In this document: piece after piece, positions 1-64,000 of the stretch
Position numbering within the stretch: position 1 is the first letter of the stretch
Layout of the letters: every line of letters starts with the position of its first letter
DNA from: Clostridiales bacterium
GTDB taxonomy: Bacteria > Bacillota > Clostridia > Lachnospirales > Lachnospiraceae
Reading direction: 5' to 3'
Assembly: GCA_020859985.1 (NCBI GenBank)
Contig: JAJBVD010000062.1
Location: 31,644 to 95,643, forward strand
Length of the DNA stretch: 64,000 nucleotides
Program-made: the position numbers and the translations under genes
Notes under the pieces: model-generated
Told to the model about the DNA's origin: nothing
The model's database searches: none
Seen by the model: the letters and a program-made list of their open reading frames with translations, nothing else

Positions 1-166
1 TCTAAATCTCGCTGACGCTCGATGGCGCGGCCTGCATCCTGCATCCAAAAACGATGCAGGACATTTCATGGAGAGCCGCGCATTCTAAATCTCGCTGACG
101 CTCGATGGCGCGGCCTGCATCCTGCATCCAAAAACGATACCGAACATTTCATGAAAAGCCGGAGAT
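1..166. repeat. 83-bp tandem repeat, two copies visible
   Basis: Two copies of an 83-bp unit start at positions 1 and 84. They are near identical for the first 55 bases and then diverge. The array starts at the window edge, so more copies may lie to the left. It sits just beyond the 3' end of rarA. I see no coding potential in it. Confidence 0.85.
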
Positions 167-193
167 ATGCAACCGCATTCCCGGCTTTTTACT
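152..193 (-). terminator. Probable terminator of rarA
   Basis: Complementary arms AAAAGCCGG and CCGGCTTTTT flank a loop of about 20 bases just past the rarA stop codon. The T-run in the minus direction is short, so termination strength is uncertain. Confidence 0.5.
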
Positions 194-1519
194 TTACTCA
201 TGAATCCAGTTCAGATACTTCAAGATGGTCTGTTCATATCCATTATCAGACGGCTCATAAAACTTCCGGTCTTTCACCGCATCCGGCAGATACTGCTGGC
301 GAGAAAAATGCTTTGGAAAATCATGCGCGTACTCATAACCGACTCCGTGGCCGAGCTTCGCCGCTCCTTTATAATGCGCATCCTGCAGATGAGGCGGCAC
401 CGCAGCGGGTGTCTCTTTCACGGCCTCCATCGCGTCAAAGATGGCGTTTGTCACGGAATTGCTCTTGGGCGCGCAGGCAACGTAAAGTGCGGCCTGCGCC
501 AGGATCAGCTGTGCTTCCGGCATCCCGACCCGTTCGACGGCCTGCGAAGCGGCAACCGCCACCTGCAGCGCCTGCGGATCTGCATTCCCGACGTCCTCTG
601 ATGCACAGATCATGATCCGGCGCGCGATAAAGGTGACACTCTCTCCCGCGTATAGCATCCGCGCCAGATAATACACAGCCGCATCCGGATCGGAACCACG
701 CATGCTTTTGATAAAAGCAGAGATCACATCATAGTGGCTGTCCCCATCCTTGTCATAGCGGATGACCCGCTTCTGGATGCACTCCGAGGCCACCTCCAGT
801 GTCAGATGGATTTTCCCGTCCGTGCCGGGAGCCGTCGTCAGTACTCCCAGCTCCACCGCATTCAAGGCGCGTCTGGCATCGCCGTCCGCCATATCCGCGA
901 GAAATTCCTCCGCGTCCTCCTCGATCACGGCGTTATAGGCTCCCATACCGCGCTCCACATCGTACACTCCGCGGCGGATCAATGTTCGAATGTCTTCTTT
1001 TCCCAGCGGCTTCAGTTCAAAGATCACTGAGCGGGAAAGCAGAGCGCCGTTCACCTCGAAATACGGATTCTCAGTCGTCGCCCCGATGAGGATCAGCGTC
1101 CCGTCCTCCACAAACGGAAGCAGATAGTCCTGCTGTCCCTTATTGAAGCGGTGTATCTCGTCCACGAACAGAATCGTCCGCTTCCCGTACATGCCGAGAT
1201 GTTCTTTCGCCGTCTTCACGACCTCTTCCATGTCTTTTTTCCCGGCTACAGTCGCGTTGATCTGTGTAAATTCCGCCCGCGTCGTATTCGCGATCACCTT
1301 CGCGAGTGTTGTTTTTCCCGTTCCCGGCGGTCCATAAAAAATCAGCGAGCTTAGCTTGTCCGCCTGTATTGCGCGGTAAAGCATCTTATCCTTACCGATA
1401 ATATGCTGCTGCCCGACGACCTCGTCCAGCGTCCGCGGACGGATCCGCGATGCCAGGGGCGCTTCCTCCTGCATTGTTTTTGCTCTTGCGTACTCAAATA
1501 AATCCATGTTCCGTCTCAC
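194..1519 (-). CDS. rarA: Replication-associated recombination protein A (RarA/MgsA), AAA+ ATPase
   Basis: This cytosolic AAA+ ATPase acts at stalled replication forks and resembles clamp-loader subunits. The 441-residue product has a Walker A motif GPPGTGKTT near residue 65 and a Walker B motif ILFVDEIHRF near residue 115. Arginine-finger and lid regions follow, and the C-terminal part with YKGAAKLGHG is the usual RarA oligomerisation domain. Length is normal for the family. The start may be the second methionine (MDLFEYARAK), which is the more usual N-terminus. It is a single gene between an 83-bp repeat array and a palindromic intergenic element. Confidence 0.95.
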   Translation of the reverse strand: MRRNMDLFEYARAKTMQEEAPLASRIRPRTLDEVVGQQHIIGKDKMLYRAIQADKLSSLIFYGPPGTGKTTLAKVIANTTRAEFTQINATVAGKKDMEEVVKTAKEHLGMYGKRTILFVDEIHRFNKGQQDYLLPFVEDGTLILIGATTENPYFEVNGALLSRSVIFELKPLGKEDIRTLIRRGVYDVERGMGAYNAVIEEDAEEFLADMADGDARRALNAVELGVLTTAPGTDGKIHLTLEVASECIQKRVIRYDKDGDSHYDVISAFIKSMRGSDPDAAVYYLARMLYAGESVTFIARRIMICASEDVGNADPQALQVAVAASQAVERVGMPEAQLILAQAALYVACAPKSNSVTNAIFDAMEAVKETPAAVPPHLQDAHYKGAAKLGHGVGYEYAHDFPKHFSRQQYLPDAVKDRKFYEPSDNGYEQTILKYLNWIHE

Positions 1520-1530
1520 CTGTATGACAT

Positions 1531-1557
1531 GTAACTGTTCAGTACCTTCACAATTAC
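1531..1557. repeat. Dispersed palindromic element, copy 1
   Basis: Arms GTAACTGT and an imperfect ACAATTAC flank the conserved loop TCAGTACCTTC. It lies in the gap between rarA and the polysaccharide deacetylase gene. It belongs to the family described in the findings. Confidence 0.8.
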
Positions 1558-1618
1558 TATCACATCAATTCTGTCAGTTCCGCATATACAGTTTCACCGA
1601 CATCCAATCTGTCACTTT

Positions 1619-2521
1619 TCACTCCAGAATCAGTTCATCCACCGTCACAAACACATATCCCTGCTCCGTAAGCGCATCTACTATCTGCAGCGCTGCGTCC
1701 ACGGAAGACTCATAACAGTCATGCAGCAAAATGATGTCGTCCGGCTCCACCGCCTCCAGCACTTTGCGCACGACATCGCCTGTATTCTTCGTCGTCCAGT
1801 CCAAAGGGTCTACATCCCAGAGCACAGGAAACATTTCAAAAGAACATTCCAGGTCCTTGCACCAGGAGCCGAATGGCGGGCGCACATATTCGGTATTCTT
1901 TCCGGTAATTTCATGGATAAGCGCACTCGTTTTCTCCACCTGTTCACAGGCCGCTTCCACACTCAGATCGCTGATCTTCACATGATCATAGGTGTGGTTT
2001 CCGATCAGGTGTCCCTCCTCGTCCATCCGCCGGATGATGTCCTCATTACCCGGAATATTTTTCCCAATCACAAAAAAAGTAACACTCACGCCGCGTTCTT
2101 TCAGACCATCCAGCAGCTTTGGCGTACAGACCGGATGCGGGCCGTCGTCAAATGTGAGTGCTACCCGCTTGCTTTCCTCCGAGTTCAATATCTCCGTTTC
2201 TGATCTGCTCATCTGATTTTCGTTCTCCATCGCCATTTCCACATCCGTCTCTGCTCCGGATATTCCTGCGGCCTCCTCTGCCACCGCCGTCTCAGATATC
2301 TCTGCAGTACCGCCGTCAGCTGTCGTCATGTTTTCTCCGGATACTTCTGCCGTCTTATCTGCCATGGCAGTTTCCGGCAGGCTCCGATATAAAGTGATCA
2401 ATATAACCACCGCCGCCGCGCAGGCAAAAGCAATTGTCGTCAGTTTCTCAGAAAGCCCGTAGAATCGACCGTGATATCTGCCTGCTCCGTTTTTATTACG
2501 CCCACGCTGTAATTTTTTCAT
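1619..2521 (-). CDS. Polysaccharide deacetylase (NodB domain), membrane anchored
   Basis: Family members remove N-acetyl groups from peptidoglycan or other surface polysaccharides. A basic N-terminus (MKKLQRGRNK) is followed by one hydrophobic segment near residues 25-45, which suggests a membrane anchor. An acidic, repetitive linker (about residues 50-115) precedes the NodB domain. Catalytic motifs are visible: TFDDGPH, HTYDH, RPPFGSW, DVDPLDW and ILLHD. I chose the ATG at 2521. An in-frame open stretch continues upstream to 2614, but it translates the palindromic repeat at 2548-2585 and is unlikely to be coding. The substrate is not known. Confidence 0.88.
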   Translation of the reverse strand: MKKLQRGRNKNGAGRYHGRFYGLSEKLTTIAFACAAAVVILITLYRSLPETAMADKTAEVSGENMTTADGGTAEISETAVAEEAAGISGAETDVEMAMENENQMSRSETEILNSEESKRVALTFDDGPHPVCTPKLLDGLKERGVSVTFFVIGKNIPGNEDIIRRMDEEGHLIGNHTYDHVKISDLSVEAACEQVEKTSALIHEITGKNTEYVRPPFGSWCKDLECSFEMFPVLWDVDPLDWTTKNTGDVVRKVLEAVEPDDIILLHDCYESSVDAALQIVDALTEQGYVFVTVDELILE

Positions 2522-2547
2522 GCTGCCCTGCCACATTTTCCTAAATT

Positions 2548-2585
2548 TATAGTAAACGACGTAAGTCGTTTTACTTTGCGCCACC
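2548..2585. repeat. Palindromic repeat with arms GTAAAACGAC and GTCGTTTAC
   Basis: A near-perfect hairpin directly upstream of the deacetylase start. The same sequence, including the flanking TTTGCGCC, recurs in the opposite orientation at 51332-51370 before the sugar isomerase gene. It is a second dispersed repeat type, or a shared regulatory site. Confidence 0.7.
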
Positions 2586-2644
2586 TTCCTGCCCGTCTGT
2601 ACAAACAATACCATATGCCAGAGCTTTTCACACAGCCCTGCACA

Positions 2645-2671
2645 GAAGGAACGGCGTTATGCCGTTCCTTC
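2645..2671. terminator. Strong hairpin between tyrS and the deacetylase gene
   Basis: The perfect arms GAAGGAACGGC and GCCGTTCCTTC have a five-base loop. It lies downstream of tyrS but lacks a long T-run, so it could be a terminator or an mRNA-end hairpin. Confidence 0.5.
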
Positions 2672-2806
2672 TAATCTATGACGGTTTCTCTTGAAAAATG
2701 CAGCATATCCGGCTCGCACCGCTGTTGGTTCACGGTTGTCCGATATAATTTCAGAACAAGTCTTTGCACTTGCTGCAAGGATCATATGACAACGCTTAAC
2801 CGCTTG

Positions 2807-4033
2807 TTACTTCAGCACCACCTTGCGGAAGTTCTTCTTGCCCCGCTTCACGACAAGGCCGTCCTTGAATTTTTCTCCCGGAATGACCGCCTTGACATCC
2901 GTAATCTTTTCTCCATCCACGGTCACGCCGCCCTGCTCGATCGCACGGCGTCCCTCGGAGCGGGACGGTACCAGACCGGCTTTTAAAAGCAGAGAAATCA
3001 GGTCAATGCCGCCGTCTGTATCCAGATCCGCCTCGGAGATTTCCGCGGTCGGCATATCCGCCGCGTTTCCACCGCCGGAAAACAGAGCCCGCGCACCTTC
3101 CTGCGCCTTTTTTGCCTCTTCCTCACCATGCACCAGACTCGTCAGTTCATATGCAAGGATTTCTTTTGCCTGATTGAGCTGGCTTCCTTCCCATTTGTCC
3201 ATCTCATCAATCTGCTCCAGGGGCAGGAACGTCAGCATCCGCAGACATTTGAGCACATCCGCGTCCGCCACGTTTCTCCAGTACTGGTAAAAATCAAACG
3301 GAGACGTCTTGTTCGGATCAAGCCATACCGCACCGCTCTGGGTCTTGCCCATCTTTTTACCTTCCGAGTTCAAAAGCAAAGTAATCGTCATTGCGTAGGC
3401 GTCCTTGCCCAGCTTACGGCGGATCAGCTCCGTGCCGCCGAGCATATTGCTCCACTGGTCGTCGCCGCCGAACTGCATGTTGCAGCCATACTTCTGGAAC
3501 AGCATGTAGAAATCATAGCTCTGCATGATCATATAATTGAATTCAAGGAAGCTTAAGCCGCGCTCCATCCTCTGCTTATAACACTCCGCGGTCAGCATCC
3601 GGTTCACGGAAAAATGCGCGCCGACCTCACGCAGCAGCTCAACATAATTCAGCTTCATCAGCCAGTCCGCATTGTTGACCATCAGCGCCTTATTATCCGA
3701 AAAATCAATAAAACGGCTCATCTGCACCTTAAAGCAGTCGATGTTGTGCTGAATCGTCTCCGGCGTCATCATCTGGCGCATATCGCTGCGTCCGGACGGA
3801 TCGCCGATCATCCCCGTGCCGCCGCCCAGAAGCGCGATCGGCTTGTTGCCCGCCATCTGCAGCCGCTTCATCAGGCACAAGGCCATAAAATGTCCCACAT
3901 GAAGGCTGTCCGCTGTCGGGTCAAATCCAATATAAAATGTCGCCTGTCCATTATTCACCAGGTCGCGGATCTTATCCTCGTCCGTCACCTGCGCGATCAG
4001 TCCCCTTGCCACCAGTTCGTCATAAATCTGCAT
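2807..4033 (-). CDS. tyrS: Tyrosyl-tRNA synthetase
   Basis: This cytosolic enzyme charges tRNA-Tyr. The 408-residue product has the class I HIGH-type motif HVGHFM near residue 46 and a KMSKS-type motif KKMGKTQSG near residue 228. The tyrosine pocket region is near [12 protein letters not shown], and a C-terminal S4 RNA-binding domain ([14 protein letters not shown]) is present. Length is typical of the bacterial TyrS form. The gene stands alone behind a promoter and T-box leader, so expression should respond to uncharged tRNA-Tyr. A palindromic intergenic element sits between the T-box terminator and the start codon. Confidence 0.97.
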
Positions 4034-4061
4034 TGCTTTGTCCTCTCTTTTCTGACTTTTC

Positions 4062-4088
4062 GTAACTGTTCAGTACCTTCACAGTTAC
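4062..4088. repeat. Dispersed palindromic element, copy 2 (canonical)
   Basis: Perfect arms GTAACTGT and ACAGTTAC flank the loop TCAGTACCTTC. It lies in the tyrS leader between the T-box terminator and the tyrS start. Confidence 0.85.
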
Positions 4089-4130
4089 CTTTTTTCTTAA
4101 TTTCGCCTTTCAGGAATGAAGCTTTTATAT

Positions 4131-4563
4131 CATAAGAAAAGCCCTCATCCCTATTCCGCATAAGGACGAGAGCTGTAAGCCCCGTGTTACCACCTTATTT
4201 CACAGACAGCTCACACCGCCTGCCTCAATGAGTACCTCATGATACTCTGACACTCGATAACGGATGTCGCCCCGCCGCAGCCTACTCAAAACCGACATAC
4301 CCTCGCATCTGCATTCGGTAAATAACCCCTGCCCGACAGTATTTCATAAATACTGCCAATATCGGTTTCTTTGGGTGCGAAGCTCCGGGATGTATTCAAA
4401 AACAGCTTCCGCGTGCACCTCTCATCATCGGGTCAGATCTCATGTGATACAGACTGCGCTTTATCATTTCCACGCAAATACCTTTTATCGAAATTGTATC
4501 GAAACCGCCCACCGGTAACTTTCTGTACTTTCCGCTGTCTTTTACTTGTTCCCTTCCACGCTT
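4131..4563 (-). promoter_or_regulatory. T-box leader of tyrS
   Basis: On the minus strand the conserved T-box antiterminator core AAGGTGGTAACACGG occupies 4182-4196. It is followed by a GC-rich terminator hairpin (arms CTCTCGTCC and GGGATGAGGG, then TTTT) at about 4131-4173. The upstream 300 bases are highly structured, as expected for Stem I. A UAC triplet at 4392-4394 could be the tyrosine specifier, but I could not fold the RNA to prove it. Uncharged tRNA-Tyr is expected to stabilise the antiterminator and allow tyrS transcription. Confidence 0.88.
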
Positions 4564-4570
4564 TCCAAAC

Positions 4571-4599
4571 AGTATAGTCAGTTCCTCCGTTTTTGTCAA
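4571..4599 (-). promoter_or_regulatory. Promoter of the tyrS leader
   Basis: TTGACA (4594-4599) and TATACT (4571-4576) are separated by 17 bases on the minus strand. Transcription would start near 4563, giving a leader of about 530 bases. Confidence 0.75.
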
Positions 4600-4608
4600 G
4601 AACGATTT

Positions 4609-4658
4609 GTAACCATTCAGGACAGTACCTCGTAACTGTGAAGCTACTGAGCAGTTAC
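4609..4658. repeat. Composite palindromic element at the 3' end of the regulator gene
   Basis: A short copy (GTAACCATTCAGGACAGT) abuts a second copy with arms GTAACTGT and GCAGTTAC. The outer arm supplies the TAA stop codon of the PucR-type regulator. Confidence 0.75.
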
Positions 4659-6514
4659 GAATCATTTTGCTCCAGCAGGCGGAAAGAAAGCTCCAAATAA
4701 AAGATTTCATCCGCATCCTCCAGATCCGAATGCAGGATCTCTTTGATCTTTTCCAGACGATACAAAAACGTGCTTCTGTGAATAAAAAGCTCCTTCGCTG
4801 TCTGCGTCGCGTTCAGCTGCTGATCCAGATATACCCGCAGCGTCTGCATATATTCCGTATGATTCTTTTCGTCCTGTTCCTTCAGCCGCAAAAGCCCCTC
4901 ATGACAGATCATGTTTGCCGGCAGCCGCCTCGTAGACTGCTCAATGATATAGGGCAGCGCCACCTGATTAAAATAATGAATCCACAGATACGGCTTTTTA
5001 CGGCTTCCCACATCCAGCGCCGTCCGCGCCTGCACATACTGGCGGCGCAGATTCATATGTCCTTTCATGGTCCTGCTGTACCCGGCCTTCAGATAACTGT
5101 CCCGTATAAAATATACCAATTTCGCGGCGACCGCTTCCTCGTCCATTCCCAGACGGGACAGGTTGAAAAAGCTGACCACTTCCTCCTGATACAAAAAGCT
5201 GACCGAATCGTTCAGCTGTTTCTGAATATAATGGCAGATGGCGCCTGTAGAAAGCTGCTTCTGATTCAGATAAGTAATCTGCAGAATCAGGCAGAGATAT
5301 TCGTCGTCGCTGCCCCATCCGGCCGCGCTCAGTCTGCGGCTGATCTGTACATAATCCGCGGTCCGGTCCGTCAGAACGCTCTGGAAGATGGTTTCCAGAG
5401 TCCCTTTCATAGACGCAGGCATTTCGCGGGAGAGCTGGTATTCCAGATGCCTGCTTAAATTCTCCAGAATGCAGATACAGCCCTGCGTGACCGGATTGTC
5501 ACATTCTGTCAGCACCAGCCGATACGCCGGCTGTCCATTGATAAACAGGTTGCGGTTCACGGAACGGTATCCGCTGATATAGCCCGGATACAGCATGGCC
5601 TGCTTCGCCTGTGTGATCTTCTGATATTCCTCGTCCTGCAGCAGGGCGTTCATATAATCGACATTCACGCCATCCTCTGTAAACAGCCTTGCCCGTTCAG
5701 GCAGTTTTTCCATTCCAGCCGCAGCTGTCAATGAAAAATCGGCGCCCATGACCATCAGCGGATTCCCCAAAAATCCGGCACTCAACTCCAACACCTTTAC
5801 GATTCCGGCATTCCCGGTCAGTAACCGGATGACCTCATCTTCCCATTCGTCGCAGCTGTCAAATGCCATCTGAAGATAATTCAGAACCGCAGCCGCGCCG
5901 CTGCACTCATCCATCTCCCCGGTTGCCACGCACACCCAGACGCCGCCTGTGTTATTATCCTCTGTTTTCTCATCGAGAGTTCCCCTGGCATTTCTTCCTT
6001 CCGTTTTTCCATCAGGAGCTCCGTCCGCAATCAACTCTTCCGCTTTCTCAACAGAATATCCGCCTGCGCTCATGCCTTCTGCTTTTCCATCAGAATTTCT
6101 TCCTGCATTCCCGTTCTCTGTCTTCTCATCAAAAGGCTCCCTGCCAGCTGTCCCGCTCAGGCAAAACACGCAAAAGGTTTTCTCCGGCAGGCCTGCGTCT
6201 GTCCATTCTCTGACCTCCTGCTTTGATTCGGCCGGTATCACACGCACATGCCCGCTGCGCGCTTCTTTTCCGCCCGGTCCAGCCGTTCCGGCACTCGCAC
6301 GTGCTGTCTGCGCATGTACTGCCTGCGCATGTACTGTCTGCGTATATAACGCCTGCATATGCGCCGCCTGCGTATGCGCTGCATGTTCCCCGCTGCGTAA
6401 CTCGCTGCCAAATAAAGGGCGCAGGTAACCATCCCTGCCGGACAGCCCCGCAGCCCCCGTAATTTCAAATTCTTTTTTCAGCTGTTCATACAGCCAGACA
6501 GATGAAAGCTTCAC
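4655..6514 (-). CDS. PucR/CdaR-type transcriptional regulator with repeat insertions
   Basis: The C-terminal 60 residues (ATQTAKELFIHRSTFLYRLEKI) form the PucR-type helix-turn-helix, and the central part resembles sensory regions of this class. The GTG at 6514 is chosen because GGGGAG lies eight bases upstream. The open frame upstream only translates a palindromic repeat. The product is about 619 residues. Two low-complexity inserts are visible: pentapeptide repeats (about residues 46-75, like AVHAQ) and five degenerate 13-residue units (about 129-191, like DGKAEGMSAGGYS). It is next to the corrinoid genes and probably controls them. The effector is unknown. Confidence 0.8.
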   Translation of the reverse strand: MKLSSVWLYEQLKKEFEITGAAGLSGRDGYLRPLFGSELRSGEHAAHTQAAHMQALYTQTVHAQAVHAQTARASAGTAGPGGKEARSGHVRVIPAESKQEVREWTDAGLPEKTFCVFCLSGTAGREPFDEKTENGNAGRNSDGKAEGMSAGGYSVEKAEELIADGAPDGKTEGRNARGTLDEKTEDNNTGGVWVCVATGEMDECSGAAAVLNYLQMAFDSCDEWEDEVIRLLTGNAGIVKVLELSAGFLGNPLMVMGADFSLTAAAGMEKLPERARLFTEDGVNVDYMNALLQDEEYQKITQAKQAMLYPGYISGYRSVNRNLFINGQPAYRLVLTECDNPVTQGCICILENLSRHLEYQLSREMPASMKGTLETIFQSVLTDRTADYVQISRRLSAAGWGSDDEYLCLILQITYLNQKQLSTGAICHYIQKQLNDSVSFLYQEEVVSFFNLSRLGMDEEAVAAKLVYFIRDSYLKAGYSRTMKGHMNLRRQYVQARTALDVGSRKKPYLWIHYFNQVALPYIIEQSTRRLPANMICHEGLLRLKEQDEKNHTEYMQTLRVYLDQQLNATQTAKELFIHRSTFLYRLEKIKEILHSDLEDADEIFYLELSFRLLEQNDS

Positions 6515-6538
6515 CAGTATTTCTCCCCTGCATTTCCC

Positions 6539-6582
6539 GTAACCGTGAAGGTACTGAACAGCTATCCGTACTTTCACAGTTC
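6539..6582. repeat. Dispersed palindromic element, copy with partial second arm
   Basis: Reverse-orientation element (arms GTAACCGT and ACAGCTAT) followed by a partial second unit. It lies between the corrinoid protein gene and the regulator gene. Confidence 0.75.
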
Positions 6583-6586
6583 CCTA

Positions 6587-7222
6587 TCAGACGATAAATG
6601 TCTTCGCGACCTCCGCCGCCTCCACACAGTTTTCAGTGTAAGCGTCCGCACCCATATGCTCGGCCAGCTGCCGGGTCACTGCGCCGCCTCCCACCATAAT
6701 CTTATATTTTTTCTCCGGATCATTGCGCCGCAGTGTTTTTACCACCTGCTCCATCTCCGGCAGAGCCGTACTCAGAAGCGACGAAATACAGACAATCTGG
6801 ACGTCCGGATTCTCGCGAACTGCCTTTAAAAACTGTTTTTCCGAAATGTCCACGCCCAGGTCGATCACCCGGAATCCCGCACTGCGAAACATCAGAGCGA
6901 CCAGATTTTTCCCGACATCATGGAGGTCGCCCTCTACCGTGCCGACGATCACAGTTCCGATATTCCGTTCCTCAAATGCGGCGTCCTGCTGTTCAAGCAG
7001 CACAAATCCGGAGCGGATACAGCGGGCTGCCGCGAGAATGCGGGGAATGTCCGCCTCCTGTTTTTTATACCGTTCACCCATCTCACGCATCGCCGGCATC
7101 ATGGCTTCCTCTACGATGCAAATGGGGTCGACCTTCTCCGCCAATGCTTCTTCCACCAGCTTTTCTGTCTCTCCCGGATGTCCGGCTTCAATTGATTGCC
7201 GCAATTCTTCCAGTACAGTCAT
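6587..7222 (-). CDS. Corrinoid (B12-binding) methyl-carrier protein, copy 2
   Basis: This is a cytosolic cobamide carrier that accepts a methyl group from a substrate methyltransferase and delivers it to a second one. The 211-residue product has the N-terminal helical B12-cap domain (about residues 1-85). The Rossmann B12-binding domain follows, with the cobalt-ligand motif EGDLHDVGKNL (DxHxxG) near residue 102 and the SLLSTALPEME and GGGAVT signatures. It is paralogous to the product of 10240-10878. A GGGGGAAG ribosome binding site precedes the ATG. The partner methyltransferase for this copy is not adjacent. Confidence 0.92.
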   Translation of the reverse strand: MTVLEELRQSIEAGHPGETEKLVEEALAEKVDPICIVEEAMMPAMREMGERYKKQEADIPRILAAARCIRSGFVLLEQQDAAFEERNIGTVIVGTVEGDLHDVGKNLVALMFRSAGFRVIDLGVDISEKQFLKAVRENPDVQIVCISSLLSTALPEMEQVVKTLRRNDPEKKYKIMVGGGAVTRQLAEHMGADAYTENCVEAAEVAKTFIV

Positions 7223-7309
7223 GATCTTCCCCCAGTTTTATTCAAACGCAGGCGCAGGCTCCGCCGCGTCAGCAGTAAATTGTCTGATGCACAAATACCC
7301 TCTCCACCC

Positions 7310-7336
7310 GTAACTGTTCCGTATCTTCACAGTCAC
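7310..7336. repeat. Dispersed palindromic element
   Basis: Arms GTAACTGT and ACAGTCAC (one mismatch) flank the loop TCCGTATCTTC, in the gap between the DUF2284 and corrinoid protein genes. Confidence 0.75.
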
Positions 7337-7350
7337 GCAGGAATCCACTC

Positions 7351-7890
7351 TCATTTCAGCAGAAAGCAGCTCGTATAGGCAATCGTGCAGGGTCCATAAT
7401 AATAGTCAAGATGATTTTCCTGACAGACCTCAGTGACCAGCATACCATACGCTTCCATAGAAGAAAACGCCTCGTTTGGAAAGCGGCACGGCTGATCCGG
7501 ATACGTGCAGGTTTTGCACTTTGTACAGCACCCCGCTCCGATCGCGAGCATTTCCGGATATTGCCTGCGCAGGATCTTCTCAAACGCGTAAAAATGCTCC
7601 TTATGCCGCTGCTCGGTCTCCATCATGGTCTCTCCGTCCAGCTCGTCCTCCAGCTCGCCAACGGTCTGAACAATAATGCCCTCACGATACTTTTCGACCT
7701 TTTTCCGGCAATCCTTAAGAGAACCGCAGCCCGGCGGGCAGCTCCAGCATTTGTCGTACATATGGCAGGTGTTTGCCTCGCACATCTGGCGCACCTCCGG
7801 ACGCAGCTTTAGCGTACCGCAGTCCAGAAAAGCGACATGGGAAAAGCCCTGCTCTTCGCCCTGTTTTTTCAGCATCTCCATATCGATCAA
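7351..7890 (-). CDS. DUF2284 cysteine-rich putative metal-binding protein
   Basis: The 179-residue cytosolic protein has two cysteine clusters typical of DUF2284: HMYDKCWSCPPGCGSLKDC near residue 42 and GAGCCTKCKTCTYPDQPC near residue 117. These are likely to bind an iron-sulphur cluster or zinc. The TTG at 7890 is taken as start because GGGGGG lies eight bases upstream. Family members often occur near corrinoid methyltransferase genes. Here the gene lies between a corrinoid protein and the RACo-like activator, so a role in electron supply or corrinoid reactivation is plausible but not shown. Confidence 0.85.
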   Translation of the reverse strand: MIDMEMLKKQGEEQGFSHVAFLDCGTLKLRPEVRQMCEANTCHMYDKCWSCPPGCGSLKDCRKKVEKYREGIIVQTVGELEDELDGETMMETEQRHKEHFYAFEKILRRQYPEMLAIGAGCCTKCKTCTYPDQPCRFPNEAFSSMEAYGMLVTEVCQENHLDYYYGPCTIAYTSCFLLK

Positions 7891-8058
7891 TTCGAATTCC
7901 CCCCATCCATCCCGGCACTGCCCCGACAGCTTCTCCTAATGTCTTGTTTCGCAAGGAATTCCCCGGTTGCGCCCGGTATCCTTGCATTTCATCACACACC
8001 GCGCCTTTCCAGCGTCCGGCATCATTTCACAAGAATCCAGCCACTATTCGCGCGCGTT

Positions 8059-8086
8059 GGAACTGTTCATTACCTTCACAGCTATC
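8059..8086. repeat. Dispersed palindromic element overlapping the RACo stop codon
   Basis: A degenerate copy of the element (GGAACTGTTCATTACCTTCA then CAGCTATC). Its end supplies the stop codon of the upstream RACo-like gene. Confidence 0.65.
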
Positions 8087-10094
8087 ACGCATTTTCAAAC
8101 TCCAGCTGTTCGATAAAACAGTCCTGAAAGTCCGGCAGGGCTGCCAGCTCGATAAAATCCGTCCCGCATGCCAGCTCATCTGCCATTTCCAGCTCTTCCC
8201 GACTGATCAGGGCAAGCTTTGCGCCCTCTCCGGCAGCATTTCCGATCGACCGTACCCGGTCGGTCAGAGAACGGGGAAACATGCCGATATCTCCTGCGCT
8301 TAACGGATCCATATAGCTGCCAAACGCTCCTGCAATACAGACCTCAGCAATGTCATCCTCCGTCACCTGCAGTTCTTTCATTAAAAGCTGTATGCCGGCG
8401 GCAATCGCAGCTTTCGCAAGCTGTACTTCGCCGACATCCTTTCGGGTGAGGTACACTCCTTTTCCATTCCCCGAATCCTCCGGGGAGACAAGCACAAACG
8501 TCTGCGGATCCTCCTGGCCGCTCTCCAGCCTGCCGTTTTCATCAATCCTTCCGGCACGAAGCAGACACGCGACCAGATCGATCAGCCCGGATCCGCATAA
8601 TCCTATTGCGGGCTCGCTGCCTATGGTCGAATAGCTCCAGACTCCGTCCTTATAAAAAACATGATCCACCGCCCCCACGGCTCCACGCATCCCACAGGTA
8701 ATCTTTGCCCCCTCAAACGCCGGGCCTGCCGCGGTCGAACAGGCGACCCGTCTTTTGCGGTTTCCAAGCACCATTTCTCCGTTGGTACCGATGTCCAGCA
8801 GCAGCGTAATCTCATCATTCAGATCCGGCCGCACTGCCATCAGACACGCACAGGTATCCGCTCCGACATAGCCTGCGATGACGGGCAGCATCAGAAGCTG
8901 CGCCTTCGGATGAACACACAGGCCATACTCCGCTGCGCGCAATGTCAGCCGCTGACTGATCGCGGGCGTATACGGCGCGTGTACGAGGCTTGCCGGTGAA
9001 ATGCCCAGAAACAGATGATGCATACAGGTATTTCCCACAACGCTTACCTGAAAAATATCCGTCGTGCTTACCTGCGCTTTCCTTGCAAGTGCTTCTAACA
9101 TCTCATTGACTGCCATGCGGATGCACTCCGCCAGAATTGCCGTTCCGTGCTCCAGTGCGTAGTTTGCCCGCATGATTACATCCGCTCCATACTGTGCCTG
9201 CGGATTCAGTCTGCTCTCCACCGCCAGAACACTGCCGTCTCCGGCGTCCAGAAGATAACCCACCACCGTCGTCGTCCCAACGTCAAATGCCGCAAAACAG
9301 ATACGCCCCGGTACCCGGCGCAGCTCCAGAATCTCGTCCTCTGCATGAATGGCATACCACGTACCCGATTCCCCGCGCCTGTCATACAGTGTGGAAGCCA
9401 GAGCCGGATCCGGCTGTATCCATGACCGTATTCCTGATCGTATTCCTAACCGTATTTCTGGCTGTATTTCCGGCTGTATTTCCGGCTGTATTTCCGGCTG
9501 TATCCTCTCCGTTCTGTCTGATTGTGCTTTCGGCTGTATTTCCGGCCATGTTTCCGGCTGTGCTTTCGACTGTGTCTCCGCCTTCGCAAGCTGCTCCAGC
9601 ATCCGCTCCCAGTCGGATCGTTTATCACCGGGCTGCGGCTTATCAAGCTGTATTTTATGTACGGAAAGTCCCGGATGAAACGTCACCGGGCGCAGATAAC
9701 CCTCTGTCAGAATCGAGAGATCCTGCTCCTGTGAGGTCAGCGTATCCACACAGATATCCGATGACACCTTCGTCTGGCAGGCGCGCACCGGGGGAGTAGC
9801 AGCCCTAAAATCATGTATAAGAAAATCTTCCCCATCGACATCGCCAGAACCCGTGTTGCCGTCAAAATCCATACTGCCTTCCGAATTCATATTGCCGTTG
9901 GAAACCAATGCACTGTCAGAATCTGTACCGCCGGAAGACATTGGGGCGACCCGCACCAGACATTTCCTGCATCTGCCTGCTCCGCCGCAGGGCGCGTCCG
10001 GCCTGAGCCCGGCCAGAATCTCCGCTTCCAGCACAGTTGTGCCTTCCGGAACACAGATACTCTTTCTTTCCCGGACAAAAGAGACCCGAACCAT
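8085..10094 (-). CDS. RACo-like corrinoid reactivating ferredoxin/ASKHA protein
   Basis: It should use ATP and an electron to reduce inactive Co(II) corrinoid back to Co(I). The N-terminal [2Fe-2S] domain shows cysteines at about residues 36, 42, 45 and 106. The ASKHA ATPase domain begins near residue 266 (AAFDVGTTTVVGYLLDAG), followed by LLDIGTNGEMVLG and the GLCGSGLIDL signature. The ATG at 10094 has an AGGAG site nine bases upstream. Two insertions are odd. A Ser/Gly/Asp-rich stretch (about 51-98) splits the cluster cysteines, and QPEI tetrapeptide repeats (about 172-228) lie between the domains. A palindromic repeat overlaps its stop codon. Confidence 0.9.
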   Translation of the reverse strand: MVRVSFVRERKSICVPEGTTVLEAEILAGLRPDAPCGGAGRCRKCLVRVAPMSSGGTDSDSALVSNGNMNSEGSMDFDGNTGSGDVDGEDFLIHDFRAATPPVRACQTKVSSDICVDTLTSQEQDLSILTEGYLRPVTFHPGLSVHKIQLDKPQPGDKRSDWERMLEQLAKAETQSKAQPETWPEIQPKAQSDRTERIQPEIQPEIQPEIQPEIRLGIRSGIRSWIQPDPALASTLYDRRGESGTWYAIHAEDEILELRRVPGRICFAAFDVGTTTVVGYLLDAGDGSVLAVESRLNPQAQYGADVIMRANYALEHGTAILAECIRMAVNEMLEALARKAQVSTTDIFQVSVVGNTCMHHLFLGISPASLVHAPYTPAISQRLTLRAAEYGLCVHPKAQLLMLPVIAGYVGADTCACLMAVRPDLNDEITLLLDIGTNGEMVLGNRKRRVACSTAAGPAFEGAKITCGMRGAVGAVDHVFYKDGVWSYSTIGSEPAIGLCGSGLIDLVACLLRAGRIDENGRLESGQEDPQTFVLVSPEDSGNGKGVYLTRKDVGEVQLAKAAIAAGIQLLMKELQVTEDDIAEVCIAGAFGSYMDPLSAGDIGMFPRSLTDRVRSIGNAAGEGAKLALISREELEMADELACGTDFIELAALPDFQDCFIEQLEFENA
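9405..9600. repeat. Intragenic 12-bp tandem repeats in the RACo-like gene
   Basis: At least four perfect copies of a 12-bp unit (plus strand GGCTGTATTTCC) lie near 9460-9507, with degenerate copies on both sides. They encode QPEI units. The period keeps the reading frame when unit number changes. Confidence 0.85.
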
Positions 10095-10150
10095 CGCAAA
10101 TCGCTCCTTTCCTTCCACACATTCAAAAAATTATAATTATTGTAGCACAA

Positions 10151-10197
10151 AAAACACTGTCCCACAATGCACTTTTCGCAAAGCGGGACAGTGTTTT
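10151..10197 (-). terminator. Terminator after the methyltransferase operon
   Basis: Perfect 13-base arms AAAACACTGTCCC and GGGACAGTGTTTT flank a 21-base loop. It separates the operon of 12908-10240 from the RACo-like gene and can work in both directions. Confidence 0.8.
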
Positions 10198-10239
10198 AAT
10201 CAAAAATAAAATTTAAAGTAAAGCTCTCTGATAAATTTC

Positions 10240-10878
10240 CTATGCTGCCGCAAGTCTCTTCGCAAGAGACGCCGCGCTTGCCGCGTCCTCCGAATAGCCA
10301 TCCGCGCCGATCTCATCTGCAAATTCCTGTGTGATCGGTGCTCCGCCTACCATAACCTTGATATTACTCCTGAAATCCGCCTCATTGAGCGCAGTCACGG
10401 TATCCTTCATGGCCGGCATTGTCGTCGTAAGCAGTGCAGAAAGACAGATGATCTTCGTATCCGGATTCTCCTTGTAAGCCTCGATCACCTTATCCGTTGA
10501 AACGTCCACACCAAGATCAATGACTTCAAACCCGGCGCTCTCAATCATCATCGCAACCAAATTTTTGCCGATGTCATGCAGGTCCCCGGAAACCGTCGCG
10601 ATGATAACCTTTCCGTTCGCTCCGGTCGAGCCGCTTGCAAGATGGGGTTTGAGCACCTCCACGCCCTTCTTCATCGCGCGCGCCGCCACGAGCATCTCCG
10701 GCACGAAGATCTCGCCGTTTTTAAATTTTTCGCCAACAATCCCCATGGTATCAATCATTCCCTGATTCAGGATATCCATCGGATCGCAGCCCTCATCAAG
10801 AGCTGCCTGAACAGCCGGGCCAACCAGCTTTGCCTTTCCTTTTTCTACCAGTTCCGCAACTTCTGTAATCTTCGACAT
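10240..10878 (-). CDS. Corrinoid (B12-binding) methyl-carrier protein, copy 1
   Basis: A cytosolic cobamide carrier, third gene in the operon after the UroD-like and pterin methyltransferases. The product is about 212 residues. A helical cap domain (about 1-85, with GMIDTMGIVGEKFKNGEIFVPE) precedes the B12 domain with SGDLHDIGKNL (DxHxxG) near residue 100, and the SALLTTTMPAM and GGAPIT signatures. The ATG at 10878 is chosen over an upstream in-frame start because GGAGG lies eight bases before it. It is the likely physical partner of both methyltransferases encoded upstream. Confidence 0.94.
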   Translation of the reverse strand: MSKITEVAELVEKGKAKLVGPAVQAALDEGCDPMDILNQGMIDTMGIVGEKFKNGEIFVPEMLVAARAMKKGVEVLKPHLASGSTGANGKVIIATVSGDLHDIGKNLVAMMIESAGFEVIDLGVDVSTDKVIEAYKENPDTKIICLSALLTTTMPAMKDTVTALNEADFRSNIKVMVGGAPITQEFADEIGADGYSEDAASAASLAKRLAAA

Positions 10879-10965
10879 AATATACCTCCTTGATTCCAAT
10901 CATACCTGTCAGTTTTCTTCTCTTATTGCTTCTGATGATACACCCGTTTTTTCCGGATTCCGTTT

Positions 10966-11781
10966 TTACTTTTTCACCGGCCCGATCAGGCCCTCCCGAT
11001 AAGCTCCGATATACTCCATGCAGTAATCATCCAGTCCGAGAAGCGCCTCCGTTGAATATACCAGCCCCAGCATATCCCGGTTGGTCGGATCCATGATTGC
11101 GCTGTCAAGTCCCGCATTCATTGCCAGCACCAGAAATCCGTAGTTGATCAGCTTTCTCACCGGAAGGTTAAAGGAAATATTGCTGATTGCCGCCGTAATA
11201 TGTATGGACGGATACTGCTCTCTCACAGAGGAGATGACCTCCGTGTTCGTCTCAATACCGTTCTCAGACGTGCAGAGCATCTCGACCAGCGGATCAATAT
11301 GAATCCGGCTCGGAGCAATCCCGTACTCCTTTGCCTTTGCCATAATCTTATCAAACACCTTCAGGCGGTCCGCTGCATTCTTCGGGATGCCGGTATCATC
11401 GCTAAGCAACGCGATTACTTCCCAGCCTTTGTTTTCCGGCTGCGCCATGATCGGGAAGATGGTATCAATCTTTCTTCCCTCACCAGATACGGAATTAAAT
11501 ATGCCGGGACGTTTGCAGAATTTATACGCTTCCGCAAGCACAGCAGGGCTTGGGCTGTCCACTGAAATCGGAAGGTCTGTCACCTCCTGAATACAGCCGA
11601 TCATCCACTGCAGGGTTTCAACCTCCTGCTCCTCCGGAACGGACGCACAACAGTCAATATAAGTCGCCCCCGCCTCAGTCTGCGCGATCGCCCTTGCCTT
11701 GATGAACTCCGCGTCACGCTTCGCGATCGCCTCCGCCACTGACGGGATTGAGCCGTTTATTTTCTCACCAATAATAATCAA
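10966..11781 (-). CDS. Methyltetrahydrofolate:corrinoid methyltransferase (pterin-binding domain)
   Basis: A 271-residue cytosolic TIM-barrel enzyme of the MeTr/dihydropteroate-synthase superfamily, expected to move methyl groups between the corrinoid protein and tetrahydrofolate. Family signatures are IIIGEKINGS at the N-terminus, the acidic loop ATYIDCCAS, SVDSPSP, HIDPLVE near residue 163 and the pterin-contact region AAISNISFNLP near residue 198. The start is TTG with GGAGG eight bases upstream. Gene order after the UroD-like enzyme and before the corrinoid protein supports a complete demethylation route to methyl-tetrahydrofolate. Confidence 0.93.
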   Translation of the reverse strand: MIIIGEKINGSIPSVAEAIAKRDAEFIKARAIAQTEAGATYIDCCASVPEEQEVETLQWMIGCIQEVTDLPISVDSPSPAVLAEAYKFCKRPGIFNSVSGEGRKIDTIFPIMAQPENKGWEVIALLSDDTGIPKNAADRLKVFDKIMAKAKEYGIAPSRIHIDPLVEMLCTSENGIETNTEVISSVREQYPSIHITAAISNISFNLPVRKLINYGFLVLAMNAGLDSAIMDPTNRDMLGLVYSTEALLGLDDYCMEYIGAYREGLIGPVKK

Positions 11782-11873
11782 TTTGCCATCCTCCAGTCTT
11801 TCTATCCTGATTGTTGGTCCTGTACCTCACAGCGGAATAAATCCTTCTGCTTTGCATCCATCCGCCGCCAGCA

Positions 11874-12908
11874 TCAGAACATAATCTGCCACGGAAGTCT
11901 CGTGGACTCTGCCGCGTTAATGCCGTATTTCTCCGCATTCAGCTTATCGATTGCATTGCACAGAGACATATAAACGCCCGGATAAACCGATCCCGGTCCG
12001 CCCTGTGCGATACACGGGATAAAATATTTATTGCCGCATTCCTCGCATACGCGCCGCACAACTGCCTCACAGTTCTCATCTGTCCAGCCCTCAAAATCCA
12101 CTGCACGGTTCTCAATGCCGCCCATAAAGCTGATCTTTCCGCCATATTTCTTAATCAGCTCCGGCAGATTGTTAGTTTCCATGCAGCCCTGCCATACATC
12201 AATCCCCATCTCGATCATGTCCGGCACCAGCGTCGCGGCATAGGAATCGGAATGATGGATCACGAGCTCCACACCATGGCTGTGATAATATCCGTAAATC
12301 TGCTTATACGGCTCTACAAAGAAATCCTCAAACATCGCCGGGCTCATGAAAGTGCTGTCCAGACCGCCCCAGTCGTCATGATGGAACAGCGCATCCGGAT
12401 GCAGGTTAGAGCAGATGCCTTCCGCCAGCTCCAGCTCCCACTCGGTCAGGTATTTGATCAGGTCATGCATCTCATCCTCATTCGTAATATAATACATCAG
12501 TGCGTTAGATATCTCGCAGAGATGATGGGTCTGCTCAAAAAGCCCCGGCGCGACAAACGCCGCCTTAAAGGACTGCTCGCCATCCACCGCATCATACGTG
12601 GCCTTCACCATATCCCACTGTTCCTGTGAAAATTTGAGAGACGGCGCATGAACATATTCTTTCCAGTCCTCGATATCCTTTACCACGATCTTATCCGGCG
12701 TATGTACCGGGAACGCTCCGGGCACACCCTTCGGAAACGTATTCGTCACTCCCCACGCGTTCACGACATTCTCCTGCCCCGGCTCAAGCAGCGGACTCGA
12801 AAACATAAAGGGATGCATCAGAAGCTGTACCGCCTCGTACTGGTTCACAATCCGGTCCGGATTCCCCCCGCGGATCACTTCAAGCATATTCTGTTTCGGT
12901 GTCAACAT
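11874..12908 (-). CDS. Uroporphyrinogen decarboxylase-family corrinoid methyltransferase
   Basis: First gene of the operon. The 344-residue TIM-barrel protein belongs to the UroD/MtaA superfamily. In this setting such proteins transfer a methyl from an organic substrate to a corrinoid protein, rather than decarboxylating porphyrins. Visible motifs are HHDDWGG near residue 198, VIHHSDSY near 236 and IPCIAQGGPGS near 304. The usual MtaA zinc motif HxC is replaced by HHSD, so metal ligands may differ. GGAGG lies nine bases before the ATG. The substrate cannot be read from sequence; methoxylated aromatics and quaternary amines are possibilities known for related systems. Confidence 0.88.
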   Translation of the reverse strand: MLTPKQNMLEVIRGGNPDRIVNQYEAVQLLMHPFMFSSPLLEPGQENVVNAWGVTNTFPKGVPGAFPVHTPDKIVVKDIEDWKEYVHAPSLKFSQEQWDMVKATYDAVDGEQSFKAAFVAPGLFEQTHHLCEISNALMYYITNEDEMHDLIKYLTEWELELAEGICSNLHPDALFHHDDWGGLDSTFMSPAMFEDFFVEPYKQIYGYYHSHGVELVIHHSDSYAATLVPDMIEMGIDVWQGCMETNNLPELIKKYGGKISFMGGIENRAVDFEGWTDENCEAVVRRVCEECGNKYFIPCIAQGGPGSVYPGVYMSLCNAIDKLNAEKYGINAAESTRLPWQIMF

Positions 12909-12941
12909 ATTTGCATACCTCCTTCTTTTTTACATTCTATG

Positions 12942-12978
12942 CCTTTCGAATATATAGGCAATCTGCTTATTCGAAAGG
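12942..12978. promoter_or_regulatory. Perfect 11-bp palindrome over the methyltransferase promoter
   Basis: Arms CCTTTCGAATA (12942-12952) and TATTCGAAAGG (12968-12978) are exact reverse complements with a 15-base spacer. The right arm touches the -10 box of the promoter at 12977-13005 and the rest covers the start site. It is a good repressor or activator operator, or a 5'-end mRNA hairpin. Confidence 0.7.
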
Positions 12979-13005
12979 TATAATGTCCGATTCTTCTATT
13001 GTCAA
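12977..13005 (-). promoter_or_regulatory. Promoter of the corrinoid methyltransferase operon
   Basis: TTGACA (13000-13005) and a weaker TATACC (12977-12982) are spaced by 17 bases on the minus strand. The start site would fall inside the palindrome at 12942-12978. Confidence 0.65.
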
Positions 13006-13173
13006 AACAACTTCCGCACAGTCATTTTCAACAAAGTTATTGTATCATTTGCACAGTTTCTTCGACAGTGTCAATTCTTAGGAAAATCTCATCCCTTTTC
13101 GTACAAATTGTAGTAACAGCAGCGTTTCCTGACTGATACAATTCGTCTAAAAAATTGCGTTTTCGCTAAAAAG

Positions 13174-13342
13174 TCATTTCCTGCATTCCAATGAAAACAA
13201 AAGCATAAAAAAAGCCCTTGTACGCGAGCGTCCAGGGCTTTCCATATGCTTTCCATATGCTTTCCATATGCTTTTGTATTCGCAGTAAATCCTTATCTCT
13301 TTGAAAACTGCGGAGCGCGACGAGCCGCTTTGAGGCCGTATT
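13174..13342 (-). repeat. Direct repeat A: duplicated rpsI 3' end plus terminator
   Basis: This stretch matches 24854-25002 closely. It contains the last codons of rpsI (reading [15 protein letters not shown], then stop), the following GTATTCGCAGTAA motif and the long terminator hairpin. It differs by a threefold 11-bp repeat CTTTCCATATG near 13237-13270. The rpsI reading frame is cut at 13342. It is read here as the distal attachment repeat of an island inserted at the rpsI 3' end. Confidence 0.88.
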
Positions 13343-13511
13343 CGGCCTTTTTTAGAGGAGTTTTTCCTTGATTTTAAAGGATTCTTGCGGAATTTGCTTC
13401 CGTTTTGACCACCTCATTAACAGTAAAAAATGAGGCATCAAACCTTTACATACGTTGTTCAAAATTCATTTTTGGGGATTTATCCCCGACACGGTAGTAT
13501 ACCTCATCTGC
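13343..13511. other. Non-coding left edge of the island
   Basis: AT-rich sequence starting where similarity to rpsI stops. It holds a small hairpin with arms CCTCATT and AATGAGG (about 13411-13434). I see no gene or integrase remnant here. Confidence 0.5.
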
Positions 13512-13856
13512 CTAGTTCGCATGAAGCTGATTGCTCTGTATTACATGCATGATAAGAACATGATTTGGCTTTCCTTCCACGTCAGTGCAATCCAAAATTT
13601 CTGTATCAACATTCACTGACGGAACACAATAATCAAACGGAGTGCGCAAGAGTTCATTTACGTTTGCTTCATAACCATCAATTCCAGTTATATCCCCCTT
13701 ATCCTCAATACCAATAGCAATATCACCACCATCAGCATTCGCAAATGCAACAATCGGAATCGCCAGTGCTTTTTCATCTATTCTGGCACTTTTCCTGTCA
13801 AACGTCTGCAATTCTGTTGTAAACCGTATCTTTTCAATATCTTTGATATGGTTCAT
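13512..13856 (-). pseudogene. AlbA_2 (Schlafen-type) domain protein, N-terminal fragment
   Basis: The 114-residue frame matches the N-terminal AlbA_2 domain of the putative DNA-binding/ATP-binding family. It shows ETQTFD-type and KSARIDEKALAIPIVAFAN sequence, GGDIAIGIEDKGDITGI, and ends within the conserved HVIQSNQLHAN, where intact proteins normally continue for several hundred residues. The stop therefore truncates it. It lies just inside the left repeat of the proposed island. A separate C-terminal remnant of the same family lies upstream at 14047-14360, so these are pieces of two copies rather than one interrupted gene. Confidence 0.75.
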
Positions 13857-14046
13857 ACAATCCCTTCCTGTCTGTAAAATCCTGCTTATAGTTTACTCAT
13901 TCCAACACAGGTAATCAACATCAATTTCATAAATTCACTGAAAAAACATCTGAAGAACTACGTTTACAATCAAGCAGGATACGTTTATTTACAATTCGCA
14001 TTCGCAGTAACGCGAAACAGATTCAGCATTCTCACCCTTTTATAAC

Positions 14047-14360
14047 TTAGATTCTGACATAAGCGGTCGCCGGTCCTGACCCGACCTTTGCAATATAACC
14101 ACTCTTAACCAGGTCGGTAAGAATATGCCCCCGGCGGCACTCTCCATATCAGGCAGCGAGATAGCAGCCGGACTGACGTGAAGCGCTCTTGCAAGGGACT
14201 CCTTATTTGTCCTCGACACCCCAGAGCTTACAGAAATGCATTCAGGCGGCTGTTCGCGCAGCTCATAGGAATCTGACCTCCCCGTGGGTCTCACCGGGCT
14301 GCCCCCATTGCGTATTCCTGGCATGAAAGAACCGGGGATGTGGCTGGACAGAAGTATCAT
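14047..14360 (-). pseudogene. C-terminal winged-helix remnant of an AlbA_2-type protein
   Basis: On the minus strand one frame reads ILTDLVKSGYIAKVGSGP and ends ATAYVRI at the stop at 14047. This is the usual C-terminal winged-helix ending of AlbA_2 proteins. A different frame just upstream reads SRTNKESLARALHVSPAAIS, which fits the preceding helix-turn-helix. A frameshift therefore separates them, and the rest of the gene is missing. Limits are approximate. Confidence 0.5.
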
Positions 14361-14796
14361 TGTCCCTGACAGGCAGCAATTTCTCTGTACTGCTCAGCTT
14401 CCTTCCCGCGTGATTGTCCTATTATAAATCATTGTTCTGATGAAAGCTACACGGCAGTGACCCGATATCTTCCCGATTTCTGACTAATTATCACCCGGAA
14501 ATCATCTGGGAAACTCCCGGGAGACTCCCGGTGAGTGCCTGAAAACGATCCAGTGAACGCCCGGAAATCACCCGGCAGCTGTTCGGAATAACATCAACTG
14601 GTTTTCGGATTTTCTCCAATCATCGAATCAAAAATGCGTATATACGCAAAAATATTTTACGTGCTGCCTGACTGGTACAAAAGTTAAATGTTGCCTTCAA
14701 AAGTCCTTTGAAAAAGTTTTCGTTTTTTCTAAAAAGTCACTTGAAAAAGTTTGCGTTTTCATTTAAAAGTCCCTTGAAAAAATTGACGCCTGTGCG
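14361..14796. other. Gene-free stretch with degenerate repeats
   Basis: The part near 14490-14575 has degenerate 15-base units such as CCGGGAAACTCC and CCGGAAATCACC, possibly the remains of a decayed intragenic repeat. From about 14697 to 14780, three roughly 34-base AT-rich units (each with AAAAGTC then CTTTGAAAAA or CTTGAAAAA) lead into the promoter of the DUF4143 ATPase gene. Confidence 0.55.
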
Positions 14797-14803
14797 TATA
14801 CTA
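14774..14803 (+). promoter_or_regulatory. Probable promoter of the first DUF4143 ATPase gene
   Basis: TTGAAA (14774-14779) and TATACT (14798-14803) have an 18-base spacer. The -35 box is part of the last AT-rich repeat unit. An alternative -35 TTGACG lies at 14783, but its spacing is too short. Confidence 0.5.
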
Positions 14804-14832
14804 TATGACAGATGACAGGGAGGTGGCTATCA

Positions 14833-16152
14833 ATGCTGAAAAGAAAAATGGAACAGACTCTTTTGGAATGGAAAAACACTGCGAATCGTAAGCCTCTGAT
14901 CGTGAAGGGCTGCAGACAATGCGGAAAAACTTTTTCCGTGCTGAATTTTGCCCATAAGAATTATAAGAATGTGGTCTACCTGAATTTCTTTGAAAATCCG
15001 GATTATGCTTCTGTATTTGCCGGATCTCTGGAGATTGATCATATCGTTATGATGCTTACTGCATTGTTGGGAAACTCTGCTGTGTTTGAAGCTGGAGAAA
15101 CCGTGCTGGTGCTGGATGAAATTCAGGATTGCCCGGAAGCGAGAACGTCCTTGAAATTTTTCCAAATCGACGGACGATATGATGTGATCGGAACAGGCTC
15201 TCTGCTGGGAGTTAAGGGGTACGGCAAAGAACCGAAGTCTATCCCGGTAGGATTTGAAACGATAGTAGATATGTATCCTTTGGATTTTGAAGAGTTTCTG
15301 TGGGCCAATGGCATTACTGATGGCGTCATAGATATGCTCAAAAAAAGTATGGACACGGAATCTCCCGTGCCGGAAGCGCTTCATAATCGTATGCGCCAGC
15401 TCCTGCTGCAGTATACGGTTGTTGGCGGTATGCCTGATGCCGTGCAAACCTTTGTCGATACCCGGCAGATGAATGAAGTATTGCAAATACAGCGGGATAT
15501 TGTACGCTCCTATGAAGATGATATGGTTAAATATGCCGAGAGGAAGGATAAATCCAGGATCAAAGAGTGTTTTCAATCAATTCCTAGGCAACTCGGCAAA
15601 GAAAATAAGAAGTTCCAATATTCTGTAGTAAAGAAGGGGTCTACCGCTGCTAAGTATGCCGGCAGTTTGCAGTGGATCGAGGATGCAGGTATTATTTCCC
15701 GGTGCTACAATCTCTCCATTACGGAATTGCCCCTGGATGGCAATGCACAAGAAGATTGCTTCAAAGTCTATATGCGTGACTGCGGTTTATTTGTCAGTAT
15801 GCTGGAGGATGGCACACAATACGACATCCTGCAGGGCAATCTCTATGGATACAAGGGGGCTATCTTTGAAAACCTGGTCGCAGATATCTTTGCCAAAATG
15901 GGCAGAAAGCTATATTATTTCCATAAGGACAGCGGTTTGGAGGTGGATTTTGTGATTCGCTATCATGGCGAATGTGTGCTTGTAGAAGTCAAGGCCAATA
16001 CCGGCAATGCCAAAAGCACAAAAACCATCCTGCGGCATCCTGAAAAATATCATGTACAGCAGGCCATTAAACTGGGAGATTACAATGTAGGTCGTAACGG
16101 ACAAATTCTGACCCTGCCACTATATATGGCTTTCCTGCTGAGAAGTCTTTGA
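14833..16152 (+). CDS. AAA ATPase with DUF4143 domain, copy 1
   Basis: The 439-residue product has an N-terminal P-loop ATPase (GCRQCGKTF near residue 26, Walker B-like VLVLDEIQDCPEA near 93). A central winged-helix part follows, and a C-terminal DUF4143 region contains a PD-(D/E)XK-like EVDFVIRYHGECVLVEVKA near residue 375. The family is common and multicopy in gut Firmicutes and Bacteroidetes, and its role is not established. The ATG at 14833 has GGGAGG eight bases upstream. It sits alone in the proposed island. A homologue lies at 35707-37086 and also has AT-rich repeats before it. Confidence 0.92.
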   Translation: MLKRKMEQTLLEWKNTANRKPLIVKGCRQCGKTFSVLNFAHKNYKNVVYLNFFENPDYASVFAGSLEIDHIVMMLTALLGNSAVFEAGETVLVLDEIQDCPEARTSLKFFQIDGRYDVIGTGSLLGVKGYGKEPKSIPVGFETIVDMYPLDFEEFLWANGITDGVIDMLKKSMDTESPVPEALHNRMRQLLLQYTVVGGMPDAVQTFVDTRQMNEVLQIQRDIVRSYEDDMVKYAERKDKSRIKECFQSIPRQLGKENKKFQYSVVKKGSTAAKYAGSLQWIEDAGIISRCYNLSITELPLDGNAQEDCFKVYMRDCGLFVSMLEDGTQYDILQGNLYGYKGAIFENLVADIFAKMGRKLYYFHKDSGLEVDFVIRYHGECVLVEVKANTGNAKSTKTILRHPEKYHVQQAIKLGDYNVGRNGQILTLPLYMAFLLRSL

Positions 16153-16183
16153 TTTAGCATAATCGTGGTTTATATGCCACAAA

Positions 16184-16497
16184 TCAAGAATTTTTTTTGA
16201 CTTTGTGGCACATAAACGCAATACTGAAGAAACGATGGGGCTGCTGGAACCGGCAGCGTCTACATTTCTGAATCATGGCAACCAATTCTTCTTTCTGTGT
16301 TGCCGATAAGATAGAATCGTTCTCTTCCAGGAGCCTGGAGGCCATGTCTAGGCGCTTCATCCCGATAACCGCTTTTATATCCAGTAAGCCAGAGAACTGG
16401 TCAGCTTCCTGCCGAGGGAAATATTATAGATAAAGTCATGCATCCTGACATATAATCCAAGATCATACATGAAAGAGATGCATCAACCCATTTTTCA
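16184..16497 (-). pseudogene. Decayed coding remnant, family not recognised
   Basis: Two minus-strand frames read like protein but are interrupted. One gives MYDLGLYVRMHDFIYNISLG and onward to a stop. The other gives IKAVIGMKRLDMASRLLEEN, then NDSILSATQKEELVAMIQKC, to a stop at 16184. The frame change in the middle and the lack of a start suggest a broken gene, perhaps once joined to the GAF fragment upstream. I do not recognise the family. Confidence 0.35.
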
Positions 16498-17046
16498 TCA
16501 GCCGGCATTCCCTGAATATCCCTGAGCAAGTTCTCCCTCTTCGGAAAAAGAACCTTTCTGGCAGTTCATCAAATTCATCTCGTTGATCTCTGCAACGGAT
16601 ACATAAGAAAGCACCTGCAGGAGAGAATTATGCTCCGGATGCTTTATATAATTCCGTGGATTGATGACCACCGCGAAGCCGGCGTTGCGCTTATTGTATA
16701 GGACAGCCATAATGGAATGAATCCCTATCTGTTCCATGCGCAGGGATTCCTTTGAGCCTTCCTTCAGAAGTCGTGATACATCCGTGTAAGGAATGGCCAG
16801 ATTATCCTTTGATACCATGCGAACCGCTGTCAGAATTTCAGGATACTCATTCAGATCCATCGGTGCGGTACCGCAGACAGGAAGGAAACCTTCTCTGTGA
16901 GTCTCAAACTCCGGTTTCGCAGTCATCAGATCCGGGTCAACACTGGTCACCAGAGCGCTGTCCGCATCGTAAAAATCCATTGTCGTTGCCAGAGTATCTG
17001 TAATGATTTCCTGAAACTTGTAGCCGCCGCGCAGTCTCGCCTCCAA
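16498..17046 (-). pseudogene. GAF-domain fragment of a signalling protein
   Basis: The 182-residue frame resembles N-terminal GAF regions of clostridial diguanylate-cyclase-type proteins: GYKFQEIITDTLATTMDFYD, a middle NLAIPYTDVSRLLKEGSKES, then FAVVINPRNYIKHPEH and a helix with AEINEMNLMN. No output domain follows. The frame stays open upstream into the 3' end of the phosphatase gene without an ATG, so the true start seems lost and only a TTG at 17046 remains. It is probably a truncated, inactive remnant within the island. Confidence 0.55.
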
Positions 17047-17081
17047 TGCCGTAACCGTGTGCTCGTCATCAACGCAGTATT

Positions 17082-17615
17082 TTACCAGGTATAGGTTTTT
17101 ACTTCGCAGTTCCCGATGCCGAAGGCAGCAAATTCCTCATTAGTCATATCATAAAAATAAGACTGCACCACACGGGAAATACCGTTATGCGCCACCAGCA
17201 GATAAGTTCTGTTCTCCGCTCGGATATCATCAATCAGGTTATATACCCGCTGACACAGCTGCATCATCGTCTCCCCGCCATCATAATGATCCAGAAAGTG
17301 CGTCTTCGCGATCTGAAATTCCTTGCCGTCTCTGGGCGTGGATTCATATCGGCCGAAATTCTGCTCCTTCAGACGCGGTTCCATCCGCATGGGAATACCG
17401 GTTTCTTCCGAAATATGACGGGCCGTTTCTGAAGCCCGTACCAATGGTGAATATAGTATCTCGTCAACGGGAAGTCTTTCTGCAGCAAGGCGTCTGCCAA
17501 GCTCAATGGCCTGTGTATGACCAAGCTCCGTCAGTGCGATGTCCGTGGCACCACAGATTTTATTCTCGACATTCCAGACTGTCTGTCCATGTCTGGTGAA
17601 ATAGAGTGCACCCAA
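17082..17615 (-). CDS. Histidine phosphatase family protein (phosphoglycerate mutase-like)
   Basis: The 177-residue cytosolic protein has the catalytic phosphohistidine motif FTRHGQTVWN near residue 8, the acid residue region LYSPLVRASETA near residue 58 and the second histidine in LLVAHNGISRVV near residue 142. Length fits the small-molecule phosphatase branch rather than true cofactor-dependent phosphoglycerate mutase. The start is TTG with GGAGG nine bases upstream. It is the last intact gene of a minus-strand run that begins with the nitroreductase. The substrate is unknown. Confidence 0.88.
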   Translation of the reverse strand: MGALYFTRHGQTVWNVENKICGATDIALTELGHTQAIELGRRLAAERLPVDEILYSPLVRASETARHISEETGIPMRMEPRLKEQNFGRYESTPRDGKEFQIAKTHFLDHYDGGETMMQLCQRVYNLIDDIRAENRTYLLVAHNGISRVVQSYFYDMTNEEFAAFGIGNCEVKTYTW

Positions 17616-17650
17616 TTATGTCTCCTCCTCATATAATCGCGGATCAATCA

Positions 17651-18241
17651 CTATAGCATTCCAAAGAGGCTTTGCTGCTCGTATTCCTGCGTCCGTTGTA
17701 ATGACACAGGTATTTTCTGCAAAAAAACCTGTGTCTGTTCACCGTCACAAATCCAGTCCTCTACATTCTCTTCCTCCAGGATCAGGGGCATCCGGTCATG
17801 TACCGGCAGTACAGACGGATTTGCCTGCGTGGTCAATATTACAAACCGAACCTCATCCTGTACCATATTAAAAAATCCGGCCATGTACAGCGTAGAACCA
17901 CTCTCACGCAGGAAAGTGACTTTATTCTTAGATGCATCCCTTTCGTAAAAATGCCGCGCCGGTATCACACAACGCCGGTGAAGAACGCTCTCACTGAAAG
18001 TTTTCTTCTGCAGAGCAGTTTCAGCCCGCGCATTTATGAATAAGCCTTTTCCACTGTATTGCAGAAAGCCCCATTTCATTTCATCAAGCTGCAGCCTTGC
18101 GTTTCTTTTCATTATAACCGGAGCTGTTTCACCCGGATGTACATCCCCTGCAGTCCATTTCAATCCGAAGCTTTTTCTGTCCGCAAGCAGGCCGGAGACT
18201 TCATCCAGAGTGTCATCATCAATATAATATCTGCTGCACAT
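17651..18241 (-). CDS. SOS response-associated peptidase family protein (HMCES/YedK-like)
   Basis: Family members crosslink to abasic sites in single-stranded DNA through Cys2 and shield them. The start at 18241 is chosen so that the mature protein begins MCSRYY, placing the catalytic cysteine at position 2, with AGGAGG upstream. Other family residues are visible: FINARAET near residue 73, the glutamate in CVIPARHFYE near residue 98 and the histidine in VHDRMPLIL near residue 157. Length of about 196 residues is slightly short but complete. It lies in the proposed island among other accessory genes. Confidence 0.9.
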   Translation of the reverse strand: MCSRYYIDDDTLDEVSGLLADRKSFGLKWTAGDVHPGETAPVIMKRNARLQLDEMKWGFLQYSGKGLFINARAETALQKKTFSESVLHRRCVIPARHFYERDASKNKVTFLRESGSTLYMAGFFNMVQDEVRFVILTTQANPSVLPVHDRMPLILEEENVEDWICDGEQTQVFLQKIPVSLQRTQEYEQQSLFGML

Positions 18242-18265
18242 ATGCACACACCTCCTGCATGAATT

Positions 18266-18649
18266 CTATAAAATTGCCCGCACAATCAGCCGGATAATCA
18301 ATAACCAGATCAGAATGACAGGAAGAGCGTAGTACCATTTCTTCGGTCTGCCGTCTGCCCATATACCTTCGGATTCTTTCCGGTAGCGCTCCAAGACATC
18401 ATGGGGAATGCACTTTACTGTAAGTGCAACCAGTGCTGGCAGGAGGATGATGTCGTCCAGATAGCCCAGTACAGGGATAAAATCGGGGATCAGATCGACC
18501 GGAGAAAGTGCATATGCCACGGTAAGACCAGCAAACAGCTTGGCGAGCACAGGAGTATTTTCATCCTTCAGTGCCAGGGAAACTGCGGGGACATCCGATT
18601 TTAGCCTTCTCGCCCGTTCTTTCCATTTGCTTGTAGACCTTTGTTCCAT
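18266..18649 (-). CDS. DUF1232 (YkvA-like) membrane protein
   Basis: The product of about 127 residues has the DUF1232 signature ALSPVDLIPDFIPVLGYLDD near residue 48. A hydrophobic segment follows it, and a strongly hydrophobic C-terminal helix (LPVILIWLLIIRLIVRAI) suggests a membrane tail. The ATG at 18649 is preferred because GGGGAG lies nine bases upstream; the ATG at 18658 overlaps that site. The function of the family is unknown. It is next to the HMCES-like gene in the same direction with only 24 bases between them. Confidence 0.85.
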   Translation of the reverse strand: MEQRSTSKWKERARRLKSDVPAVSLALKDENTPVLAKLFAGLTVAYALSPVDLIPDFIPVLGYLDDIILLPALVALTVKCIPHDVLERYRKESEGIWADGRPKKWYYALPVILIWLLIIRLIVRAIL

Positions 18650-18664
18650 GATGACCATCTCCCC

Positions 18665-18847
18665 TCAAAACATGTTTCTGGTCTCTTCGTACATCCAGAC
18701 CGCTATTTTGTCCTTTTGTTTTTGCTTCAGCTGGGAATACTTTTTGTTCGTCTGAAGTAGCTTCCCGTCTACCATTTCGTGATTTTTCATTTGCGTCACC
18801 ATTTGTATTTGATATTCGCGGCCATCCAAAATCAGGTCATCTGACAA
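18665..18847 (-). CDS. Small charged protein, unrecognised
   Basis: A 60-residue frame (MSDDLILDGREYQIQMVTQM at the start) rich in Lys, Gln and Asp. Its start overlaps the end of the nitroreductase gene by 11 bases, which fits translational coupling. I do not recognise a family. The even spread of charged residues and its fit in the gap support real coding, but it could be a chance frame. Confidence 0.45.
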   Translation of the reverse strand: MSDDLILDGREYQIQMVTQMKNHEMVDGKLLQTNKKYSQLKQKQKDKIAVWMYEETRNMF

Positions 18848-19418
18848 AATCCACCTGCATTCCGGTTCTTGGTTTTACAGGCTGTTTTTCATCATAATTT
18901 CCCAGTGCCAGCGCGCCGCATATCGTTTCCTCGGCCTTGATTCCCAACGGCTCCATAAATTCACGAATGGATGGATTTTCATCCAGCCAGTGCAGCTGAT
19001 TGATCCAGCAGGAGCCGACGCCCAGGCTTTCTGCTTCCAGCATCATATTCTGCAGTGCGCAGGCTGAGTCCGCGACCGCATTCGGATATCCTTTCCGGTT
19101 TGCAACCACGACCAGAATCGGTGCATGGTAATCAAACGCATAATTCCCGCGCCTGGACAGTTTAATGGAATTCTGGATGCTGGCGTACTGATCATCGGAA
19201 AGCTCCATCTGTAAAAAAGCTTCCTGAACCAGTCCCCGCAGGTTCTCCCTGATTTCCTCGTTCGTAATCACAACAAAATGCACCGTCTGGCAGTTGCCTC
19301 CGGTCGGAGCATAACGCCCGGCCTCCAGAATATCAGTCAGTTGTTCCTCCGTGACCGGTTTGTCATTATATTTCCGTGTGGAACGGCGTTCCATAATCGT
19401 CTGCAGTATCTCGTTCAT
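18837..19418 (-). CDS. Nitroreductase family protein
   Basis: A 193-residue FMN-dependent oxidoreductase. Family features are the N-terminal RRSTRKYNDKPVTEEQL near residue 11, the FMN-contact region GRYAPTGGNCQTVHFVV near residue 35 and the C-terminal GLGSCWINQLHW-like stretch near residue 128. The physiological substrate (quinone, nitro compound or flavin) cannot be told. GGAGG lies before the ATG. It probably heads a small operon with the following 60-residue gene, DUF1232, HMCES-like and phosphatase genes. Confidence 0.92.
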   Translation of the reverse strand: MNEILQTIMERRSTRKYNDKPVTEEQLTDILEAGRYAPTGGNCQTVHFVVITNEEIRENLRGLVQEAFLQMELSDDQYASIQNSIKLSRRGNYAFDYHAPILVVVANRKGYPNAVADSACALQNMMLEAESLGVGSCWINQLHWLDENPSIREFMEPLGIKAEETICGALALGNYDEKQPVKPRTGMQVDFVR

Positions 19419-19453
19419 TCTGATTTTCCTCCAGTCAAATTCTGAAAAGATGG

Positions 19454-19795
19454 TTAATTATCCATAAAAGCCTCGTATTCCTCTATTCGGTCGATCCAGT
19501 TCAGGTCATCCTTCTTCTTTTTCTCTTTCTTTTTCGGAGTGCCAGTAACTTCCAGTATTTTCTCTTCGCTGAACGGAAATGACTTTACTGTTATTTTCAG
19601 CCAGGGCTTCCCGTCCTTGCCCTGATCCAGTCCCTGAGAAATCGAAACGTTATTATATTGACCTAAAAGCAGGACAGCAATCCGTTCGATATCATTTGCA
19701 TCAACGGTATCCCGGCCAAATACATGTTTATGTACATACGGTGAGATTTCTTTCTGCACCTTGCTCATTGTAGTTTTTACTCTTCTGACAGTCAT
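19454..19795 (-). CDS. Hypothetical 113-residue protein
   Basis: I take the ATG at 19795 with GAGGGG six bases upstream; the longer open frame to 20278 is only an out-of-frame shadow of the membrane protein gene. The protein reads MTVRRVKTTMSKVQKEISPY and has a lysine-rich patch (PKKKEKKKKDD) near residue 90 before an acidic C-terminus. No known family is recognised. It is 38 bases downstream of the membrane protein gene on the same strand and may be cotranscribed with it. Confidence 0.65.
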   Translation of the reverse strand: MTVRRVKTTMSKVQKEISPYVHKHVFGRDTVDANDIERIAVLLLGQYNNVSISQGLDQGKDGKPWLKITVKSFPFSEEKILEVTGTPKKKEKKKKDDLNWIDRIEEYEAFMDN

Positions 19796-19833
19796 ATAAC
19801 GCCCCTCATTCCGAAGTGTTTTTTGGTAAGAAG

Positions 19834-20415
19834 TCAGTTGTGGGAGAGCACTGCCCCGGCCGTGACCACAGCCATCATGCCAGCAACCAGAAGCAACGGT
19901 ATCATGCCGTCTACATAGCCCTTTACCTTGTCCAGACCATAATAGAGCAGATAACAGATTATGCTGACAACAGCGAAGATCAATGTTATGACAAGAAGTA
20001 AGATCACTGTTGATTGCATAAACTGTCCCTGCACAAACAAAGCATTCAGTTCCAGAAACATCAAAGCAGTCCAGCCGACAATGAGAAACAGTTCCGTCGT
20101 CACCTGCCGCTTTAAAAAGACGCTGGTTCCTATCATCAAGATGATATAAACGACTATGCCGCCAATCAGCACCATATTTCTCGGGAACAACAGCGCACTG
20201 CTCTCCACAGCGCCGCTGCCCTGAACAATCTGAATCACCGCAGCCACGCCAAACAGCAGAGCCGGAATCAGAAGCCAACCACTGCGCAGACCCTTTACTG
20301 CGCCTTGCGGTTTAAAGGCGATCAGCCACCATGCCAGGTAAAAGACACAGCAGCCAATCATCAGCAGATTTCCCGTCAGCATCTGACGGGTCTGCGCATC
20401 AAAATCTGAAAACAT
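19834..20415 (-). CDS. Integral membrane protein, about six helices
   Basis: A 193-residue hydrophobic protein with transmembrane segments near residues 15-35, 45-62, 78-98, 105-125, 132-155 and 170-190. The first reads LLMIGCCVFYLAWWLIAF. No soluble domain or catalytic motif is seen. GGAGG precedes the ATG. The family is not recognised and function cannot be assigned. It forms a likely two-gene unit with the 113-residue protein downstream. Confidence 0.75.
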   Translation of the reverse strand: MFSDFDAQTRQMLTGNLLMIGCCVFYLAWWLIAFKPQGAVKGLRSGWLLIPALLFGVAAVIQIVQGSGAVESSALLFPRNMVLIGGIVVYIILMIGTSVFLKRQVTTELFLIVGWTALMFLELNALFVQGQFMQSTVILLLVITLIFAVVSIICYLLYYGLDKVKGYVDGMIPLLLVAGMMAVVTAGAVLSHN

Positions 20416-20577
20416 CAGGTCTCCTCCCCGAAAAAATCATGCATTTACGAACGCCTTTAGAATATCATAAAAATCTATCCTTATCAATGCCACAGTCATA
20501 CACCATCGTACAAAATTTAGAAACGCGACAAAGATCGCTAGTTTTCACCCTCGTTGTTGTAATTTTGACAAAATGAG

Positions 20578-20606
20578 TTGATAATGCAACATGACAGTGG
20601 TATAAT
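20578..20606 (+). promoter_or_regulatory. Promoter of the XRE regulator gene
   Basis: TTGATA (20578-20583) and a perfect TATAAT (20601-20606) are spaced by 17 bases, about 45 bases before the start codon. Confidence 0.75.
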
Positions 20607-20651
20607 TTGTGGCAAGTTCGATTACTTAAAATCGGCGTAAGGAGTGTCATC

Positions 20652-20894
20652 ATGAAAGTCAGTTACAAAAAATTATGGGTTATGTTAGCAGAGCGTGAAA
20701 TGAGCAAAGCAGAATTAAGAAAACAAGCTGGATTATCCTCTGCAACATTTACAAAACTACGTAAGAATCAGGAAGTTACATTGTCCGTTATCCTCAAGAT
20801 TGCAGATGTGTTAGACTGCAATGCTGGAGACATGATGGATTTTATCAAAGATGAGGCCACTCAAGAGTCTTCTTTTACTGACACAGAGGCCTGA
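20652..20894 (+). CDS. XRE/Cro-type helix-turn-helix regulator
   Basis: An 80-residue DNA-binding protein with the HTH core SKAELRKQAGLSSATFTKLR near residue 18 and the typical C-terminal VILKIADVLDCNAGDMMDF. Size and motif match small Cro-like regulators often found before restriction-modification or mobile-element genes. AAGGAG precedes the ATG. A second start (ATG at 20976 with GAGGTG upstream) follows 80 bases later but runs out after about 20 codons, so the partner gene it once controlled appears deleted. Confidence 0.9.
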   Translation: MKVSYKKLWVMLAEREMSKAELRKQAGLSSATFTKLRKNQEVTLSVILKIADVLDCNAGDMMDFIKDEATQESSFTDTEA

Positions 20895-20975
20895 GTCCTT
20901 TTTATGAAATACAAAAGACTCGATTATAGTAGGGTGATTAAATATACTCCCCCGCATTTTATGAGGTGACATACA

Positions 20976-20993
20976 ATGGGAAAACTTATTGGC
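20976..20993 (+). pseudogene. 5' stub of a gene lost by deletion
   Basis: A good ribosome binding site (GAGGTG) and ATG begin MGKLIGSG, but the sequence then enters the 3' end of the antisense SIMPL remnant and stops. Both genes seem cut at the same point near 20993, which marks a recombination scar. Confidence 0.45.
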
Positions 20994-21464
20994 TCAGGCT
21001 TCGCACAGGATTTCTGCTTTGCGCCGCGCGTTCAAAGCTGCTGACCGGAGCATTTCTTCATTCACTGCAGATGCGTCCTTTACTGTAAATCGGATGGGCA
21101 GATCCGGATTTGACAGACAACCGGCAATCGCAGAGAGTGCCTGTGATAATCTCCACATCTCAAAATCAAATTCCAGCTTCAGGTTGTGATCTACCACATA
21201 GCCGTTGAAGACTCGATTGTAATTTCCATTCCGGTCTTTAACATTCTGATAATCCGTATGGACATTGAAGTTTGCCGTTTTCAGATCGCTTTTCTCAAAC
21301 CCAATCGCGCAGAGCGTTTCTGTCAGATGCTGAATGTGTTGACCGGCCAAATCCATCGCCCGGTCATAATTATTGTCCCGCGTATGCAATGACATGGAAA
21401 TCACGACCTAATCCGGTCTTGCTGATGCTTTTCCAATTTCTTTGACTGTTATAACTCTTGCCAT
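20994..21464 (-). pseudogene. SIMPL-domain (DUF541) gene with nonsense codon and 3' truncation
   Basis: The frame begins at 21464 (MARVITVKEIGKASARPD) with GGAGG upstream. It meets an in-frame TAG at 21408-21410 and then continues as VVISMSLHTRDNNYDRAMDL through RFTVKDASAVNEEMLRSAAL to ARRKAEILCEA at 20994. Intact SIMPL proteins are longer and pass this point. Thus there are two lesions, a stop at codon 19 and loss of the last part. The rest of the frame is intact, which suggests recent decay. Confidence 0.8.
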
Positions 21465-22289
21465 TTATTTTTTCTCCTCCACATTGCCGCCTCTGCCCAG
21501 CGTCTCATCAAACCAGTCTAATACGTTCAGCATATCTCCTGGGATACGCGTTCTGCATTCTGCCATGAGCAGCGCCGGTATTCCGTAAAAAGCTTCCGCC
21601 ATGCTCCCGGCGATGGCAGTCAGGGTATCGCAGTCGCCGCCGAGGGAAACCGCTGTACGGGTCACATCTTCAAAATCATTTCCTTCCAGAAAAGCGGTGA
21701 TAGCCTCCGGTACTGTCTCCTGGCAGCTTTCCACATGATGATACTGAGGACGTATCTCGTCACAGGTTCTGCTCAGATCGTATCCGAATTCCTCTGCCAC
21801 ATATTTTCTGATCTGTTCCTTGCTGCTTCCCGTCCGTGCCAGGAAAATAACAGCAGCAACAGACTCCGCTCCTTTAATCCCCTCCGGATGGTTGTGCGTT
21901 ACATCCGCGGTCGCCCTGGCGACTTCTCTGGTCCGTTCCAGCGTATCACACAGCCATCCTGTAGCCGATACGCGCATCGCGGAACCATTCCCGTAGCTTC
22001 CATACGGCGCAGGATTTTTCTGCGTCAGCCAGACACGGAACCGGCCGCCATATCCGGCATGAGGATATTTTCGTCCCCATTTCCGCATGGATTCGCTCAC
22101 AAGCTTCCTGATTCGGTCAACAGGCGCATCTTTTCCTGCATTTAGCAGAGCTTCAGCCACTGCGATTGTCATCACGCTGTCATCTGTAAATTCTGCTTCT
22201 TTTCCGAACAGTTCAAATTCCTTTGTTTTATTTCCTCTGTCAAACTCATACGGGCTTCCGATGATATCTCCCAAAATCGCTCCATACAT
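21465..22289 (-). CDS. ADP-ribosylglycohydrolase family protein
   Basis: A 274-residue cytosolic hydrolase of the ARH/DraG family, which removes ADP-ribose from proteins or small molecules. Magnesium-binding motifs are present: GAILGDIIGSPYEF at the N-terminus, FTDDSVMTIAV near residue 34 and GGDCDTLTAIAGSMAEA near residue 222. The ATG at 22289 has GGGAGG upstream; the open frame beyond it passes through a strong hairpin region and is not coding. It is the neighbour of a macrodomain gene, so both may act on ADP-ribose adducts. Confidence 0.93.
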   Translation of the reverse strand: MYGAILGDIIGSPYEFDRGNKTKEFELFGKEAEFTDDSVMTIAVAEALLNAGKDAPVDRIRKLVSESMRKWGRKYPHAGYGGRFRVWLTQKNPAPYGSYGNGSAMRVSATGWLCDTLERTREVARATADVTHNHPEGIKGAESVAAVIFLARTGSSKEQIRKYVAEEFGYDLSRTCDEIRPQYHHVESCQETVPEAITAFLEGNDFEDVTRTAVSLGGDCDTLTAIAGSMAEAFYGIPALLMAECRTRIPGDMLNVLDWFDETLGRGGNVEEKK

Positions 22290-22323
22290 TTCGTTGTACC
22301 TCCCTGTCCCTTTTGATGCGCAG

Positions 22324-22404
22324 AGCTGCGTAAGGAAGTCTTTCCGGCTAAAGCCGGACGCAGCTCGCGCGAGCGAGCAGGAGCCGGCAAGCCGTCTCCT
22401 GCTC
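22324..22404. other. Two strong hairpins between the macrodomain and ADP-ribosylglycohydrolase genes
   Basis: Hairpin one has arms AGCTGCGT (22324-22331) and ACGCAGCT (22358-22365) with an inner CCGGCTAAAGCCGG. Hairpin two has perfect arms GAGCAGGAG (22375-22383) and CTCCTGCTC (22396-22404). Neither has a T-run, so mRNA processing or a small repeat element is as likely as termination. Confidence 0.6.
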
Positions 22405-22485
22405 GATATATTCAGTTTATCAGAAAGCAAAAAGGAAGCGGTCGTCCGAAAAGCGACAAATCCACTTTCTTCGTTACTTTCTGAA

Positions 22486-23610
22486 TTATTCTCCCAAAAT
22501 GGGCTGTCCATGCTCAAACAGTGCCAGATTGATATTGTAGATATCATACTCCTTTCGGCTGATAAAATATTCGATGATCAGATCAGACTTGCTGCTGGGA
22601 GAAAGCGCCAGTTCTGCGCGTTTCAACAGGTCAACCGTATCGTCGAGATTCAGTTTCAGGGCAATTGCAAGGGCAAGAGCCGTTTTCTTTTTCGGTTTGT
22701 AATTCTCATTGCACCTGATTTTGGAAAACAATTTTCGGTCCATGTTGGCGCGTTTATAAACATCCACATCAGTCAGTCCCCGTTCGTCAATCAGATGAAA
22801 CAGTCTCTGCTGAAAGTTTTCCCCGACATTTCCCAGAGCGTCATCCAAACTCATTTCCGGGGACATTGAGATTGGCGCGGATATTTTCGGAGAATAGAGC
22901 GGTTCGGATTCTGAGCAGGTAATGAACTCCATCATCTCCGGTGCAGATTGATCAGAGTCACTTAAAATCCTGCAGCTTTCTGCAAAGCGCAGGCGTCTGC
23001 TGCGTTCTGTTATTTCTGCAGCATCCGGTTCACCATCATAAGACTGCTCCGGATATAAGTATTCTTCCTTTCGCTGCCGCGCGACATACTTTTCATCAAT
23101 AAAATCATCTACATCCTGGAACAGCTTTCCGGACAGTTCAAATGAGTGCCGGTCGAAGACAACCAGGATCACCTGCATGTCATGCAAAAGCAGAAAACGG
23201 CTGATGACAGAAACGGCAATCTGCAGCGCCCGATCTTTCGGAAATCCATACACGCCCGTCGCGATCAGCGGAAAAGCGATGCTGTCACATTGAAGTTCCA
23301 CAGCTTTGGCAAGGGAATTTTCATAGCAGTCCGAGAGAATATCAAATTCTCCATGTTTTCCGTCTACCCAGGCCGGTCCGACGGTATGGATAATGTATTT
23401 TGCAGGAAGTGCAAAAGCGGAAGTTACCGCCACCTGACCGCGTTCGATCTGTCCGATTTTTTTCCGCTGTGCCAGCAGGAGATCCGCGCCGGCGGCTTTG
23501 TAAATGGCCGCGTCTGTCCCGGCCGCATAGGTTGGATGCGGATTGGCTGTATTTACAATAGCATCTGCTTTTACTTTTGTGATGTCATTTCGGATGATTT
23601 TAAATGGCAC
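22486..23610 (-). CDS. Macrodomain protein with C-terminal helical domain
   Basis: The 374-residue protein starts with a macrodomain (about residues 1-165: IIRNDITKVKADAIVNTANP, PTYAAGTDAAIYKAAG, ATGVYGFPKDRAL), which binds or hydrolyses ADP-ribose or O-acetyl-ADP-ribose. A low-complexity linker follows. The C-terminal 110 residues (RLFHLIDERGLTDVDVYKRA, then KTALALAIALKLNLDDTVDL) look like a helix-turn-helix-like domain seen in clostridial proteins. The start is GTG with GGGAGG upstream. It is next to the ADP-ribosylglycohydrolase, giving a candidate ADP-ribose-handling pair in the island. Confidence 0.9.
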   Translation of the reverse strand: MPFKIIRNDITKVKADAIVNTANPHPTYAAGTDAAIYKAAGADLLLAQRKKIGQIERGQVAVTSAFALPAKYIIHTVGPAWVDGKHGEFDILSDCYENSLAKAVELQCDSIAFPLIATGVYGFPKDRALQIAVSVISRFLLLHDMQVILVVFDRHSFELSGKLFQDVDDFIDEKYVARQRKEEYLYPEQSYDGEPDAAEITERSRRLRFAESCRILSDSDQSAPEMMEFITCSESEPLYSPKISAPISMSPEMSLDDALGNVGENFQQRLFHLIDERGLTDVDVYKRANMDRKLFSKIRCNENYKPKKKTALALAIALKLNLDDTVDLLKRAELALSPSSKSDLIIEYFISRKEYDIYNINLALFEHGQPILGE

Positions 23611-23656
23611 AGGTAATCACCTCCCGGGTTGCGTAAAAGTGTAAATTTCTTCAAGT

Positions 23657-24293
23657 TTAAAACAGGCTCATCTGTCTGTCAATCCAGCTTTTCTGTTTCG
23701 CTTCGTGAATCTGATCATCCGGATGCCCCTCTCCGATCAGGAACGGGGACTCCGGATTATGTGACTTTATATTCTGCCGAACTGCAGCCGCGTTCGCATT
23801 GGCATAACAATAACGGCACAGATGCCCGCAGGTATCGTATGCTCCTATATCATTTCCCAGATAGCAGGCACATTCACTGCAAGCAGATTTGCGTTTAGGT
23901 GCGTCCAGCCTGCGGAAAGATGCGCTCAACCTTTTTATAAATATCAATGAAGCTGATAACACAGGTCTTTGTATATCCGGACAGGTATGCCGCCATCTTT
24001 TCAAAATCGGAGATATGACGTTTCACAGGATAAACATCCGAAATCAGGATCGGGTCATACCTCCAGCCAACGGAATCAACGCCGACGATATCGGAGAGTT
24101 CCCGGAAACTCTCCATCACTCTTTCTTTTTCCGGTACGTTTGGCTCTATATCTTTTCCATATGGCGTAATGGTGACAAACCAGTACTGGCCGTAAGGCGC
24201 AAGCAGATCTATGTACGGAAACATCGGCACGGGATTTTTGGTACAGAAGCCGATCACCAATCGGCGTAAATATCTGATACTTTTTCCATACAA
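23657..24293 (-). pseudogene. DUF1848 gene, frameshifted and internally deleted
   Basis: Two minus-strand frames together match DUF1848. The first (24293-23895) has FCTKNPVPM, YGQYWFVTITPYGKDIEPNV and KTCVISFIDIYKKVERIF. The second (to 23657) has the C-terminal cysteine cluster CSECACYLGNDIGAYDTCGH, then LCRYCYANAN and ends SWIDRQMSLF. The N-terminus is missing, the frames are out of register near 23900-24000, and the middle of the family is absent. It is therefore not functional. It follows the macrodomain gene in the island. Confidence 0.8.
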
Positions 24294-24509
24294 TAAACAT
24301 TTTAACTTTTAATGAAGGAAAGAACGGATGGAATACAAGGCTGCTGTTTTCTCCTGTTTCAGCCAGGTGATCAAAAAAGCACAGTCCTTCTTTGACAAAG
24401 ACGGAGCAATTAAAAAACAGGTTGCATGTGCCGGTAATGTTGATTTTATCTGTATCCTCTCCATACCATCTTGGAAGATCGTTTTTGACAGTCTGTTCGG
24501 AAGCAATTA

Positions 24510-24625
24510 AGAATACAGCACGAAAAACAACCCAGGAAGAGCGGATACGGATCGTAGAGCATTGTATTGCAAACAATAATAATTATGGATTGACACGAAG
24601 CGAGTCCAGCGAAAACTGGAGATAA
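24510..24625 (+). pseudogene. Insertion-sequence transposase fragment (IS3-type OrfA-like)
   Basis: The plus frame reads KNTARKTTQEERIRIVEHCI, then ANNNNYGLT, which resembles the helix-turn-helix start of IS3-family OrfA transposases. It stops soon after, and no downstream transposase is visible. It is the only mobile-element gene trace I can identify inside the proposed island. Confidence 0.5.
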
Positions 24626-24639
24626 TGACACCATTGAAG

Positions 24640-24853
24640 TATTATCAAAAAATGATGTTAGCAGCATAAAAATGCCGCCCTATGACGGGCGGCAATAGCC
24701 GAAGAAACTTTGATATTTAAAATGTCTACTTGACGAGTAGCACACCAAAATAAAGGATTCCCGGGCTTTTAAGCCATTTCTTTTTCGGTCGATTAACTAC
24801 GATAAGAATTACTGCGAATGCAAGAAAACCTCGATTCCACTTCGTTCCATCTC
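24640..24853. other. Gene-free right part of the island
   Basis: It contains a hairpin with arms TGCCGCCC and GGGCGGCA (about 24670-24692). At 24801-24823 there is a copy, in opposite orientation, of the sequence that follows the rpsI stop (GATAAGAATTACTGCGAATG). I see no gene here. Confidence 0.6.
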
Positions 24854-25002
24854 GGTCGTTTCTTGCATTCCAATGAATACAAAAGCATAAAGAAAAGCCC
24901 ATGTACACAAGCGTCCAGGGCTTTCCATATGCTTTTGTATTCGCAGTAATCCTTATCTCTTCGAAAACTGCGGAGCGCGACGAGCCGCTTTGAGGCCGTA
25001 TT
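24854..25002 (-). repeat. Direct repeat B: rpsI 3' end and terminator
   Basis: The proximal copy of the repeat at 13174-13342, containing the real rpsI 3' end. Outer arms GAATACAAAAGCATA and TATGCTTTTGTATTC and inner AAAAGCCC and GGGCTTT build the rpsI terminator. It marks the junction between rpsI and the proposed island. Confidence 0.85.
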
Positions 25003-25345
25003 TCTTACGCTCTTTCATTCTCGGGTCACGTGTGAGGTAACCAGCGGACTTCAGAGTCGGACGATAGTCGTTGTCTGCCTGAAGCAGGGCTCTGGAGATA
25101 CCATGACGGATCGCGCCGGCCTGACCGGTGGTGCCGCCGCCATATACATTCACCTGTACATCGAACTTGCCGAGTGTCTCAGTCGCTACGAGCGGCTGAC
25201 GAACGATCACTTTCAGTGTCTCAAGCCCGAAGTAATCATCGATGTCTCTTTTATTAATCGTAATCTTGCCGGTACCCGGTATCAGATATACTCTGGCAAC
25301 TGATTTTTTTCTTCTTCCTGTTCCGTAGAATTTTTCCTTAGCCAA
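24953..25345 (-). CDS. rpsI: 30S ribosomal protein S9
   Basis: The 130-residue S9 reads [20 protein letters not shown] at the N-terminus, has [20 protein letters not shown] in the middle and ends with the usual basic tail [10 protein letters not shown] that reaches the P-site. The start is TTG with GGGAGG nine bases upstream. It is cotranscribed with rplM, 18 bases away. Its 3' end is duplicated 11.7 kb downstream, which points to use as an integration site, with the coding sequence kept intact by the repeat. Confidence 0.97.
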
Positions 25346-25362
25346 TGTTCTTTACCTCCCTC

Positions 25363-25791
25363 TTAGAATGTCAGCACTTCAGGCTTCTGTGCCTGCTGCT
25401 TGTGGTCCGGACCCGCGTAAACGTAAAGCTTCTTGTACATCTGTCTGCCCAGCGGTCCCTTCGGGAGCATACCCTTTACCGCAAGCTCGATCACTCTCTC
25501 CGGCTTCTTTTTCAGCATATCGCGCAGCGTAGTCTCTTTCATGCCGCCGACATAATCAGAATGATGATAGTAAACCTTCTGATCAAGCTTCTTGCCGGTT
25601 ACTTTCACCTTCTCTGCGTTTACAACGATCACATAATCACCCAGATCCAGATGAGGTGTAAAGATCGGTTTCTTCTTTCCTCTCAAAATGCTCGCGATCT
25701 CTGATGCCAGACGGCCCAGAGTCTTATCCGTAGCGTCCACGACATACCATTTTCTTTCAATCGTAGCCGGATTCACCATCTCGGTTTTCAT
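25363..25791 (-). CDS. rplM: 50S ribosomal protein L13
   Basis: The 142-residue L13 has the conserved [20 protein letters not shown] at the start, [16 protein letters not shown] near residue 55 and [12 protein letters not shown] near residue 77. It is a normal-length large-subunit protein. GGAGG precedes the ATG. It is transcribed from a consensus promoter about 350 bases upstream and followed directly by rpsI, the usual L13-S9 operon. The long leader may allow autoregulation, as known for L13 in other Firmicutes, though I could not identify the motif. Confidence 0.97.
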
Positions 25792-26135
25792 TCGTCTTCC
25801 TCCTTCTCAATCGCCATCCTCCCCAATACATAATCCAAGTGGAAAGGATATCGTCGTCCGCCATATCTTCTGGCGGCTTCTCAGTCAATGTTCTGTTTGC
25901 CGGACTGGCAGAGGCTTATTTCCGCCCTCCCGGTGTCACGCACCCGCTTTGGAAAGCGTCGCACGGACTTTATGAAGAAAATGCTCTACCGGGGCTTTGG
26001 TTTGAACATTTATCTATTGATGTGATTTCATAACGCTCATTGTCTGTCCGCATTGGAAAGTGCTGCGGAAAATGAATCCAAAAAGAAGTCATTAAGCGTC
26101 ATAAAATACAGTGTGCCTTTGGAGCACACTGCATC
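25792..26135 (-). promoter_or_regulatory. Long leader of the rplM-rpsI operon
   Basis: About 345 bases lie between the promoter and rplM. A perfect hairpin with arms CAGTGTGC and GCACACTG (26109-26131) would sit at the very 5' end of the transcript, as expected for a leader regulatory element. On the plus strand, 25839-26033 is open (ending LPGLWFEHLSIDVIS), possibly a gene remnant. I do not recognise it. Confidence 0.5.
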
Positions 26136-26164
26136 ATTATAGTAAGAATCCGGTTTGGTGTCAA
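26136..26164 (-). promoter_or_regulatory. Consensus promoter of rplM-rpsI
   Basis: Perfect TTGACA (26159-26164) and TATAAT (26136-26141) boxes with a 17-base spacer on the minus strand. Confidence 0.88.
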
Positions 26165-26277
26165 TCGTTTTTTTGTAAATATCTGCCGTTTTCTTATGTT
26201 CTTCTTATGTTTCTGTGTTTCCGGCATCCTGTCTGAGGCACTCTTTTTTATGTTCTCTTACTCACGGCTACACTCCC

Positions 26278-26360
26278 TGTTTTTCTGTTTTTCTGTTTTT
26301 CTGTTTTTCTGTTTTTCTTTTTTCCTGTTTTTCTGTTTTTCTGTTTTCCTGTTTTCCTGT
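26278..26360. repeat. Simple repeat, 8-bp unit CTGTTTTT
   Basis: About ten tandem units of CTGTTTTT with slight variants, between the aguB stop and the rplM promoter. It is non-coding on either strand and likely to vary in length by slippage. Confidence 0.9.
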
Positions 26361-26391
26361 ACCCTTGCTCCTCTGCTTTTCCGTTATTTCT

Positions 26392-27267
26392 TTATTCACT
26401 GATTCTTCCATATGCTTCCGGCCTGCGGTCACGGAACAGCCCCCAGCTCATCCGGTTTTCCTCGATTTTATCCAGGTCAAAGGTCGCGATAAGGATTTCT
26501 TCCTGGTCTCTGGACGCCGCAGCCACAAGTTCTCCCGTCTCATCCGTGATGAAAGAGGAACCGTAAAAAAGCAGAGAGGATTTCTGGCCGCCGTTGGCAT
26601 TTGCCGGTTCTACGTTCTCAAGTCCGATACGATTCGCTGCCGCCACCGGTATCAGGTTAGCCGCCGCATGTCCCTGCATACAGCGTCTCCAGTGGGGCAT
26701 ACTGTCACAATCCAGAATCGGCTCACTCCCGATTGCAGTCGGGTAAAGAAGAAGCTCCGCGCCTTCCAGCGCCATGCATCGCGCTGCCTCCGGGAACCAC
26801 TGATCCCAGCAGATTCCGATGCCGATGTGTCCAAAGCGGGTATCCCATACACGAAAGCCGGTATTTCCTGGTGTAAAATAGAATTTTTCCTGATAATAGT
26901 GGTCGTCCGGAATATGTGTTTTGCGGTAGACTCCCAACACTTTCCCATCCGCGTCGATCACAGCAACACTATTATAGAGACTTAAACCGTCTTTCTCATA
27001 AAAGCTGACCGGCAGTACAACCCCCAGTTCCGCAGCCGTCTTCTGAAAATGCCGTACTGCATCGTTCTCTGCTACGGGCTTTGCAAACCGATAATACTCA
27101 TATTGCCGTTCCTGACAAAAATATTGCCGTTCAAACAACTCCGGCAGCAGGATTACGTTTGCCCCGCGCTCTGCCGCCTGCCGTACCATGCAGTCCGCTT
27201 TTTCTATATTCACTGACATTTCAGTGCCACACTGCATCTGCACTGTGGCGACAGTTACATTTCTCAT
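26392..27267 (-). CDS. aguB: N-carbamoylputrescine amidase
   Basis: This nitrilase-superfamily enzyme hydrolyses N-carbamoylputrescine to putrescine, ammonia and carbon dioxide. The Glu-Lys-Cys triad is visible in LLPELFERQYFCQ near residue 42, YRKTHIPDDHYYQEKFYFTP near residue 115 and GIGICWDQWFPEAAR near residue 148. About 291 residues, normal length. I start at MRNVTVATVQ; an in-frame GTG six codons upstream is possible. It is the last gene of the polyamine operon and follows agmatine deiminase, which makes its substrate. Confidence 0.94.
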   Translation of the reverse strand: MRNVTVATVQMQCGTEMSVNIEKADCMVRQAAERGANVILLPELFERQYFCQERQYEYYRFAKPVAENDAVRHFQKTAAELGVVLPVSFYEKDGLSLYNSVAVIDADGKVLGVYRKTHIPDDHYYQEKFYFTPGNTGFRVWDTRFGHIGIGICWDQWFPEAARCMALEGAELLLYPTAIGSEPILDCDSMPHWRRCMQGHAAANLIPVAAANRIGLENVEPANANGGQKSSLLFYGSSFITDETGELVAAASRDQEEILIATFDLDKIEENRMSWGLFRDRRPEAYGRISE

Positions 27268-27391
27268 AATCCTTTTTACCTTCACATCTCATATCCGGAT
27301 GTTCCTAAAAACATTCATGCGAATGATTTTCATAATACACCCGCTGCTTCCCCATCCATGCTTCCTTCAAAGTGCATCACGATACAGGCAG

Positions 27392-28669
27392 TCACCTGCC
27401 AAGAGGTATCTGCTGCGTAATGCAGTGAATATTTCCGCCGCCGACGATGACTGGCCTCGCATAGACCTGCACAATCTCCCGTTCTGGAAAAAGCTTTGTA
27501 AGAATTTCCACCGCCTGTGCGTCATTTTCATCCCCAAACTGCGGTACGATCACTGCGCCGTTTGAAATGTAAAAATTCACATAACTCGCTGCAAGACGCT
27601 CTCCTGCCTCGCGCGTATCCTCTCCCGCCTCAAAGGTAAGTCCTTCCAGTTCCTCTTCGGTGATGCAGACCGGCTTCGCAGGTATCGGCAGCTTATGAAC
27701 GATAATCCTGCGCCCTCTGGCATCCGTCTCCTGCTCCAACACACGAAGCGAGGCATTGCTAAGCGCCCACTGAGGATCGTCCTCGTCGTCTGTCCAGGCA
27801 AGTACTACTTCGCCCGGACGTACAAAGGCACAGATATTGTCAACATGCTCATTCGTCTCATCATGCCAGATGCCGCGCGGCAGCCAGATGACTTTTCTGG
27901 CTCCAAGGTATTGCTTCAGGGTCTCTTCAATCTGATTCTGAAACATCAGCGGATTGCGTCCGGCGCTTAAAAGACAGGTGCTCGTCACCAGCACAGTTCC
28001 TTCTCCGTCGGAGTGAATCGCGCCGCCCTCCAGCACAAAATGCTGGGCATCATAGCAGTCCACTCCAAGCATCCGGCAGATTGCCGCGGCTGCCCGGTTA
28101 TCTTTCTCCCAGTGTGCATACAGACCGTCAACCATGCCGCCCCAGGCGTTGAACTGCCAGTCGATGCCGCGTACCGTACCGGCCAAACCGGTATCGCACT
28201 TCTTATCTGCATCCCGGACCATATCGGTCAAACCGGTATCGCACCTCTTATCCGCATCCCGGACCACGAAAGTCGGACCGACGTCGCGCGCCCAGGCGTC
28301 GTCTGTCTCGATTGGAAGCAGGTATATATTCGGGGCGCAAACGATTGCCGCTTCCGGTTCTTCTTCCAAATATCCGAAAACAGTCTGCCCGGCCGATTCT
28401 CCGCAAAGATCCATTTGAAATGCTTCCAGCACAGTCTCTGCCTGCTCCGGTGCCGCAAGCATCCAGACCGTCTCGCTTCTGGCTATCACACGGGCAATCT
28501 CCACGAACGTCCTCTGTGCTTCCTTCGCGCCGTAGGGCCAGGAGCCGGGGCGCGTAGGCCAGATCATGATACAGCCGCGATGCGGCTCATATTCCCCCGG
28601 CATGTGAAAGCCATCCTCCAGAGGTGTTGATAAAGCAGCATTCCTGTTTTGGTAATCCGTTTTCTTCAC
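27392..28669 (-). CDS. aguA: Agmatine deiminase
   Basis: It converts agmatine to N-carbamoylputrescine plus ammonia. The 425-residue protein has [20 protein letters not shown] near residue 23, [14 protein letters not shown] near residue 123, [11 protein letters not shown] and the catalytic cysteine in [12 protein letters not shown] at the C-terminus. An unusual insert of two 15-residue repeats ([15 protein letters not shown] and [15 protein letters not shown], about residues 137-166) interrupts a loop just before the conserved [11 protein letters not shown]. At DNA level these are 45-bp direct repeats near 28180-28270. It sits 31 bases after the carboxynorspermidine decarboxylase gene. Confidence 0.95.
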
Positions 28670-28699
28670 AATTATTCACTCAACTGTTTTTTCAATAGT

Positions 28700-30175
28700 T
28701 CAGGATAAACGCCCCTTGAAATCCTCATAACCGAATTTTTTTATGAGACGGCATTCCCGGCTCATCATTTTCGCATCTGCATCTTTGCCGCTCTGCGTAT
28801 CCATTCCGCCGCCACGCCGCACTCGTACAGCATCGTCAACTCTGTATTCGTCCGAACTGTATTTATCCGAACCGTATTCGTCCGAACTGCCCCCGTCTGG
28901 CGCGTCACAAACAGCAAGTTCATTCTCTGCCTCCATCACCCAGATGGACGGCAGTGCAATCCCGTTGAATGTATTATTTTTCACCATGGAATAGATCGCC
29001 ATATCCTCAAAATACAGCCTGTCGCCCGGCCGGATTTCCCGATCAAAAGAATAGTCACCGATGATATCACCTGCCAGACAGGTACACGAGGAAAGCCGGT
29101 ACGTATAAGGTTTTTCCTGCGGCTGCCCGCTGCCGTACAGCCGCGGACGATATGGCATCTCCAGCACATCCGGCATATGGCAGGCCGCCGACGCATCAAG
29201 GATCAGCGTCGTGATACCGCCATTTTCCACCACATCCATGACTTCTGTCACGAGGTAGCCGGCATTCAGCGCGATTGCCTCCCCCGGCTCCAGATAAATC
29301 TCCAGGCCGTAGGTTTCCTGCATATGACGGATGCATTTTTCGAGACGCTCCAGATCATAATCCGCCCTCGTGATATGGTGGCCGCCGCCCATATTCAGCC
29401 ATTTCATGTGCTTTAAATACGGGCCAAACCGCCGCTCGACCGCTTCCAGCGTCGTCTCCAGATCGTCCGCGTTCTGCTCACAGAGTGTGTGAAAATGAAG
29501 GCCGTCCACGTGTGCCAGAAGATCATCTGTAAAACTCTGCCGGTCTCCTGTGCACTGGCATCTGTTTTGGTTTTGGGCGTGTCCCAGCCCCTCTTTTGCA
29601 GAAGCCGAGGGTAAAAATCCGTTATTCTGCGAGAACAGTTCCCTCTCGAAAACCGACTGCGTGATTCCCAGCCGCGACCCCGGCGCGCAGGGATCATAGA
29701 TGGAGGAATGCGGTTCACTCCCACAAGTGTCCACCGACTGCGTCTCTCCCGCAGAAGCTGCGGCTGCACTGCTGCGCCCCTGCGTTGAACACTCCGGATT
29801 AATACGCAGCCCGATGCTCGTTTTGCCCAGACAGCACGGGCCAAACCGCCGCAGCTGAGAAAACGAATTGAAGATCACGTGGTCGCAGATATCGGCAATT
29901 TCATCTATCTCATTCTCACGATAAGCGGGGGAAAAGATATGGTTCTCCTTCCCCATCTCCTCATACCCCAACCGTGCCTCAAAAAGCCCGCTTGCCGTCG
30001 TTCCGGCCAGATACTTCCCTATCAGCGGATACTCGCAGAACATTGAAAACGCTTTCTGGGCAAGCAGGATCCTGCAGCCGGTGTCGTCCTGCACGCGCCT
30101 GAGAATTTCCAGATTCTGTATCAGTTTTCCCTCGTCCAACACATAGGCGGGCGTCGGTATCTCATCTATCCGCAT
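28700..30175 (-). CDS. nspC: Carboxynorspermidine/carboxyspermidine decarboxylase with insertions
   Basis: A PLP enzyme of the alanine-racemase fold that decarboxylates carboxyspermidine to spermidine. The PLP lysine is in LLAQKAFSMF near residue 41. Other motifs are DGLHFHTLCEQ, NMGGGHHITRADYD, YLEPGEAIALNAGYLV and DASAACHMPDVLEMP. The ATG at 30175 follows the dehydrogenase stop by five bases, with GGTGGAG upstream. At about 490 residues it is over 100 longer than usual. The excess is three low-complexity inserts, including AAAASAGETQS-type sequence, a stretch before the DGLHFHTL motif and 5-residue repeats near the C-terminus (SDEYGSDKYSSDEYR). Confidence 0.93.
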   Translation of the reverse strand: MRIDEIPTPAYVLDEGKLIQNLEILRRVQDDTGCRILLAQKAFSMFCEYPLIGKYLAGTTASGLFEARLGYEEMGKENHIFSPAYRENEIDEIADICDHVIFNSFSQLRRFGPCCLGKTSIGLRINPECSTQGRSSAAAASAGETQSVDTCGSEPHSSIYDPCAPGSRLGITQSVFERELFSQNNGFLPSASAKEGLGHAQNQNRCQCTGDRQSFTDDLLAHVDGLHFHTLCEQNADDLETTLEAVERRFGPYLKHMKWLNMGGGHHITRADYDLERLEKCIRHMQETYGLEIYLEPGEAIALNAGYLVTEVMDVVENGGITTLILDASAACHMPDVLEMPYRPRLYGSGQPQEKPYTYRLSSCTCLAGDIIGDYSFDREIRPGDRLYFEDMAIYSMVKNNTFNGIALPSIWVMEAENELAVCDAPDGGSSDEYGSDKYSSDEYRVDDAVRVRRGGGMDTQSGKDADAKMMSRECRLIKKFGYEDFKGRLS

Positions 30176-30180
30176 GCCCT

Positions 30181-31545
30181 TTACTCCACCAGCACCGGAT
30201 GCTCGTCCACCACCCACGGCAGACCCCAACGGTTCAGAGCCTCCATATACGGATCCGGATCAAATTCGTCCGTCGTAAACACACCCGGCTGCTGCCACTG
30301 CCCGGTCACAACCATCATGGCACCGATCATCGCCGGGACGCCGGTCGTATAAGAAATAGCCTGCGAACCGACTTCGCGGTAGCATTCCTGATGATCGCAG
30401 ACATTATAAATATAGAGCGACCGCTCTTTTCCATCCTTTATACCGGTAAAAATGCAGCCGATATTCGTCTTGCCGACTGTCCGCGGCCCCAGCGACGCCG
30501 GATCCGGCAGCAGCGCTTTCAAAAACTGGATCGGCACAATTTCCTGTCCATTATAATTGATCGGCGTTGTCGAGAGCATCCCGACATTCTCCAGACATTT
30601 CATATGCGTCAGGTAGCTCTGTCCAAACGTCATAAAAAAGCGGATTCGCTGTACCTCCGGCATATTTTTGGCAAGCGCCTCGATCTCCTCATGATGAAGC
30701 AGATACATATCCTTTTTGCCAACCCCGGCAAAATCATATTCCCGCCTGATCGTCATCGGCGGAATTTCCACCCATTTGCCGTCCTCCCAGTAGGAGCCGG
30801 GCGCGGACACTTCGCGCAGGTTGATCTCCGGATTAAAATTGGTCGCAAACGGATAGCCATGGTCGCCGCCGTTGCAGTCCAGAATATCAATCGTGTGAAT
30901 CTCATCAAAATAATGTTTTTTTGCATAAGCCGCATATACGCTCGTCACGCCCGGATCGAATCCGGTGCCAAGCAATGCGGTCAGCCCTGCCTTCTCAAAG
31001 CACTCCTGATATGCCCATTGCCAGGAATAATCAAAGTACGCAGAGAACCCAAGACGCTTGCAGCGTTCCTCATAGATGGCCCGCCATGCCGGATCATCGG
31101 TATCCTCCGGCTCATAATTGGCCGTATCTATGTAATGAACCCCCGCTGCCAGACACGCATCCATGATGGTCAGATCCTGATACGGAAGCGCTACGTTCAG
31201 CACCGCAGCCGGCTGATACGAACGAATCAGACCGGTCAGTGCATCCACGTCGTCCGCATCAATCTGAGCGGTCGTGATCCTTGTCCGGGCTGCGCAGGAG
31301 ACCGCTCCCGGTATCTCCTGTTCTGCCCTGTTTCCCGTATTCGCCTTTGCATCATTCTGACCGGCTTCCGGATTTCCCGCGTCAGCCGCCAGACCATTTT
31401 GCACCAGCTTCTCTTTCAATGCGTCGCACTTTGCCACCGTGCGGCTGGCGATCATAATCTCATCAAACACTTCGCTGTTCTGACAGCATTTCTGAATCGC
31501 TACGGAAGCGACTCCTCCACAGCCAATGATCATCAATCTGCTCAT
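30181..31545 (-). CDS. Carboxyspermidine/carboxynorspermidine dehydrogenase (saccharopine dehydrogenase family)
   Basis: This enzyme condenses putrescine or diaminopropane with aspartate semialdehyde to give carboxy(nor)spermidine. The N-terminal Rossmann motif is LMIIGCGGVASVAIQKC. YIDTANYEPED and TALLGTGFDPGVTSVYAAYA are typical of the family. The 454-residue product is longer than usual because of an Ala/Gly/Asn-rich insert near residues 54-82 (NPEAGQNDAKANTGN). Its start overlaps the small acidic gene upstream by four bases (ATGA), and the decarboxylase follows after five bases, so all three should be translationally linked. Confidence 0.93.
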   Translation of the reverse strand: MSRLMIIGCGGVASVAIQKCCQNSEVFDEIMIASRTVAKCDALKEKLVQNGLAADAGNPEAGQNDAKANTGNRAEQEIPGAVSCAARTRITTAQIDADDVDALTGLIRSYQPAAVLNVALPYQDLTIMDACLAAGVHYIDTANYEPEDTDDPAWRAIYEERCKRLGFSAYFDYSWQWAYQECFEKAGLTALLGTGFDPGVTSVYAAYAKKHYFDEIHTIDILDCNGGDHGYPFATNFNPEINLREVSAPGSYWEDGKWVEIPPMTIRREYDFAGVGKKDMYLLHHEEIEALAKNMPEVQRIRFFMTFGQSYLTHMKCLENVGMLSTTPINYNGQEIVPIQFLKALLPDPASLGPRTVGKTNIGCIFTGIKDGKERSLYIYNVCDHQECYREVGSQAISYTTGVPAMIGAMMVVTGQWQQPGVFTTDEFDPDPYMEALNRWGLPWVVDEHPVLVE

Positions 31546-31754
31546 TTATCCATTCTCCCGCTACTGCGCTCTCTTCTCATCAGCTCTTCCAGCGCTTCAT
31601 CGCTCTCGCTGATCCACACATCCTCTTCCTCTTCGGTCAGCCCGAGGTACTCCCGGAGCGTACACTCTTCATCGCTGAAATTCCACTCATCCGTCAGGTC
31701 AAAAATCTCATCAAACTCCGTTTCCCCATTCATGAACCGTTCCCGAAATTTCAT
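31542..31754 (-). CDS. Small acidic protein coupled to polyamine genes
   Basis: The product of 70 residues reads MKFRERFMNGETEFDEIFDL, then DEWNFSDEECTLREYLGL and EEEEDVWISESDEALEELM, and is strongly acidic. I prefer the ATG at 31754 because GGAGG lies 11 bases upstream; the longer start at 31820 lacks a site. I know no function. The four-base overlap with the dehydrogenase gene and the acidic nature, suited to binding cationic polyamines or a partner enzyme, make a role in polyamine metabolism possible, but this is inference. Confidence 0.7.
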   Translation of the reverse strand: MKFRERFMNGETEFDEIFDLTDEWNFSDEECTLREYLGLTEEEEDVWISESDEALEELMRRERSSGRMDK

Positions 31755-31993
31755 CGCCCGATAAGCCTCCTCTCCGACAATTTTCAACACAGGCCGATTA
31801 TAATATATGCTTTCGCGCATGACAAGCAGGAATTTTGTGCATCAACATTTCTAATTTCCTGCCGCAGCCCTTGTGCATCAAAAAAACCGCCTGCACAGGC
31901 TGCTTCGACACATCCCTGTGCAAACGGTCGCCCACACGCCGCGTATAGCCTCGTGCTGCACCTTATAATCCTTCCCGCGACTCAAAAGAGATC

Positions 31994-32704
31994 TCATTCC
32001 CCTGTATTCTGCAGGATCTCCGCTATCGTATCTTCTGAATATCCTTCCGGCTCGCTCATCCCCGTGTCGAGGGCGCTCGATGTAAAGCTGTACACAAAAC
32101 CGTAATCCTTATAGCCCTGCGCAAGATTGGAAAAATATTCGGTCAGGACATTGCTGCTCTTCGCAGCGTCTGTCACACCCGGAACAACAAGCGCGATCAC
32201 TGCCACAGCCAGAAAAGCGCCGGAGACGCGATGCGTCTTCCCCTGATACTTCGGCCCCTTCACCCAGAGAACCGCAAGGCCCAGACACATCGCAGCAACA
32301 AGAACAATCGCGATCACCGCCTGCCAGTCTGTAAAATAGCTGCTCTTCATCGTCAGCAGATCACCAACCATCGTCAGATCTGTCCAGCCAAACGGAGAGA
32401 CCCTGTTTGCAAGAATAATTCCATTAACCACACCCAGAAACAGCCAGAAGGCACTGATAAACACCCGGGCTGCCATACGGCGTTTTACTATGTACGCAAA
32501 CATCAGCGTCGCCCAAACGAGAAACGCGTTGTACAAAAAGACCAGATTGCGGTCAACCACAAACGCGCACGCCTCAAGAAACGAGTGCCTTGACACCCAC
32601 TCGATCACAAAACAGATGCCGCAGGCCAAAATTACATGAAATAAAATGGAATATCGATTCAGAAAAGCGATAATCTCTTTCTTATGTTGCTTTATCCTTA
32701 CCAT
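31994..32704 (-). pseudogene. LtaS-type phosphoglycerol transferase, membrane half only
   Basis: The 236-residue protein has about five transmembrane helices (near residues 17-35, 50-70, 78-97, 127-147 and 160-178). It then has the extracellular lead-in NVLTEYFSNLAQGYKDYGFV and ends SEPEGYSEDTIAEILQNTGE. This is the N-terminal half of lipoteichoic-acid-synthase-like proteins. The sulfatase-fold catalytic domain that should follow is absent from downstream sequence. GGAGG precedes the ATG. It may be a deletion product or a standalone membrane form; I favour truncation. Confidence 0.7.
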
Positions 32705-33005
32705 TTTTATCCTCCTGTCACATCACGCATTCACATTATGCAGTCATTTAATAATTCATTATTACACTTATCTTCTAATCTTTATTTATTTTATTCCTAA
32801 GTTTCAAATAAAATGCGTTTTATTTCTAAAAAAATCTTTAACAATCTCTGAACTTTTTCTTTGCGGTGGAAAGTTTATCAAAAAAGTTTGGATTTTTCCA
32901 TCTGCAATATGATGAATTTTTTGATTGTTTTTGGAGGATATTTGCGCAAAAATTCACCCATTGGTTTCTGTGGGCGCGGCCGCGTAAGCAAAAAAGCCAA
33001 AAGAA
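32705..33005. other. AT-rich gene-free stretch
   Basis: About 300 AT-rich bases upstream of the LtaS-like gene. They should hold its promoter (minus strand), but I cannot single out good boxes. No gene or RNA is seen. Confidence 0.4.
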
Positions 33006-33051
33006 AAAAGGCCGCATGGGAACGCTCTACACGTTCGCCATACGGCCTTTC
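33006..33051 (-). terminator. Terminator after the Rpn-type gene
   Basis: In the minus direction the arms AAGGCCGTATGG and CCATGCGGCCTT are followed by TTTTTTC. The hairpin also touches a duplicated piece of the Rpn gene. Confidence 0.75.
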
Positions 33052-33086
33052 TTCTCCTGCATCCTGCGATAGTCAGCTTTTTATTA
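33040..33086 (-). pseudogene. Short duplicated remnant of an Rpn-type gene
   Basis: The minus strand reads KADYRRMQEKKG, nearly the KADYRRMQEHL found inside the neighbouring Rpn-type protein. The DNA match covers about 24 bases with one or two mismatches (compare 33500-33527). It is a leftover of a second copy or a partial duplication. Confidence 0.45.
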
Positions 33087-33132
33087 CCTTCTTTGCAAGC
33101 AGCAATACTCCCTCACTACCCTTCAGAATAGG

Positions 33133-34257
33133 TTACTGTTGCAGCATCTTCGTACTTTGCTGTAACGCAATGCTTTCCTTTAAGTCACGCAGCTGCTGTT
33201 TCAGCATGTCCAGTTCTTCCTGCAGTATACTATTCTTCTTTTTCTCCACACTGACAGCCTGCTCTGCCGCATCAGCTCTGCGTCGTTCGCGTTCTGTATT
33301 TATGCGTTCTTCCTGCCGCCCTTGATTCAAGATTCTTTTTGCTTCTGTCTCTATTACCTTTCCACCCATAACTTCCTGCACTCCTTTCACCACGTTCTCA
33401 TAAGGCCTGGCCAGATTCTCAAGCACCACATTGCACAGGTATAGGATCGTATGCCTGTAAAACTCACTCAGTTCCCCTTTGTCTGCCAATCGTGTCAAAT
33501 GCTCCTGCATCCTGCGATAATCAGCCTTGATCGTCTCCAGCTGCTCCTCATCCTGATCGCATTCTGCAAGTCTGGAATTACTGTACCGAAACAAATAAAA
33601 CGGAAACAGAATCAGCAAATCCTTACTGATCATATCCTCCAAAGTATAATCCAGCAGCTTCATCACGAGCACATCGACCATCAGCTCGCCCAACGGTGCT
33701 TCTATTTTTATCTTCATCTCATCCGGTGTGTTTTTCGTGCTTCTTAAAAACAGCACTGCGCAGTTCGGCAGCCCCACTTTCAGCATATTGTCTTCCAAAA
33801 CTCCGGTACTCCGCGCCACAAGTATCGAATATTCAAATATCCGGATCAGGATGCTGGTATCCGGTCTGGTCTGTTCCTCGATCAGATACTTCTTCCGGAC
33901 GTTTCCGATGATCTCGAAGCTGGAATCGGTCATGCGCTTGGACAGCTTTCCCTCCTGCCCTTTCATCGTATGTATATCTTTCGAAAATATAACCTTATTA
34001 TCTTTGGTAAAATGTTCGTGAAAAATCTCATTCACAAGCGGAATCAGAAGCTGCGGGCAATCGTTCAATAACGTTCGATATACGTCATCATAAGGGTCGC
34101 CAATGCGCTTTGACTGTTTCAGGCCTGCTCCATTCTCCTCCACAAGTACTTCTGTAACAATCTCCTTTTCTATAGTACCCCCCAGACCATTTTCATCCTT
34201 CGTAACGCCTGCACCATCCGTGCAAATCATTTTGTAATCTATGGATGTCCCCTCCAT
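33133..34257 (-). CDS. Rpn-family PD-(D/E)XK nuclease/transposase-like protein
   Basis: The 374-residue protein matches the Rpn (recombination-promoting nuclease, formerly YhgA-like transposase) family. It shows DDVYRTLLNDCPQLLIPLVN near residue 57, a nuclease core DSSFEIIGNVRKKYLIEEQT near residue 110 with D and E-x-Q, and AVLFLRSTKNTPDEMKI. A long C-terminal coiled coil (about residues 310-370, rich in Glu, Arg and Gln) is typical. The true start is unsure because no strong site precedes 34257. Such genes are multicopy and move by recombination; nuclease activity is known for E. coli members. Confidence 0.85.
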   Translation of the reverse strand: MEGTSIDYKMICTDGAGVTKDENGLGGTIEKEIVTEVLVEENGAGLKQSKRIGDPYDDVYRTLLNDCPQLLIPLVNEIFHEHFTKDNKVIFSKDIHTMKGQEGKLSKRMTDSSFEIIGNVRKKYLIEEQTRPDTSILIRIFEYSILVARSTGVLEDNMLKVGLPNCAVLFLRSTKNTPDEMKIKIEAPLGELMVDVLVMKLLDYTLEDMISKDLLILFPFYLFRYSNSRLAECDQDEEQLETIKADYRRMQEHLTRLADKGELSEFYRHTILYLCNVVLENLARPYENVVKGVQEVMGGKVIETEAKRILNQGRQEERINTERERRRADAAEQAVSVEKKKNSILQEELDMLKQQLRDLKESIALQQSTKMLQQ

Positions 34258-34550
34258 TTCCTGAAGTGCCGCTTCCTGGCGTTCTGGAAAACGGTCTTAT
34301 CTGTCAACAGCCGCAGCGCGGCGAAGGCCTGGGATCCCGCCACAAATATATACTATCACAGATATTGCAGAATGTCATCCATTTTTTGCTAAAAACAGTC
34401 ATTTTTCGTCAACCGGCTAAAACCTGTCGCGCACCAACAGATTGGCGTTCCTAGATATAAACCGCATACCACAGCGCCGCTTTGGAATTTTTTTCATTGC
34501 ACACTCATAAAATGGAGAAAAGAACATTCTTCCGGGCAGGGGGAAGCCAT

Positions 34551-35099
34551 ATGCAAACCGAACTTGACCGGATTTCCAACCAGAATCATCTGCAATTGAT
34601 TAAAGCCCTCATCCCCCATCTGCCCGCATCGAACCGAAAACGCTTTTCCGTTCTGATCAAGATCATAGAGATGCAGAATGTGATACGCTTCTACAACAGT
34701 CCGCACGCAAATATCCGTTACAATCATTTTTCCAGCGGCAGCACATCCGATGGGCAATCCTTCGAAGCTTCGAACGAATATCCTAAAAATACAGCAGAAG
34801 AGCCTCCCCCGAATCTTTCTGATTCTCCGGAGTCCCCGGATCTTCTCGACATTCTTACCGATGTGCGCTGCTACTGCGAGGGTGAGGAACAGCAGATGAT
34901 CGACCAGGCGCTGCAGATGATGAGCATGGTCGAGCTTTTTTCCGTAATGTCACAGAGCGAAGCTTCCCCGGAAAACGACAATGATTGTGATCCGAATTCA
35001 CCGTTCACCAAAAGTGATACCTGCGATCTGGATACACCACCCACCGGAAGCGATACCTGCGATCTGGATACACCGCCCACCGAAAACAGCAACTGCTAA
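34551..35099 (+). CDS. Hypothetical helical protein with duplicated C-terminal motif
   Basis: The product of 182 residues begins MQTELDRISNQNHLQLIKAL with AGGGGG seven bases upstream. Two predicted helical parts (about residues 10-50 and 108-140) are split by a polar linker. The C-terminus has a tandem 12-residue repeat (SDTCDLDTPPTG, 36-bp period in DNA) and ends in cysteine. I do not recognise the family. It is followed after 87 bases by another small unknown gene in the same direction, so the two may be linked in function. Confidence 0.65.
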   Translation: MQTELDRISNQNHLQLIKALIPHLPASNRKRFSVLIKIIEMQNVIRFYNSPHANIRYNHFSSGSTSDGQSFEASNEYPKNTAEEPPPNLSDSPESPDLLDILTDVRCYCEGEEQQMIDQALQMMSMVELFSVMSQSEASPENDNDCDPNSPFTKSDTCDLDTPPTGSDTCDLDTPPTENSNC

Positions 35100-35186
35100 A
35101 AAGCAATCACAGTCAACTTTCTAAAACATCTTGCACGCAATACCGTCATTCTCAGGACGGCAGCTTATTCGGAAAGGAGTCTTTCT

Positions 35187-35510
35187 ATGGCCGACAACAA
35201 CAACAACTGGATGAACAACCCCGCCCTTGGCGGAATTGACCCGGCGAAGCTGCAGATGCTCGCCTCTCTTGCCGATCAGGCACAGAAAAAGGATAAAAGT
35301 GAACTGATGCCGTTTTTGATGGCGCTCTCCGGCGGCGGAAACAGTACAGATTCTGGAAACGCTGCGGACAACAGTGTCCCTTCTGCGCCGGTCTCGTTCG
35401 ATACCGATGAAACGGAAGCCATCATCAATGCATTGAAAGCCGGAAAATCCCCGCAGGACATCAAAAAAATGGATAAAATTCTCTCTGTCATGAAAAAAAT
35501 CAAGAAGTAG
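35187..35510 (+). CDS. Hypothetical 107-residue protein
   Basis: It starts MADNNNNWMNNPALGGIDPA with AAAGGAG upstream. After a helical part with LQMLASLADQAQKKDKSELM and a Gly/Ser/Asn-rich linker, it ends with a basic helix (AIINALKAGKSPQDIKKMDK). It has no signal peptide or membrane segment. The layout, a Pro-Ala-Lys-Leu helix pair plus basic tail, looks like a small structural or adaptor protein. I know no function. It is probably in one transcript with the 182-residue gene upstream. Confidence 0.7.
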   Translation: MADNNNNWMNNPALGGIDPAKLQMLASLADQAQKKDKSELMPFLMALSGGGNSTDSGNAADNSVPSAPVSFDTDETEAIINALKAGKSPQDIKKMDKILSVMKKIKK

Positions 35511-35520
35511 CAGAAGAAAA

Positions 35521-35575
35521 AATCATTTCAAAGTGATTTTTTTCTTGGAAAAAGTCATTTCAAAATGATTTTTTC
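35521..35575. repeat. Tandem palindromic AT-rich repeats before the second DUF4143 gene
   Basis: Two units follow each other. One has arms AAAAATCA and TGATTTTT around TTTCAAAG. The second is similar, with arms near AAAAAGTCA and TGATTTTTT around TTTCAAAA. They lie directly upstream of the -35 box at 35576. Related AAAAGTC units precede the other DUF4143 gene at 14697-14780. Confidence 0.7.
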
Positions 35576-35604
35576 TTGATTTTTTGTAGATAGTGTTTTA
35601 TTAT
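35576..35604 (+). promoter_or_regulatory. Promoter of the second DUF4143 ATPase gene
   Basis: TTGATT (35576-35581) and TATTAT (35599-35604) with 17 bases between them. Confidence 0.6.
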
Positions 35605-35616
35605 ACTAAAAGAGAT

Positions 35617-35660
35617 GTAACTATTCAGAACAGTACCTCGCACTTGCTGCAAGGTACGTA
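35617..35660. repeat. Dispersed palindromic element, long form
   Basis: The GTAACTATTCAGAACAGT part is followed by a hairpin region ACCTCGCACTTGCTGCAAGGT. The inverted match at 61833-61878 shows that this 45-base long form is a repeated unit. It lies in the 5' untranslated region of the DUF4143 gene. Confidence 0.75.
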
Positions 35661-35706
35661 TGAACATGATAAAAAACGAAAAAATAACTCTTCCGGAGGA
35701 AATTGT

Positions 35707-37086
35707 ATGGAGCGAATCATCACAAAAGAGCTGCTTCAGTGGAAAGAAATGCAAACGAATCGTCTCCCGCTCGTTCTCTACGGTGCGCGTCAGGTCGGCA
35801 AAACCTACACGCTCACGCATTTTGGCCATGATTATTATAAAAATACGATATACGTCAATTTTGAACGGATGCCGGTCATTGCCGAGTTCTTTGAGGGGGA
35901 TCTGCAGCCGGAACGTATTCTGGGCTTTCTGCAGGAATATTTTTCCGAAAGGATCACTCCGGGAGAAACACTGATCATTTTTGATGAAATTCAGGCCTGT
36001 GAACGGGCTCTCACATCCCTGAAATATTTTGCGGAGGAAGCTCCCGAATACCATGTTGCAGCCGCCGGAAGTCTTCTCGGTGTGGCAGTAAACAGAGAGC
36101 ACTTTTCCTTTCCTGTTGGAAAAGTGATCATGAAAACCATGTATCCGCTTCGATTTGACGAATTTCTTATTGCTCTCGGAAACGAGCATCTGGTCACATT
36201 GATCCGGGAAAGGTATGAAGCTCTGACAGAGAGCTGTGCCATGACAAGTGACGATTCTCGCGATAGTGTGGACAGAACTTCGAATACCCTGCGGGAATCC
36301 AGACATGAGATGCCTGCACAGACCCACAATGAGATCATGCTGTGGCTGCGGCGTTATCTTTTCATAGGCGGGATGCCTGCTGTGGTTCGCAAGTATATGG
36401 ATGAGAAGTCACTGGTCAATATCCCTGAGCTTCAGACAATGATCCTCAATGCTTACACCGCAGATATGGCAAAATACGCAACCGCGGGCGAATGTACAAA
36501 AATTCAGGGAGCGTTTCGTTCTCTGCCGACGCAGCTGGCAAAAGACAATAAAAAATTTCAATATAAGCTCATTCGAAAGGGTGCAACCGCAGGATTATTC
36601 GGCGAATCCATCTCCTGGCTGGTCATGTCCGGTGTCGCGCTGGAATGTGACCGGGTAACAAGAGGAGAAGTGCCTCTGGCCGTCACACAGGATCCTTCCT
36701 CTTTCAAGCTGTATATGTCTGATGTCGGTCTGCTTTGCGCAGCCTCCGGCATCATGCCGGAAAACATTGTCCGCGGGGATCTGTCCGACATTTCGAAGGG
36801 AGCTCTGGCTGAAAACTATGTCGCTCAGACACTCCGCTGCAATGGGCATCGTCTTTTTTACTGGACTTCGGATTCTCCTGAAGCTGAAGTCGATTTTCTG
36901 CTGCAAAAGGACGGCGGCGTAATTCCTCTGGAGGTTAAATACGATACCAATGTACATGCAAAAAGCCTGAAGCATTTTATCCGAATGAATCATCCGAAAA
37001 ATGCCATCCGCATTTCCGCCAAAAATTTCGGTATAGACGAGCAGGGATTGCTTTCCATTCCCCTGTATGCCGCTTTCTGTTTATGA
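35707..37086 (+). CDS. AAA ATPase with DUF4143 domain, copy 2
   Basis: The 459-residue product has the P-loop GARQVGKTYTL near residue 24 and a Walker B-like LIIFDEIQACERAL near residue 90. A middle winged-helix part follows, then a C-terminal DUF4143 region with the PD-(D/E)XK-like AEVDFLLQKDGGVIPLEVKY near residue 397. GGAGG precedes the ATG. A polar insert near residues 178-208 (DDSRDSVDRTSNTLRES) is absent from copy 1 at 14833. The role of the family is unknown. The upstream tandem palindromes suggest its own regulation. Confidence 0.92.
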   Translation: MERIITKELLQWKEMQTNRLPLVLYGARQVGKTYTLTHFGHDYYKNTIYVNFERMPVIAEFFEGDLQPERILGFLQEYFSERITPGETLIIFDEIQACERALTSLKYFAEEAPEYHVAAAGSLLGVAVNREHFSFPVGKVIMKTMYPLRFDEFLIALGNEHLVTLIRERYEALTESCAMTSDDSRDSVDRTSNTLRESRHEMPAQTHNEIMLWLRRYLFIGGMPAVVRKYMDEKSLVNIPELQTMILNAYTADMAKYATAGECTKIQGAFRSLPTQLAKDNKKFQYKLIRKGATAGLFGESISWLVMSGVALECDRVTRGEVPLAVTQDPSSFKLYMSDVGLLCAASGIMPENIVRGDLSDISKGALAENYVAQTLRCNGHRLFYWTSDSPEAEVDFLLQKDGGVIPLEVKYDTNVHAKSLKHFIRMNHPKNAIRISAKNFGIDEQGLLSIPLYAAFCL

Positions 37087-37168
37087 GCCAGTATACTGGC
37101 CTGCCGTTTACTGTTGAGGATTCTCTGCTCCCTGCTGACCATGCTAATATACAAAAGGAAGAATTGCC

Positions 37169-38518
37169 ATGAAGATACCCCTTTTTTCCAAAAAAGCCGT
37201 CCTCTCTTCATCACACGTACGCAGGCTTTGCGTGGCTGTGCTGTTTGTCCTGTTGTTTCTCTCAGGATTTTCAGCTTCCGGGAACACAGCGGCTACTGAA
37301 GGTTCCGCGGATACTTCCGGCAGCACTGCAGGTACCATCGCAAGCCAGGTGAAGACGCTCAAGGTCGGCAAGACCTGGAAAATCAGTGGTTACGCAGAGG
37401 TGTCATCCTCAAAGTCCTCCGTTGCCAAAGCCGTCAAAGCATCCAAAAATACGTATAAGATTACTACAAAAAAGAAAGGGCAGACGGTTCTGACCCTTTA
37501 TAACAGCGATGGGGAGGAAGTCAAAAGAGTGTATCTGCTCGTGACAAATTCCGGTTCGTTCAAATATAACACGGCCTCCGTCTCTTTAATGGCAGGCAGA
37601 TCAAAAACGGTAAAGGCGACTATTCAGAGCGGATGCTCTGTGAAATATTCCAGTTCAGATACAGATGTAGCAACCGTCAGCGCGAGCGGCAGGATCCGGG
37701 CCATCGCGTCCGGCAAGGCAACGATTACCGCAAGGGTTTTCTATAAAGGTAAGTGCGTCAAGACCTGGAAGAAAAAGGTCACCGTGACGACAGATCTGTC
37801 TTCCAGCACATTAAAGACTCTGCTTCTCACCGCTCTGGAACCCGTCGGCAGCACCATGTATGTCTGGGGCGGCGGCTGGAACAAAGCGGACACCGGAGCC
37901 GGGATTGAGGCCGTATCCATCGGCGTCAGTTCGAAATGGAAGGCTTTTTTTAAAAAACAGACCAGCAGCTATAACTACCAGAAAACACGCTACCAGATTC
38001 ACAACGGTCTGGACTGCTCCGGCTACATCGGCTGGTGCATTTACAATATTCTGAATACGACAGACGGCAATGCCGGATATGTGATGAGCGCTTCAAAAAT
38101 GGCATCAAATTTTGCCTCGCGCGACTGGGGTACATATCGCCCGGCCTCCTCGGTCAAAAATTACCGGGCCGGTGACATCATGAGTTCCTCCGGACATGTC
38201 TGGATGGTGGTCGGGCAGTGCGGCGACGGCAGTGTCGTCCTTCTCCACTCCAGCCCGCCCGGTGTCCGTCTCTGCGGCACGCCGTCATCCTCCGGAAAGA
38301 CCTCCAGTCAGGCCGTGAAGCTTGCGGCCTCCTACATGAAACAATATTTTCCGGATTGGTATAAAAAATATCCCAGCTGCTCCGTAAGCGCCTCTTACTT
38401 AAGCGGCTACTCACAGATGCGCTGGAATATCTCCGGTAATTCCATTATGACCGATCCCGACGGGTATCGGAATATGAGTGCGAGCGAAATCCTGAAGGAT
38501 CTGTTCACATCAAAGTGA
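37169..38518 (+). CDS. Secreted Ig-like (BIG2) and NlpC/P60 cell-wall hydrolase
   Basis: The 449-residue protein has a signal peptide (basic start, then LCVAVLFVLLFLSGFSASG, about residues 12-32). Two Ig-like repeats follow (about 55-215, including SSSKSSVAKAVKASKNTYKI and YSSSDTDVATVSASGRIRAI). The C-terminal NlpC/P60 domain has the catalytic cysteine in NGLDCSGYIGWCIYN near residue 285 and the histidine in MSSSGHVWMVVGQC near residue 340. It probably cleaves peptide stems of peptidoglycan. AAAGGAAG precedes the ATG and a strong hairpin follows the gene. Confidence 0.88.
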   Translation: MKIPLFSKKAVLSSSHVRRLCVAVLFVLLFLSGFSASGNTAATEGSADTSGSTAGTIASQVKTLKVGKTWKISGYAEVSSSKSSVAKAVKASKNTYKITTKKKGQTVLTLYNSDGEEVKRVYLLVTNSGSFKYNTASVSLMAGRSKTVKATIQSGCSVKYSSSDTDVATVSASGRIRAIASGKATITARVFYKGKCVKTWKKKVTVTTDLSSSTLKTLLLTALEPVGSTMYVWGGGWNKADTGAGIEAVSIGVSSKWKAFFKKQTSSYNYQKTRYQIHNGLDCSGYIGWCIYNILNTTDGNAGYVMSASKMASNFASRDWGTYRPASSVKNYRAGDIMSSSGHVWMVVGQCGDGSVVLLHSSPPGVRLCGTPSSSGKTSSQAVKLAASYMKQYFPDWYKKYPSCSVSASYLSGYSQMRWNISGNSIMTDPDGYRNMSASEILKDLFTSK

Positions 38519-38537
38519 TGAATTATATTCAGGGTCA

Positions 38538-38581
38538 ATGGCAATCCTGTCAAAGCACTGTTCTTTTTACAGGATTGCCAT
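38538..38581. terminator. Terminator between the NlpC/P60 and dipeptidase genes
   Basis: Perfect 13-base arms ATGGCAATCCTGT and ACAGGATTGCCAT flank an 18-base loop. It can serve the convergent genes on both sides. Confidence 0.75.
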
Positions 38582-38613
38582 TTCGCACGTATCAAAATAC
38601 GCTTTATAAATTT

Positions 38614-40284
38614 TTATAGTTCGTTGCAGATTCGCACGATTGCGTCCGCAAAGATTTTCGCGCTCATCACGAGCCTGTCAATCACCATAAACTCATCATC
38701 GCCATGCATGTGATTGTCGACATCCGGCGTCATACAGCCGAAGGCAACGCCGCGCTCCAGCTCGTGTACATAGGTACCGCCTCCGGTGGAAATGGGCTCT
38801 CCTTTGATCCCTGTATAATGCTCATAGCTGTCAAGCAGGATCTTCACAAAATCGGAATCTCCCGGCACGCAGTGCGGCTTTGTCATCGGGCGGTCCCCCA
38901 GCTGAATCCCGTACTGTGCCAACGCTTCCATGATCAGCTGCTTCGTATTCTCTTCCGTACAGCCAATCGGCAGACGCGCGTCAAACGTCCCGCACAGCCG
39001 CCCCGGCGTATAATCCAGAATGCTGAAACACAGCGTCACCGCACCGGACTGTTCTTCCTCGCGATATACACCGAGTGATTTCCCGCAGGTATCCTCATAC
39101 GGAAACAGATGCTCAAGAGCCAGCAGCGCGTCAAGCCCCGCGGTTCTTGCTAAAGCCGTGTTTTCCGCAGCAAGTCTTGCCACCAGCCGCAGTGTCGCGG
39201 TCAGCGCATTTTTGCCTTCCTGCGGGGTCGAGGCGTGTGCTGCCTGTCCGCGCGCGTCAATGCACAGCTGCTCACTTTCGAATGGCTTAGCCGATCCGGT
39301 TTCATCGTGCTTTGGCTCTTCGCCCGGGTTGTTATCGTTCCGCGGCGCATCATCACAGAGCTTCGTGATTTCAAAAGTCACACCCGTCTCTTCTGTGACA
39401 GCATCCGCAGCAAAGCGCACCGCATCCTCTGAAAGTCCCTCCAGAATAAGCGTTGCCCGTCCCGGCACCACGTTTGCCTTATCACCGCTTTTGAGACTGA
39501 GGACACGCGGCTGCGGCGTCTTATCATCGGCGCCATTCTTTTGTAGCCCGTCTGCAGGATTACTATATCCCAGACTTTCCTGTCCCTGCGTGCTTACAAA
39601 TGTATCTTTTTCTTCCGTATCTGCAAATTCTGCCCGAAACTCGCCCTCAAGCCGCCCTTTTTCAATATTGATCACCGGAAAATCTGCGTCCGGCGTAAAC
39701 GTATACGGAGCTTCCTGCTCAATCCCATAGTAATACGCCAGATCGCTGGAGCCGCATTCCTCATCGGAGCCCAGCACGAGACGCACACCTTTTTTCATCG
39801 GAATTCCAAGCTCGCGGATTGCGCGCAGTGCGTACAGAGCAGCGATTGCCGGACCCTTGTCGTCCGCCGTGCCGCGCCCGTAGATCCGTCCGTCTGCGAT
39901 CTTCGGCTCAAACGGCTGCGTCACCGTCCAGTCTTCTGTCACCGGAACCACATCAAGGTGAGCAAGGATATCAAGGCCTTTTCTAGCCGCACCGGTTTTT
40001 TCTGAATCAGCTGTACCTGCATTGCCCGCGGCATCTGCCGAAGAAGCTTCCGCTTCCAGATCACCTGTCACCACATAATTCTCATAATTTTTCACGGTCA
40101 GACCATATCGCTCCATCAGCTCCTGCGCGGCGGCCAGCGCTGCCGCAGGGCCTGCTCCGAAGGGTTTCCCTTCTTCCGCCGGACCCTTCTGACTGTTAAT
40201 GCGCACAAGTGTCCTCAGGTCTTCGAGCATCTCCTCTTTTTTGCCGTCAATGTAGGAATCAATCATCTCATTATACTTATGCAT
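38614..40284 (-). CDS. pepV: M20 family dipeptidase (PepV-like)
   Basis: This zinc aminopeptidase cleaves dipeptides in the cytosol. Metal-binding motifs are LDILAHLDVVPVTEDW, GRGTADDKGPAIAALYALR, SDEECGSSD and the C-terminal STGGGTYVHELERGVAFGCM. The ATG at 40284 is used; the longer open frame only translates a palindromic repeat. At about 556 residues it exceeds the usual 465-470 because of low-complexity inserts, such as ASSADAAGNAGTADSEKTG near residue 88, QGQESLGYSNPADGLQKNG near residue 220 and NDNNPGEEPKHDETGSAK near residue 310. Confidence 0.9.
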   Translation of the reverse strand: MHKYNEMIDSYIDGKKEEMLEDLRTLVRINSQKGPAEEGKPFGAGPAAALAAAQELMERYGLTVKNYENYVVTGDLEAEASSADAAGNAGTADSEKTGAARKGLDILAHLDVVPVTEDWTVTQPFEPKIADGRIYGRGTADDKGPAIAALYALRAIRELGIPMKKGVRLVLGSDEECGSSDLAYYYGIEQEAPYTFTPDADFPVINIEKGRLEGEFRAEFADTEEKDTFVSTQGQESLGYSNPADGLQKNGADDKTPQPRVLSLKSGDKANVVPGRATLILEGLSEDAVRFAADAVTEETGVTFEITKLCDDAPRNDNNPGEEPKHDETGSAKPFESEQLCIDARGQAAHASTPQEGKNALTATLRLVARLAAENTALARTAGLDALLALEHLFPYEDTCGKSLGVYREEEQSGAVTLCFSILDYTPGRLCGTFDARLPIGCTEENTKQLIMEALAQYGIQLGDRPMTKPHCVPGDSDFVKILLDSYEHYTGIKGEPISTGGGTYVHELERGVAFGCMTPDVDNHMHGDDEFMVIDRLVMSAKIFADAIVRICNEL

Positions 40285-40314
40285 ACGGCTGCGAACTCCC
40301 TTTTTTGTCCTTTC

Positions 40315-40341
40315 GTAACTGTTCAGTACCTTTACAGTTAC
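40315..40341. repeat. Dispersed palindromic element
   Basis: Perfect arms GTAACTGT and ACAGTTAC around TCAGTACCTTT. It lies about 30 bases upstream of the dipeptidase start. Confidence 0.85.
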
Positions 40342-40461
40342 ATCCTTTCCATTTATTATCTGCATTTTCCGTGATTCTATGTCCGGCGGCTCTGCTCCCG
40401 GTCAAACCGTTCTCACCTCTTCGAAAGCAAAGTGATATAAAAAGCTGCCGGTTGTAAATAT

Positions 40462-41403
40462 TCAGGCATTTAAAAACGCCTCAATCTCCTCTTTCGTCGG
40501 CAGAGCCGGAATGCCGCCCATCTTCTGCACGCACAAACCGCCGCTCGCATTCGCATAAACAAGCGCCTCACGAACCAGATCCTCGGTCAAATCAGAAACC
40601 CTCTCGACACCGTTCATCAGCAGCTTTGACAGGAAGCCGCCCCAGGATGCGTCTCCGGCCCCGGTCGCGTCGATGGCCTTTACTACATGTCCCGCAACAG
40701 TCCCTTCTGCAACGCCCTCGCTTCCGGCATAGAAATACTTCGCGCCCTTCGAGCCGAGCGTCTCAATCACGACCGAGATCCCCTGCTCCTTCATCAGCGT
40801 CGGAATGTTCGCCTCGCCGCCGACAAAGTCCAGCTCCTCATCAGAGACCTTCAGAAAGTCCACATACGGAAGCACACGGTCCACGACCGCTTTCGCGTCC
40901 TCAAAGCCCCAGATCATCGGGCGATAATTGACGTCGTAGCTGATCAGCTTCCCATTCTTTTTCGCCATCTCCATCGCAGCAAAATGCGCATCCCGGCTCG
41001 GATTCGCTGACATACCAAATGAACCGCAGTGCAGCATCTTTGCGCTCATTATCACTTTTTCATCAATATCCGCGGCATCCAGCAGGATGTCTGCTCCCGG
41101 CTTACGCACAAAGGTGAATGAGCGCTCACCGCCCTCATACAGCGTCACAAATGCCAGAGTGGTCACTGCCTCATCCGTCAGTTCGGGAAGCAGTACTTCC
41201 ACCTGATTTTCTTCCAGCGTGCGTTTCAGCAGCTTTCCAAAATCATCATTCCCCAGACGTCCCAGGAATCCGGTCTTCAGGCCGTTCCGCGCTATCGCGA
41301 TACAGCAGTTGGCCGGTGCGCCGCCCGGATTGCAGGTGTAGCTGCGCTCCTCCTTTCCCGGTGTGAAATCGATCAGCATTTCTCCCATACAGATAATATC
41401 CAT
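40462..41403 (-). CDS. PfkB-family carbohydrate kinase (fructokinase-like)
   Basis: The 313-residue cytosolic kinase has PfkB signatures GGAPANCCIAIARNGLKTGF near residue 27 and the catalytic DATGAGDASWGGFLSKLL near residue 246 (GAGD anion hole). MGEMLIDFTPG at the N-terminus and FVRKPGADILL are typical of fructokinases or related sugar kinases. The exact sugar is not certain. GGAGG precedes the ATG. It lies 11 bases after the antiporter gene, so the two may be cotranscribed, although no functional link is obvious. Confidence 0.9.
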   Translation of the reverse strand: MDIICMGEMLIDFTPGKEERSYTCNPGGAPANCCIAIARNGLKTGFLGRLGNDDFGKLLKRTLEENQVEVLLPELTDEAVTTLAFVTLYEGGERSFTFVRKPGADILLDAADIDEKVIMSAKMLHCGSFGMSANPSRDAHFAAMEMAKKNGKLISYDVNYRPMIWGFEDAKAVVDRVLPYVDFLKVSDEELDFVGGEANIPTLMKEQGISVVIETLGSKGAKYFYAGSEGVAEGTVAGHVVKAIDATGAGDASWGGFLSKLLMNGVERVSDLTEDLVREALVYANASGGLCVQKMGGIPALPTKEEIEAFLNA

Positions 41404-41414
41404 TTTGCTTCCTC

Positions 41415-42725
41415 CTATCTCAGTTCTTTTTTCCCATTATTCTTCACATGCTCCAGATTGATCTGGCGGCGGTTCTTCACTTCCTCGCTCATCGGCTGAA
41501 TCTCGCCCGCTTTCTTCAGCGACATCTTCGTCAGCATCGGGCCGACCAGCTCATAGATCAGAATCGCAAAAAGTGTGATGTTGCGAATCAGGTCTCCCTG
41601 CTCTCCCAGCTGCTGCGCGGTCACGCACATGCCGAGCGCCACACCGGCCTGCGGAAGAAGCGTGATGCCGAGATATTTGCTGATGGTATCATTGCAGCCC
41701 ACCGCTTTGGACGAAAGATATGTACCAATGTATTTGCCTGCGGAACGAGTCAGGATATAGATCAGGCCGATCAGCACGATCAGACCGTTCCGAAATACGC
41801 CAAGCTCCAGCTCCGCTCCGGAGATCACAAAAAAGGCTGCAAACAACGGACTCGTCCAGCTGTCTGTTTTGCTCATGATCTCACTGGAAAGCGGACAGAG
41901 GTTGCAGAATACCGTACCCAGCATCATGCACACCAGAAGCGAGGAAAAACCGATCGTCACTGGACCAGCCTCAAACTCCAGCATCGACAGCGCCGTGGTC
42001 AGAAATACAAACGCGATCGACATATTCAGACGGTTGGTATTGGAATTGAACAACTTTTCCAGCTGGGTCAAAAGCCAGCCCATCAGTGCACCGAGCGCCA
42101 GCGAAAGTACAATCTCCAGCAGCGGATTTACGATGATCGAAATAAGATCAAAAGAGCCGCTCACGATTGCCTTCGCGATGCCAAAGCTCACGGCAAATAC
42201 CACCAGTCCTACTGCGTCGTCCAATGCCACGATCGGCAGCAGCAGATCCACCAGAGGTCCCTTTGCCTTATACTGGCGTACGACCATCAGCGTCGCAGCC
42301 GGAGCAGTCGCCGTCGCGATCGCGCCCAGAGTGATGGCCTGTGCAACGGTAATCTTTCCACCCGTCGCCATGCTGACCGCCAGCAGCGCCACGTCGACAA
42401 AAAGCGTCGCCGTCAGCGCCTGCACCACGCCGATGACTGCCGCCTGACGGCCTGTTTTTTTCAGCTGGGAAAGACGGAATTCATTGCCGATCGCGAAAGC
42501 GATAAATCCCAGCGCCACATCCGATACCAGACTTAAATCCTCCACGCTCTCCATCGTGGTAAACCCAAGTCCCGTAATATCCACACGTCCCAGGCAGTAA
42601 GGCCCGATGAGAACGCCCGCCACCAGATATGCCGTCACCGACGGCAGCTTCAACGGCTTTAAAACGCGGGTCATCAAAAGACCCGCGAGAATCGCGACAG
42701 ACATAGACAGCAATACGTAAACCAT
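41415..42725 (-). CDS. Cation:proton antiporter (CPA2-type)
   Basis: The 436-residue membrane protein has about 12 hydrophobic helices and the family features YLVAGVLIGPYCLG near residue 34 and IVALDDAVGLVVFAVSFGIA near residue 164, whose aspartates fit the transport site of Na+/H+ or K+/H+ exchangers. Residues 413-436 form a short basic cytosolic tail without a TrkA domain. GGAGG precedes the ATG. It exchanges monovalent cations for protons across the cell membrane; the ion is unknown. Confidence 0.9.
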   Translation of the reverse strand: MVYVLLSMSVAILAGLLMTRVLKPLKLPSVTAYLVAGVLIGPYCLGRVDITGLGFTTMESVEDLSLVSDVALGFIAFAIGNEFRLSQLKKTGRQAAVIGVVQALTATLFVDVALLAVSMATGGKITVAQAITLGAIATATAPAATLMVVRQYKAKGPLVDLLLPIVALDDAVGLVVFAVSFGIAKAIVSGSFDLISIIVNPLLEIVLSLALGALMGWLLTQLEKLFNSNTNRLNMSIAFVFLTTALSMLEFEAGPVTIGFSSLLVCMMLGTVFCNLCPLSSEIMSKTDSWTSPLFAAFFVISGAELELGVFRNGLIVLIGLIYILTRSAGKYIGTYLSSKAVGCNDTISKYLGITLLPQAGVALGMCVTAQQLGEQGDLIRNITLFAILIYELVGPMLTKMSLKKAGEIQPMSEEVKNRRQINLEHVKNNGKKELR

Positions 42726-42825
42726 GGTGAAACTCCTCCCTTATATGATCCTCAAAATATCATGATACTACGGATTGCTCCGTGCTTTGCACTCTCGCAA
42801 TCCTAACACCATTCGGAATCCGCTC

Positions 42826-42925
42826 ATTTTGGCTATATTATTAGCCAAAATGGCTACTTCCTCATGTTGTTGCGGTCCCCAAAGTCAAGAATCGGAACGC
42901 AAGCGTTCCATTCCTGACTTTTTGT
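42826..42925. terminator. Hairpins between the antiporter and DHHW genes
   Basis: A perfect hairpin with arms ATTTTGGCTA and TAGCCAAAAT lies near 42828-42855. A second with arms AAAGTCAAGAAT and ATTCCTGACTTT (inner GGAACG and CGTTCC) at about 42887-42922 ends in TTTTT and is the likely terminator of the O-acylation operon. Confidence 0.6.
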
Positions 42926-42933
42926 CCCTTGTA

Positions 42934-44289
42934 TCAAGATATCCCCAGCTCGTACCGGTTCCCATCCGCATTCAGAAGCGTGCTCGGCACATAGAGAACA
43001 AAACCTTCTTTTCCCTCGCCAAGTGAAACCGGAAAGGCCTCATAAATAATGTAATCGTTCAAACGGATATAGATCTGTGAATCCGTCTCGTAGCTTCCCT
43101 CTTCAAGTGTGCCGGAGATCTTTGTATAAGCCGTTCCGTCGTTCTCTTCGCAAAGGTCCGCGATTTCCTCCGTGTATTCCAGATCATCCGCGGAACCGTC
43201 CAACACCAGCAGGCCCGGCATGACCGGCGCATTCTGGCAAAGCTCGTCGATAAAGCGCTCTGCCTTCTCGACGACCACGGTCGTCGCGCTGTTGGTAGCC
43301 ATATCCGTGGCGAGCTGATATGGAATTCCTCTGGAAAAATAGGCATTCCCATAACTCTCCGCCATAAAAGGAAGCAGCGCGTTGCAGAAGGAATCACGAT
43401 ACATTACAAGGCTTCCTTCCGAGTCGCTCTGTGTATAAATCTTCGCGTCGTAGTTGCTCTCTACTTCGTTCAGGTAGGTATACTCCGGCTCCGGATCGTA
43501 GTAAATCTCGTCCTCCGGAGTCTCCGCGGACGGATAAAGCATCTCATCGAGATCACCGACAAAATCTGTCCGGATCTCATAATCCGCATTCTCGTATGAG
43601 ACATGCTCCTGCCCCAGCGCCGTCAGGATCGTATCCGAAGCCAATGCCGCTCCCTTGTTGTTCCAATGGGAATCTCTGGCATGATAAAGCACTTCATCCT
43701 GCTCAGATAACACAGTGTAAAGATCCACATAGTTGACACCCTCGCTCTCCAGCCACGGGATCAGATTCTGCAGGTTGCTCTCATCCGACTGATACCCGCT
43801 GTAATAATAGGGCAGGTGTTCCGGATAGAGCGTCATCTTGTTCGGTGCGATTGTAAAAGCAAAGCTCGCGCCGTTTTCCTCCACATAGGTCTGGATCATC
43901 GCCAGCGTATGCGCCGCATCAAAGAGCTGACGATCCGTCAGAAGATTCGTCCCCTGATAGTCCGGAAGAGCGTCCTTATAATACAGCCACCCATCCGTGC
44001 CGACGATCACACTGTCCTCCTGCGCGGATGTACCAAAAATCTTCCCGGTGATCAGGCCGTATGCCGTCACCAGCTCGCTCCGGAATGCAAAATGATCCTC
44101 GTACCAGTCTCCGAGTTCATCCAGAAAATTTACATTCAGACCGTCCTCCGTCGTAAGAGACGGAAACTCAGCCAGCTCCCGGTTTTCCGAGGAAGTTTCC
44201 CTGCTTCCGCCTACCGCGAATCCCAGAAGGGGCACCGCGCAGAGAAACACGCACAGGGCAATAAGCCCGATTTTCAGCTTTTTCTTCAT
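42934..44289 (-). CDS. DHHW/AlgX-like surface protein of an O-acylation system
   Basis: The 451-residue protein has a signal anchor (about residues 5-27), ENRELAEFPSL near residue 36, TIAPNKMTLYPEHLPYYY near residue 143 and the catalytic ARDSHWNNKGAALAS near residue 205. The DSHW box defines AlgX/AlgJ/DHHW-type SGNH-fold proteins, which pass acetyl groups outside the membrane. It lies 14 bases downstream of the MBOAT gene, its expected partner. A CPSA-like polysaccharide or teichoic polymer could be the acceptor; none is encoded nearby. Confidence 0.88.
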   Translation of the reverse strand: MKKKLKIGLIALCVFLCAVPLLGFAVGGSRETSSENRELAEFPSLTTEDGLNVNFLDELGDWYEDHFAFRSELVTAYGLITGKIFGTSAQEDSVIVGTDGWLYYKDALPDYQGTNLLTDRQLFDAAHTLAMIQTYVEENGASFAFTIAPNKMTLYPEHLPYYYSGYQSDESNLQNLIPWLESEGVNYVDLYTVLSEQDEVLYHARDSHWNNKGAALASDTILTALGQEHVSYENADYEIRTDFVGDLDEMLYPSAETPEDEIYYDPEPEYTYLNEVESNYDAKIYTQSDSEGSLVMYRDSFCNALLPFMAESYGNAYFSRGIPYQLATDMATNSATTVVVEKAERFIDELCQNAPVMPGLLVLDGSADDLEYTEEIADLCEENDGTAYTKISGTLEEGSYETDSQIYIRLNDYIIYEAFPVSLGEGKEGFVLYVPSTLLNADGNRYELGIS

Positions 44290-44303
44290 GGCTAATCCTC
44301 CTG

Positions 44304-45887
44304 TTAAAACCGGAAGTAAATAAACGCGTTATAGGTCCCGCCTGCCAGACACAGCATGCTCAGAACCAGCAGCACCGGAGTCAGCACCCAGGAAAGTGTT
44401 TGCGCCGCCTTGTATTTTTCCAGACGCCGGACAACCGGCATCGAACCGATCACACCGGCCGCCATCGCCGCCAGATTCAACGGTGTCAGCTGCGCCATTA
44501 CCAGCTGCATGGACGCATTGTCAAATGTAAAACCGGTAAACATCGTCTTTACCCAGAAAAGTCCCTGGGAAAGTGTATCCGCGCGGAAAAACACAAATCC
44601 GATCATGACTGCCAGAAGTACATAAATGTGACTGAGCACAGCCAAAAGCGGATTTTTTGATGAACCGCTCTGTGCTGCAGCCTGTTTCGCAGCAGATCCA
44701 CCCAAAGATGTGCCCGGCGTCCCTGACACTTCCGTCCGCACGGAATCCCTGCCGGATCGACCGGTCGCTTTTGCCCACAGCGCCGGTATCCATTCTTCGA
44801 TCAACAGGAAAAAGCCATGGTACAGGCCCCAGAATAAAAACGTCAGATTCGCGCCGTGCCAGATACCAGTACACGCAAACACGATCACCTTATTAACGCC
44901 GGTGCGAACCTTCCCTTTCCGATTGCCGCCGAGCGGGATATACAGATATTCCCGGAACCACGTGGACAGGGAAATATGCCATCTGCGCCAGAAGTCTTTC
45001 ATGGAAGAAGCGATGTACGGATAGCGGAAGTTCTCTTTAAAATGGAAACCAAACATCCAGCCCAATCCGATCGCCATATCACTGTATCCGCCAAAATCAA
45101 AGTAAATCTGCAGCATGTAGGCGAACGCGCCGAGCCATGCGGCCGGAAGGTGGATCAGCTGTGCATTATCCGCCAAAAACAGCGTGTCCGCGATCGCTCC
45201 CATATAATTCGCGATCAGGACCTTTTTCGCCAGGCCGACCGCAAAGCGGCGGATGCCGTTCAGCATACCATCCAGAGTCAGCGAGCGTTCCTGCAGCTCT
45301 TCGGCGATGTCATGATACTTCACAATCGGTCCCGCGATCAGCTGCGGGAAGAAAGATACATACAGCATCAGCCGGAACAGGTTGCGCTCTTCTTTGGCAT
45401 CCCCGCGGTATACATCCAGTACATAGGAAAGCGCCTGAAATGTAAAGAAGGAAATACCGATCGGCAGATCAATCTGCGGAACCGGTACCTGCACAAGTCC
45501 CAGCCCGTTCCAGAGTCCCGCCAGAAATCCGGCATATTTAAATACAATGAGAACGCCCAGATTCTGCACTACGGCAAGAGCGGCCACCGCTTTTCTGCCT
45601 GTCTCAAGGGAAGAAAGCAGCCTCGCCCAGATGTAATTGAGCACCACGGTAAGAATCATCAGAAAAACATATACCGGCTCGCCATACGCGTAAAAAAGCA
45701 GGCTGGCGACCAGCAGCAGGCTGTTCCGAAACAGCAAACCAGACGAGGATGATTGCTCACCCCCGTCTGATATTTGTCCGGTGCCCGTCCCATCTTTACG
45801 GCGCTTCCCGCCGGTCGGGCAGATCCAGTAAAGGACCAGTACGACCGGCAAAAATACGCTGATGAATGTTAAAGAACTAAATGCCAT
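44304..45887 (-). CDS. MBOAT-family O-acyltransferase (AlgI-like)
   Basis: The 527-residue multispanning membrane enzyme has IGISFFTFQALSYVLDVYRG near residue 143, the conserved YFDFGGYSDMAIGLGWMFGF near residue 266 and the catalytic histidine in TGIWHGANLTFLFWGLYHG near residue 338. It moves acetyl or acyl groups from the cytosol to the outside. Two low-complexity inserts are odd: KRRKDGTGTGQISDGGEQSS near residue 28 and SGTPGTSLGGSAAKQAA near residue 398, both in loops. It is followed by the DHHW gene and preceded by the SH3 protein gene with one base between. Confidence 0.92.
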   Translation of the reverse strand: MAFSSLTFISVFLPVVLVLYWICPTGGKRRKDGTGTGQISDGGEQSSSSGLLFRNSLLLVASLLFYAYGEPVYVFLMILTVVLNYIWARLLSSLETGRKAVAALAVVQNLGVLIVFKYAGFLAGLWNGLGLVQVPVPQIDLPIGISFFTFQALSYVLDVYRGDAKEERNLFRLMLYVSFFPQLIAGPIVKYHDIAEELQERSLTLDGMLNGIRRFAVGLAKKVLIANYMGAIADTLFLADNAQLIHLPAAWLGAFAYMLQIYFDFGGYSDMAIGLGWMFGFHFKENFRYPYIASSMKDFWRRWHISLSTWFREYLYIPLGGNRKGKVRTGVNKVIVFACTGIWHGANLTFLFWGLYHGFFLLIEEWIPALWAKATGRSGRDSVRTEVSGTPGTSLGGSAAKQAAAQSGSSKNPLLAVLSHIYVLLAVMIGFVFFRADTLSQGLFWVKTMFTGFTFDNASMQLVMAQLTPLNLAAMAAGVIGSMPVVRRLEKYKAAQTLSWVLTPVLLVLSMLCLAGGTYNAFIYFRF

Positions 45888-45888
45888 T

Positions 45889-46785
45889 TTAGAAATCCTC
45901 GTATGTTACGGAACCGTCAGAATGTGTGATAATGTAATAGCCGTGGCCGCTTCCGTCACAGTCATAGACTGCCTCGCGGCTCACAATATCGGAACTGGAT
46001 GAAGCCGCTGCAGCTGCTGCCGCTGCCGCCGCTGCCTGCGCTTCCAGTGCCGCACGTGCGCTTGCTTCCTGATCTACTGCCGCCTGTGCTTCGTCTGTGC
46101 TCTCTGTCAGATAACGGGCCGCTACATAGCCGGTCACATCGCCCTGGGTCACCAGGAACCATTTGGATGAACCGCCAAGCACTTCGACCTCACTCCCGCG
46201 AGCCGCGGTGCCGAGCAGTGTGGAGCTTCCATCCGCCTCTTCACGAATATTCACCATACCTGTCGTGTACATCGTCACCGGCTCATCGAGTACAACATCA
46301 TCCGCGGTCTCATAGTAATATTTCTCATCCCCGCTGGAATCCGTGCCGACAAAGAACACAAATCCGATCTTAGAAGTCAGCTTCAGATTCGAAAGTCCGT
46401 CTACGGAAGCATCCGCAAATGTATGTACTGTGCCGTCCTCTTCCGTCACCACCAGAGCGGTCGCCGCCGCTTCCTCTGCCTCAGCAGCCTCAGTCTCCGC
46501 CTCGGTCTCATCTTCCGCTTCATCTTCCGCCGCCTCAAAAGCAATGCTCTCAATATACAGCCCTGACTCGTTCGTCACGACTACTGTCTCGCCGTCTACT
46601 GTCAGCTCAAGCTCGGTCACCTCAGCCACTGCCTCGCTCTCGGCTTCCGTCTCAACCTCTGTCTCAGCCTCTTCCGCACACACTGCAAATGAAGTGGCGG
46701 ACGCAAGTCCCGAAACCGTAACGACCGCTGCGAGCAGAATGCTGCCGGCCTTTTTTCCATAATACCCAAATACTCTCTTTCTCAT
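45889..46785 (-). CDS. Secreted SH3-domain protein with acidic linker
   Basis: The 298-residue product has a signal peptide (AGSILLAAVVTVSGLASATS, about residues 12-35, cleaved before EEAETEVETEAE). A long Glu/Ala/Thr-rich region follows, then a bacterial SH3 domain (MVNIREEADGSSTLLGTAAR near residue 180) and a poly-alanine helix near residue 256. SH3 domains of this kind bind the cell wall. It is the first gene of the operon with the MBOAT and DHHW genes, so it may anchor or guide the modification machinery. The ATG at 46785 precedes the signal peptide. Confidence 0.85.
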   Translation of the reverse strand: MRKRVFGYYGKKAGSILLAAVVTVSGLASATSFAVCAEEAETEVETEAESEAVAEVTELELTVDGETVVVTNESGLYIESIAFEAAEDEAEDETEAETEAAEAEEAAATALVVTEEDGTVHTFADASVDGLSNLKLTSKIGFVFFVGTDSSGDEKYYYETADDVVLDEPVTMYTTGMVNIREEADGSSTLLGTAARGSEVEVLGGSSKWFLVTQGDVTGYVAARYLTESTDEAQAAVDQEASARAALEAQAAAAAAAAAAASSSSDIVSREAVYDCDGSGHGYYIITHSDGSVTYEDF

Positions 46786-46891
46786 TTTGGCTCTGTCCTT
46801 TCTTAATAAATATATTCTTAATTCCGCAACCATCCAGAACAGAAAACCGGCTGTCCCGAGTCGTTATACCGGTTCCCGTTACATTCGATTT

Positions 46892-46920
46892 ATTATAGCA
46901 ACGACACTTAGCAAAGTCAA
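46892..46920 (-). promoter_or_regulatory. Promoter of the SH3-MBOAT-DHHW operon
   Basis: TTGACT (46915-46920) and TATAAT (46892-46897) with a 17-base spacer on the minus strand, about 107 bases before the SH3 protein start. Confidence 0.75.
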
Positions 46921-47109
46921 TAACCGAATCTTTGATAATATCAGGCCGGATGGGACAAATTCAGACGAAATGTTTCCTTGAATGTTCCATGCTTTTATGG
47001 TAAGGTATTTCATATCTTTTCCAAAGCAGGCGGCTGTCTCGGTTAACCGCTTCGCTGCAGGACAATTCCGGTATTTTACCGATCGAATCACTAAGGGAGG
47101 CAATATGAT

Positions 47110-48366
47110 ATGAACAATACGAGGAAGAAAACAGTTCTGTTTCTCACGATGCTTCTGACCGCTGTGTTAATGCTGTCAGGGGGCGCTGGCGCCGCTTACG
47201 CCGAAGCGGCAGAGACCACTCAGGCAGAGGCATCCGGCAGTCTGGTCAAGGGCAGCGACGGCTACTATTATTACTATATTGGCGACGAGATGCAGACCGG
47301 CTGGCAGACCGTCACGCAGGACGGTGTGGAGAATACTTACTATTTTTTCGAGACAAAAGGGACACAGCCGGCGGGAAGCGCCGCGACCGGCTTGCAGCTG
47401 ATCGGTACATACCGCTACTTCTTTTCAGATGAAGGTGTGATGCAGACCGGCTGGAAAAATATCAAAAAGAGTGGTACAACGTATCGGTACTATTTTTATG
47501 AAACGACCGGGACGCAGCCTGTAGGTACCGCGGCTGTCGGACTGAGTCTGATCAGCACCAATCGTTATTATTTTTCCTCTGAAGGCGTCATGCAGACCGG
47601 CTGGCAGACCATCAACAAAAAGAAATACTATTTTTATAAATCCTCGACATCAGCCAAATATGGCAAAGCCGCTGTCGGGCTGGTAAAGATCGGCAGCTAC
47701 CGCTATTATTTTTCTTCCGCAGGCGTCATGCAGACCGGCAAGAAGAAGATCAACGGTTCTCTGTACTACTTTAAGAGCAACGGACGGGCACGCACAGGCT
47801 GGTTCACAGTCGGCTCCAAGCTCTATTATGCAAACAACAACGGAAAGCTAAAAAAGAACACGACCTATCAGAGTGTTAAATTCACTAAGAATGGCTACGC
47901 GAAAAGCAACACTGCCTCTAAGCTGAAGATCAAGTGTATGAAGATTGTTTCTTCCATTACCAACAGCTCCATGACGAAAGCGCAGAAGCTGAAAGCGTGC
48001 TGGAACTACATGACCAACCGGTCGCGATGGAGCTACCGGACAATCTATCTCTCCAGCTACAGCAGCGGCTGGCAGCGCACAGTCGCCTACAATATGCTGA
48101 CCAGCGGCAGCGGGAACTGCTACAGCTTCGCCTGTGCGTTCGCGGCGCTGGCTCATGAGGTAGGCTATACGCCCTATGTCGTCGTAGGACGCGTCTCCGG
48201 CACACGTGACGGCGCATCAGACGGCCTGACCCGCCACTGCTGGGTAAAGATTAACGGAAAATATTATGATCCGGAAGCCTATTTTGCAGGCTGGTGGACA
48301 GGCTGCTATGGAGTGAGCACCTACGGTATCCGACACACAGTCATCGGGACTTATAAATTCATCTGA
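47110..48366 (+). CDS. Secreted cell-wall-binding repeat protein with transglutaminase-like domain
   Basis: The 418-residue protein begins with a signal peptide (FLTMLLTAVLMLSGGAGAAY, about residues 10-31). It has about seven aromatic choline-binding-type repeats (residues 45-260, pattern GVMQTGWQTI then YYF). The C-terminal transglutaminase-like domain has the catalytic cysteine in SGNCYSFACAFAALAHEVGY near residue 338, the histidine in TRHCWVKINGKYYDPE near residue 377 and a following aspartate. GGGAGG precedes the ATG. It may crosslink or cleave surface proteins or peptidoglycan; the substrate is unknown. Confidence 0.9.
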   Translation: MNNTRKKTVLFLTMLLTAVLMLSGGAGAAYAEAAETTQAEASGSLVKGSDGYYYYYIGDEMQTGWQTVTQDGVENTYYFFETKGTQPAGSAATGLQLIGTYRYFFSDEGVMQTGWKNIKKSGTTYRYYFYETTGTQPVGTAAVGLSLISTNRYYFSSEGVMQTGWQTINKKKYYFYKSSTSAKYGKAAVGLVKIGSYRYYFSSAGVMQTGKKKINGSLYYFKSNGRARTGWFTVGSKLYYANNNGKLKKNTTYQSVKFTKNGYAKSNTASKLKIKCMKIVSSITNSSMTKAQKLKACWNYMTNRSRWSYRTIYLSSYSSGWQRTVAYNMLTSGSGNCYSFACAFAALAHEVGYTPYVVVGRVSGTRDGASDGLTRHCWVKINGKYYDPEAYFAGWWTGCYGVSTYGIRHTVIGTYKFI

Positions 48367-48379
48367 TAATACAGGGGAC

Positions 48380-48416
48380 AAAAAATGCCTGCGCAGGAAC
48401 CGCGCAGGCATTTTTC
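48380..48416. terminator. Bidirectional terminator
   Basis: Arms AAAAATGCCTGCGC and GCGCAGGCATTTTT flank a short loop between the transglutaminase-like gene and galM, which converge here. Confidence 0.88.
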
Positions 48417-48464
48417 TAATAATATACGCAAGGCTGCGTAAGGAATTTTGGTATTTTAGTATTT

Positions 48465-49517
48465 TCAGTCTTTCACCGAAAACTTATAGCTTGTACGAGT
48501 GTCGTACTTCTCACCGGCTTTCAGCAACGGCGAACGGAACTCCGGCTCATTGATCGCGTTCGGCGCGAACTGGGATTCCAGACAGAAGCCCTGACGCTTG
48601 CGATAAGTCACACCGTTCTTCCCCGGCTGCTCGCCGATCGCATTGCCTGCGTAGAACTGAACGCAGCAGCAGTCCGTAAACGCTTCCATGCAGATGCCGC
48701 TCTCTTCGCTGTACGCTTCGGCGATCTTCTGTACCTTTCCGCCAGCATCCGGAAGGACATAATTGTGGTCAAAACCACCGACAAATTTCAGCTGCTCGAA
48801 GTCCGCTTCAATATCCAGCCCGATCTTCTTGCCGGTAAGGAAATCCATCGGAGTCCCCGCTACCGGAGCTACTTCTCCTGTCGGGATCGCCTGGAAATCA
48901 ATCACCGGCGTGTAGCTGTCCGCGGTAAGCATCAGGGTCTGATTCTCGATTGAGCCTGACGCATGCCCTGCCAGATTGAAGTAGGTATGATTGGTCATAT
49001 TCGCGATCGTATCCTGATCAGAAACCGCCTCATAGTGAAGCTCAATCATGTTGTCTTCCGTCAGCGTATAGGTCACCGTTGTGTCCAGATTCCCCGGGAA
49101 TCCGTTGGTACCGTCCGGAATGACCAGATGGAACGAAATGCTGTTTTTCTCCTCATCCACCGCTGCCGTCTCCCAGATCTTTTCATCGGCTCCATGCGGG
49201 CCGCTGTGCAGGTTGTTGTCATTGTCGTTGATCGGCAGCTGGTAAGTCTTGCCGCCAATGGTAAAGCGTCCCTTGTCGATGCGGTTGCCGCTCGGTGCGA
49301 TCACCGCGCCGAAATAGCAGCCCCCGTCCACATATTCCTGCGGCGTATCATAGCCAAGCACTACATCGACCGGATTGCCTTCGCGGTCCGGTACAAGCAG
49401 GCTGACCAGCGTAGCTCCAAGATCAGTCACGCTCATGGAAGCTCCGTTGCTGTTTGAGAATGTGTAGAGAGTAGCCTCTGCGCCATTCGCAAGAGTTCCA
49501 AAAATTTTCTTCTCCAT
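48465..49517 (-). CDS. galM: Aldose 1-epimerase
   Basis: It interconverts alpha and beta anomers of sugars. The 350-residue protein has ATLVSLLVPDREGNPVDVVL near residue 32, RIDKGRFTIGGKTYQLPIN near residue 77, the catalytic histidine in MTNHTYFNLAGHASG near residue 176 and the glutamate in GFCLESQFAPNAIN near residue 315. The ATG at 49517 has AAGGAG upstream. It is the last gene of the xylB-isomerase-galM set, consistent with pentose or fucose-type sugar use. Confidence 0.94.
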   Translation of the reverse strand: MEKKIFGTLANGAEATLYTFSNSNGASMSVTDLGATLVSLLVPDREGNPVDVVLGYDTPQEYVDGGCYFGAVIAPSGNRIDKGRFTIGGKTYQLPINDNDNNLHSGPHGADEKIWETAAVDEEKNSISFHLVIPDGTNGFPGNLDTTVTYTLTEDNMIELHYEAVSDQDTIANMTNHTYFNLAGHASGSIENQTLMLTADSYTPVIDFQAIPTGEVAPVAGTPMDFLTGKKIGLDIEADFEQLKFVGGFDHNYVLPDAGGKVQKIAEAYSEESGICMEAFTDCCCVQFYAGNAIGEQPGKNGVTYRKRQGFCLESQFAPNAINEPEFRSPLLKAGEKYDTRTSYKFSVKD

Positions 49518-49659
49518 TTTGAGATTCTCCTTGTCCTGATTCTGCAAAAACGATATCCGCAGCGCCGCCGGTTCTGCCGTGTTCCTCCCATGATTGAAAC
49601 GTCAGCAGCCATTCTTTCTGCGACAGATATAAAATGCAGGAAGCACTTCCGAATACCGC

Positions 49660-49699
49660 GAAAGCGGAGACAGCGCCGGAGCTCCTGTCATCCGCTTTC
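49660..49699. terminator. Hairpin between the isomerase and galM genes
   Basis: Arms GAAAGCGGA and TCCGCTTTC enclose a 22-base loop and are followed on the plus strand by TTTTT. On the minus strand it may act as an intercistronic hairpin. Confidence 0.5.
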
Positions 49700-49721
49700 T
49701 TTTTATAAGTGACTGTCCATC

Positions 49722-51206
49722 TTACGCGAACGGATTCTCCGTGCGGTACGGCAGACTTGCCGGCTGATTGTAGCCGATCTCATCCGGGCATACGCCGATG
49801 AGCTTGAATACTTCATAGAGAGCCTTGCCATGATGTCCGAACGCTACTGCGCCGTGATGCGGATAATTCTTCTCGATCAGTACATGACGGTAGAAACGTC
49901 CCATCTCCGGAATTGCGAAGATACCAACGCCGCCGAAGGAGCGTGTCGCTACCGGAAGCACCTCACCCTGTGCCACATACGCACGCAGGATGTTGTCCGA
50001 TGTACTCTGCAGACGGAAGAACGTGATGTCGCCCGGGATGATATCGCCCTCGAGAGTGCCGTTTGTTACCTCGACCGGAAGGCTTCTTGCCATGATCATC
50101 TGATACTTCATCGAGCAGGAGGTCAGCTTCTTTGAGCAGGTATTGCCGCAGTGGAAGCCCATGAAGGTATCCCTCTGCGTATAGTTGAATTTGCCCTTGA
50201 TATCCTCTTCGTAAATGTCCGCCGGAACGGTGTTGTTGATGTCAAGCAGGGTAACGATGTCGTCGCTGACACAGGTGCCGATGAACTCGCTCAGTGCGCC
50301 ATAAATATCTACCTCGCAGGACACCGGGATGCCTCTGCCGGTCAGACGGCTGTTCACATAGCACGGTACAAACCCGAACTGGGTCTGGAATGCCGGCCAG
50401 CACTTGCCTGCGATCGCCACATATTTGCGATAACCCTTGTGCGCCTCTACCCAGTCGAGCAGAGTCAGCTCATACTGAGCCAGCTTGGAAAGAATCTCCG
50501 GCTTCTGATTGCCTTCACCAAGCTCTGCTTCCATATCCTTTACAACATCCGGGATACGGGCGTCGCCTTCATGCTTATTGAACGCTTCAAACAGATCCAG
50601 CTCGGAATTCTCCTCGATCTCCACGCCGATGTTGTAAAGCTGCTTGATCGGCGCGTTGCAGGCCAGGAAATTCAGCGGGCGCGGACCAAAGCTGATGATC
50701 TTCAGATTCTGAAGTCCTACCACCGCACGTGCAATCGGTACGAACTCATGGATCATATCTGCGCACTCTTCCGCAGTGCCGACCGGATACTCCGGTATGT
50801 AAGCACGAATGTTGCGGAGTCTTAAGTTGTAGCTGGCATTCAGCATACCGCAGTACGCATCGCCGCGGCCCTGAATCAGATCCTTGCCGGTCTCTTCCGC
50901 CGCTGCCACAAACATGGCCGGGCCGTCAAAATGCTTTGCAAGCAGAGTCTCGGAAATCTCCGGACCAAAGTTGCCAAGATATACAACAAGCGCGTCACAA
51001 CCGGCAGCTTTGATGTCCTCAAGCGCCTGTACCATATGGATCTCACTCTCTACGATACAGACCGGGCACTCATAGATGTCTTCTGCGTCGTATTTTGCCT
51101 TGTAAGCCTCCACGAGCGCTTTTCTGCGGTTCACGGAAAGAGATTCCGGGAAGCAGTCGCGGCTCACCGCAACGATACCAATCTTTACTTTAGGAATGTT
51201 TTGCAT
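49722..51206 (-). CDS. Fucose/arabinose isomerase-family sugar isomerase
   Basis: The 494-residue protein matches the L-fucose/L-arabinose isomerase superfamily: KIGIVAVSRDCFPESLS at the start, ALVVYLGNFGPE near residue 90, VSCEVDIYGALSEFIG near residue 308 and a C-terminal HHGAVAFGHHGKALYEVFKL metal-binding region. It converts an aldose to a ketose, which the neighbouring xylulokinase could phosphorylate. Which sugar (D-xylose, L-arabinose, D-arabinose or fucose) cannot be told. AAGGAGG precedes the ATG at 51206; the longer open frame runs through a palindromic repeat. Confidence 0.85.
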   Translation of the reverse strand: MQNIPKVKIGIVAVSRDCFPESLSVNRRKALVEAYKAKYDAEDIYECPVCIVESEIHMVQALEDIKAAGCDALVVYLGNFGPEISETLLAKHFDGPAMFVAAAEETGKDLIQGRGDAYCGMLNASYNLRLRNIRAYIPEYPVGTAEECADMIHEFVPIARAVVGLQNLKIISFGPRPLNFLACNAPIKQLYNIGVEIEENSELDLFEAFNKHEGDARIPDVVKDMEAELGEGNQKPEILSKLAQYELTLLDWVEAHKGYRKYVAIAGKCWPAFQTQFGFVPCYVNSRLTGRGIPVSCEVDIYGALSEFIGTCVSDDIVTLLDINNTVPADIYEEDIKGKFNYTQRDTFMGFHCGNTCSKKLTSCSMKYQMIMARSLPVEVTNGTLEGDIIPGDITFFRLQSTSDNILRAYVAQGEVLPVATRSFGGVGIFAIPEMGRFYRHVLIEKNYPHHGAVAFGHHGKALYEVFKLIGVCPDEIGYNQPASLPYRTENPFA

Positions 51207-51331
51207 TTGTATGTCCTCCTTATTTTTATAAGCTCTGAGCGCGAAGGCTCGCGCCCGGGCATTATTTACTGTAAAAGCGTTGTCAATGGCAAGACGCTGA
51301 ACGGTCCTGCGTGCCACTGGCACACAGCAAC

Positions 51332-51370
51332 GGCGCAAAGTAAAACGACTTACGTCGTTTACTATATATA
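51332..51370. repeat. Palindromic repeat, second copy of the 2548-2585 type
   Basis: Arms GTAAAACGAC and GTCGTTTAC, flanked by GGCGCAAA, upstream of the isomerase gene. It is in the opposite orientation to the copy at 2548, but the same relative to the plus strand of the gene it precedes cannot be judged from two copies. Confidence 0.7.
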
Positions 51371-51406
51371 GTGGTGCCGTGTAAAACATGGCATGGTGAT
51401 TTTCGT

Positions 51407-52876
51407 TCAGCTTATAACGTCGAACAGCGGCTTGCAGGTCGGATAAATCTGCTTAAACTGCTGATAGCGCGCGTCATATTTTGCCGCAAGCTCCGCATCC
51501 GGCTCGATCGTATCGATCACACGAACGATCTTAGCAGCCGCCTCTTCGACAGACGCGTACTCGCCGCAGCCCACAGCCGCCAGCATTGCGCCGCCAAGTC
51601 CCGGACCTTCCTCGCTCTCGATCACATCCACCTTCAGATTCAGAACATTGGCAATGATCTTCTTCCAGAGCGGGCTCTTCGCACCGCCGCCGCAGATCTT
51701 GGTACGCTCAATCTGAATGCCGAGCGACTTCGCCACCTCCAGAGAATCCCGAAGCGCGAACGCAACGCCTTCCAGCACCGCCTGCGTCATATCCGCGCGC
51801 GTCGTGTCCATCGTCATGCCGATGAAGGTCGCGCGGGCGTTCGGGTTGTTGTGCGGGGAACGCTCTCCCATCAGGTAGGGCAGATAGAATACGTGATTCT
51901 CGCCCAGCTTCGTGATCTGCGCCTGCTCTGCCGCGTAGTCCTTCGTGCCGATGATCTCGTCCATCCACCACTTGTTGCAGGATGCCGCGCTGAGCATACA
52001 GCCCATCAGATGATAATGACCGTCTGCGTGCGCAAATGCATGCAGAGCATTGTATTTATCCACGCCGAATTTTTCAGAAGAAATAAAGATGGTGCCGCTG
52101 GTGCCGAGGGAAATATTGCAGCCTCCGTCGCCGACCGTCCCGGTGCCGACCGCAGCCGCCGCATTGTCGCCCGCACCCGCGATGACCTTCACCGTCTCCG
52201 GCACGCCAAGCTCCTTCGCAATCTCCGGAAGCAGTGTGCCGACCACCTCATAGCTTTCAAAAATCTTTGCCATCTGCTCTTCGCGGACGCCGCAGATATC
52301 GAGCATCTCCTTCGACCAGCAGCGGTTCTTTACGTCAAAAAGCAGCATGCCGGATGCGTCGGATACATCTGTGCAGTGTACGCCTGAAAGACGATACGCG
52401 AGATAGTCCTTCGGGAGCATGATCTTCTCGATCCGCGCAAAATTCTCCGGCTCAGCTTTATGCACCCAGAGAAGCTTCGGCGCCGTAAATCCGGCGAAGG
52501 CGATATTAGCCGTGTAACTGGAAAGCTTATCCTTCCCGATCACACCATTTAAATAATCGCATTCCTCCTGCGTACGGCCGTCATTCCAGAGGATTGCCGG
52601 GCGAATGACCTGATCGTCCTGATCCAGAATCACCAGTCCATGCATCTGCCCGCCAAAGCTGATGCCTGCCACCTGGCTGCGGTCACAGTCGGCAAGAAGC
52701 TCTTTTAAACCCTCCATTGACTGTTCATACCAGTCCTCCGGACTTTGCTCTGACCAGCCCGGATTCGGGAAATACAGCGGATACTCTCTGGAAACGATCT
52801 TCTGAATCGTCCCGTCTCCTTCCATCAGCAGCAGCTTTACCGCCGATGTACCGAGATCTACACCTATGTACAGCAT
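51407..52876 (-). CDS. xylB: Xylulokinase (FGGY family)
   Basis: It phosphorylates D-xylulose. The 489-residue product has the FGGY N-terminal YIGVDLGTSAVKLLLMEGDG, the substrate loop GWSEQSPEDWYEQ near residue 41, FGGQMHGLVILDQDDQVI near residue 80 and a C-terminal KICGGGAKSPLWKKI near residue 400. The ATG at 52876 has GGGGG nine bases upstream. No stop codon separates it from the lipid-kinase frame upstream, so an in-frame 899-residue fusion is possible. I take separate initiation as normal. The isomerase and galM genes follow. Confidence 0.93.
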   Translation of the reverse strand: MLYIGVDLGTSAVKLLLMEGDGTIQKIVSREYPLYFPNPGWSEQSPEDWYEQSMEGLKELLADCDRSQVAGISFGGQMHGLVILDQDDQVIRPAILWNDGRTQEECDYLNGVIGKDKLSSYTANIAFAGFTAPKLLWVHKAEPENFARIEKIMLPKDYLAYRLSGVHCTDVSDASGMLLFDVKNRCWSKEMLDICGVREEQMAKIFESYEVVGTLLPEIAKELGVPETVKVIAGAGDNAAAAVGTGTVGDGGCNISLGTSGTIFISSEKFGVDKYNALHAFAHADGHYHLMGCMLSAASCNKWWMDEIIGTKDYAAEQAQITKLGENHVFYLPYLMGERSPHNNPNARATFIGMTMDTTRADMTQAVLEGVAFALRDSLEVAKSLGIQIERTKICGGGAKSPLWKKIIANVLNLKVDVIESEEGPGLGGAMLAAVGCGEYASVEEAAAKIVRVIDTIEPDAELAAKYDARYQQFKQIYPTCKPLFDVIS

Positions 52877-52914
52877 TGCTCTTACCCCCTTATGGTAAAA
52901 TTGGTAAAATTGCG

Positions 52915-52941
52915 GTAACTGTTCAGTACCTTCACAGTTAC
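52915..52941. repeat. Dispersed palindromic element between lipid kinase and xylB
   Basis: Perfect arms GTAACTGT and ACAGTTAC. It is open in the frame that joins the two genes and codes there for part of a nonsense linker. Confidence 0.85.
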
Positions 52942-52968
52942 AAATTTGAACCTTTGCGATGTTGTTGC

Positions 52969-54106
52969 TTACAGCGGACCGATCAGCCGATCCGTAATCT
53001 CCGTGAGCGCTTTCACAAGCTCCTGCATCGTGGTAGTCGCCATCAGCGTCACAAGCAGCTCCGGATGCAGGCCTGTTGATAATTCCGCCCCCCGACGGAG
53101 TCCCGGTCATCTCATTCTCTTTCGGCTCGCTCCATGTCTCAGAGTGTTCCTCAGTCACAGCAGTCTCTAATTCCGGAGCCTCTGTTTCCTTCGGGCCGGC
53201 CGCTTCTGCTGTTGCTCCTCCATCCGTCATAATGGTAAGCACTCTCGGCATATTCTCCAGCTCGACACAGGTATGCTCGCCTCCGTCCTCTCCGTCTCTG
53301 GTCCAGGCAAGCGGCTCTTCAGAACGAACGATCAGCCGATGTGTCTTAAACCGGATGACATTGTCATTGCTCGCCTCATTCATCAGAAGCGCACTGATTG
53401 TCTTCTGCCAATCCTGAAGATTCGTCGGAGTGCGCACCAGCATGACTTCAAACAGGCCGTCGTCCAGCTCTATGTCCTTCCCCGGAAGGCCCTTAAAGCC
53501 GCCGATCGAGTTGGCATTGGAAGCCATCCCGTAGATAAAATCACCGCTGCCGGAAAATGTGTCACTCTCAATATCCAGAGCATACGACCGCCAACTGCCC
53601 AGGCGCTTCACTCCCTCAATGATGTAGGCTGCATGGCCGAGCACATTTTTCAGCTCCTGCTTCGTCTGATAGGAAACGTCCGTCAAAAGCCCGAACGCAG
53701 CCACGTAGACAAAATAGTCTTTTTCATTGAACCGCCCAATGTCGCATTGGAAAGGCTCTCCGTCTACCACCGTGTCTGCCGCCCGCTCTGCCTGCTTCGG
53801 AATTCCGATGCTTCCGGCAAAATCATTCGTACTTCCTGCCGGAATATAGCCGATCGGAACACTGGAGCCGCTTTCCATCAGGCCGGTTACCACTTCATCA
53901 AGCGTCCCGTCCCCTCCGCTGCAGACAATGATATCATATCCGGCGGCCCGCTCGCATACGATCTGTGTGGCATCCCCCGGTGCTTTAGTCGGATAAACCG
54001 TGATATCATAGTCCGCTGCCGAGAACCGTTCAATAACCTTTGAAAGGCTGAACCGGATCTGTCCGGTCCCGGATTTCGGATTGTACACAAACAACATTTT
54101 TTTCAT
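52969..54106 (-). CDS. Diacylglycerol kinase-family lipid kinase, apparent frameshift near its end
   Basis: The protein has the lipid-kinase signatures VYNPKSGTGQIRFSLSKVIE at the start, VCSGGDGTLDEVVTGLM near residue 61 and PIGYIPAGSTNDFAGSIGIP near residue 83. After a Glu/Ala/Thr-rich low-complexity tail (about residues 295-340), a six-G run (53088-53093) follows. A +1 shift there gives a coherent ending (ELSTGLHPELLVTLMATTTM, then QELVKALTEITDRLIGPL) that stops at 52969. Without the shift the frame runs on into xylB. It could be a real mutation, a slippage site or a base error. A palindromic repeat separates it from xylB. Confidence 0.8.
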
Positions 54107-54185
54107 AGAAATTCTGCCTCTATTCTACTACCTGCACGACGGATTCACAAGCAAATTATTGCTGTCTTTCTTTTCTTTTCCCCAT

Positions 54186-54206
54186 ATAACTGTCCTGAAT
54201 AGCTAC
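54186..54206. repeat. Dispersed palindromic element, short form
   Basis: In the minus direction the arms GTAGCT and AGTTAT enclose ATTCAGGAC. It overlaps the stop codon of the GH2 gene. Confidence 0.65.
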
Positions 54207-55993
54207 AACGACTCCACTTTACAGATCTTACGATCCCAGGTATACAGCCCGTTGGTCTCTTCCTCAATATCCGAGAGCTGCGTAAATACCGCGCCGGAAA
54301 GTCCCTTTTCCTCAAGCTCCTGCATCGTCCGCCGCAATTTTTGCAGACTCGCGCCAAGCTCCTCCGCCGTGGCACATTGATGATAACCATAGGGTACATC
54401 ACTGTATGCGTGCCCGGGAACCGTATACGAATATCCGCCATATTCGGAAATAACAAACGGCCGCCGGTCATTTTTTACCTTTAAGGTCCGGAAGTAATTG
54501 TGCACACTCTTGATGTCGCCGCCCCCCTGATCAAACCATCCGCTCGCATGATCAATCAGGCGTGTCGGATCCAGCTCACGGATCCTGCGCTCCAGCCGAA
54601 GGGCATCAAACTGCCCCCATCCTTCGTTGAAGATCGTCCACAGGCCAATGCAGGGGCAATTATAAAGCAGCCCGATCGTCTGTTCGCACTCCTTTTCCCA
54701 TTGGATGCGATCCTGCGCATTTGCTCTTCCAAGCAAACGGTAAGCCCAGGGCGAGTCATCCGGAAACCGTTCGGAAGCCAGTGGAAGCGCAGTCGGAAGA
54801 TAAACGGTCAGGAATGTATGATTTTTCCCACCGCCGTTCACCATATCCTGCCACACCACCATGCCAATCCGGTCGCAGTGATAATACCAGCGCAGCGGTT
54901 CTATCTTCAAATGCTTACGGATCGTGTTAAACCCAAGCGCCTTCATATTGCGGATATCCGCCTTCATCGCCTCATCAGACGGCGGTGTGTACAGGCTCTC
55001 CGGCCAGTATCCCTGATCCAGTACCCCGTTGAAAAAATACGGTTCATTATTTAAAAAAAGCCTCGGACGGCGCTTTTCATCCATCCCGACCGAAAACTTG
55101 CGCATGGCAAAATAGCTTTCGACCAGATCTTCCCCCGCCCGAATCTGCAATTCATAAAGAAACGGCTTTTCCGGCGTCCAGGGGCAAAAGCCGGGCAGCT
55201 CCAGTTCCGTCCTGTACCGGCCGCTCTCCTGCTCAAACTGCCTTGCTCTCACACGATGCGTGTAAAAATCATCCTTCCAGCGCAGCCGGATCTCCATATC
55301 CGTCCGTCTGACCATCGTCAGCTCCAACCGCACCCTGCGTTCATCAAAGCAGGGGGTGATCTTAAGACTCTTCAGATAATTTTCCGGCACCCACTCCATC
55401 CACACGGTCTGCCAGATCCCGCTCTGCGCCGTGTAATACATCCCTCCCGGATGAGAAGACTGCTTACCTCTGCTTCTGCGGCTTCCCTCTGTATCATCGC
55501 GAACGCGGACGCGCAGCATATTCCTGCCCTGTCTGACCTCCCCCGTCACATCAACAGAAAAAGGCAGGTATCCATTCTCATTTCTTCCGGCAAGATGCCC
55601 GTTCCACCATACTGTGCAGCTCTGATCCACCGCTCCAAAATGCAGAATCAGGCGCTGCCCATCCGGTACCTCCGGCAAAACCACACAACGCTGATACCAG
55701 AGATACTCGCCGGGCTTCAGCCGCCGGCTCACACCGGAAGCACGGGTCTCGGGAGAAAACGGAACCAGAATGTCGCCATCCGCATGCCGGGGACGGTTCC
55801 CGGTCTTTGTGATCGCGTACTGCCACGTGCCATTCAGGCAGATCCATTCCTTTCTGCGAAGCTGGGGACGCGGGTATTCCTGCAAAACATGCTCCGGGTC
55901 CATCTGCTCTCCCCAGACAGTCGTTAGCTGAAAATGCTGCGTCTGTCTGGCTTTTCCCGGACGAGACGCCTCCAGCGCATCAAACAGACGCAT
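54203..55993 (-). CDS. Glycoside hydrolase family 2 enzyme
   Basis: The 596-residue cytosolic enzyme has the GH2 sugar-binding N-terminal region (QEYPRPQLRRKEWICLNGTW near residue 39), an Ig-like middle and a TIM-barrel. The acid/base glutamate is in GLWTIFNEGWGQFD near residue 453 and the nucleophile in FVISEYGGYSYTV near residue 519. It is a beta-galactosidase, beta-glucuronidase or beta-mannosidase type; the branch is uncertain. The start at 55993 has GGAGGG upstream and keeps the conserved QLTTVWGEQMDPE. No signal peptide, so it acts on imported sugars. Confidence 0.9.
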   Translation of the reverse strand: MRLFDALEASRPGKARQTQHFQLTTVWGEQMDPEHVLQEYPRPQLRRKEWICLNGTWQYAITKTGNRPRHADGDILVPFSPETRASGVSRRLKPGEYLWYQRCVVLPEVPDGQRLILHFGAVDQSCTVWWNGHLAGRNENGYLPFSVDVTGEVRQGRNMLRVRVRDDTEGSRRSRGKQSSHPGGMYYTAQSGIWQTVWMEWVPENYLKSLKITPCFDERRVRLELTMVRRTDMEIRLRWKDDFYTHRVRARQFEQESGRYRTELELPGFCPWTPEKPFLYELQIRAGEDLVESYFAMRKFSVGMDEKRRPRLFLNNEPYFFNGVLDQGYWPESLYTPPSDEAMKADIRNMKALGFNTIRKHLKIEPLRWYYHCDRIGMVVWQDMVNGGGKNHTFLTVYLPTALPLASERFPDDSPWAYRLLGRANAQDRIQWEKECEQTIGLLYNCPCIGLWTIFNEGWGQFDALRLERRIRELDPTRLIDHASGWFDQGGGDIKSVHNYFRTLKVKNDRRPFVISEYGGYSYTVPGHAYSDVPYGYHQCATAEELGASLQKLRRTMQELEEKGLSGAVFTQLSDIEEETNGLYTWDRKICKVESL

Positions 55994-56170
55994 GATTCCA
56001 TCCCTCCAATATGTTTTAAGGCCGGCACAAACGTGTCAGCCCTCTTTACAGAATACTGTCTGCATCACCTTCAGGCAAGCCTCAGACAGGTGTTACACCT
56101 ACATCGCCTTCAAGCAGGACTCAGTCAGGTGTTTCGTCCGCATCTCTTTTGGCAGGTTGAGACAGCAGTC

Positions 56171-56383
56171 TTAAGCCTGCGTCGCCTTGAGATAGGTATT
56201 CAGGCGTGTCAAAAGAAGATCCAGATCAATGCCATGCACCATGGCAGCCTCTTCCAGCGACTCCATCTGAGAAGCCGGACAACCGATACAGTGCATCCCG
56301 CCCGCCATCAGAACCGGTGCCAGCCCGGAATTAATCTCAAGAATCTCTCCTATCGTCATGTCCTTTGTAATTGTATCCGGCAT
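56171..56383 (-). CDS. DUF1858 domain protein
   Basis: A 70-residue cytosolic protein reading [20 protein letters not shown] with the conserved CIGCPAS near residue 34, a CxxC motif that may form a disulphide or bind a cluster. Proteins of this type often occur beside iron-sulphur cluster or redox genes. The ATG at 56383 has AAGGAGG upstream; the longer frame only translates a palindromic repeat. It stands alone and divergent from the ferredoxin gene. Confidence 0.9.
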
Positions 56384-56413
56384 ATTTATTTCCTCCTTAA
56401 AGTCACAATTTTC

Positions 56414-56440
56414 ATAACTGTTCAATACCTTCACAGTTAC
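56414..56440. repeat. Dispersed palindromic element
   Basis: Arms ATAACTGT and ACAGTTAC around TCAATACCTTC, directly upstream of the DUF1858 gene ribosome binding site. Confidence 0.8.
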
Positions 56441-56535
56441 CAATTTCCATTATTATATAATGCACTCAAAAAAAGCGCAAGGCATTTTCCAATTATTTGT
56501 CTTTCCAAAAAAACACGTTGCTTATCAGATTAGGC

Positions 56536-56564
56536 TTGTCTATTTTGCTGTTTTGTATTAGAAT
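56536..56564 (+). promoter_or_regulatory. Promoter of the ferredoxin gene
   Basis: TTGTCT (56536-56541) and TAGAAT (56559-56564) with a 17-base spacer. Confidence 0.6.
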
Positions 56565-56628
56565 AAAGCAAAGATTCCGAGAGGATATCTTCACGGTTTT
56601 AAAAATATCAAAAAAGGAGGAACGAATC

Positions 56629-56799
56629 ATGGCATATGTAATCTCTGATGAGTGTGTTGCTTGCGGTACATGCGCAAGTGAGTGCCCGGCAGACGCGATC
56701 TCCGAGGGCGATGGCAAGTATGTAATCGATCCGGATGTCTGTCTTGAGTGCGGTACATGTGAAGCTGCGTGCCCGACAGGAGCAATCTCCGCTGAGTAA
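56629..56799 (+). CDS. 2[4Fe-4S] ferredoxin
   Basis: A 56-residue electron carrier of the clostridial type. Two cluster motifs are intact: CVACGTCASECP and CLECGTCEAACP. Total length matches classic clostridial ferredoxins. GGAGG lies eight bases before the ATG and a strong terminator follows. It probably serves central low-potential electron transfer, for example pyruvate oxidation, and could supply the RACo-like protein. Confidence 0.97.
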   Translation: MAYVISDECVACGTCASECPADAISEGDGKYVIDPDVCLECGTCEAACPTGAISAE

Positions 56800-56890
56800 G
56801 CGACAGGTTCAGCAAAGGCCATTCAACTGAGCCTCGTATCCATACAGGACAGGCCCGGAGTGGTCCGATATTTTCATAGGTTTTTATCAG

Positions 56891-56921
56891 AACAGGGGTT
56901 CCGCATCGGAACCCCTGTTTT
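56891..56921 (+). terminator. Terminator of the ferredoxin gene
   Basis: Arms AACAGGGGTTCCG and CGGAACCCCTGTT flank a three-to-five-base loop and are followed by TT. Confidence 0.85.
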
Positions 56922-56953
56922 ATCCTGGCATCTGTTTTATCCCAGCATCTGAT

Positions 56954-57664
56954 TTATCTTAGCATTTGTTTTAATCTTTGCAGGAGGTTCCCGCGTTTGG
57001 GAGTCATCCGCAGATCCGCCTGCGCCGCAGCAGCCTCTCTTTCTCCCGCATCCTGCCTGAGCTGTATGTACAATTCTTCTATCTCATCGCGGATCAGATC
57101 CGCAAGCTCTGCTTCCAGCTTCTCATTCTGTCCGGCTATCGTCTCGCTGATCAGATTGCGAAGCATTGTCTCAAAAAGCCGGTAAGTGCCCGTCTCAGTC
57201 TTCGGGATGACCTCATATTCCACATCCGCCTCCGGCTGTGCACCACCCATATGTATGCCGGATTCCTGCGATTCGGAGAACTCTGCCTGTGTATCCGGAT
57301 CCTCCGCCGGACACGCTCCTGCCGGATTCCCGCCCCGTCTGTACGACAGCTGTTCCACAAGGCTCTCGTCCTGTTGATCATACGCTTCCCGTCCAAGCAG
57401 CTGCGAAAGCTGCCGGCCTTCCTGCGTATCTTCAAACAACAGACGGATCGCTTTCAGCTGGATCCCTTTCTCTTTCAGGTCCTTCACCTTCCGAAAGGTC
57501 GCAAGATCCTCTTCGCTGTAAACCCGATGTCCCTGCGAAGTCCGGCGGATCGTAAGCCCCAGCTCGTCCTCCCAGTAACGCAAAACATGCGACGGCACAC
57601 CGGATTTCTGCACCGCCTCCGACACCGAATACAGTGCCTGTCCGTTCTCTTCTGAGTCCCTCAT
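56954..57664 (-). CDS. MerR-family transcriptional regulator
   Basis: The 236-residue protein has the MerR DNA-binding domain in its first 75 residues (YSVSEAVQKSGVPSHVLRYW, LTIRRTSQGHRVYSEEDLAT). A polar linker with low-complexity PAGACPAEDPDTQAEFSESQ near residue 115 follows, and the C-terminus is a helical, probably coiled-coil region. No cysteine metal-binding loop is seen. GGGGGAG precedes the ATG. It lies downstream of dnaB but is separated from it by a palindromic element. The effector is unknown. Confidence 0.9.
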   Translation of the reverse strand: MRDSEENGQALYSVSEAVQKSGVPSHVLRYWEDELGLTIRRTSQGHRVYSEEDLATFRKVKDLKEKGIQLKAIRLLFEDTQEGRQLSQLLGREAYDQQDESLVEQLSYRRGGNPAGACPAEDPDTQAEFSESQESGIHMGGAQPEADVEYEVIPKTETGTYRLFETMLRNLISETIAGQNEKLEAELADLIRDEIEELYIQLRQDAGEREAAAAQADLRMTPKRGNLLQRLKQMLR

Positions 57665-57724
57665 ATACCGCTCCCCCTAAAAGCATGTCCATCCGTCCGG
57701 GCGGATCTTCGCCCGAATGAATGC

Positions 57725-57756
57725 GTAACTGCTCAGTACTTTCATATACAGTATAT
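57725..57756. repeat. Dispersed palindromic element, degenerate
   Basis: GTAACTGCTCAGTACTTTCA matches the left arm and loop; the right arm has decayed. It lies between dnaB and the MerR-type gene. Confidence 0.6.
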
Positions 57757-57799
57757 GAGAAAAAATCCCGGGATAGAACCAAAAGGGATATAAAAACAA

Positions 57800-59128
57800 C
57801 TACTTTTTCATGTTCGCAAACTTCGTAAAGCGCGGCAGCCATGCCAGCTCCACAGTCCCGATCGGGCCGTTTCTCTGCTTGGCTATGATCACTTCCGCGA
57901 CATCCTTCTTCTGTGAATCATGATTGTAATAATCATCGCGGTAAAGAAACATAACTACGTCCGCGTCCTGCTCGATCGCGCCGGATTCCCGCAGATCCGA
58001 GAGCATCGGGCGGTGATCCGGCCGCTGCTCAACAGCACGGGAAAGCTGTGAAAGCGCCACCACCGGCACCTGCAATTCCCTGGCGACCTCTTTCAGTGAA
58101 CGGGAAATATCGGAAATCTCCTGCTGTCTCGACTCAGAACGACGGCTGCCGGTCATCAGCTGCAGATAGTCGATAATAACGATATCCAGATTGTGTTCCA
58201 GCTTGTATTTCCGACATTTGCTGCGCAGCTCAGAAACGGAAATACCCGGCGTATCATCTATGATCATATTTGACTTTCCAATGACACCAGCCGCCTCAAT
58301 CAGACTGGTCCAGTCACTGTCATTTAAATTGCCGGTGCGGAGCGCCTGCGAATCCACCCGTGATTCCATCGCGAACAAACGGTTCACCAGCTGCTCCTTC
58401 GACATCTCCAGGCTGAACAGGGCTACCGTCAGATTATTCCGGAACGCCATGTATTCCGCTATATTCAACGCAAACGCCGTTTTGCCCATAGAAGGACGCG
58501 CAGCGATCAGCAGCAGATCCGACGGCTGGAAGCCGGAGGTCTTATAATCCAGATCGATAAAACCGGTCGCAAGACCTGTGACCGTTCCTTTTGAGCGGCT
58601 CGCCGCCTCAATCCGGTCCAGCGCGTTCAGAACGATCTCTTTGATCGGTGTAAAATCCCCACCTGTTTTTTGCTGAAGCACCTGAAAGATCTTTTTTTCC
58701 GTATCCTCCATGATCACTTCTGTGGTCTCTTTGCCGGCATAACAGGAGGCTGCGATCTCCTCGCTCGTTTTGATCAGTCTGCGCAGTTGGGCCTTCTCTG
58801 ACACAATCTGCGCATAGTATTTGACATTCGCAGAGGTCGGTACCGAAGTAATCATATCCCGCACAAATTCCATACTGGAAAGCTCCGGCGGCACGTCCAT
58901 CTCCTTAAGGCGGTTCTGCAGCGTGACAAGGTCGATGGGCTTGTCTTCACGATACATCTCTGTCATCGCGTCAAAAAGAATCCCATACTGCTTCTGATAA
59001 AAATCATCCGGAATCAGCATCTCCGATGCCACCGTCACTGCATCCCTGTCCATCAGCATCGCACCGATGACCGACTGTTCCGCTTCCGTACTGTGAGGCA
59101 TCACTCTTTTTAATAAAGTCTCTTCCAT
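57800..59128 (-). CDS. dnaB: Replicative DNA helicase
   Basis: The hexameric helicase that opens the replication fork. The 442-residue protein has the N-terminal domain with SEQSVIGAMLMDRDAV near residue 15, Walker A ARPSMGKTAFALNIA near residue 209, Walker B LDIVIIDYLQLMTGSR near residue 308 and LSQLSRAVEQRPDHRPMLSD near residue 350. No intein is seen. Its start overlaps the rplI stop by one base (TAATG), so the two are translationally coupled. It is the third gene of the gdpP-rplI-dnaB operon. Confidence 0.97.
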   Translation of the reverse strand: MEETLLKRVMPHSTEAEQSVIGAMLMDRDAVTVASEMLIPDDFYQKQYGILFDAMTEMYREDKPIDLVTLQNRLKEMDVPPELSSMEFVRDMITSVPTSANVKYYAQIVSEKAQLRRLIKTSEEIAASCYAGKETTEVIMEDTEKKIFQVLQQKTGGDFTPIKEIVLNALDRIEAASRSKGTVTGLATGFIDLDYKTSGFQPSDLLLIAARPSMGKTAFALNIAEYMAFRNNLTVALFSLEMSKEQLVNRLFAMESRVDSQALRTGNLNDSDWTSLIEAAGVIGKSNMIIDDTPGISVSELRSKCRKYKLEHNLDIVIIDYLQLMTGSRRSESRQQEISDISRSLKEVARELQVPVVALSQLSRAVEQRPDHRPMLSDLRESGAIEQDADVVMFLYRDDYYNHDSQKKDVAEVIIAKQRNGPIGTVELAWLPRFTKFANMKK

Positions 59129-59574
59129 TATTTCTCCACAACATGTACCAGGATCTGCGTCGTTACCTTCGTATGAAGCTTCACCGCCACCTGTGTCACT
59201 CCAAGTGTTTTTATCGGGGCGTCAAGCATGATCTTTTTCTTATCTATCTCGACCCCAAGCTGTTTTTGTACTTCCTCCGCAATCTCCTTTGAGGAGACAG
59301 AACCAAATACACGTCCGCCTTCACCGGCCTTGACCGCGACCCGGATCTCCTTATCCTTCAGCTCCTCTCCGAGCTTCTGGGCAGCGGCAAGCGCTTCCTT
59401 TGCCAGCTTATCCGCATTCGCTTTCTGAAGCTTGAGATCATTCAGATTTTTCCCTGTCGCTTCCTTGCCAAGTCCTTTTTTCAGGAGGACATTCCGCGCG
59501 TAGCTTTCGCTCGCCTCCACGATCTCTCCCTTTTTGCCGAGGGACTTGACATCCTGCAATAAAATAACTTTCAT
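59128..59574 (-). CDS. rplI: 50S ribosomal protein L9
   Basis: The 148-residue protein has the usual MKVILLQDVKSLGKKGEIVE start, the long connecting helix and the C-terminal domain with AVKAGEGGRVFGSVSSKEIA. AAAGGGG precedes the ATG at 59574; the longer frame upstream has no support. It binds 23S rRNA at the L1 stalk base. It lies 43 bases after gdpP and overlaps dnaB, the usual firmicute order. Confidence 0.97.
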   Translation of the reverse strand: MKVILLQDVKSLGKKGEIVEASESYARNVLLKKGLGKEATGKNLNDLKLQKANADKLAKEALAAAQKLGEELKDKEIRVAVKAGEGGRVFGSVSSKEIAEEVQKQLGVEIDKKKIMLDAPIKTLGVTQVAVKLHTKVTTQILVHVVEK

Positions 59575-59617
59575 GCTCTGATTTCCCCTTTCTTTGCCTG
59601 TATCCGTATCGGATGCG

Positions 59618-61684
59618 TCAGATCGCACCCTCCTTTGTCATCTGTGTCAGCACTTCTTTAAGCATCACTCTTGCCTGATCCGTATCTGCGTTCTCAAGCT
59701 GTGCTCCCGCAATGTTCATATGGCCGCCGCCGCCCATGCGTTCCATGATCAGCTGTACATTCACCTCATCAATCGCGCGGGCGCTGATATAGATCTTATC
59801 CTGAAATTCTGTCAGGACAAACGAAGCCTTGACCCCGATGATGTTCAACAGCTCGTTTGCCGCCTGCGCCCCGACCACAGTCGGGCTCTCGATGCCCTGG
59901 CTCGGGCAGACGCTGATAGCATAGCTGTCCATAAAAAGCTCCGCATGCCTCACCGCCTCCGCACGTGCCTTATAAGTCGCCATATCATTGCGGAACACCT
60001 TTCGCACCCGTGTCACGTCAGCGCCGTTCCTGCGCAGATACGCGGCCGCCTCAAAGGTACGCATACCGGTCTTTGCCATAAAATTGTTCGTATCAATGAT
60101 AATACCGGCATATACGCAATCCGCCTCGTAGGGCTTCAGCCGAACGCCCTCCTCGTAATACTGCAGGATCTCAGTGATCATTTCACATGCGGAGGATACC
60201 GCCGGATCAATATAGGAAAGCGCTGCATTCTCAATCTTGTCCGCACCCTGACGATGATGGTCAAGCACCACGATCGTCTTCGTCAGATACAGAAGCTCCT
60301 CACACTCCACCATACTCGGCCGGTTTGTGTCTACTGCTACGACCACCGTATTTTCATTGGTCAGCTGGATCGCACGCTCATGGCTGACAAATACGTCCTC
60401 CGCATACTCCAGATTGTCCTTCAGAGAGTTCACCCAGGGACGGATGCTCGCAGTCATATCCCCCAGCACAATATGCACCGGCTTCCCGGAGCGCATGGCC
60501 GCACTGCAAACGCCAACCGCAGCGCCGAGAGAATCAATATCCGTATTTTTGTGCCCCATAACAACCACGCGCTCCCTGGCACTGATCAGCTCGCGGAGCG
60601 CCTGAGCTTTAACACGGGCACGCACCCGGGTGTTGCTCTCCGAGCGCTGCGTCTTGCCGCCAAAAAACGAAATCTTATCCTGATCCTTCACTACGGCCTG
60701 ATCGCCGCCGCGGGCAAGCGCCATCTCGATTGCAACATGAGCCGCCTCAAAATTCTCCGTATAATTGCCGTTATCTGTCCCGATGCCGATGCTGACCGTC
60801 ACGTTCATGGAGTTGCCGAGGTTCACCGTCTTGACATCCTCCAGAAGTGAGAACCGATCCTCCACGAGTGCGTTCAGACTCACACGGTTCATCACCAGGA
60901 GATATTTATCCTTCTCCAGATTCTTGATCAGTCCTCCGGCGGAAATGACATATTTGGTGATCCGCCGGTCTACCAGTGCGCCCAGCATGGAGCGGCGCAC
61001 GTCCTCCACACTGTCCATCGCTTCATCGTAATTATCAACATACAGCAGACCAACCGCCGGCTTTTGTTCAAAATTCTCTTTTTCAAGACGAGTCAGCTCT
61101 GTAATATCCAGAAAATGAAGTCCGACCACACTGCAGTCGCTGCCTTCCAGATCTGCGACATCCATGCCCTTCAGAACCTCAGTCAGCTGAATGCGCTTCA
61201 TCACGACCCGGTACTTCCGGTCGCTGTAATCCAGATCGACCTTTGTCTCCTCCCCTTCGCCGGGAAAGGCGGCCGCAGTCAGCTCCGGAAAAACAGAAGA
61301 AATATTCTTATGCCAGTCTTTCCCCCGCTTCGTCATCTCACAGAGAAGCTCATTCATCCAGGCAATGCGCCCGTCAGGAAGCACAAAACCATAAGGGATC
61401 ATCATCCCGTCCAGAAGATCCTTCTCCACTCCCCCGAACCTCTGGGAAAAATCAATCAGCTCCAGAAGTACTCTCGGGCGATAATAAACGTCGAGCAGAG
61501 CGATCGACACATAAAATACCAGCGAAAACCCTCCAACGATACATCCCGCGAGAGTATTGACATACAGTACTGCAGCCGTCAAAAACAGCAGCAGCAGACA
61601 GAGCAGCACACACCAGTACCAGTGCCGCAGAAGCTTGCCGCTGTATCTCAGCTGGCTTTTATTCCCTTTTCCGTCTTCCTTCAT
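59618..61684 (-). CDS. gdpP: c-di-AMP phosphodiesterase GdpP
   Basis: The membrane-bound enzyme breaks down cyclic di-AMP. Two transmembrane helices (about residues 18-55) are followed by a PAS-like domain, a degenerate GGDEF domain (near DRFSLLEDVKTVNLGNSMNV) and the DHH-DHHA1 module. Catalytic motifs are VVMGHKNTDIDSLGAAVG, VAVDTNRPSMVE, VVLDHHRQGADKI and GGGGHMNIAGAQ. I start at MKEDGKGNKSQ (61684); ATGs at 61714 and 61735 are also possible. About 688 residues, normal length. It heads the rplI-dnaB operon and is preceded by two palindromic elements. Confidence 0.93.
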   Translation of the reverse strand: MKEDGKGNKSQLRYSGKLLRHWYWCVLLCLLLLFLTAAVLYVNTLAGCIVGGFSLVFYVSIALLDVYYRPRVLLELIDFSQRFGGVEKDLLDGMMIPYGFVLPDGRIAWMNELLCEMTKRGKDWHKNISSVFPELTAAAFPGEGEETKVDLDYSDRKYRVVMKRIQLTEVLKGMDVADLEGSDCSVVGLHFLDITELTRLEKENFEQKPAVGLLYVDNYDEAMDSVEDVRRSMLGALVDRRITKYVISAGGLIKNLEKDKYLLVMNRVSLNALVEDRFSLLEDVKTVNLGNSMNVTVSIGIGTDNGNYTENFEAAHVAIEMALARGGDQAVVKDQDKISFFGGKTQRSESNTRVRARVKAQALRELISARERVVVMGHKNTDIDSLGAAVGVCSAAMRSGKPVHIVLGDMTASIRPWVNSLKDNLEYAEDVFVSHERAIQLTNENTVVVAVDTNRPSMVECEELLYLTKTIVVLDHHRQGADKIENAALSYIDPAVSSACEMITEILQYYEEGVRLKPYEADCVYAGIIIDTNNFMAKTGMRTFEAAAYLRRNGADVTRVRKVFRNDMATYKARAEAVRHAELFMDSYAISVCPSQGIESPTVVGAQAANELLNIIGVKASFVLTEFQDKIYISARAIDEVNVQLIMERMGGGGHMNIAGAQLENADTDQARVMLKEVLTQMTKEGAI

Positions 61685-61777
61685 ATCCGTCCCGTCCCTT
61701 CTCGCACGCCGCATATCCGGAACCCTTTGCAGCATGAAAAGTTCTGCAAAATCATTTTGCTATTCGGTATCGTATTC

Positions 61778-61804
61778 GTAACTGTTTGTCACCTTCACAA
61801 ACAT
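61778..61804. repeat. Dispersed palindromic element, degenerate
   Basis: GTAACTGTTTGTCACCTTCA then CAAACA, with a decayed right arm. It lies between rpsR and gdpP. Confidence 0.6.
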
Positions 61805-61832
61805 AAGTATTCCTGTAAAATATACGTTTTCA

Positions 61833-61878
61833 TACGTACCTCGCAGCAAGTGCAAGGTACTGTCCTGAATAGTTATCG
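61833..61878. repeat. Dispersed palindromic element, long form
   Basis: The reverse complement of the 45-base unit at 35617-35660, with hairpin arms ACCTTGCA-type and TGCAAGGT-type and an outer end matching GTAACTATTCAGGACAGT. It lies upstream of gdpP. Confidence 0.75.
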
Positions 61879-61976
61879 TATTCACAGTTTACCACAAAGT
61901 CACCATAAGGGGAAGTAAAAAATAGAACGCGCCCCTGCGGAACATTTTTCTTTACAGGAAAAATTTCCCAATAAAA

Positions 61977-62018
61977 CAGAAAAGCCCGCACATCATTTCT
62001 GATATGCAGGCTGTCCGA
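61977..62018 (-). terminator. Terminator after rpsR
   Basis: In the minus direction imperfect arms AGCCTGCATATCA and TGATGTGCGGGCT are followed by TTTTCTGTTTT. Confidence 0.7.
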
Positions 62019-62050
62019 AATACTCTGTCAATGCTGTGCGCGAATCAGGC

Positions 62051-62314
62051 TTAGTCCTGTACGTACGGCATAAGCGCAACATGACGCGCTCTCTTGATGG
62101 CCACGGTCAGAGCACGCTGATGCTTCGCGCAGTTGCCCGTGATTCTTCTCGGAAGGATCTTGCCTCTTTCCGATACGTATCTTTTCAGCTTATTTACATC
62201 CTTGTAATCGATCTCACTGTCCTTGCCGCAGAAAACGCAGACTTTTTTCCTTCTGCGCATACCGCCGCCGCGTCTCTTCATCGGCGCATCGCCTTTTTCT
62301 TTATTATATGCCAT
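62051..62314 (-). CDS. rpsR: 30S ribosomal protein S18
   Basis: The 87-residue S18 has the basic N-terminus and the conserved [40 protein letters not shown] and [11 protein letters not shown]. The cysteines in VCVFC fit a zinc-binding type S18. The ATG at 62314 has GGAGG upstream. It is the last gene of the rpsF-ssb-rpsR operon, separated from ssb by about 190 bases. Confidence 0.97.
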
Positions 62315-62507
62315 TGCACTGTCCTCCTCACTCATAATTATTTTTTCGAGAAAGACGATGACTACGTGCTTCGCACTCTCGTCATCGCCGCCGTCATTCG
62401 TAATCCGGGCTGCCGCCCTACTTACTCATGTCGTCTCGGTTCTCTAATATCCAGCCTCTCGGGTATGTAAACATCCCTCGATGCTGGCTATTGAGAACTC
62501 TTTCTCG

Positions 62508-62987
62508 TCAGTTGAACGGAAGCTCCTCATCAATCCCATCCGGGATATTCATAAATCCGTCACCTGCGGACGCTTCAGACGGTGTCGGCATTCCGGATGG
62601 AGACGCAGCCGGCTTCTGGTATCCGCCATTCTGATATCCGCCAGCCTGTCCGCCGGAAGCAGCCTTGCTCTCCGCGAACTCCTGCTCATCGACTACCACA
62701 TCCGTCGTATATACCTTCTGACCATCCCTGTTCGTATAGCTGCCGGTCTGTATCCGTCCGGTCACCACAATCTTGGTGCCCTGACGCAGATACTTCTCCG
62801 CGAACTCAGCTCCCCGGCCAAACACCACGCAGCTGATAAAATCTGCGGATTGCTGGTCACTGCCCTCGCGGCGGAACCTGCGGTCAACCGCCAGTGTATA
62901 TCTCGCATATGCGGAGGAATTGTCTCCCGCGGAATAGCGGACCTCCGGATCTCTGGTCAAACGTCCCATTAAGATGACTTTATTCAT
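62508..62987 (-). CDS. ssb: Single-stranded DNA-binding protein
   Basis: The 159-residue protein has an OB-fold (residues 1-105: MNKVILMGRLTRDPEVRYSA, DFISCVVFGRGAEFAEKYLR, VTGRIQTGSYTNRDGQKVYT). A Gly/Gln/Asn-rich flexible tail follows, and the acidic tip DGIDEELPFN binds partner proteins. Length is normal. It lies between rpsF and rpsR, the usual firmicute order, and protects single-stranded DNA in replication and repair. Confidence 0.96.
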   Translation of the reverse strand: MNKVILMGRLTRDPEVRYSAGDNSSAYARYTLAVDRRFRREGSDQQSADFISCVVFGRGAEFAEKYLRQGTKIVVTGRIQTGSYTNRDGQKVYTTDVVVDEQEFAESKAASGGQAGGYQNGGYQKPAASPSGMPTPSEASAGDGFMNIPDGIDEELPFN

Positions 62988-63007
62988 ATTCTCTACCTCT
63001 CTTTGAT

Positions 63008-63295
63008 CTATGCATCCTGTCTAACGCATAAATATCTGATGACATTCTCCATGATCCGGATACGGCTCTCTACCTCAGCCGGACATGTCGCATCAGCCTC
63101 AAAGCGAACGAAGTAGTAAAATCCTTCACGCATCTTCCTGATCTCGTAAGCAAGTCTTCTCTTGCCCCACTCTTCTACCTCGGTAACAGTACCGCCGAAC
63201 CGGGTGATCAGATCCTTCACCTTCTCAATCGTAGCGGCTCTGTCTTCGTCTTCAAGTTTTGCGTTGACAACTACTGCTAATTCATACTTGTTCAT
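63008..63295 (-). CDS. rpsF: 30S ribosomal protein S6
   Basis: The 95-residue S6 has MNKYELAVVVNAKLEDEDRA at the start, GTVTEVEEWGKRRLAYEIRK near residue 37 and EGFYYFVRFEA. It binds S18 in the small subunit. The ATG at 63295 has AAGGAGG upstream. It heads the rpsF-ssb-rpsR operon; the gap of about 200 bases before it should contain the promoter, which I could not pin down. Confidence 0.96.
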   Translation of the reverse strand: MNKYELAVVVNAKLEDEDRAATIEKVKDLITRFGGTVTEVEEWGKRRLAYEIRKMREGFYYFVRFEADATCPAEVESRIRIMENVIRYLCVRQDA

Positions 63296-63498
63296 GCTTC
63301 TTCGCACCTCCTTATGGTCTTATGGCCCCCTGACCTAAAATCCACGATCCGATAACCGCCCAAAGGACAGCATCGCAACCCGTTTCTAAATCGGTCTTCT
63401 CTGTCTCTTCCACTGTCTGTCAGGCTGCACGAAAATCCCGCGCAGGGAGCAAGGAAATATATCACAATTAGGCATTCTAACACAGGAATCCAGTGAGT

Positions 63499-63696
63499 TC
63501 AAGCTTTTTTTCGCAATCCTCTCACGTTTTTTTCCACCAGTTTCCGCGGAACCATGACCTGATGCGCGCAGCCGGTGCATTTCAGACGGAAATCCGCCCC
63601 CACGCGCAGGATTTCCCATTCCTGGCTGCCGCAGGGATGCTTCTTTTTCAGTTTTACAATATCGCCCACCTCAAAGACGTATCCGCCCGTATCCAT
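63499..63696 (-). CDS. DUF951 domain protein
   Basis: The 65-residue protein reads MDTGGYVFEVGDIVKLKKKH, then PCGSQEWEILRVGADFRLKC and GCAHQVMVPRKLVEK. Conserved Cys residues (PCGS and KCTGC) fit the DUF951 family, which is usual near rpsF in Firmicutes and has no settled function. The ATG at 63696 is preferred because GGGAG lies nine bases upstream. It is transcribed toward rpsF and may share its transcript. Confidence 0.88.
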   Translation of the reverse strand: MDTGGYVFEVGDIVKLKKKHPCGSQEWEILRVGADFRLKCTGCAHQVMVPRKLVEKNVRGLRKKA

Positions 63697-63820
63697 CCGT
63701 GTCTCTCCCATTCAAATCATCTCAGGCTCCGCGCATTTTCACAGCTTCGCAGTTTCGGCAATTCCCGCATTTCAACAACCCCTGCATCTTCAGAAAAACA
63801 CTTTCCTGAATTCCATATTT

Positions 63821-64000
63821 CTATACGTGCAGCGCTCCCAGCACAGTCCCGATCTTCTCCTGTATGAGCAGATCTGCCTGCCGGTCACGCGGGGTCGGCG
63901 CCATATTGATCACAACCAGATGCCGTCCCTGAAAATAATCGATCAGACCGGCCGCCGGATACACTGCAAGCGAAGTGCCGCCAATGATCAACACATCCGC
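63821..64000 (-). CDS. Sir2-family NAD-dependent protein deacylase, C-terminal part
   Basis: Only the last 59 codons lie in the window; the gene continues past 64000. They read ADVLIIGGTSLAVYPAAGLI, then DYFQGRHLVVINMAPTPRDR and end VLGALHV. The IIGGTSLAVYPAAG stretch is the typical sirtuin region that binds the NAD ribose. The enzyme removes acyl groups from lysines using NAD. Start and cysteines cannot be judged here. Confidence 0.85.
   Translation of the reverse strand, partial: ADVLIIGGTSLAVYPAAGLIDYFQGRHLVVINMAPTPRDRQADLLIQEKIGTVLGALHV

Follow-up and report, generated by a model that had tools for sequence, protein, structure and literature searches.

Positions 13173–25002 of the window (the whole 64,000-nucleotide stretch analysed here) are most probably what remains of a decayed integrative island (conjugative or mobilisable) at the rpsI 3′ end, a reading drawn from sequence comparison to which we give a probability of about 0.86. 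The features found at the two boundaries of the interval and in its left flank are as follows:

24953..25345, minus strand: complete rpsI (ribosomal protein S9), a 130-aa ORF with 99% identity to G008
24950..25002, minus strand: proximal attachment core with the last rpsI codons (1 mismatch against 13290–13342 over 53 columns)
24793..24952, minus strand: inverted-repeat terminator cassette (GGATTACTGCGAAT...ATTCGCAGTAAT) behind the rpsI stop; the cassette or a variant lies behind rpsI in G001, G008, G010, G053 and G054
24747..24797, minus strand: truncated proximal-end terminator (TTAATCGACCGAAAAAG...) of an arm-carrying element (98% identity over 51 bases to G048)
13341..13420, minus strand: distal element end with an arm-like repeat at 13402–13420 and AATCAAGGAAA 30 bases from the core (top profile score in the window)
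13290..13342, minus strand: distal attachment core, a displaced rpsI tail of 15 protein letters (comparison with relatives and repeat alignment)
13173..13289, minus strand: displaced rpsI terminator cassette, truncated on its left side (repeat alignment)
8085..12908, minus strand: corrinoid methyltransferase operon of the left flank (Pfam domains URO-D and pterin-binding; corrinoid protein and activator assigned by eye)

The boundaries form a direct repeat, 13173–13342 (170 bases) and 24855–25002 (148 bases) being identical in 140 of 171 aligned columns, which confirms the near-matching copies that a first-pass annotation had placed at about 13174–13342 and 24854–25002. The differences comprise 7 mismatches and 24 gap columns; the largest gap, of 22 columns, is due to additional CATATGGAAAG-type units in the left copy, and a single mismatch falls within the 53 columns on the rpsI side. 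Of the two copies, the right one alone is part of a complete rpsI, as had been noted. The motif GYATTCGCAGTAA, which is part of the inverted-repeat terminator cassette, occurs four times on the two strands of the window, every copy exact although one mismatch was allowed (0.19 expected). Since the cassette is common to both rpsI tails, the length of the repeat is explained, and the recombination between two element ends proposed earlier is not needed. The idea of a genome-wide terminator repeat was rejected: when the organism's own 3.8 Mb genome was searched with a 501-base query around the right copy (E ≤ 0.001), the only matches besides the query were the left copy (E 1.6e-43) and, in inverted orientation, half of the query's hairpin, leaving two direct copies. 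No tRNA that could have served as a target was present in the window.

An element-end profile was built from 23 non-redundant ends of rpsI-targeting integrative elements, with the window left out. Its best score in the window was 37.1 bits at 13341–13420, the next best among about 128,000 window positions being −2.9, and the arrangement of arm-like repeat, AATCAAGGAAA and core there matches the spacing of the family. The distal motif was found in one copy each in 6 of 47 genomes of the genus (control, 0), in all cases close to rpsI or an rpsI tail. Short rpsI tails are carried by seven genomes of the genus, that of the window and six further ones, and all start at one base, with AATACGG or AGTACGG. 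Among 80 public integrase loci, an rpsI tail was located downstream of the integrase in 76, at a distance of 112–128 bases in 74 of them. Given the window-free profile, the shared start base of the tails and the integrase loci ending in an rpsI tail, sequence comparison supports the view that the bases just inside the left copy are the distal end typical of an integrative-element family that targets rpsI, and it likewise supports integration into the rpsI 3′ end as the origin first suggested for the region. Duplication of the rpsI 3′ region by chance or as a segment, with no site-specific recombination involved, would fit the extension of the repeat past the core into the terminator cassette, but is very improbable, because the tails of seven genomes begin at one base and the element-end profile stands out at the left junction alone.

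The proximal side is damaged. The counterpart of 24747–24797 in G048 runs into two arm-like repeats, and such proximal arms are present in G048 and G050 but absent from the proximal end of the window, in which no arm repeat within 4 mismatches was found except that at 13402–13420. Therefore, 13343–24854 is not one intact element.

Integrase-bearing elements at rpsI, for which a search had been advised, were found in relatives. In G050, one contig carries rpsI and, 42 kb away and equally oriented, the tail, with an intact integrase ending about 110 bases before the tail and with ParA/ParB-like and conjugation-like ORFs (named by reading the sequences) in between. In G062, two tandem integrases are followed by the tail and then by the genes that stand directly, or no more than 5 kb, behind rpsI in G044, G015, G061, G011 and G019. 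The empty-site argument rests on this comparison of G062 with G044 and the others. The search for an empty site of the window itself, also advised earlier, found none in a close relative: rpsI joined straight to the methyltransferase operon was seen in no genome, G008 and G010 have both on separate contigs, and G004, G014, G018, G020 and G021 have close homologues of an operon gene, with no complete rpsI obtained from them. The left flank is homologous in relatives up to 13115–13123, and as no empty site was found it is only a candidate for the original rpsI neighbour. An ORF read as ClpB lies next to the methyltransferase operon of G008 and beside the island of G054, which might hint at the original order, but this ORF had no match in the window.

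In the 11.5 kb between the two repeat copies, the following features were identified:

24274..24525, minus strand: remnant with a weak likeness to a G050-element ORF of regulator type (tblastn, 26% identity over 85 aa, 1.5e-7; LysR-type reading by eye)
23657..24004, minus strand: DUF1848 C-terminal fragment (Pfam PF08902, positions 229–262 of 262)
22486..23610, minus strand: macro-domain protein (Pfam PF01661; 90% identity in the G014 island)
21465..22547, minus strand: ADP-ribosylglycohydrolase (Pfam PF03747; 92% identical segment in the G014 island)
20994..21404, minus strand: SIMPL (DUF541) fragment (Pfam PF04402, positions 18–147 of 205)
19834..20415, minus strand: 193-aa protein, 255 aa in relative G010 (ORF comparison)
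18837..19418, minus strand: nitroreductase (Pfam PF00881; 94% identity in the G014 island)
18266..18658, minus strand: DUF1232 protein (Pfam PF06803)
17651..18247, minus strand: SRAP peptidase (Pfam PF02586; present in the G014 island and, in G008 and G010, behind rpsI)
17082..17615, minus strand: histidine phosphatase (Pfam PF00300; counterparts in relatives including G014)
16498..17046, minus strand: uncharacterised protein shared with the G014 island (no Pfam match; 87% identity in G014)
14812..16152, plus strand: intact AAA/DUF4143 ATPase, a candidate phage-defence gene (Pfam PF13635 and PF13173; PADLOC PDC-S01, 1.7e-159)
14263..14363, minus strand: pemK RNA, read as a leader relic of a recombination module (Rfam RF02913, 66 bits)
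14028..14202, minus strand: Fic and XRE gene scraps (91–92% identity to G014 element DNA; tblastn)
13512..13856, minus strand: SLFN_AlbA_2 fragment (Pfam PF04326)

The broken and accessory genes described for this interval were thus recovered, the broken ones being the SLFN_AlbA_2, SIMPL and DUF1848 fragments, the shortened 193-aa protein and the Fic/XRE scraps. The AlbA_2 proteins of L160 and G053 had no significant match in the window, so the SLFN_AlbA_2 fragment has just a Pfam family in common with them. Mean G+C over the twelve 1-kb bins from 13 to 25 kb was 0.46 (0.38–0.50), below both the left flank at 5–13 kb (0.53; 0.49–0.57) and the right flank at 25–33 kb (0.51; 0.45–0.56).

In agreement with the first-pass annotation, Pfam and NCBIfam scans of the ORFs named no integrase in the interval, and they named no relaxase or conjugation gene in the island. 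None of the 15 listed of the 16 Pfam integrase matches in the genome lies on the contig of the window. An integrase of the rpsI family was absent from the island, and the best match in the genome reached 50 bits, as against 814–826 for the five full-length ones of the genus. When the ORFs of the G050 element were compared with the window by tblastn, just rpsI itself and the regulator-like ORF were matched. In L160 and L107, a pemK RNA stands ahead of pemK-xis-int-int; the window holds the one copy detected in its genome. The link of this RNA to the recombination module is not strict, since it was found in only 3 of 12 integrase loci scanned and the genus has further copies away from rpsI contigs; titles and abstract openings of the pemK RNA papers listed gave no link to integrative elements. 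Because no intact integrase was found beside the arm variant of the window, the family of the lost integrase was deduced from the element end and the leader RNA. A serine recombinase was considered unlikely, given that the cores are identical over a long stretch and that relatives have tyrosine integrases next to the tails.

In G014, the genes running from the att end through the macro gene are ordered as in the window and lie inside the same distal att end, but are spread over about 31 kb, for which reason the window region is probably an eroded copy, a piece of a larger island. It may also be composite. It is conceivable, at somewhat less than even odds, that at least two elements entered rpsI successively and that the left copy and the truncated, armless proximal end come from different ones, joined by later deletions. 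Relics of earlier tails stand behind the rpsI stop in 5 of 33 distinct rpsI contexts (G001, G007, G013, G049 and G051; up to 2 motif mismatches allowed, no control run), ORFs read by eye as ParA-like begin again past the distal tail in G050 and G014, and tandem accretions with decayed elements are described at streptococcal rpsI (PMC5357655). Against such successive entry, most window genes occur in one order inside the same distal end in G014, and searches of the window gave no third rpsI tail.

It appears rather unlikely that the genes at 17–24 kb are native or old rpsI neighbours in the subclade and that only about 4 kb (13.3–17 kb) came with the element of the left copy. Downstream of rpsI, G008 has SRAP and part of the histidine phosphatase and G010 has SRAP and the 19834 gene, so part of the content may predate the element or be native to the subclade. 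However, SRAP matches of at least 82% identity occur in just 8 of 47 genomes, that of the window included and three of them partial, different genes follow rpsI in most of the 14 neighbourhoods listed for the genus, and the G014 block sits inside the distal att end. Conservation of the 13–25 kb order in distant relatives was earlier held to count against an island; among those 14 neighbourhoods the downstream genes mostly differ, and the one relative with the window order, G014, has it inside the same distal end. A point against the preferred reading is that related gene blocks in G054 and G051 lie on contigs other than that of rpsI.

Under the preferred reading of a decayed island, the element would have entered the rpsI 3′ end by site-specific recombination through a tyrosine integrase, bringing its own last S9 codons and terminator, so that rpsI would stay complete on the right. 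The original rpsI tail would have been pushed to the far end to become today's left copy, as comparison with relatives suggests. Some relatives carry pemK RNA, pemK, xis, int1, int2 and then the att site, of which the window would retain the leader RNA and gene scraps only; order and orientation suggest that the integrase module was lost. The same would hold for the proximal arms and for any transfer genes, and the remaining content would be accessory cargo. Movement would presumably depend on an integrase of the same family supplied in trans, the cores differing at one base, or on host homologous recombination.

A cis-mobilisable element (CIME) has att ends without integrase or transfer genes. 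The defective, cis-mobilisable-type island proposed at first resembles it in that two att sites flank DNA without recombination and transfer genes, and that part of the proposal stands; it differs in its damaged proximal side, with the arms lost, and in movement in trans that is only putative. Measured against rpsI-specific ICEs and IMEs, the window has attachment ends from the rpsI 3′ end in direct orientation and the conserved element-end sequence beside the distal core (37.1 versus −2.9), and lacks the family integrase, relaxase or conjugation genes and the proximal arm repeats. Streptococcal ICEs and IMEs (e.g. IMESag-rpsI) integrate at rpsI with integrases of families Tyr_4, Tyr_5 and Tyr_7 (PMC5357655, PMC5704250, PMC4701971). 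As described there, they share with the window family the rpsI 3′ end as target, a tyrosine integrase, flanking direct repeats and tandem accretion with decayed elements, whereas the relatives here are titled Lachnospiraceae and the window has neither integrase nor relaxase, the likeness being one of description. The account of ICE_RhoA2-183_rpsI of Roseburia hominis (PMC12904643) presents a putative ICE in rpsI, the integration site shared with the window, that carries IME_Rho_tet, whereas the window is a remnant in which Pfam/NCBIfam scans named no resistance gene. The esp pathogenicity island of Enterococcus faecium is likewise located at the rpsI 3′ end with an imperfect 54-bp direct repeat, and transfer and site-specific insertion were reported (PMC2858755); by description, it differs from the window in being large, transferable and of another genus. 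The view that rpsI is a known integration site in other Firmicutes is therefore borne out by the published ICE and IME cases (PMC5357655, PMC12904643); rpsI as an ICE/IME hotspot is already published.

The displaced-tail relics are terminator cassettes ending in a QFSKR-stop relic, and the slot just inside the distal end holds PDC-S01 and the SLFN_AlbA_2 fragment in the window, AbiLi/AbiLii in G054, SoFic in G014 and PDC-S05 in G062. We speculate, with considerable doubt, that rpsI has been rewritten repeatedly in this lineage, every new element exchanging the final S9 codons together with the terminator and leaving displaced tails as ordered scars, that the slot receives changing candidate phage-defence genes, and that the rpsI 3′ region could be read as a history of defence-island turnover. 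This one window supports the idea of the rpsI 3′ end as a hotspot for elements in a genus with named members titled Lachnospiraceae. The end signature (AATCAAGGAAA 30 bases from AATACGG) can find decayed, integrase-less copies that searches for integrase genes miss. Given that the records of the 80 integrase loci bear the titles of many different genera, mostly gut Firmicutes, a single integrase family and a single target gene appear to link many gut bacteria.

The direct repeats of the rpsI 3′ end proposed in the first-pass annotation are confirmed: an alignment of 13173-13342 with 24855-25002 has 140 of 171 columns identical, 7 mismatches and 24 gap columns. The largest gap (22 columns) reflects additional short units carried by the left copy. 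Counted from the rpsI side, the first 53 columns contain a single mismatch. As had also been claimed, only the right copy belongs to a complete rpsI; the left copy still encodes a 19-residue rpsI C-terminal reading. The genome of the window (3.8 Mb, 89 contigs; assembly 97.8% complete) was searched with 501 bases around the right copy. At E <= 0.001 this query matched itself, the left copy (E 1.6e-43) and the inverted half of the query's hairpin, and no further copies were found. The left copy is the sole other direct match in the genome, which speaks against a genome-wide terminator repeat. A long inverted repeat lies behind rpsI at 24793-24955 (GATAAGGATTACTGCGAAT...ATTCGCAGTAATTC); variants of it are common to several relatives, and within its own genome it was detected at both rpsI tails only. 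The features of the region are as follows.

14263-14363, pointing towards the left repeat, pemK RNA (RF02913, 66 bits)
24953-25345, minus strand, complete rpsI
Between the ends, intact AAA/DUF4143 gene (PADLOC PDC-S01)
Between the ends, histidine phosphatase, SRAP, DUF1232, nitroreductase, macro and ADP-ribosylglycohydrolase genes, with several fragments
26277-26356, array of the octamer CTGTTTTT, upstream of rplM
42763-42936 and 62347-62507, minus strand, two Clostridiales-1 RNAs

The S9 C-terminus was searched in 47 genomes of the genus and matched in 34. It was unmatched in 13 assemblies, some at least 95% complete (G017, G046, G047); rpsI contigs may drop out in binning owing to repeated elements. 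Eight genomes carry an incomplete rpsI end. Seven have short tails (the window's genome G000, and G014, G050, G051, G053, G054 and G062), which in G014 is not accompanied by a complete rpsI. The eighth, G024, has a longer copy, inverted and situated at the end of a contig (L118:1-630); it opposes a complete rpsI about 135 bases away and may be an assembly artefact. All seven short tails share one starting base (AATACGG or AGTACGG). In G050 a single contig carries both rpsI and tail, 42 kb apart and equally oriented. Their relative orientation was readable in this genome only; in the remaining genomes having both, they lie on separate contigs. A 398-aa tyrosine integrase stops about 110 bases ahead of the G050 tail, and the ORFs of the 42 kb include ParA/ParB-like and conjugation-like proteins, assigned by eye from their sequences. 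The G062 tail is preceded by two tandem integrases and followed by genes that follow rpsI in G044 (85.7% DNA identity over 4.4 kb), where the matching segment begins about 0.8 kb behind rpsI; these genes are also found behind rpsI in G015, G061, G011 and G019, more diverged and up to 5 kb away. Judged by sequence comparison, the site is occupied in G062 and lacks this element in the other five.

Public genome contigs were scanned with two integrases of the genus. Of 182 qualifying loci, among them contigs of G050 (L131), G051 (L130) and G062 (L189), which were all included, 80 were examined; in 20 of these, the upstream sequence is shorter than 3 kb. An rpsI tail lay downstream of the integrase in 76, at a distance of 112-128 bases in 74, 959 in one and 2605 in one. 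As for the other four, L184 ends after 83 bases, and L164, L194 and L205 had no tail at the set threshold, a degenerate core (the shared last rpsI codons) being seen by eye in two of these three. Of the 76 tail-bearing loci, 69 have CAAGG and TACGG spaced exactly 30 bases apart. Most of the 80 loci have a second integrase match of the same group about 2.5-2.6 kb upstream of the integrase end (73 matches), 72 have an xis-like gene, and 19 a PemK-like gene, mostly 3.3-3.5 kb upstream of that end.

A profile was built from the 80 bases preceding the core (48 distinct stretches from the 76 loci, thinned to 23 differing at more than 12 positions) and run on both strands of the window. Its top score, 37.1 bits, fell at 13341-13420 on the minus strand; the second-best was -2.9, with a mean of -76 and a standard deviation of 16. 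The profile gave 42, 41 and 30 for the ends of G014, G054 and G053, and 1.7 to 90 for the 23 training ends themselves. By this signature, the window's left junction is recognised as an end of the rpsI-targeting element family. The motif CTGTTAATGAGGTGGTCAAA (at most 2 mismatches) occurs once in each of 6 of the 47 genus genomes, and its reversed control nowhere in them. It adjoins the distal tail, that is, the displaced one, in G000, G014, G053 and G054. G008, in which no tail was found, has the motif 1.8 kb behind rpsI; in G048 it directly follows rpsI, and a second similar repeat comes after it. By eye, G050 is arranged equivalently, with an arm sequence of its own that is present twice near rpsI and once at the opposite end.

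The pemK RNA was found in 3 of 12 integrase loci scanned (L107, L132, L160), preceding pemK in L160 and L107. It exceeded the cut-off in 8 of 47 genus genomes; of the 15 matches listed, two are known to adjoin an rpsI tail, one on G051 contig C155 and that of the window. No second copy was found in the window's genome, and the orientation of the window's copy is as would be expected. It is not accompanied by pemK, xis or either integrase; scraps of Fic, XRE and AlbA_2 occupy their place. The absence of an integrase, noted at first pass, extends genome-wide for this group (best 50 bits, versus 814-826 for five full-length integrases in G050, G051 and G062). On the proximal side, at the complete rpsI, the terminator cassette is followed by 51 bases 98% matching the G048 terminator, where the match ends, and no arm repeats were found. 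The window and the G053 proximal region share CTCGTCAAGTAGACA at 24520-24730, possibly an insertion-sequence remnant (transposase assigned by eye).

The broken and accessory genes described between the repeats are there: several are fragments, and SRAP is accessory, since only 8 of 47 genomes, counting that of the window, gave matches of at least 82% identity. PADLOC matches just inside other distal rpsI tails were AbiLi/AbiLii, SoFic and PDC-S05 (L113:3880-5705, L115:2039-3079, L111:3260-4033). The gene order of the window recurs on G014 contig C139, where the distal tail (1845) is followed by 16498, histidine phosphatase, SRAP, nitroreductase, 19834, SIMPL, ADP-ribosylglycohydrolase and finally the macro gene (about 32,520). 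This series spans about 31 kb and exceeds that of the window by about 9 kb at each of two places. Either G014 gained these pieces or the window lost them, and the gene fragments on the window side favour loss.

The history of the region may be less simple. SRAP follows rpsI at other distances than in the window in G008, with part of the histidine phosphatase, and in G010, with the 19834 gene, so part of the island content is common to the subclade. The left flank, a corrinoid methyltransferase operon, is conserved to 13115-13123 in G008, G010, G014 and G020 and does not adjoin rpsI on their contigs seen. The relatives examined yielded no empty site bearing this flank. A TetM-like gene behind rpsI in other genus members is on a different contig in the window's genome. 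Of 33 rpsI contexts scanned, 5 contain relics of earlier tails (the final rpsI codons with their stop) at 3-210 bases behind the present stop (G001, L056; G007, L103; G013, L055; G049, L092; G051, L108), as if short terminator cassettes were stacked, and the window region may therefore be a composite.

That rpsI is an integration site in other Firmicutes agrees with the parts of the literature consulted: it is an ICE/IME target in streptococci, with tandem and decayed elements (PMC4701971, PMC5357655, PMC5704250), a published target of integrative elements in enterococci (PMC2858755), and the site of a named putative ICE in Roseburia hominis (PMC12904643). A family-wide end signature or pemK leader was not met in the passages and listings searched and may be published elsewhere. 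The window represents a new and decayed example of the rpsI-targeting ICE/IME kind.
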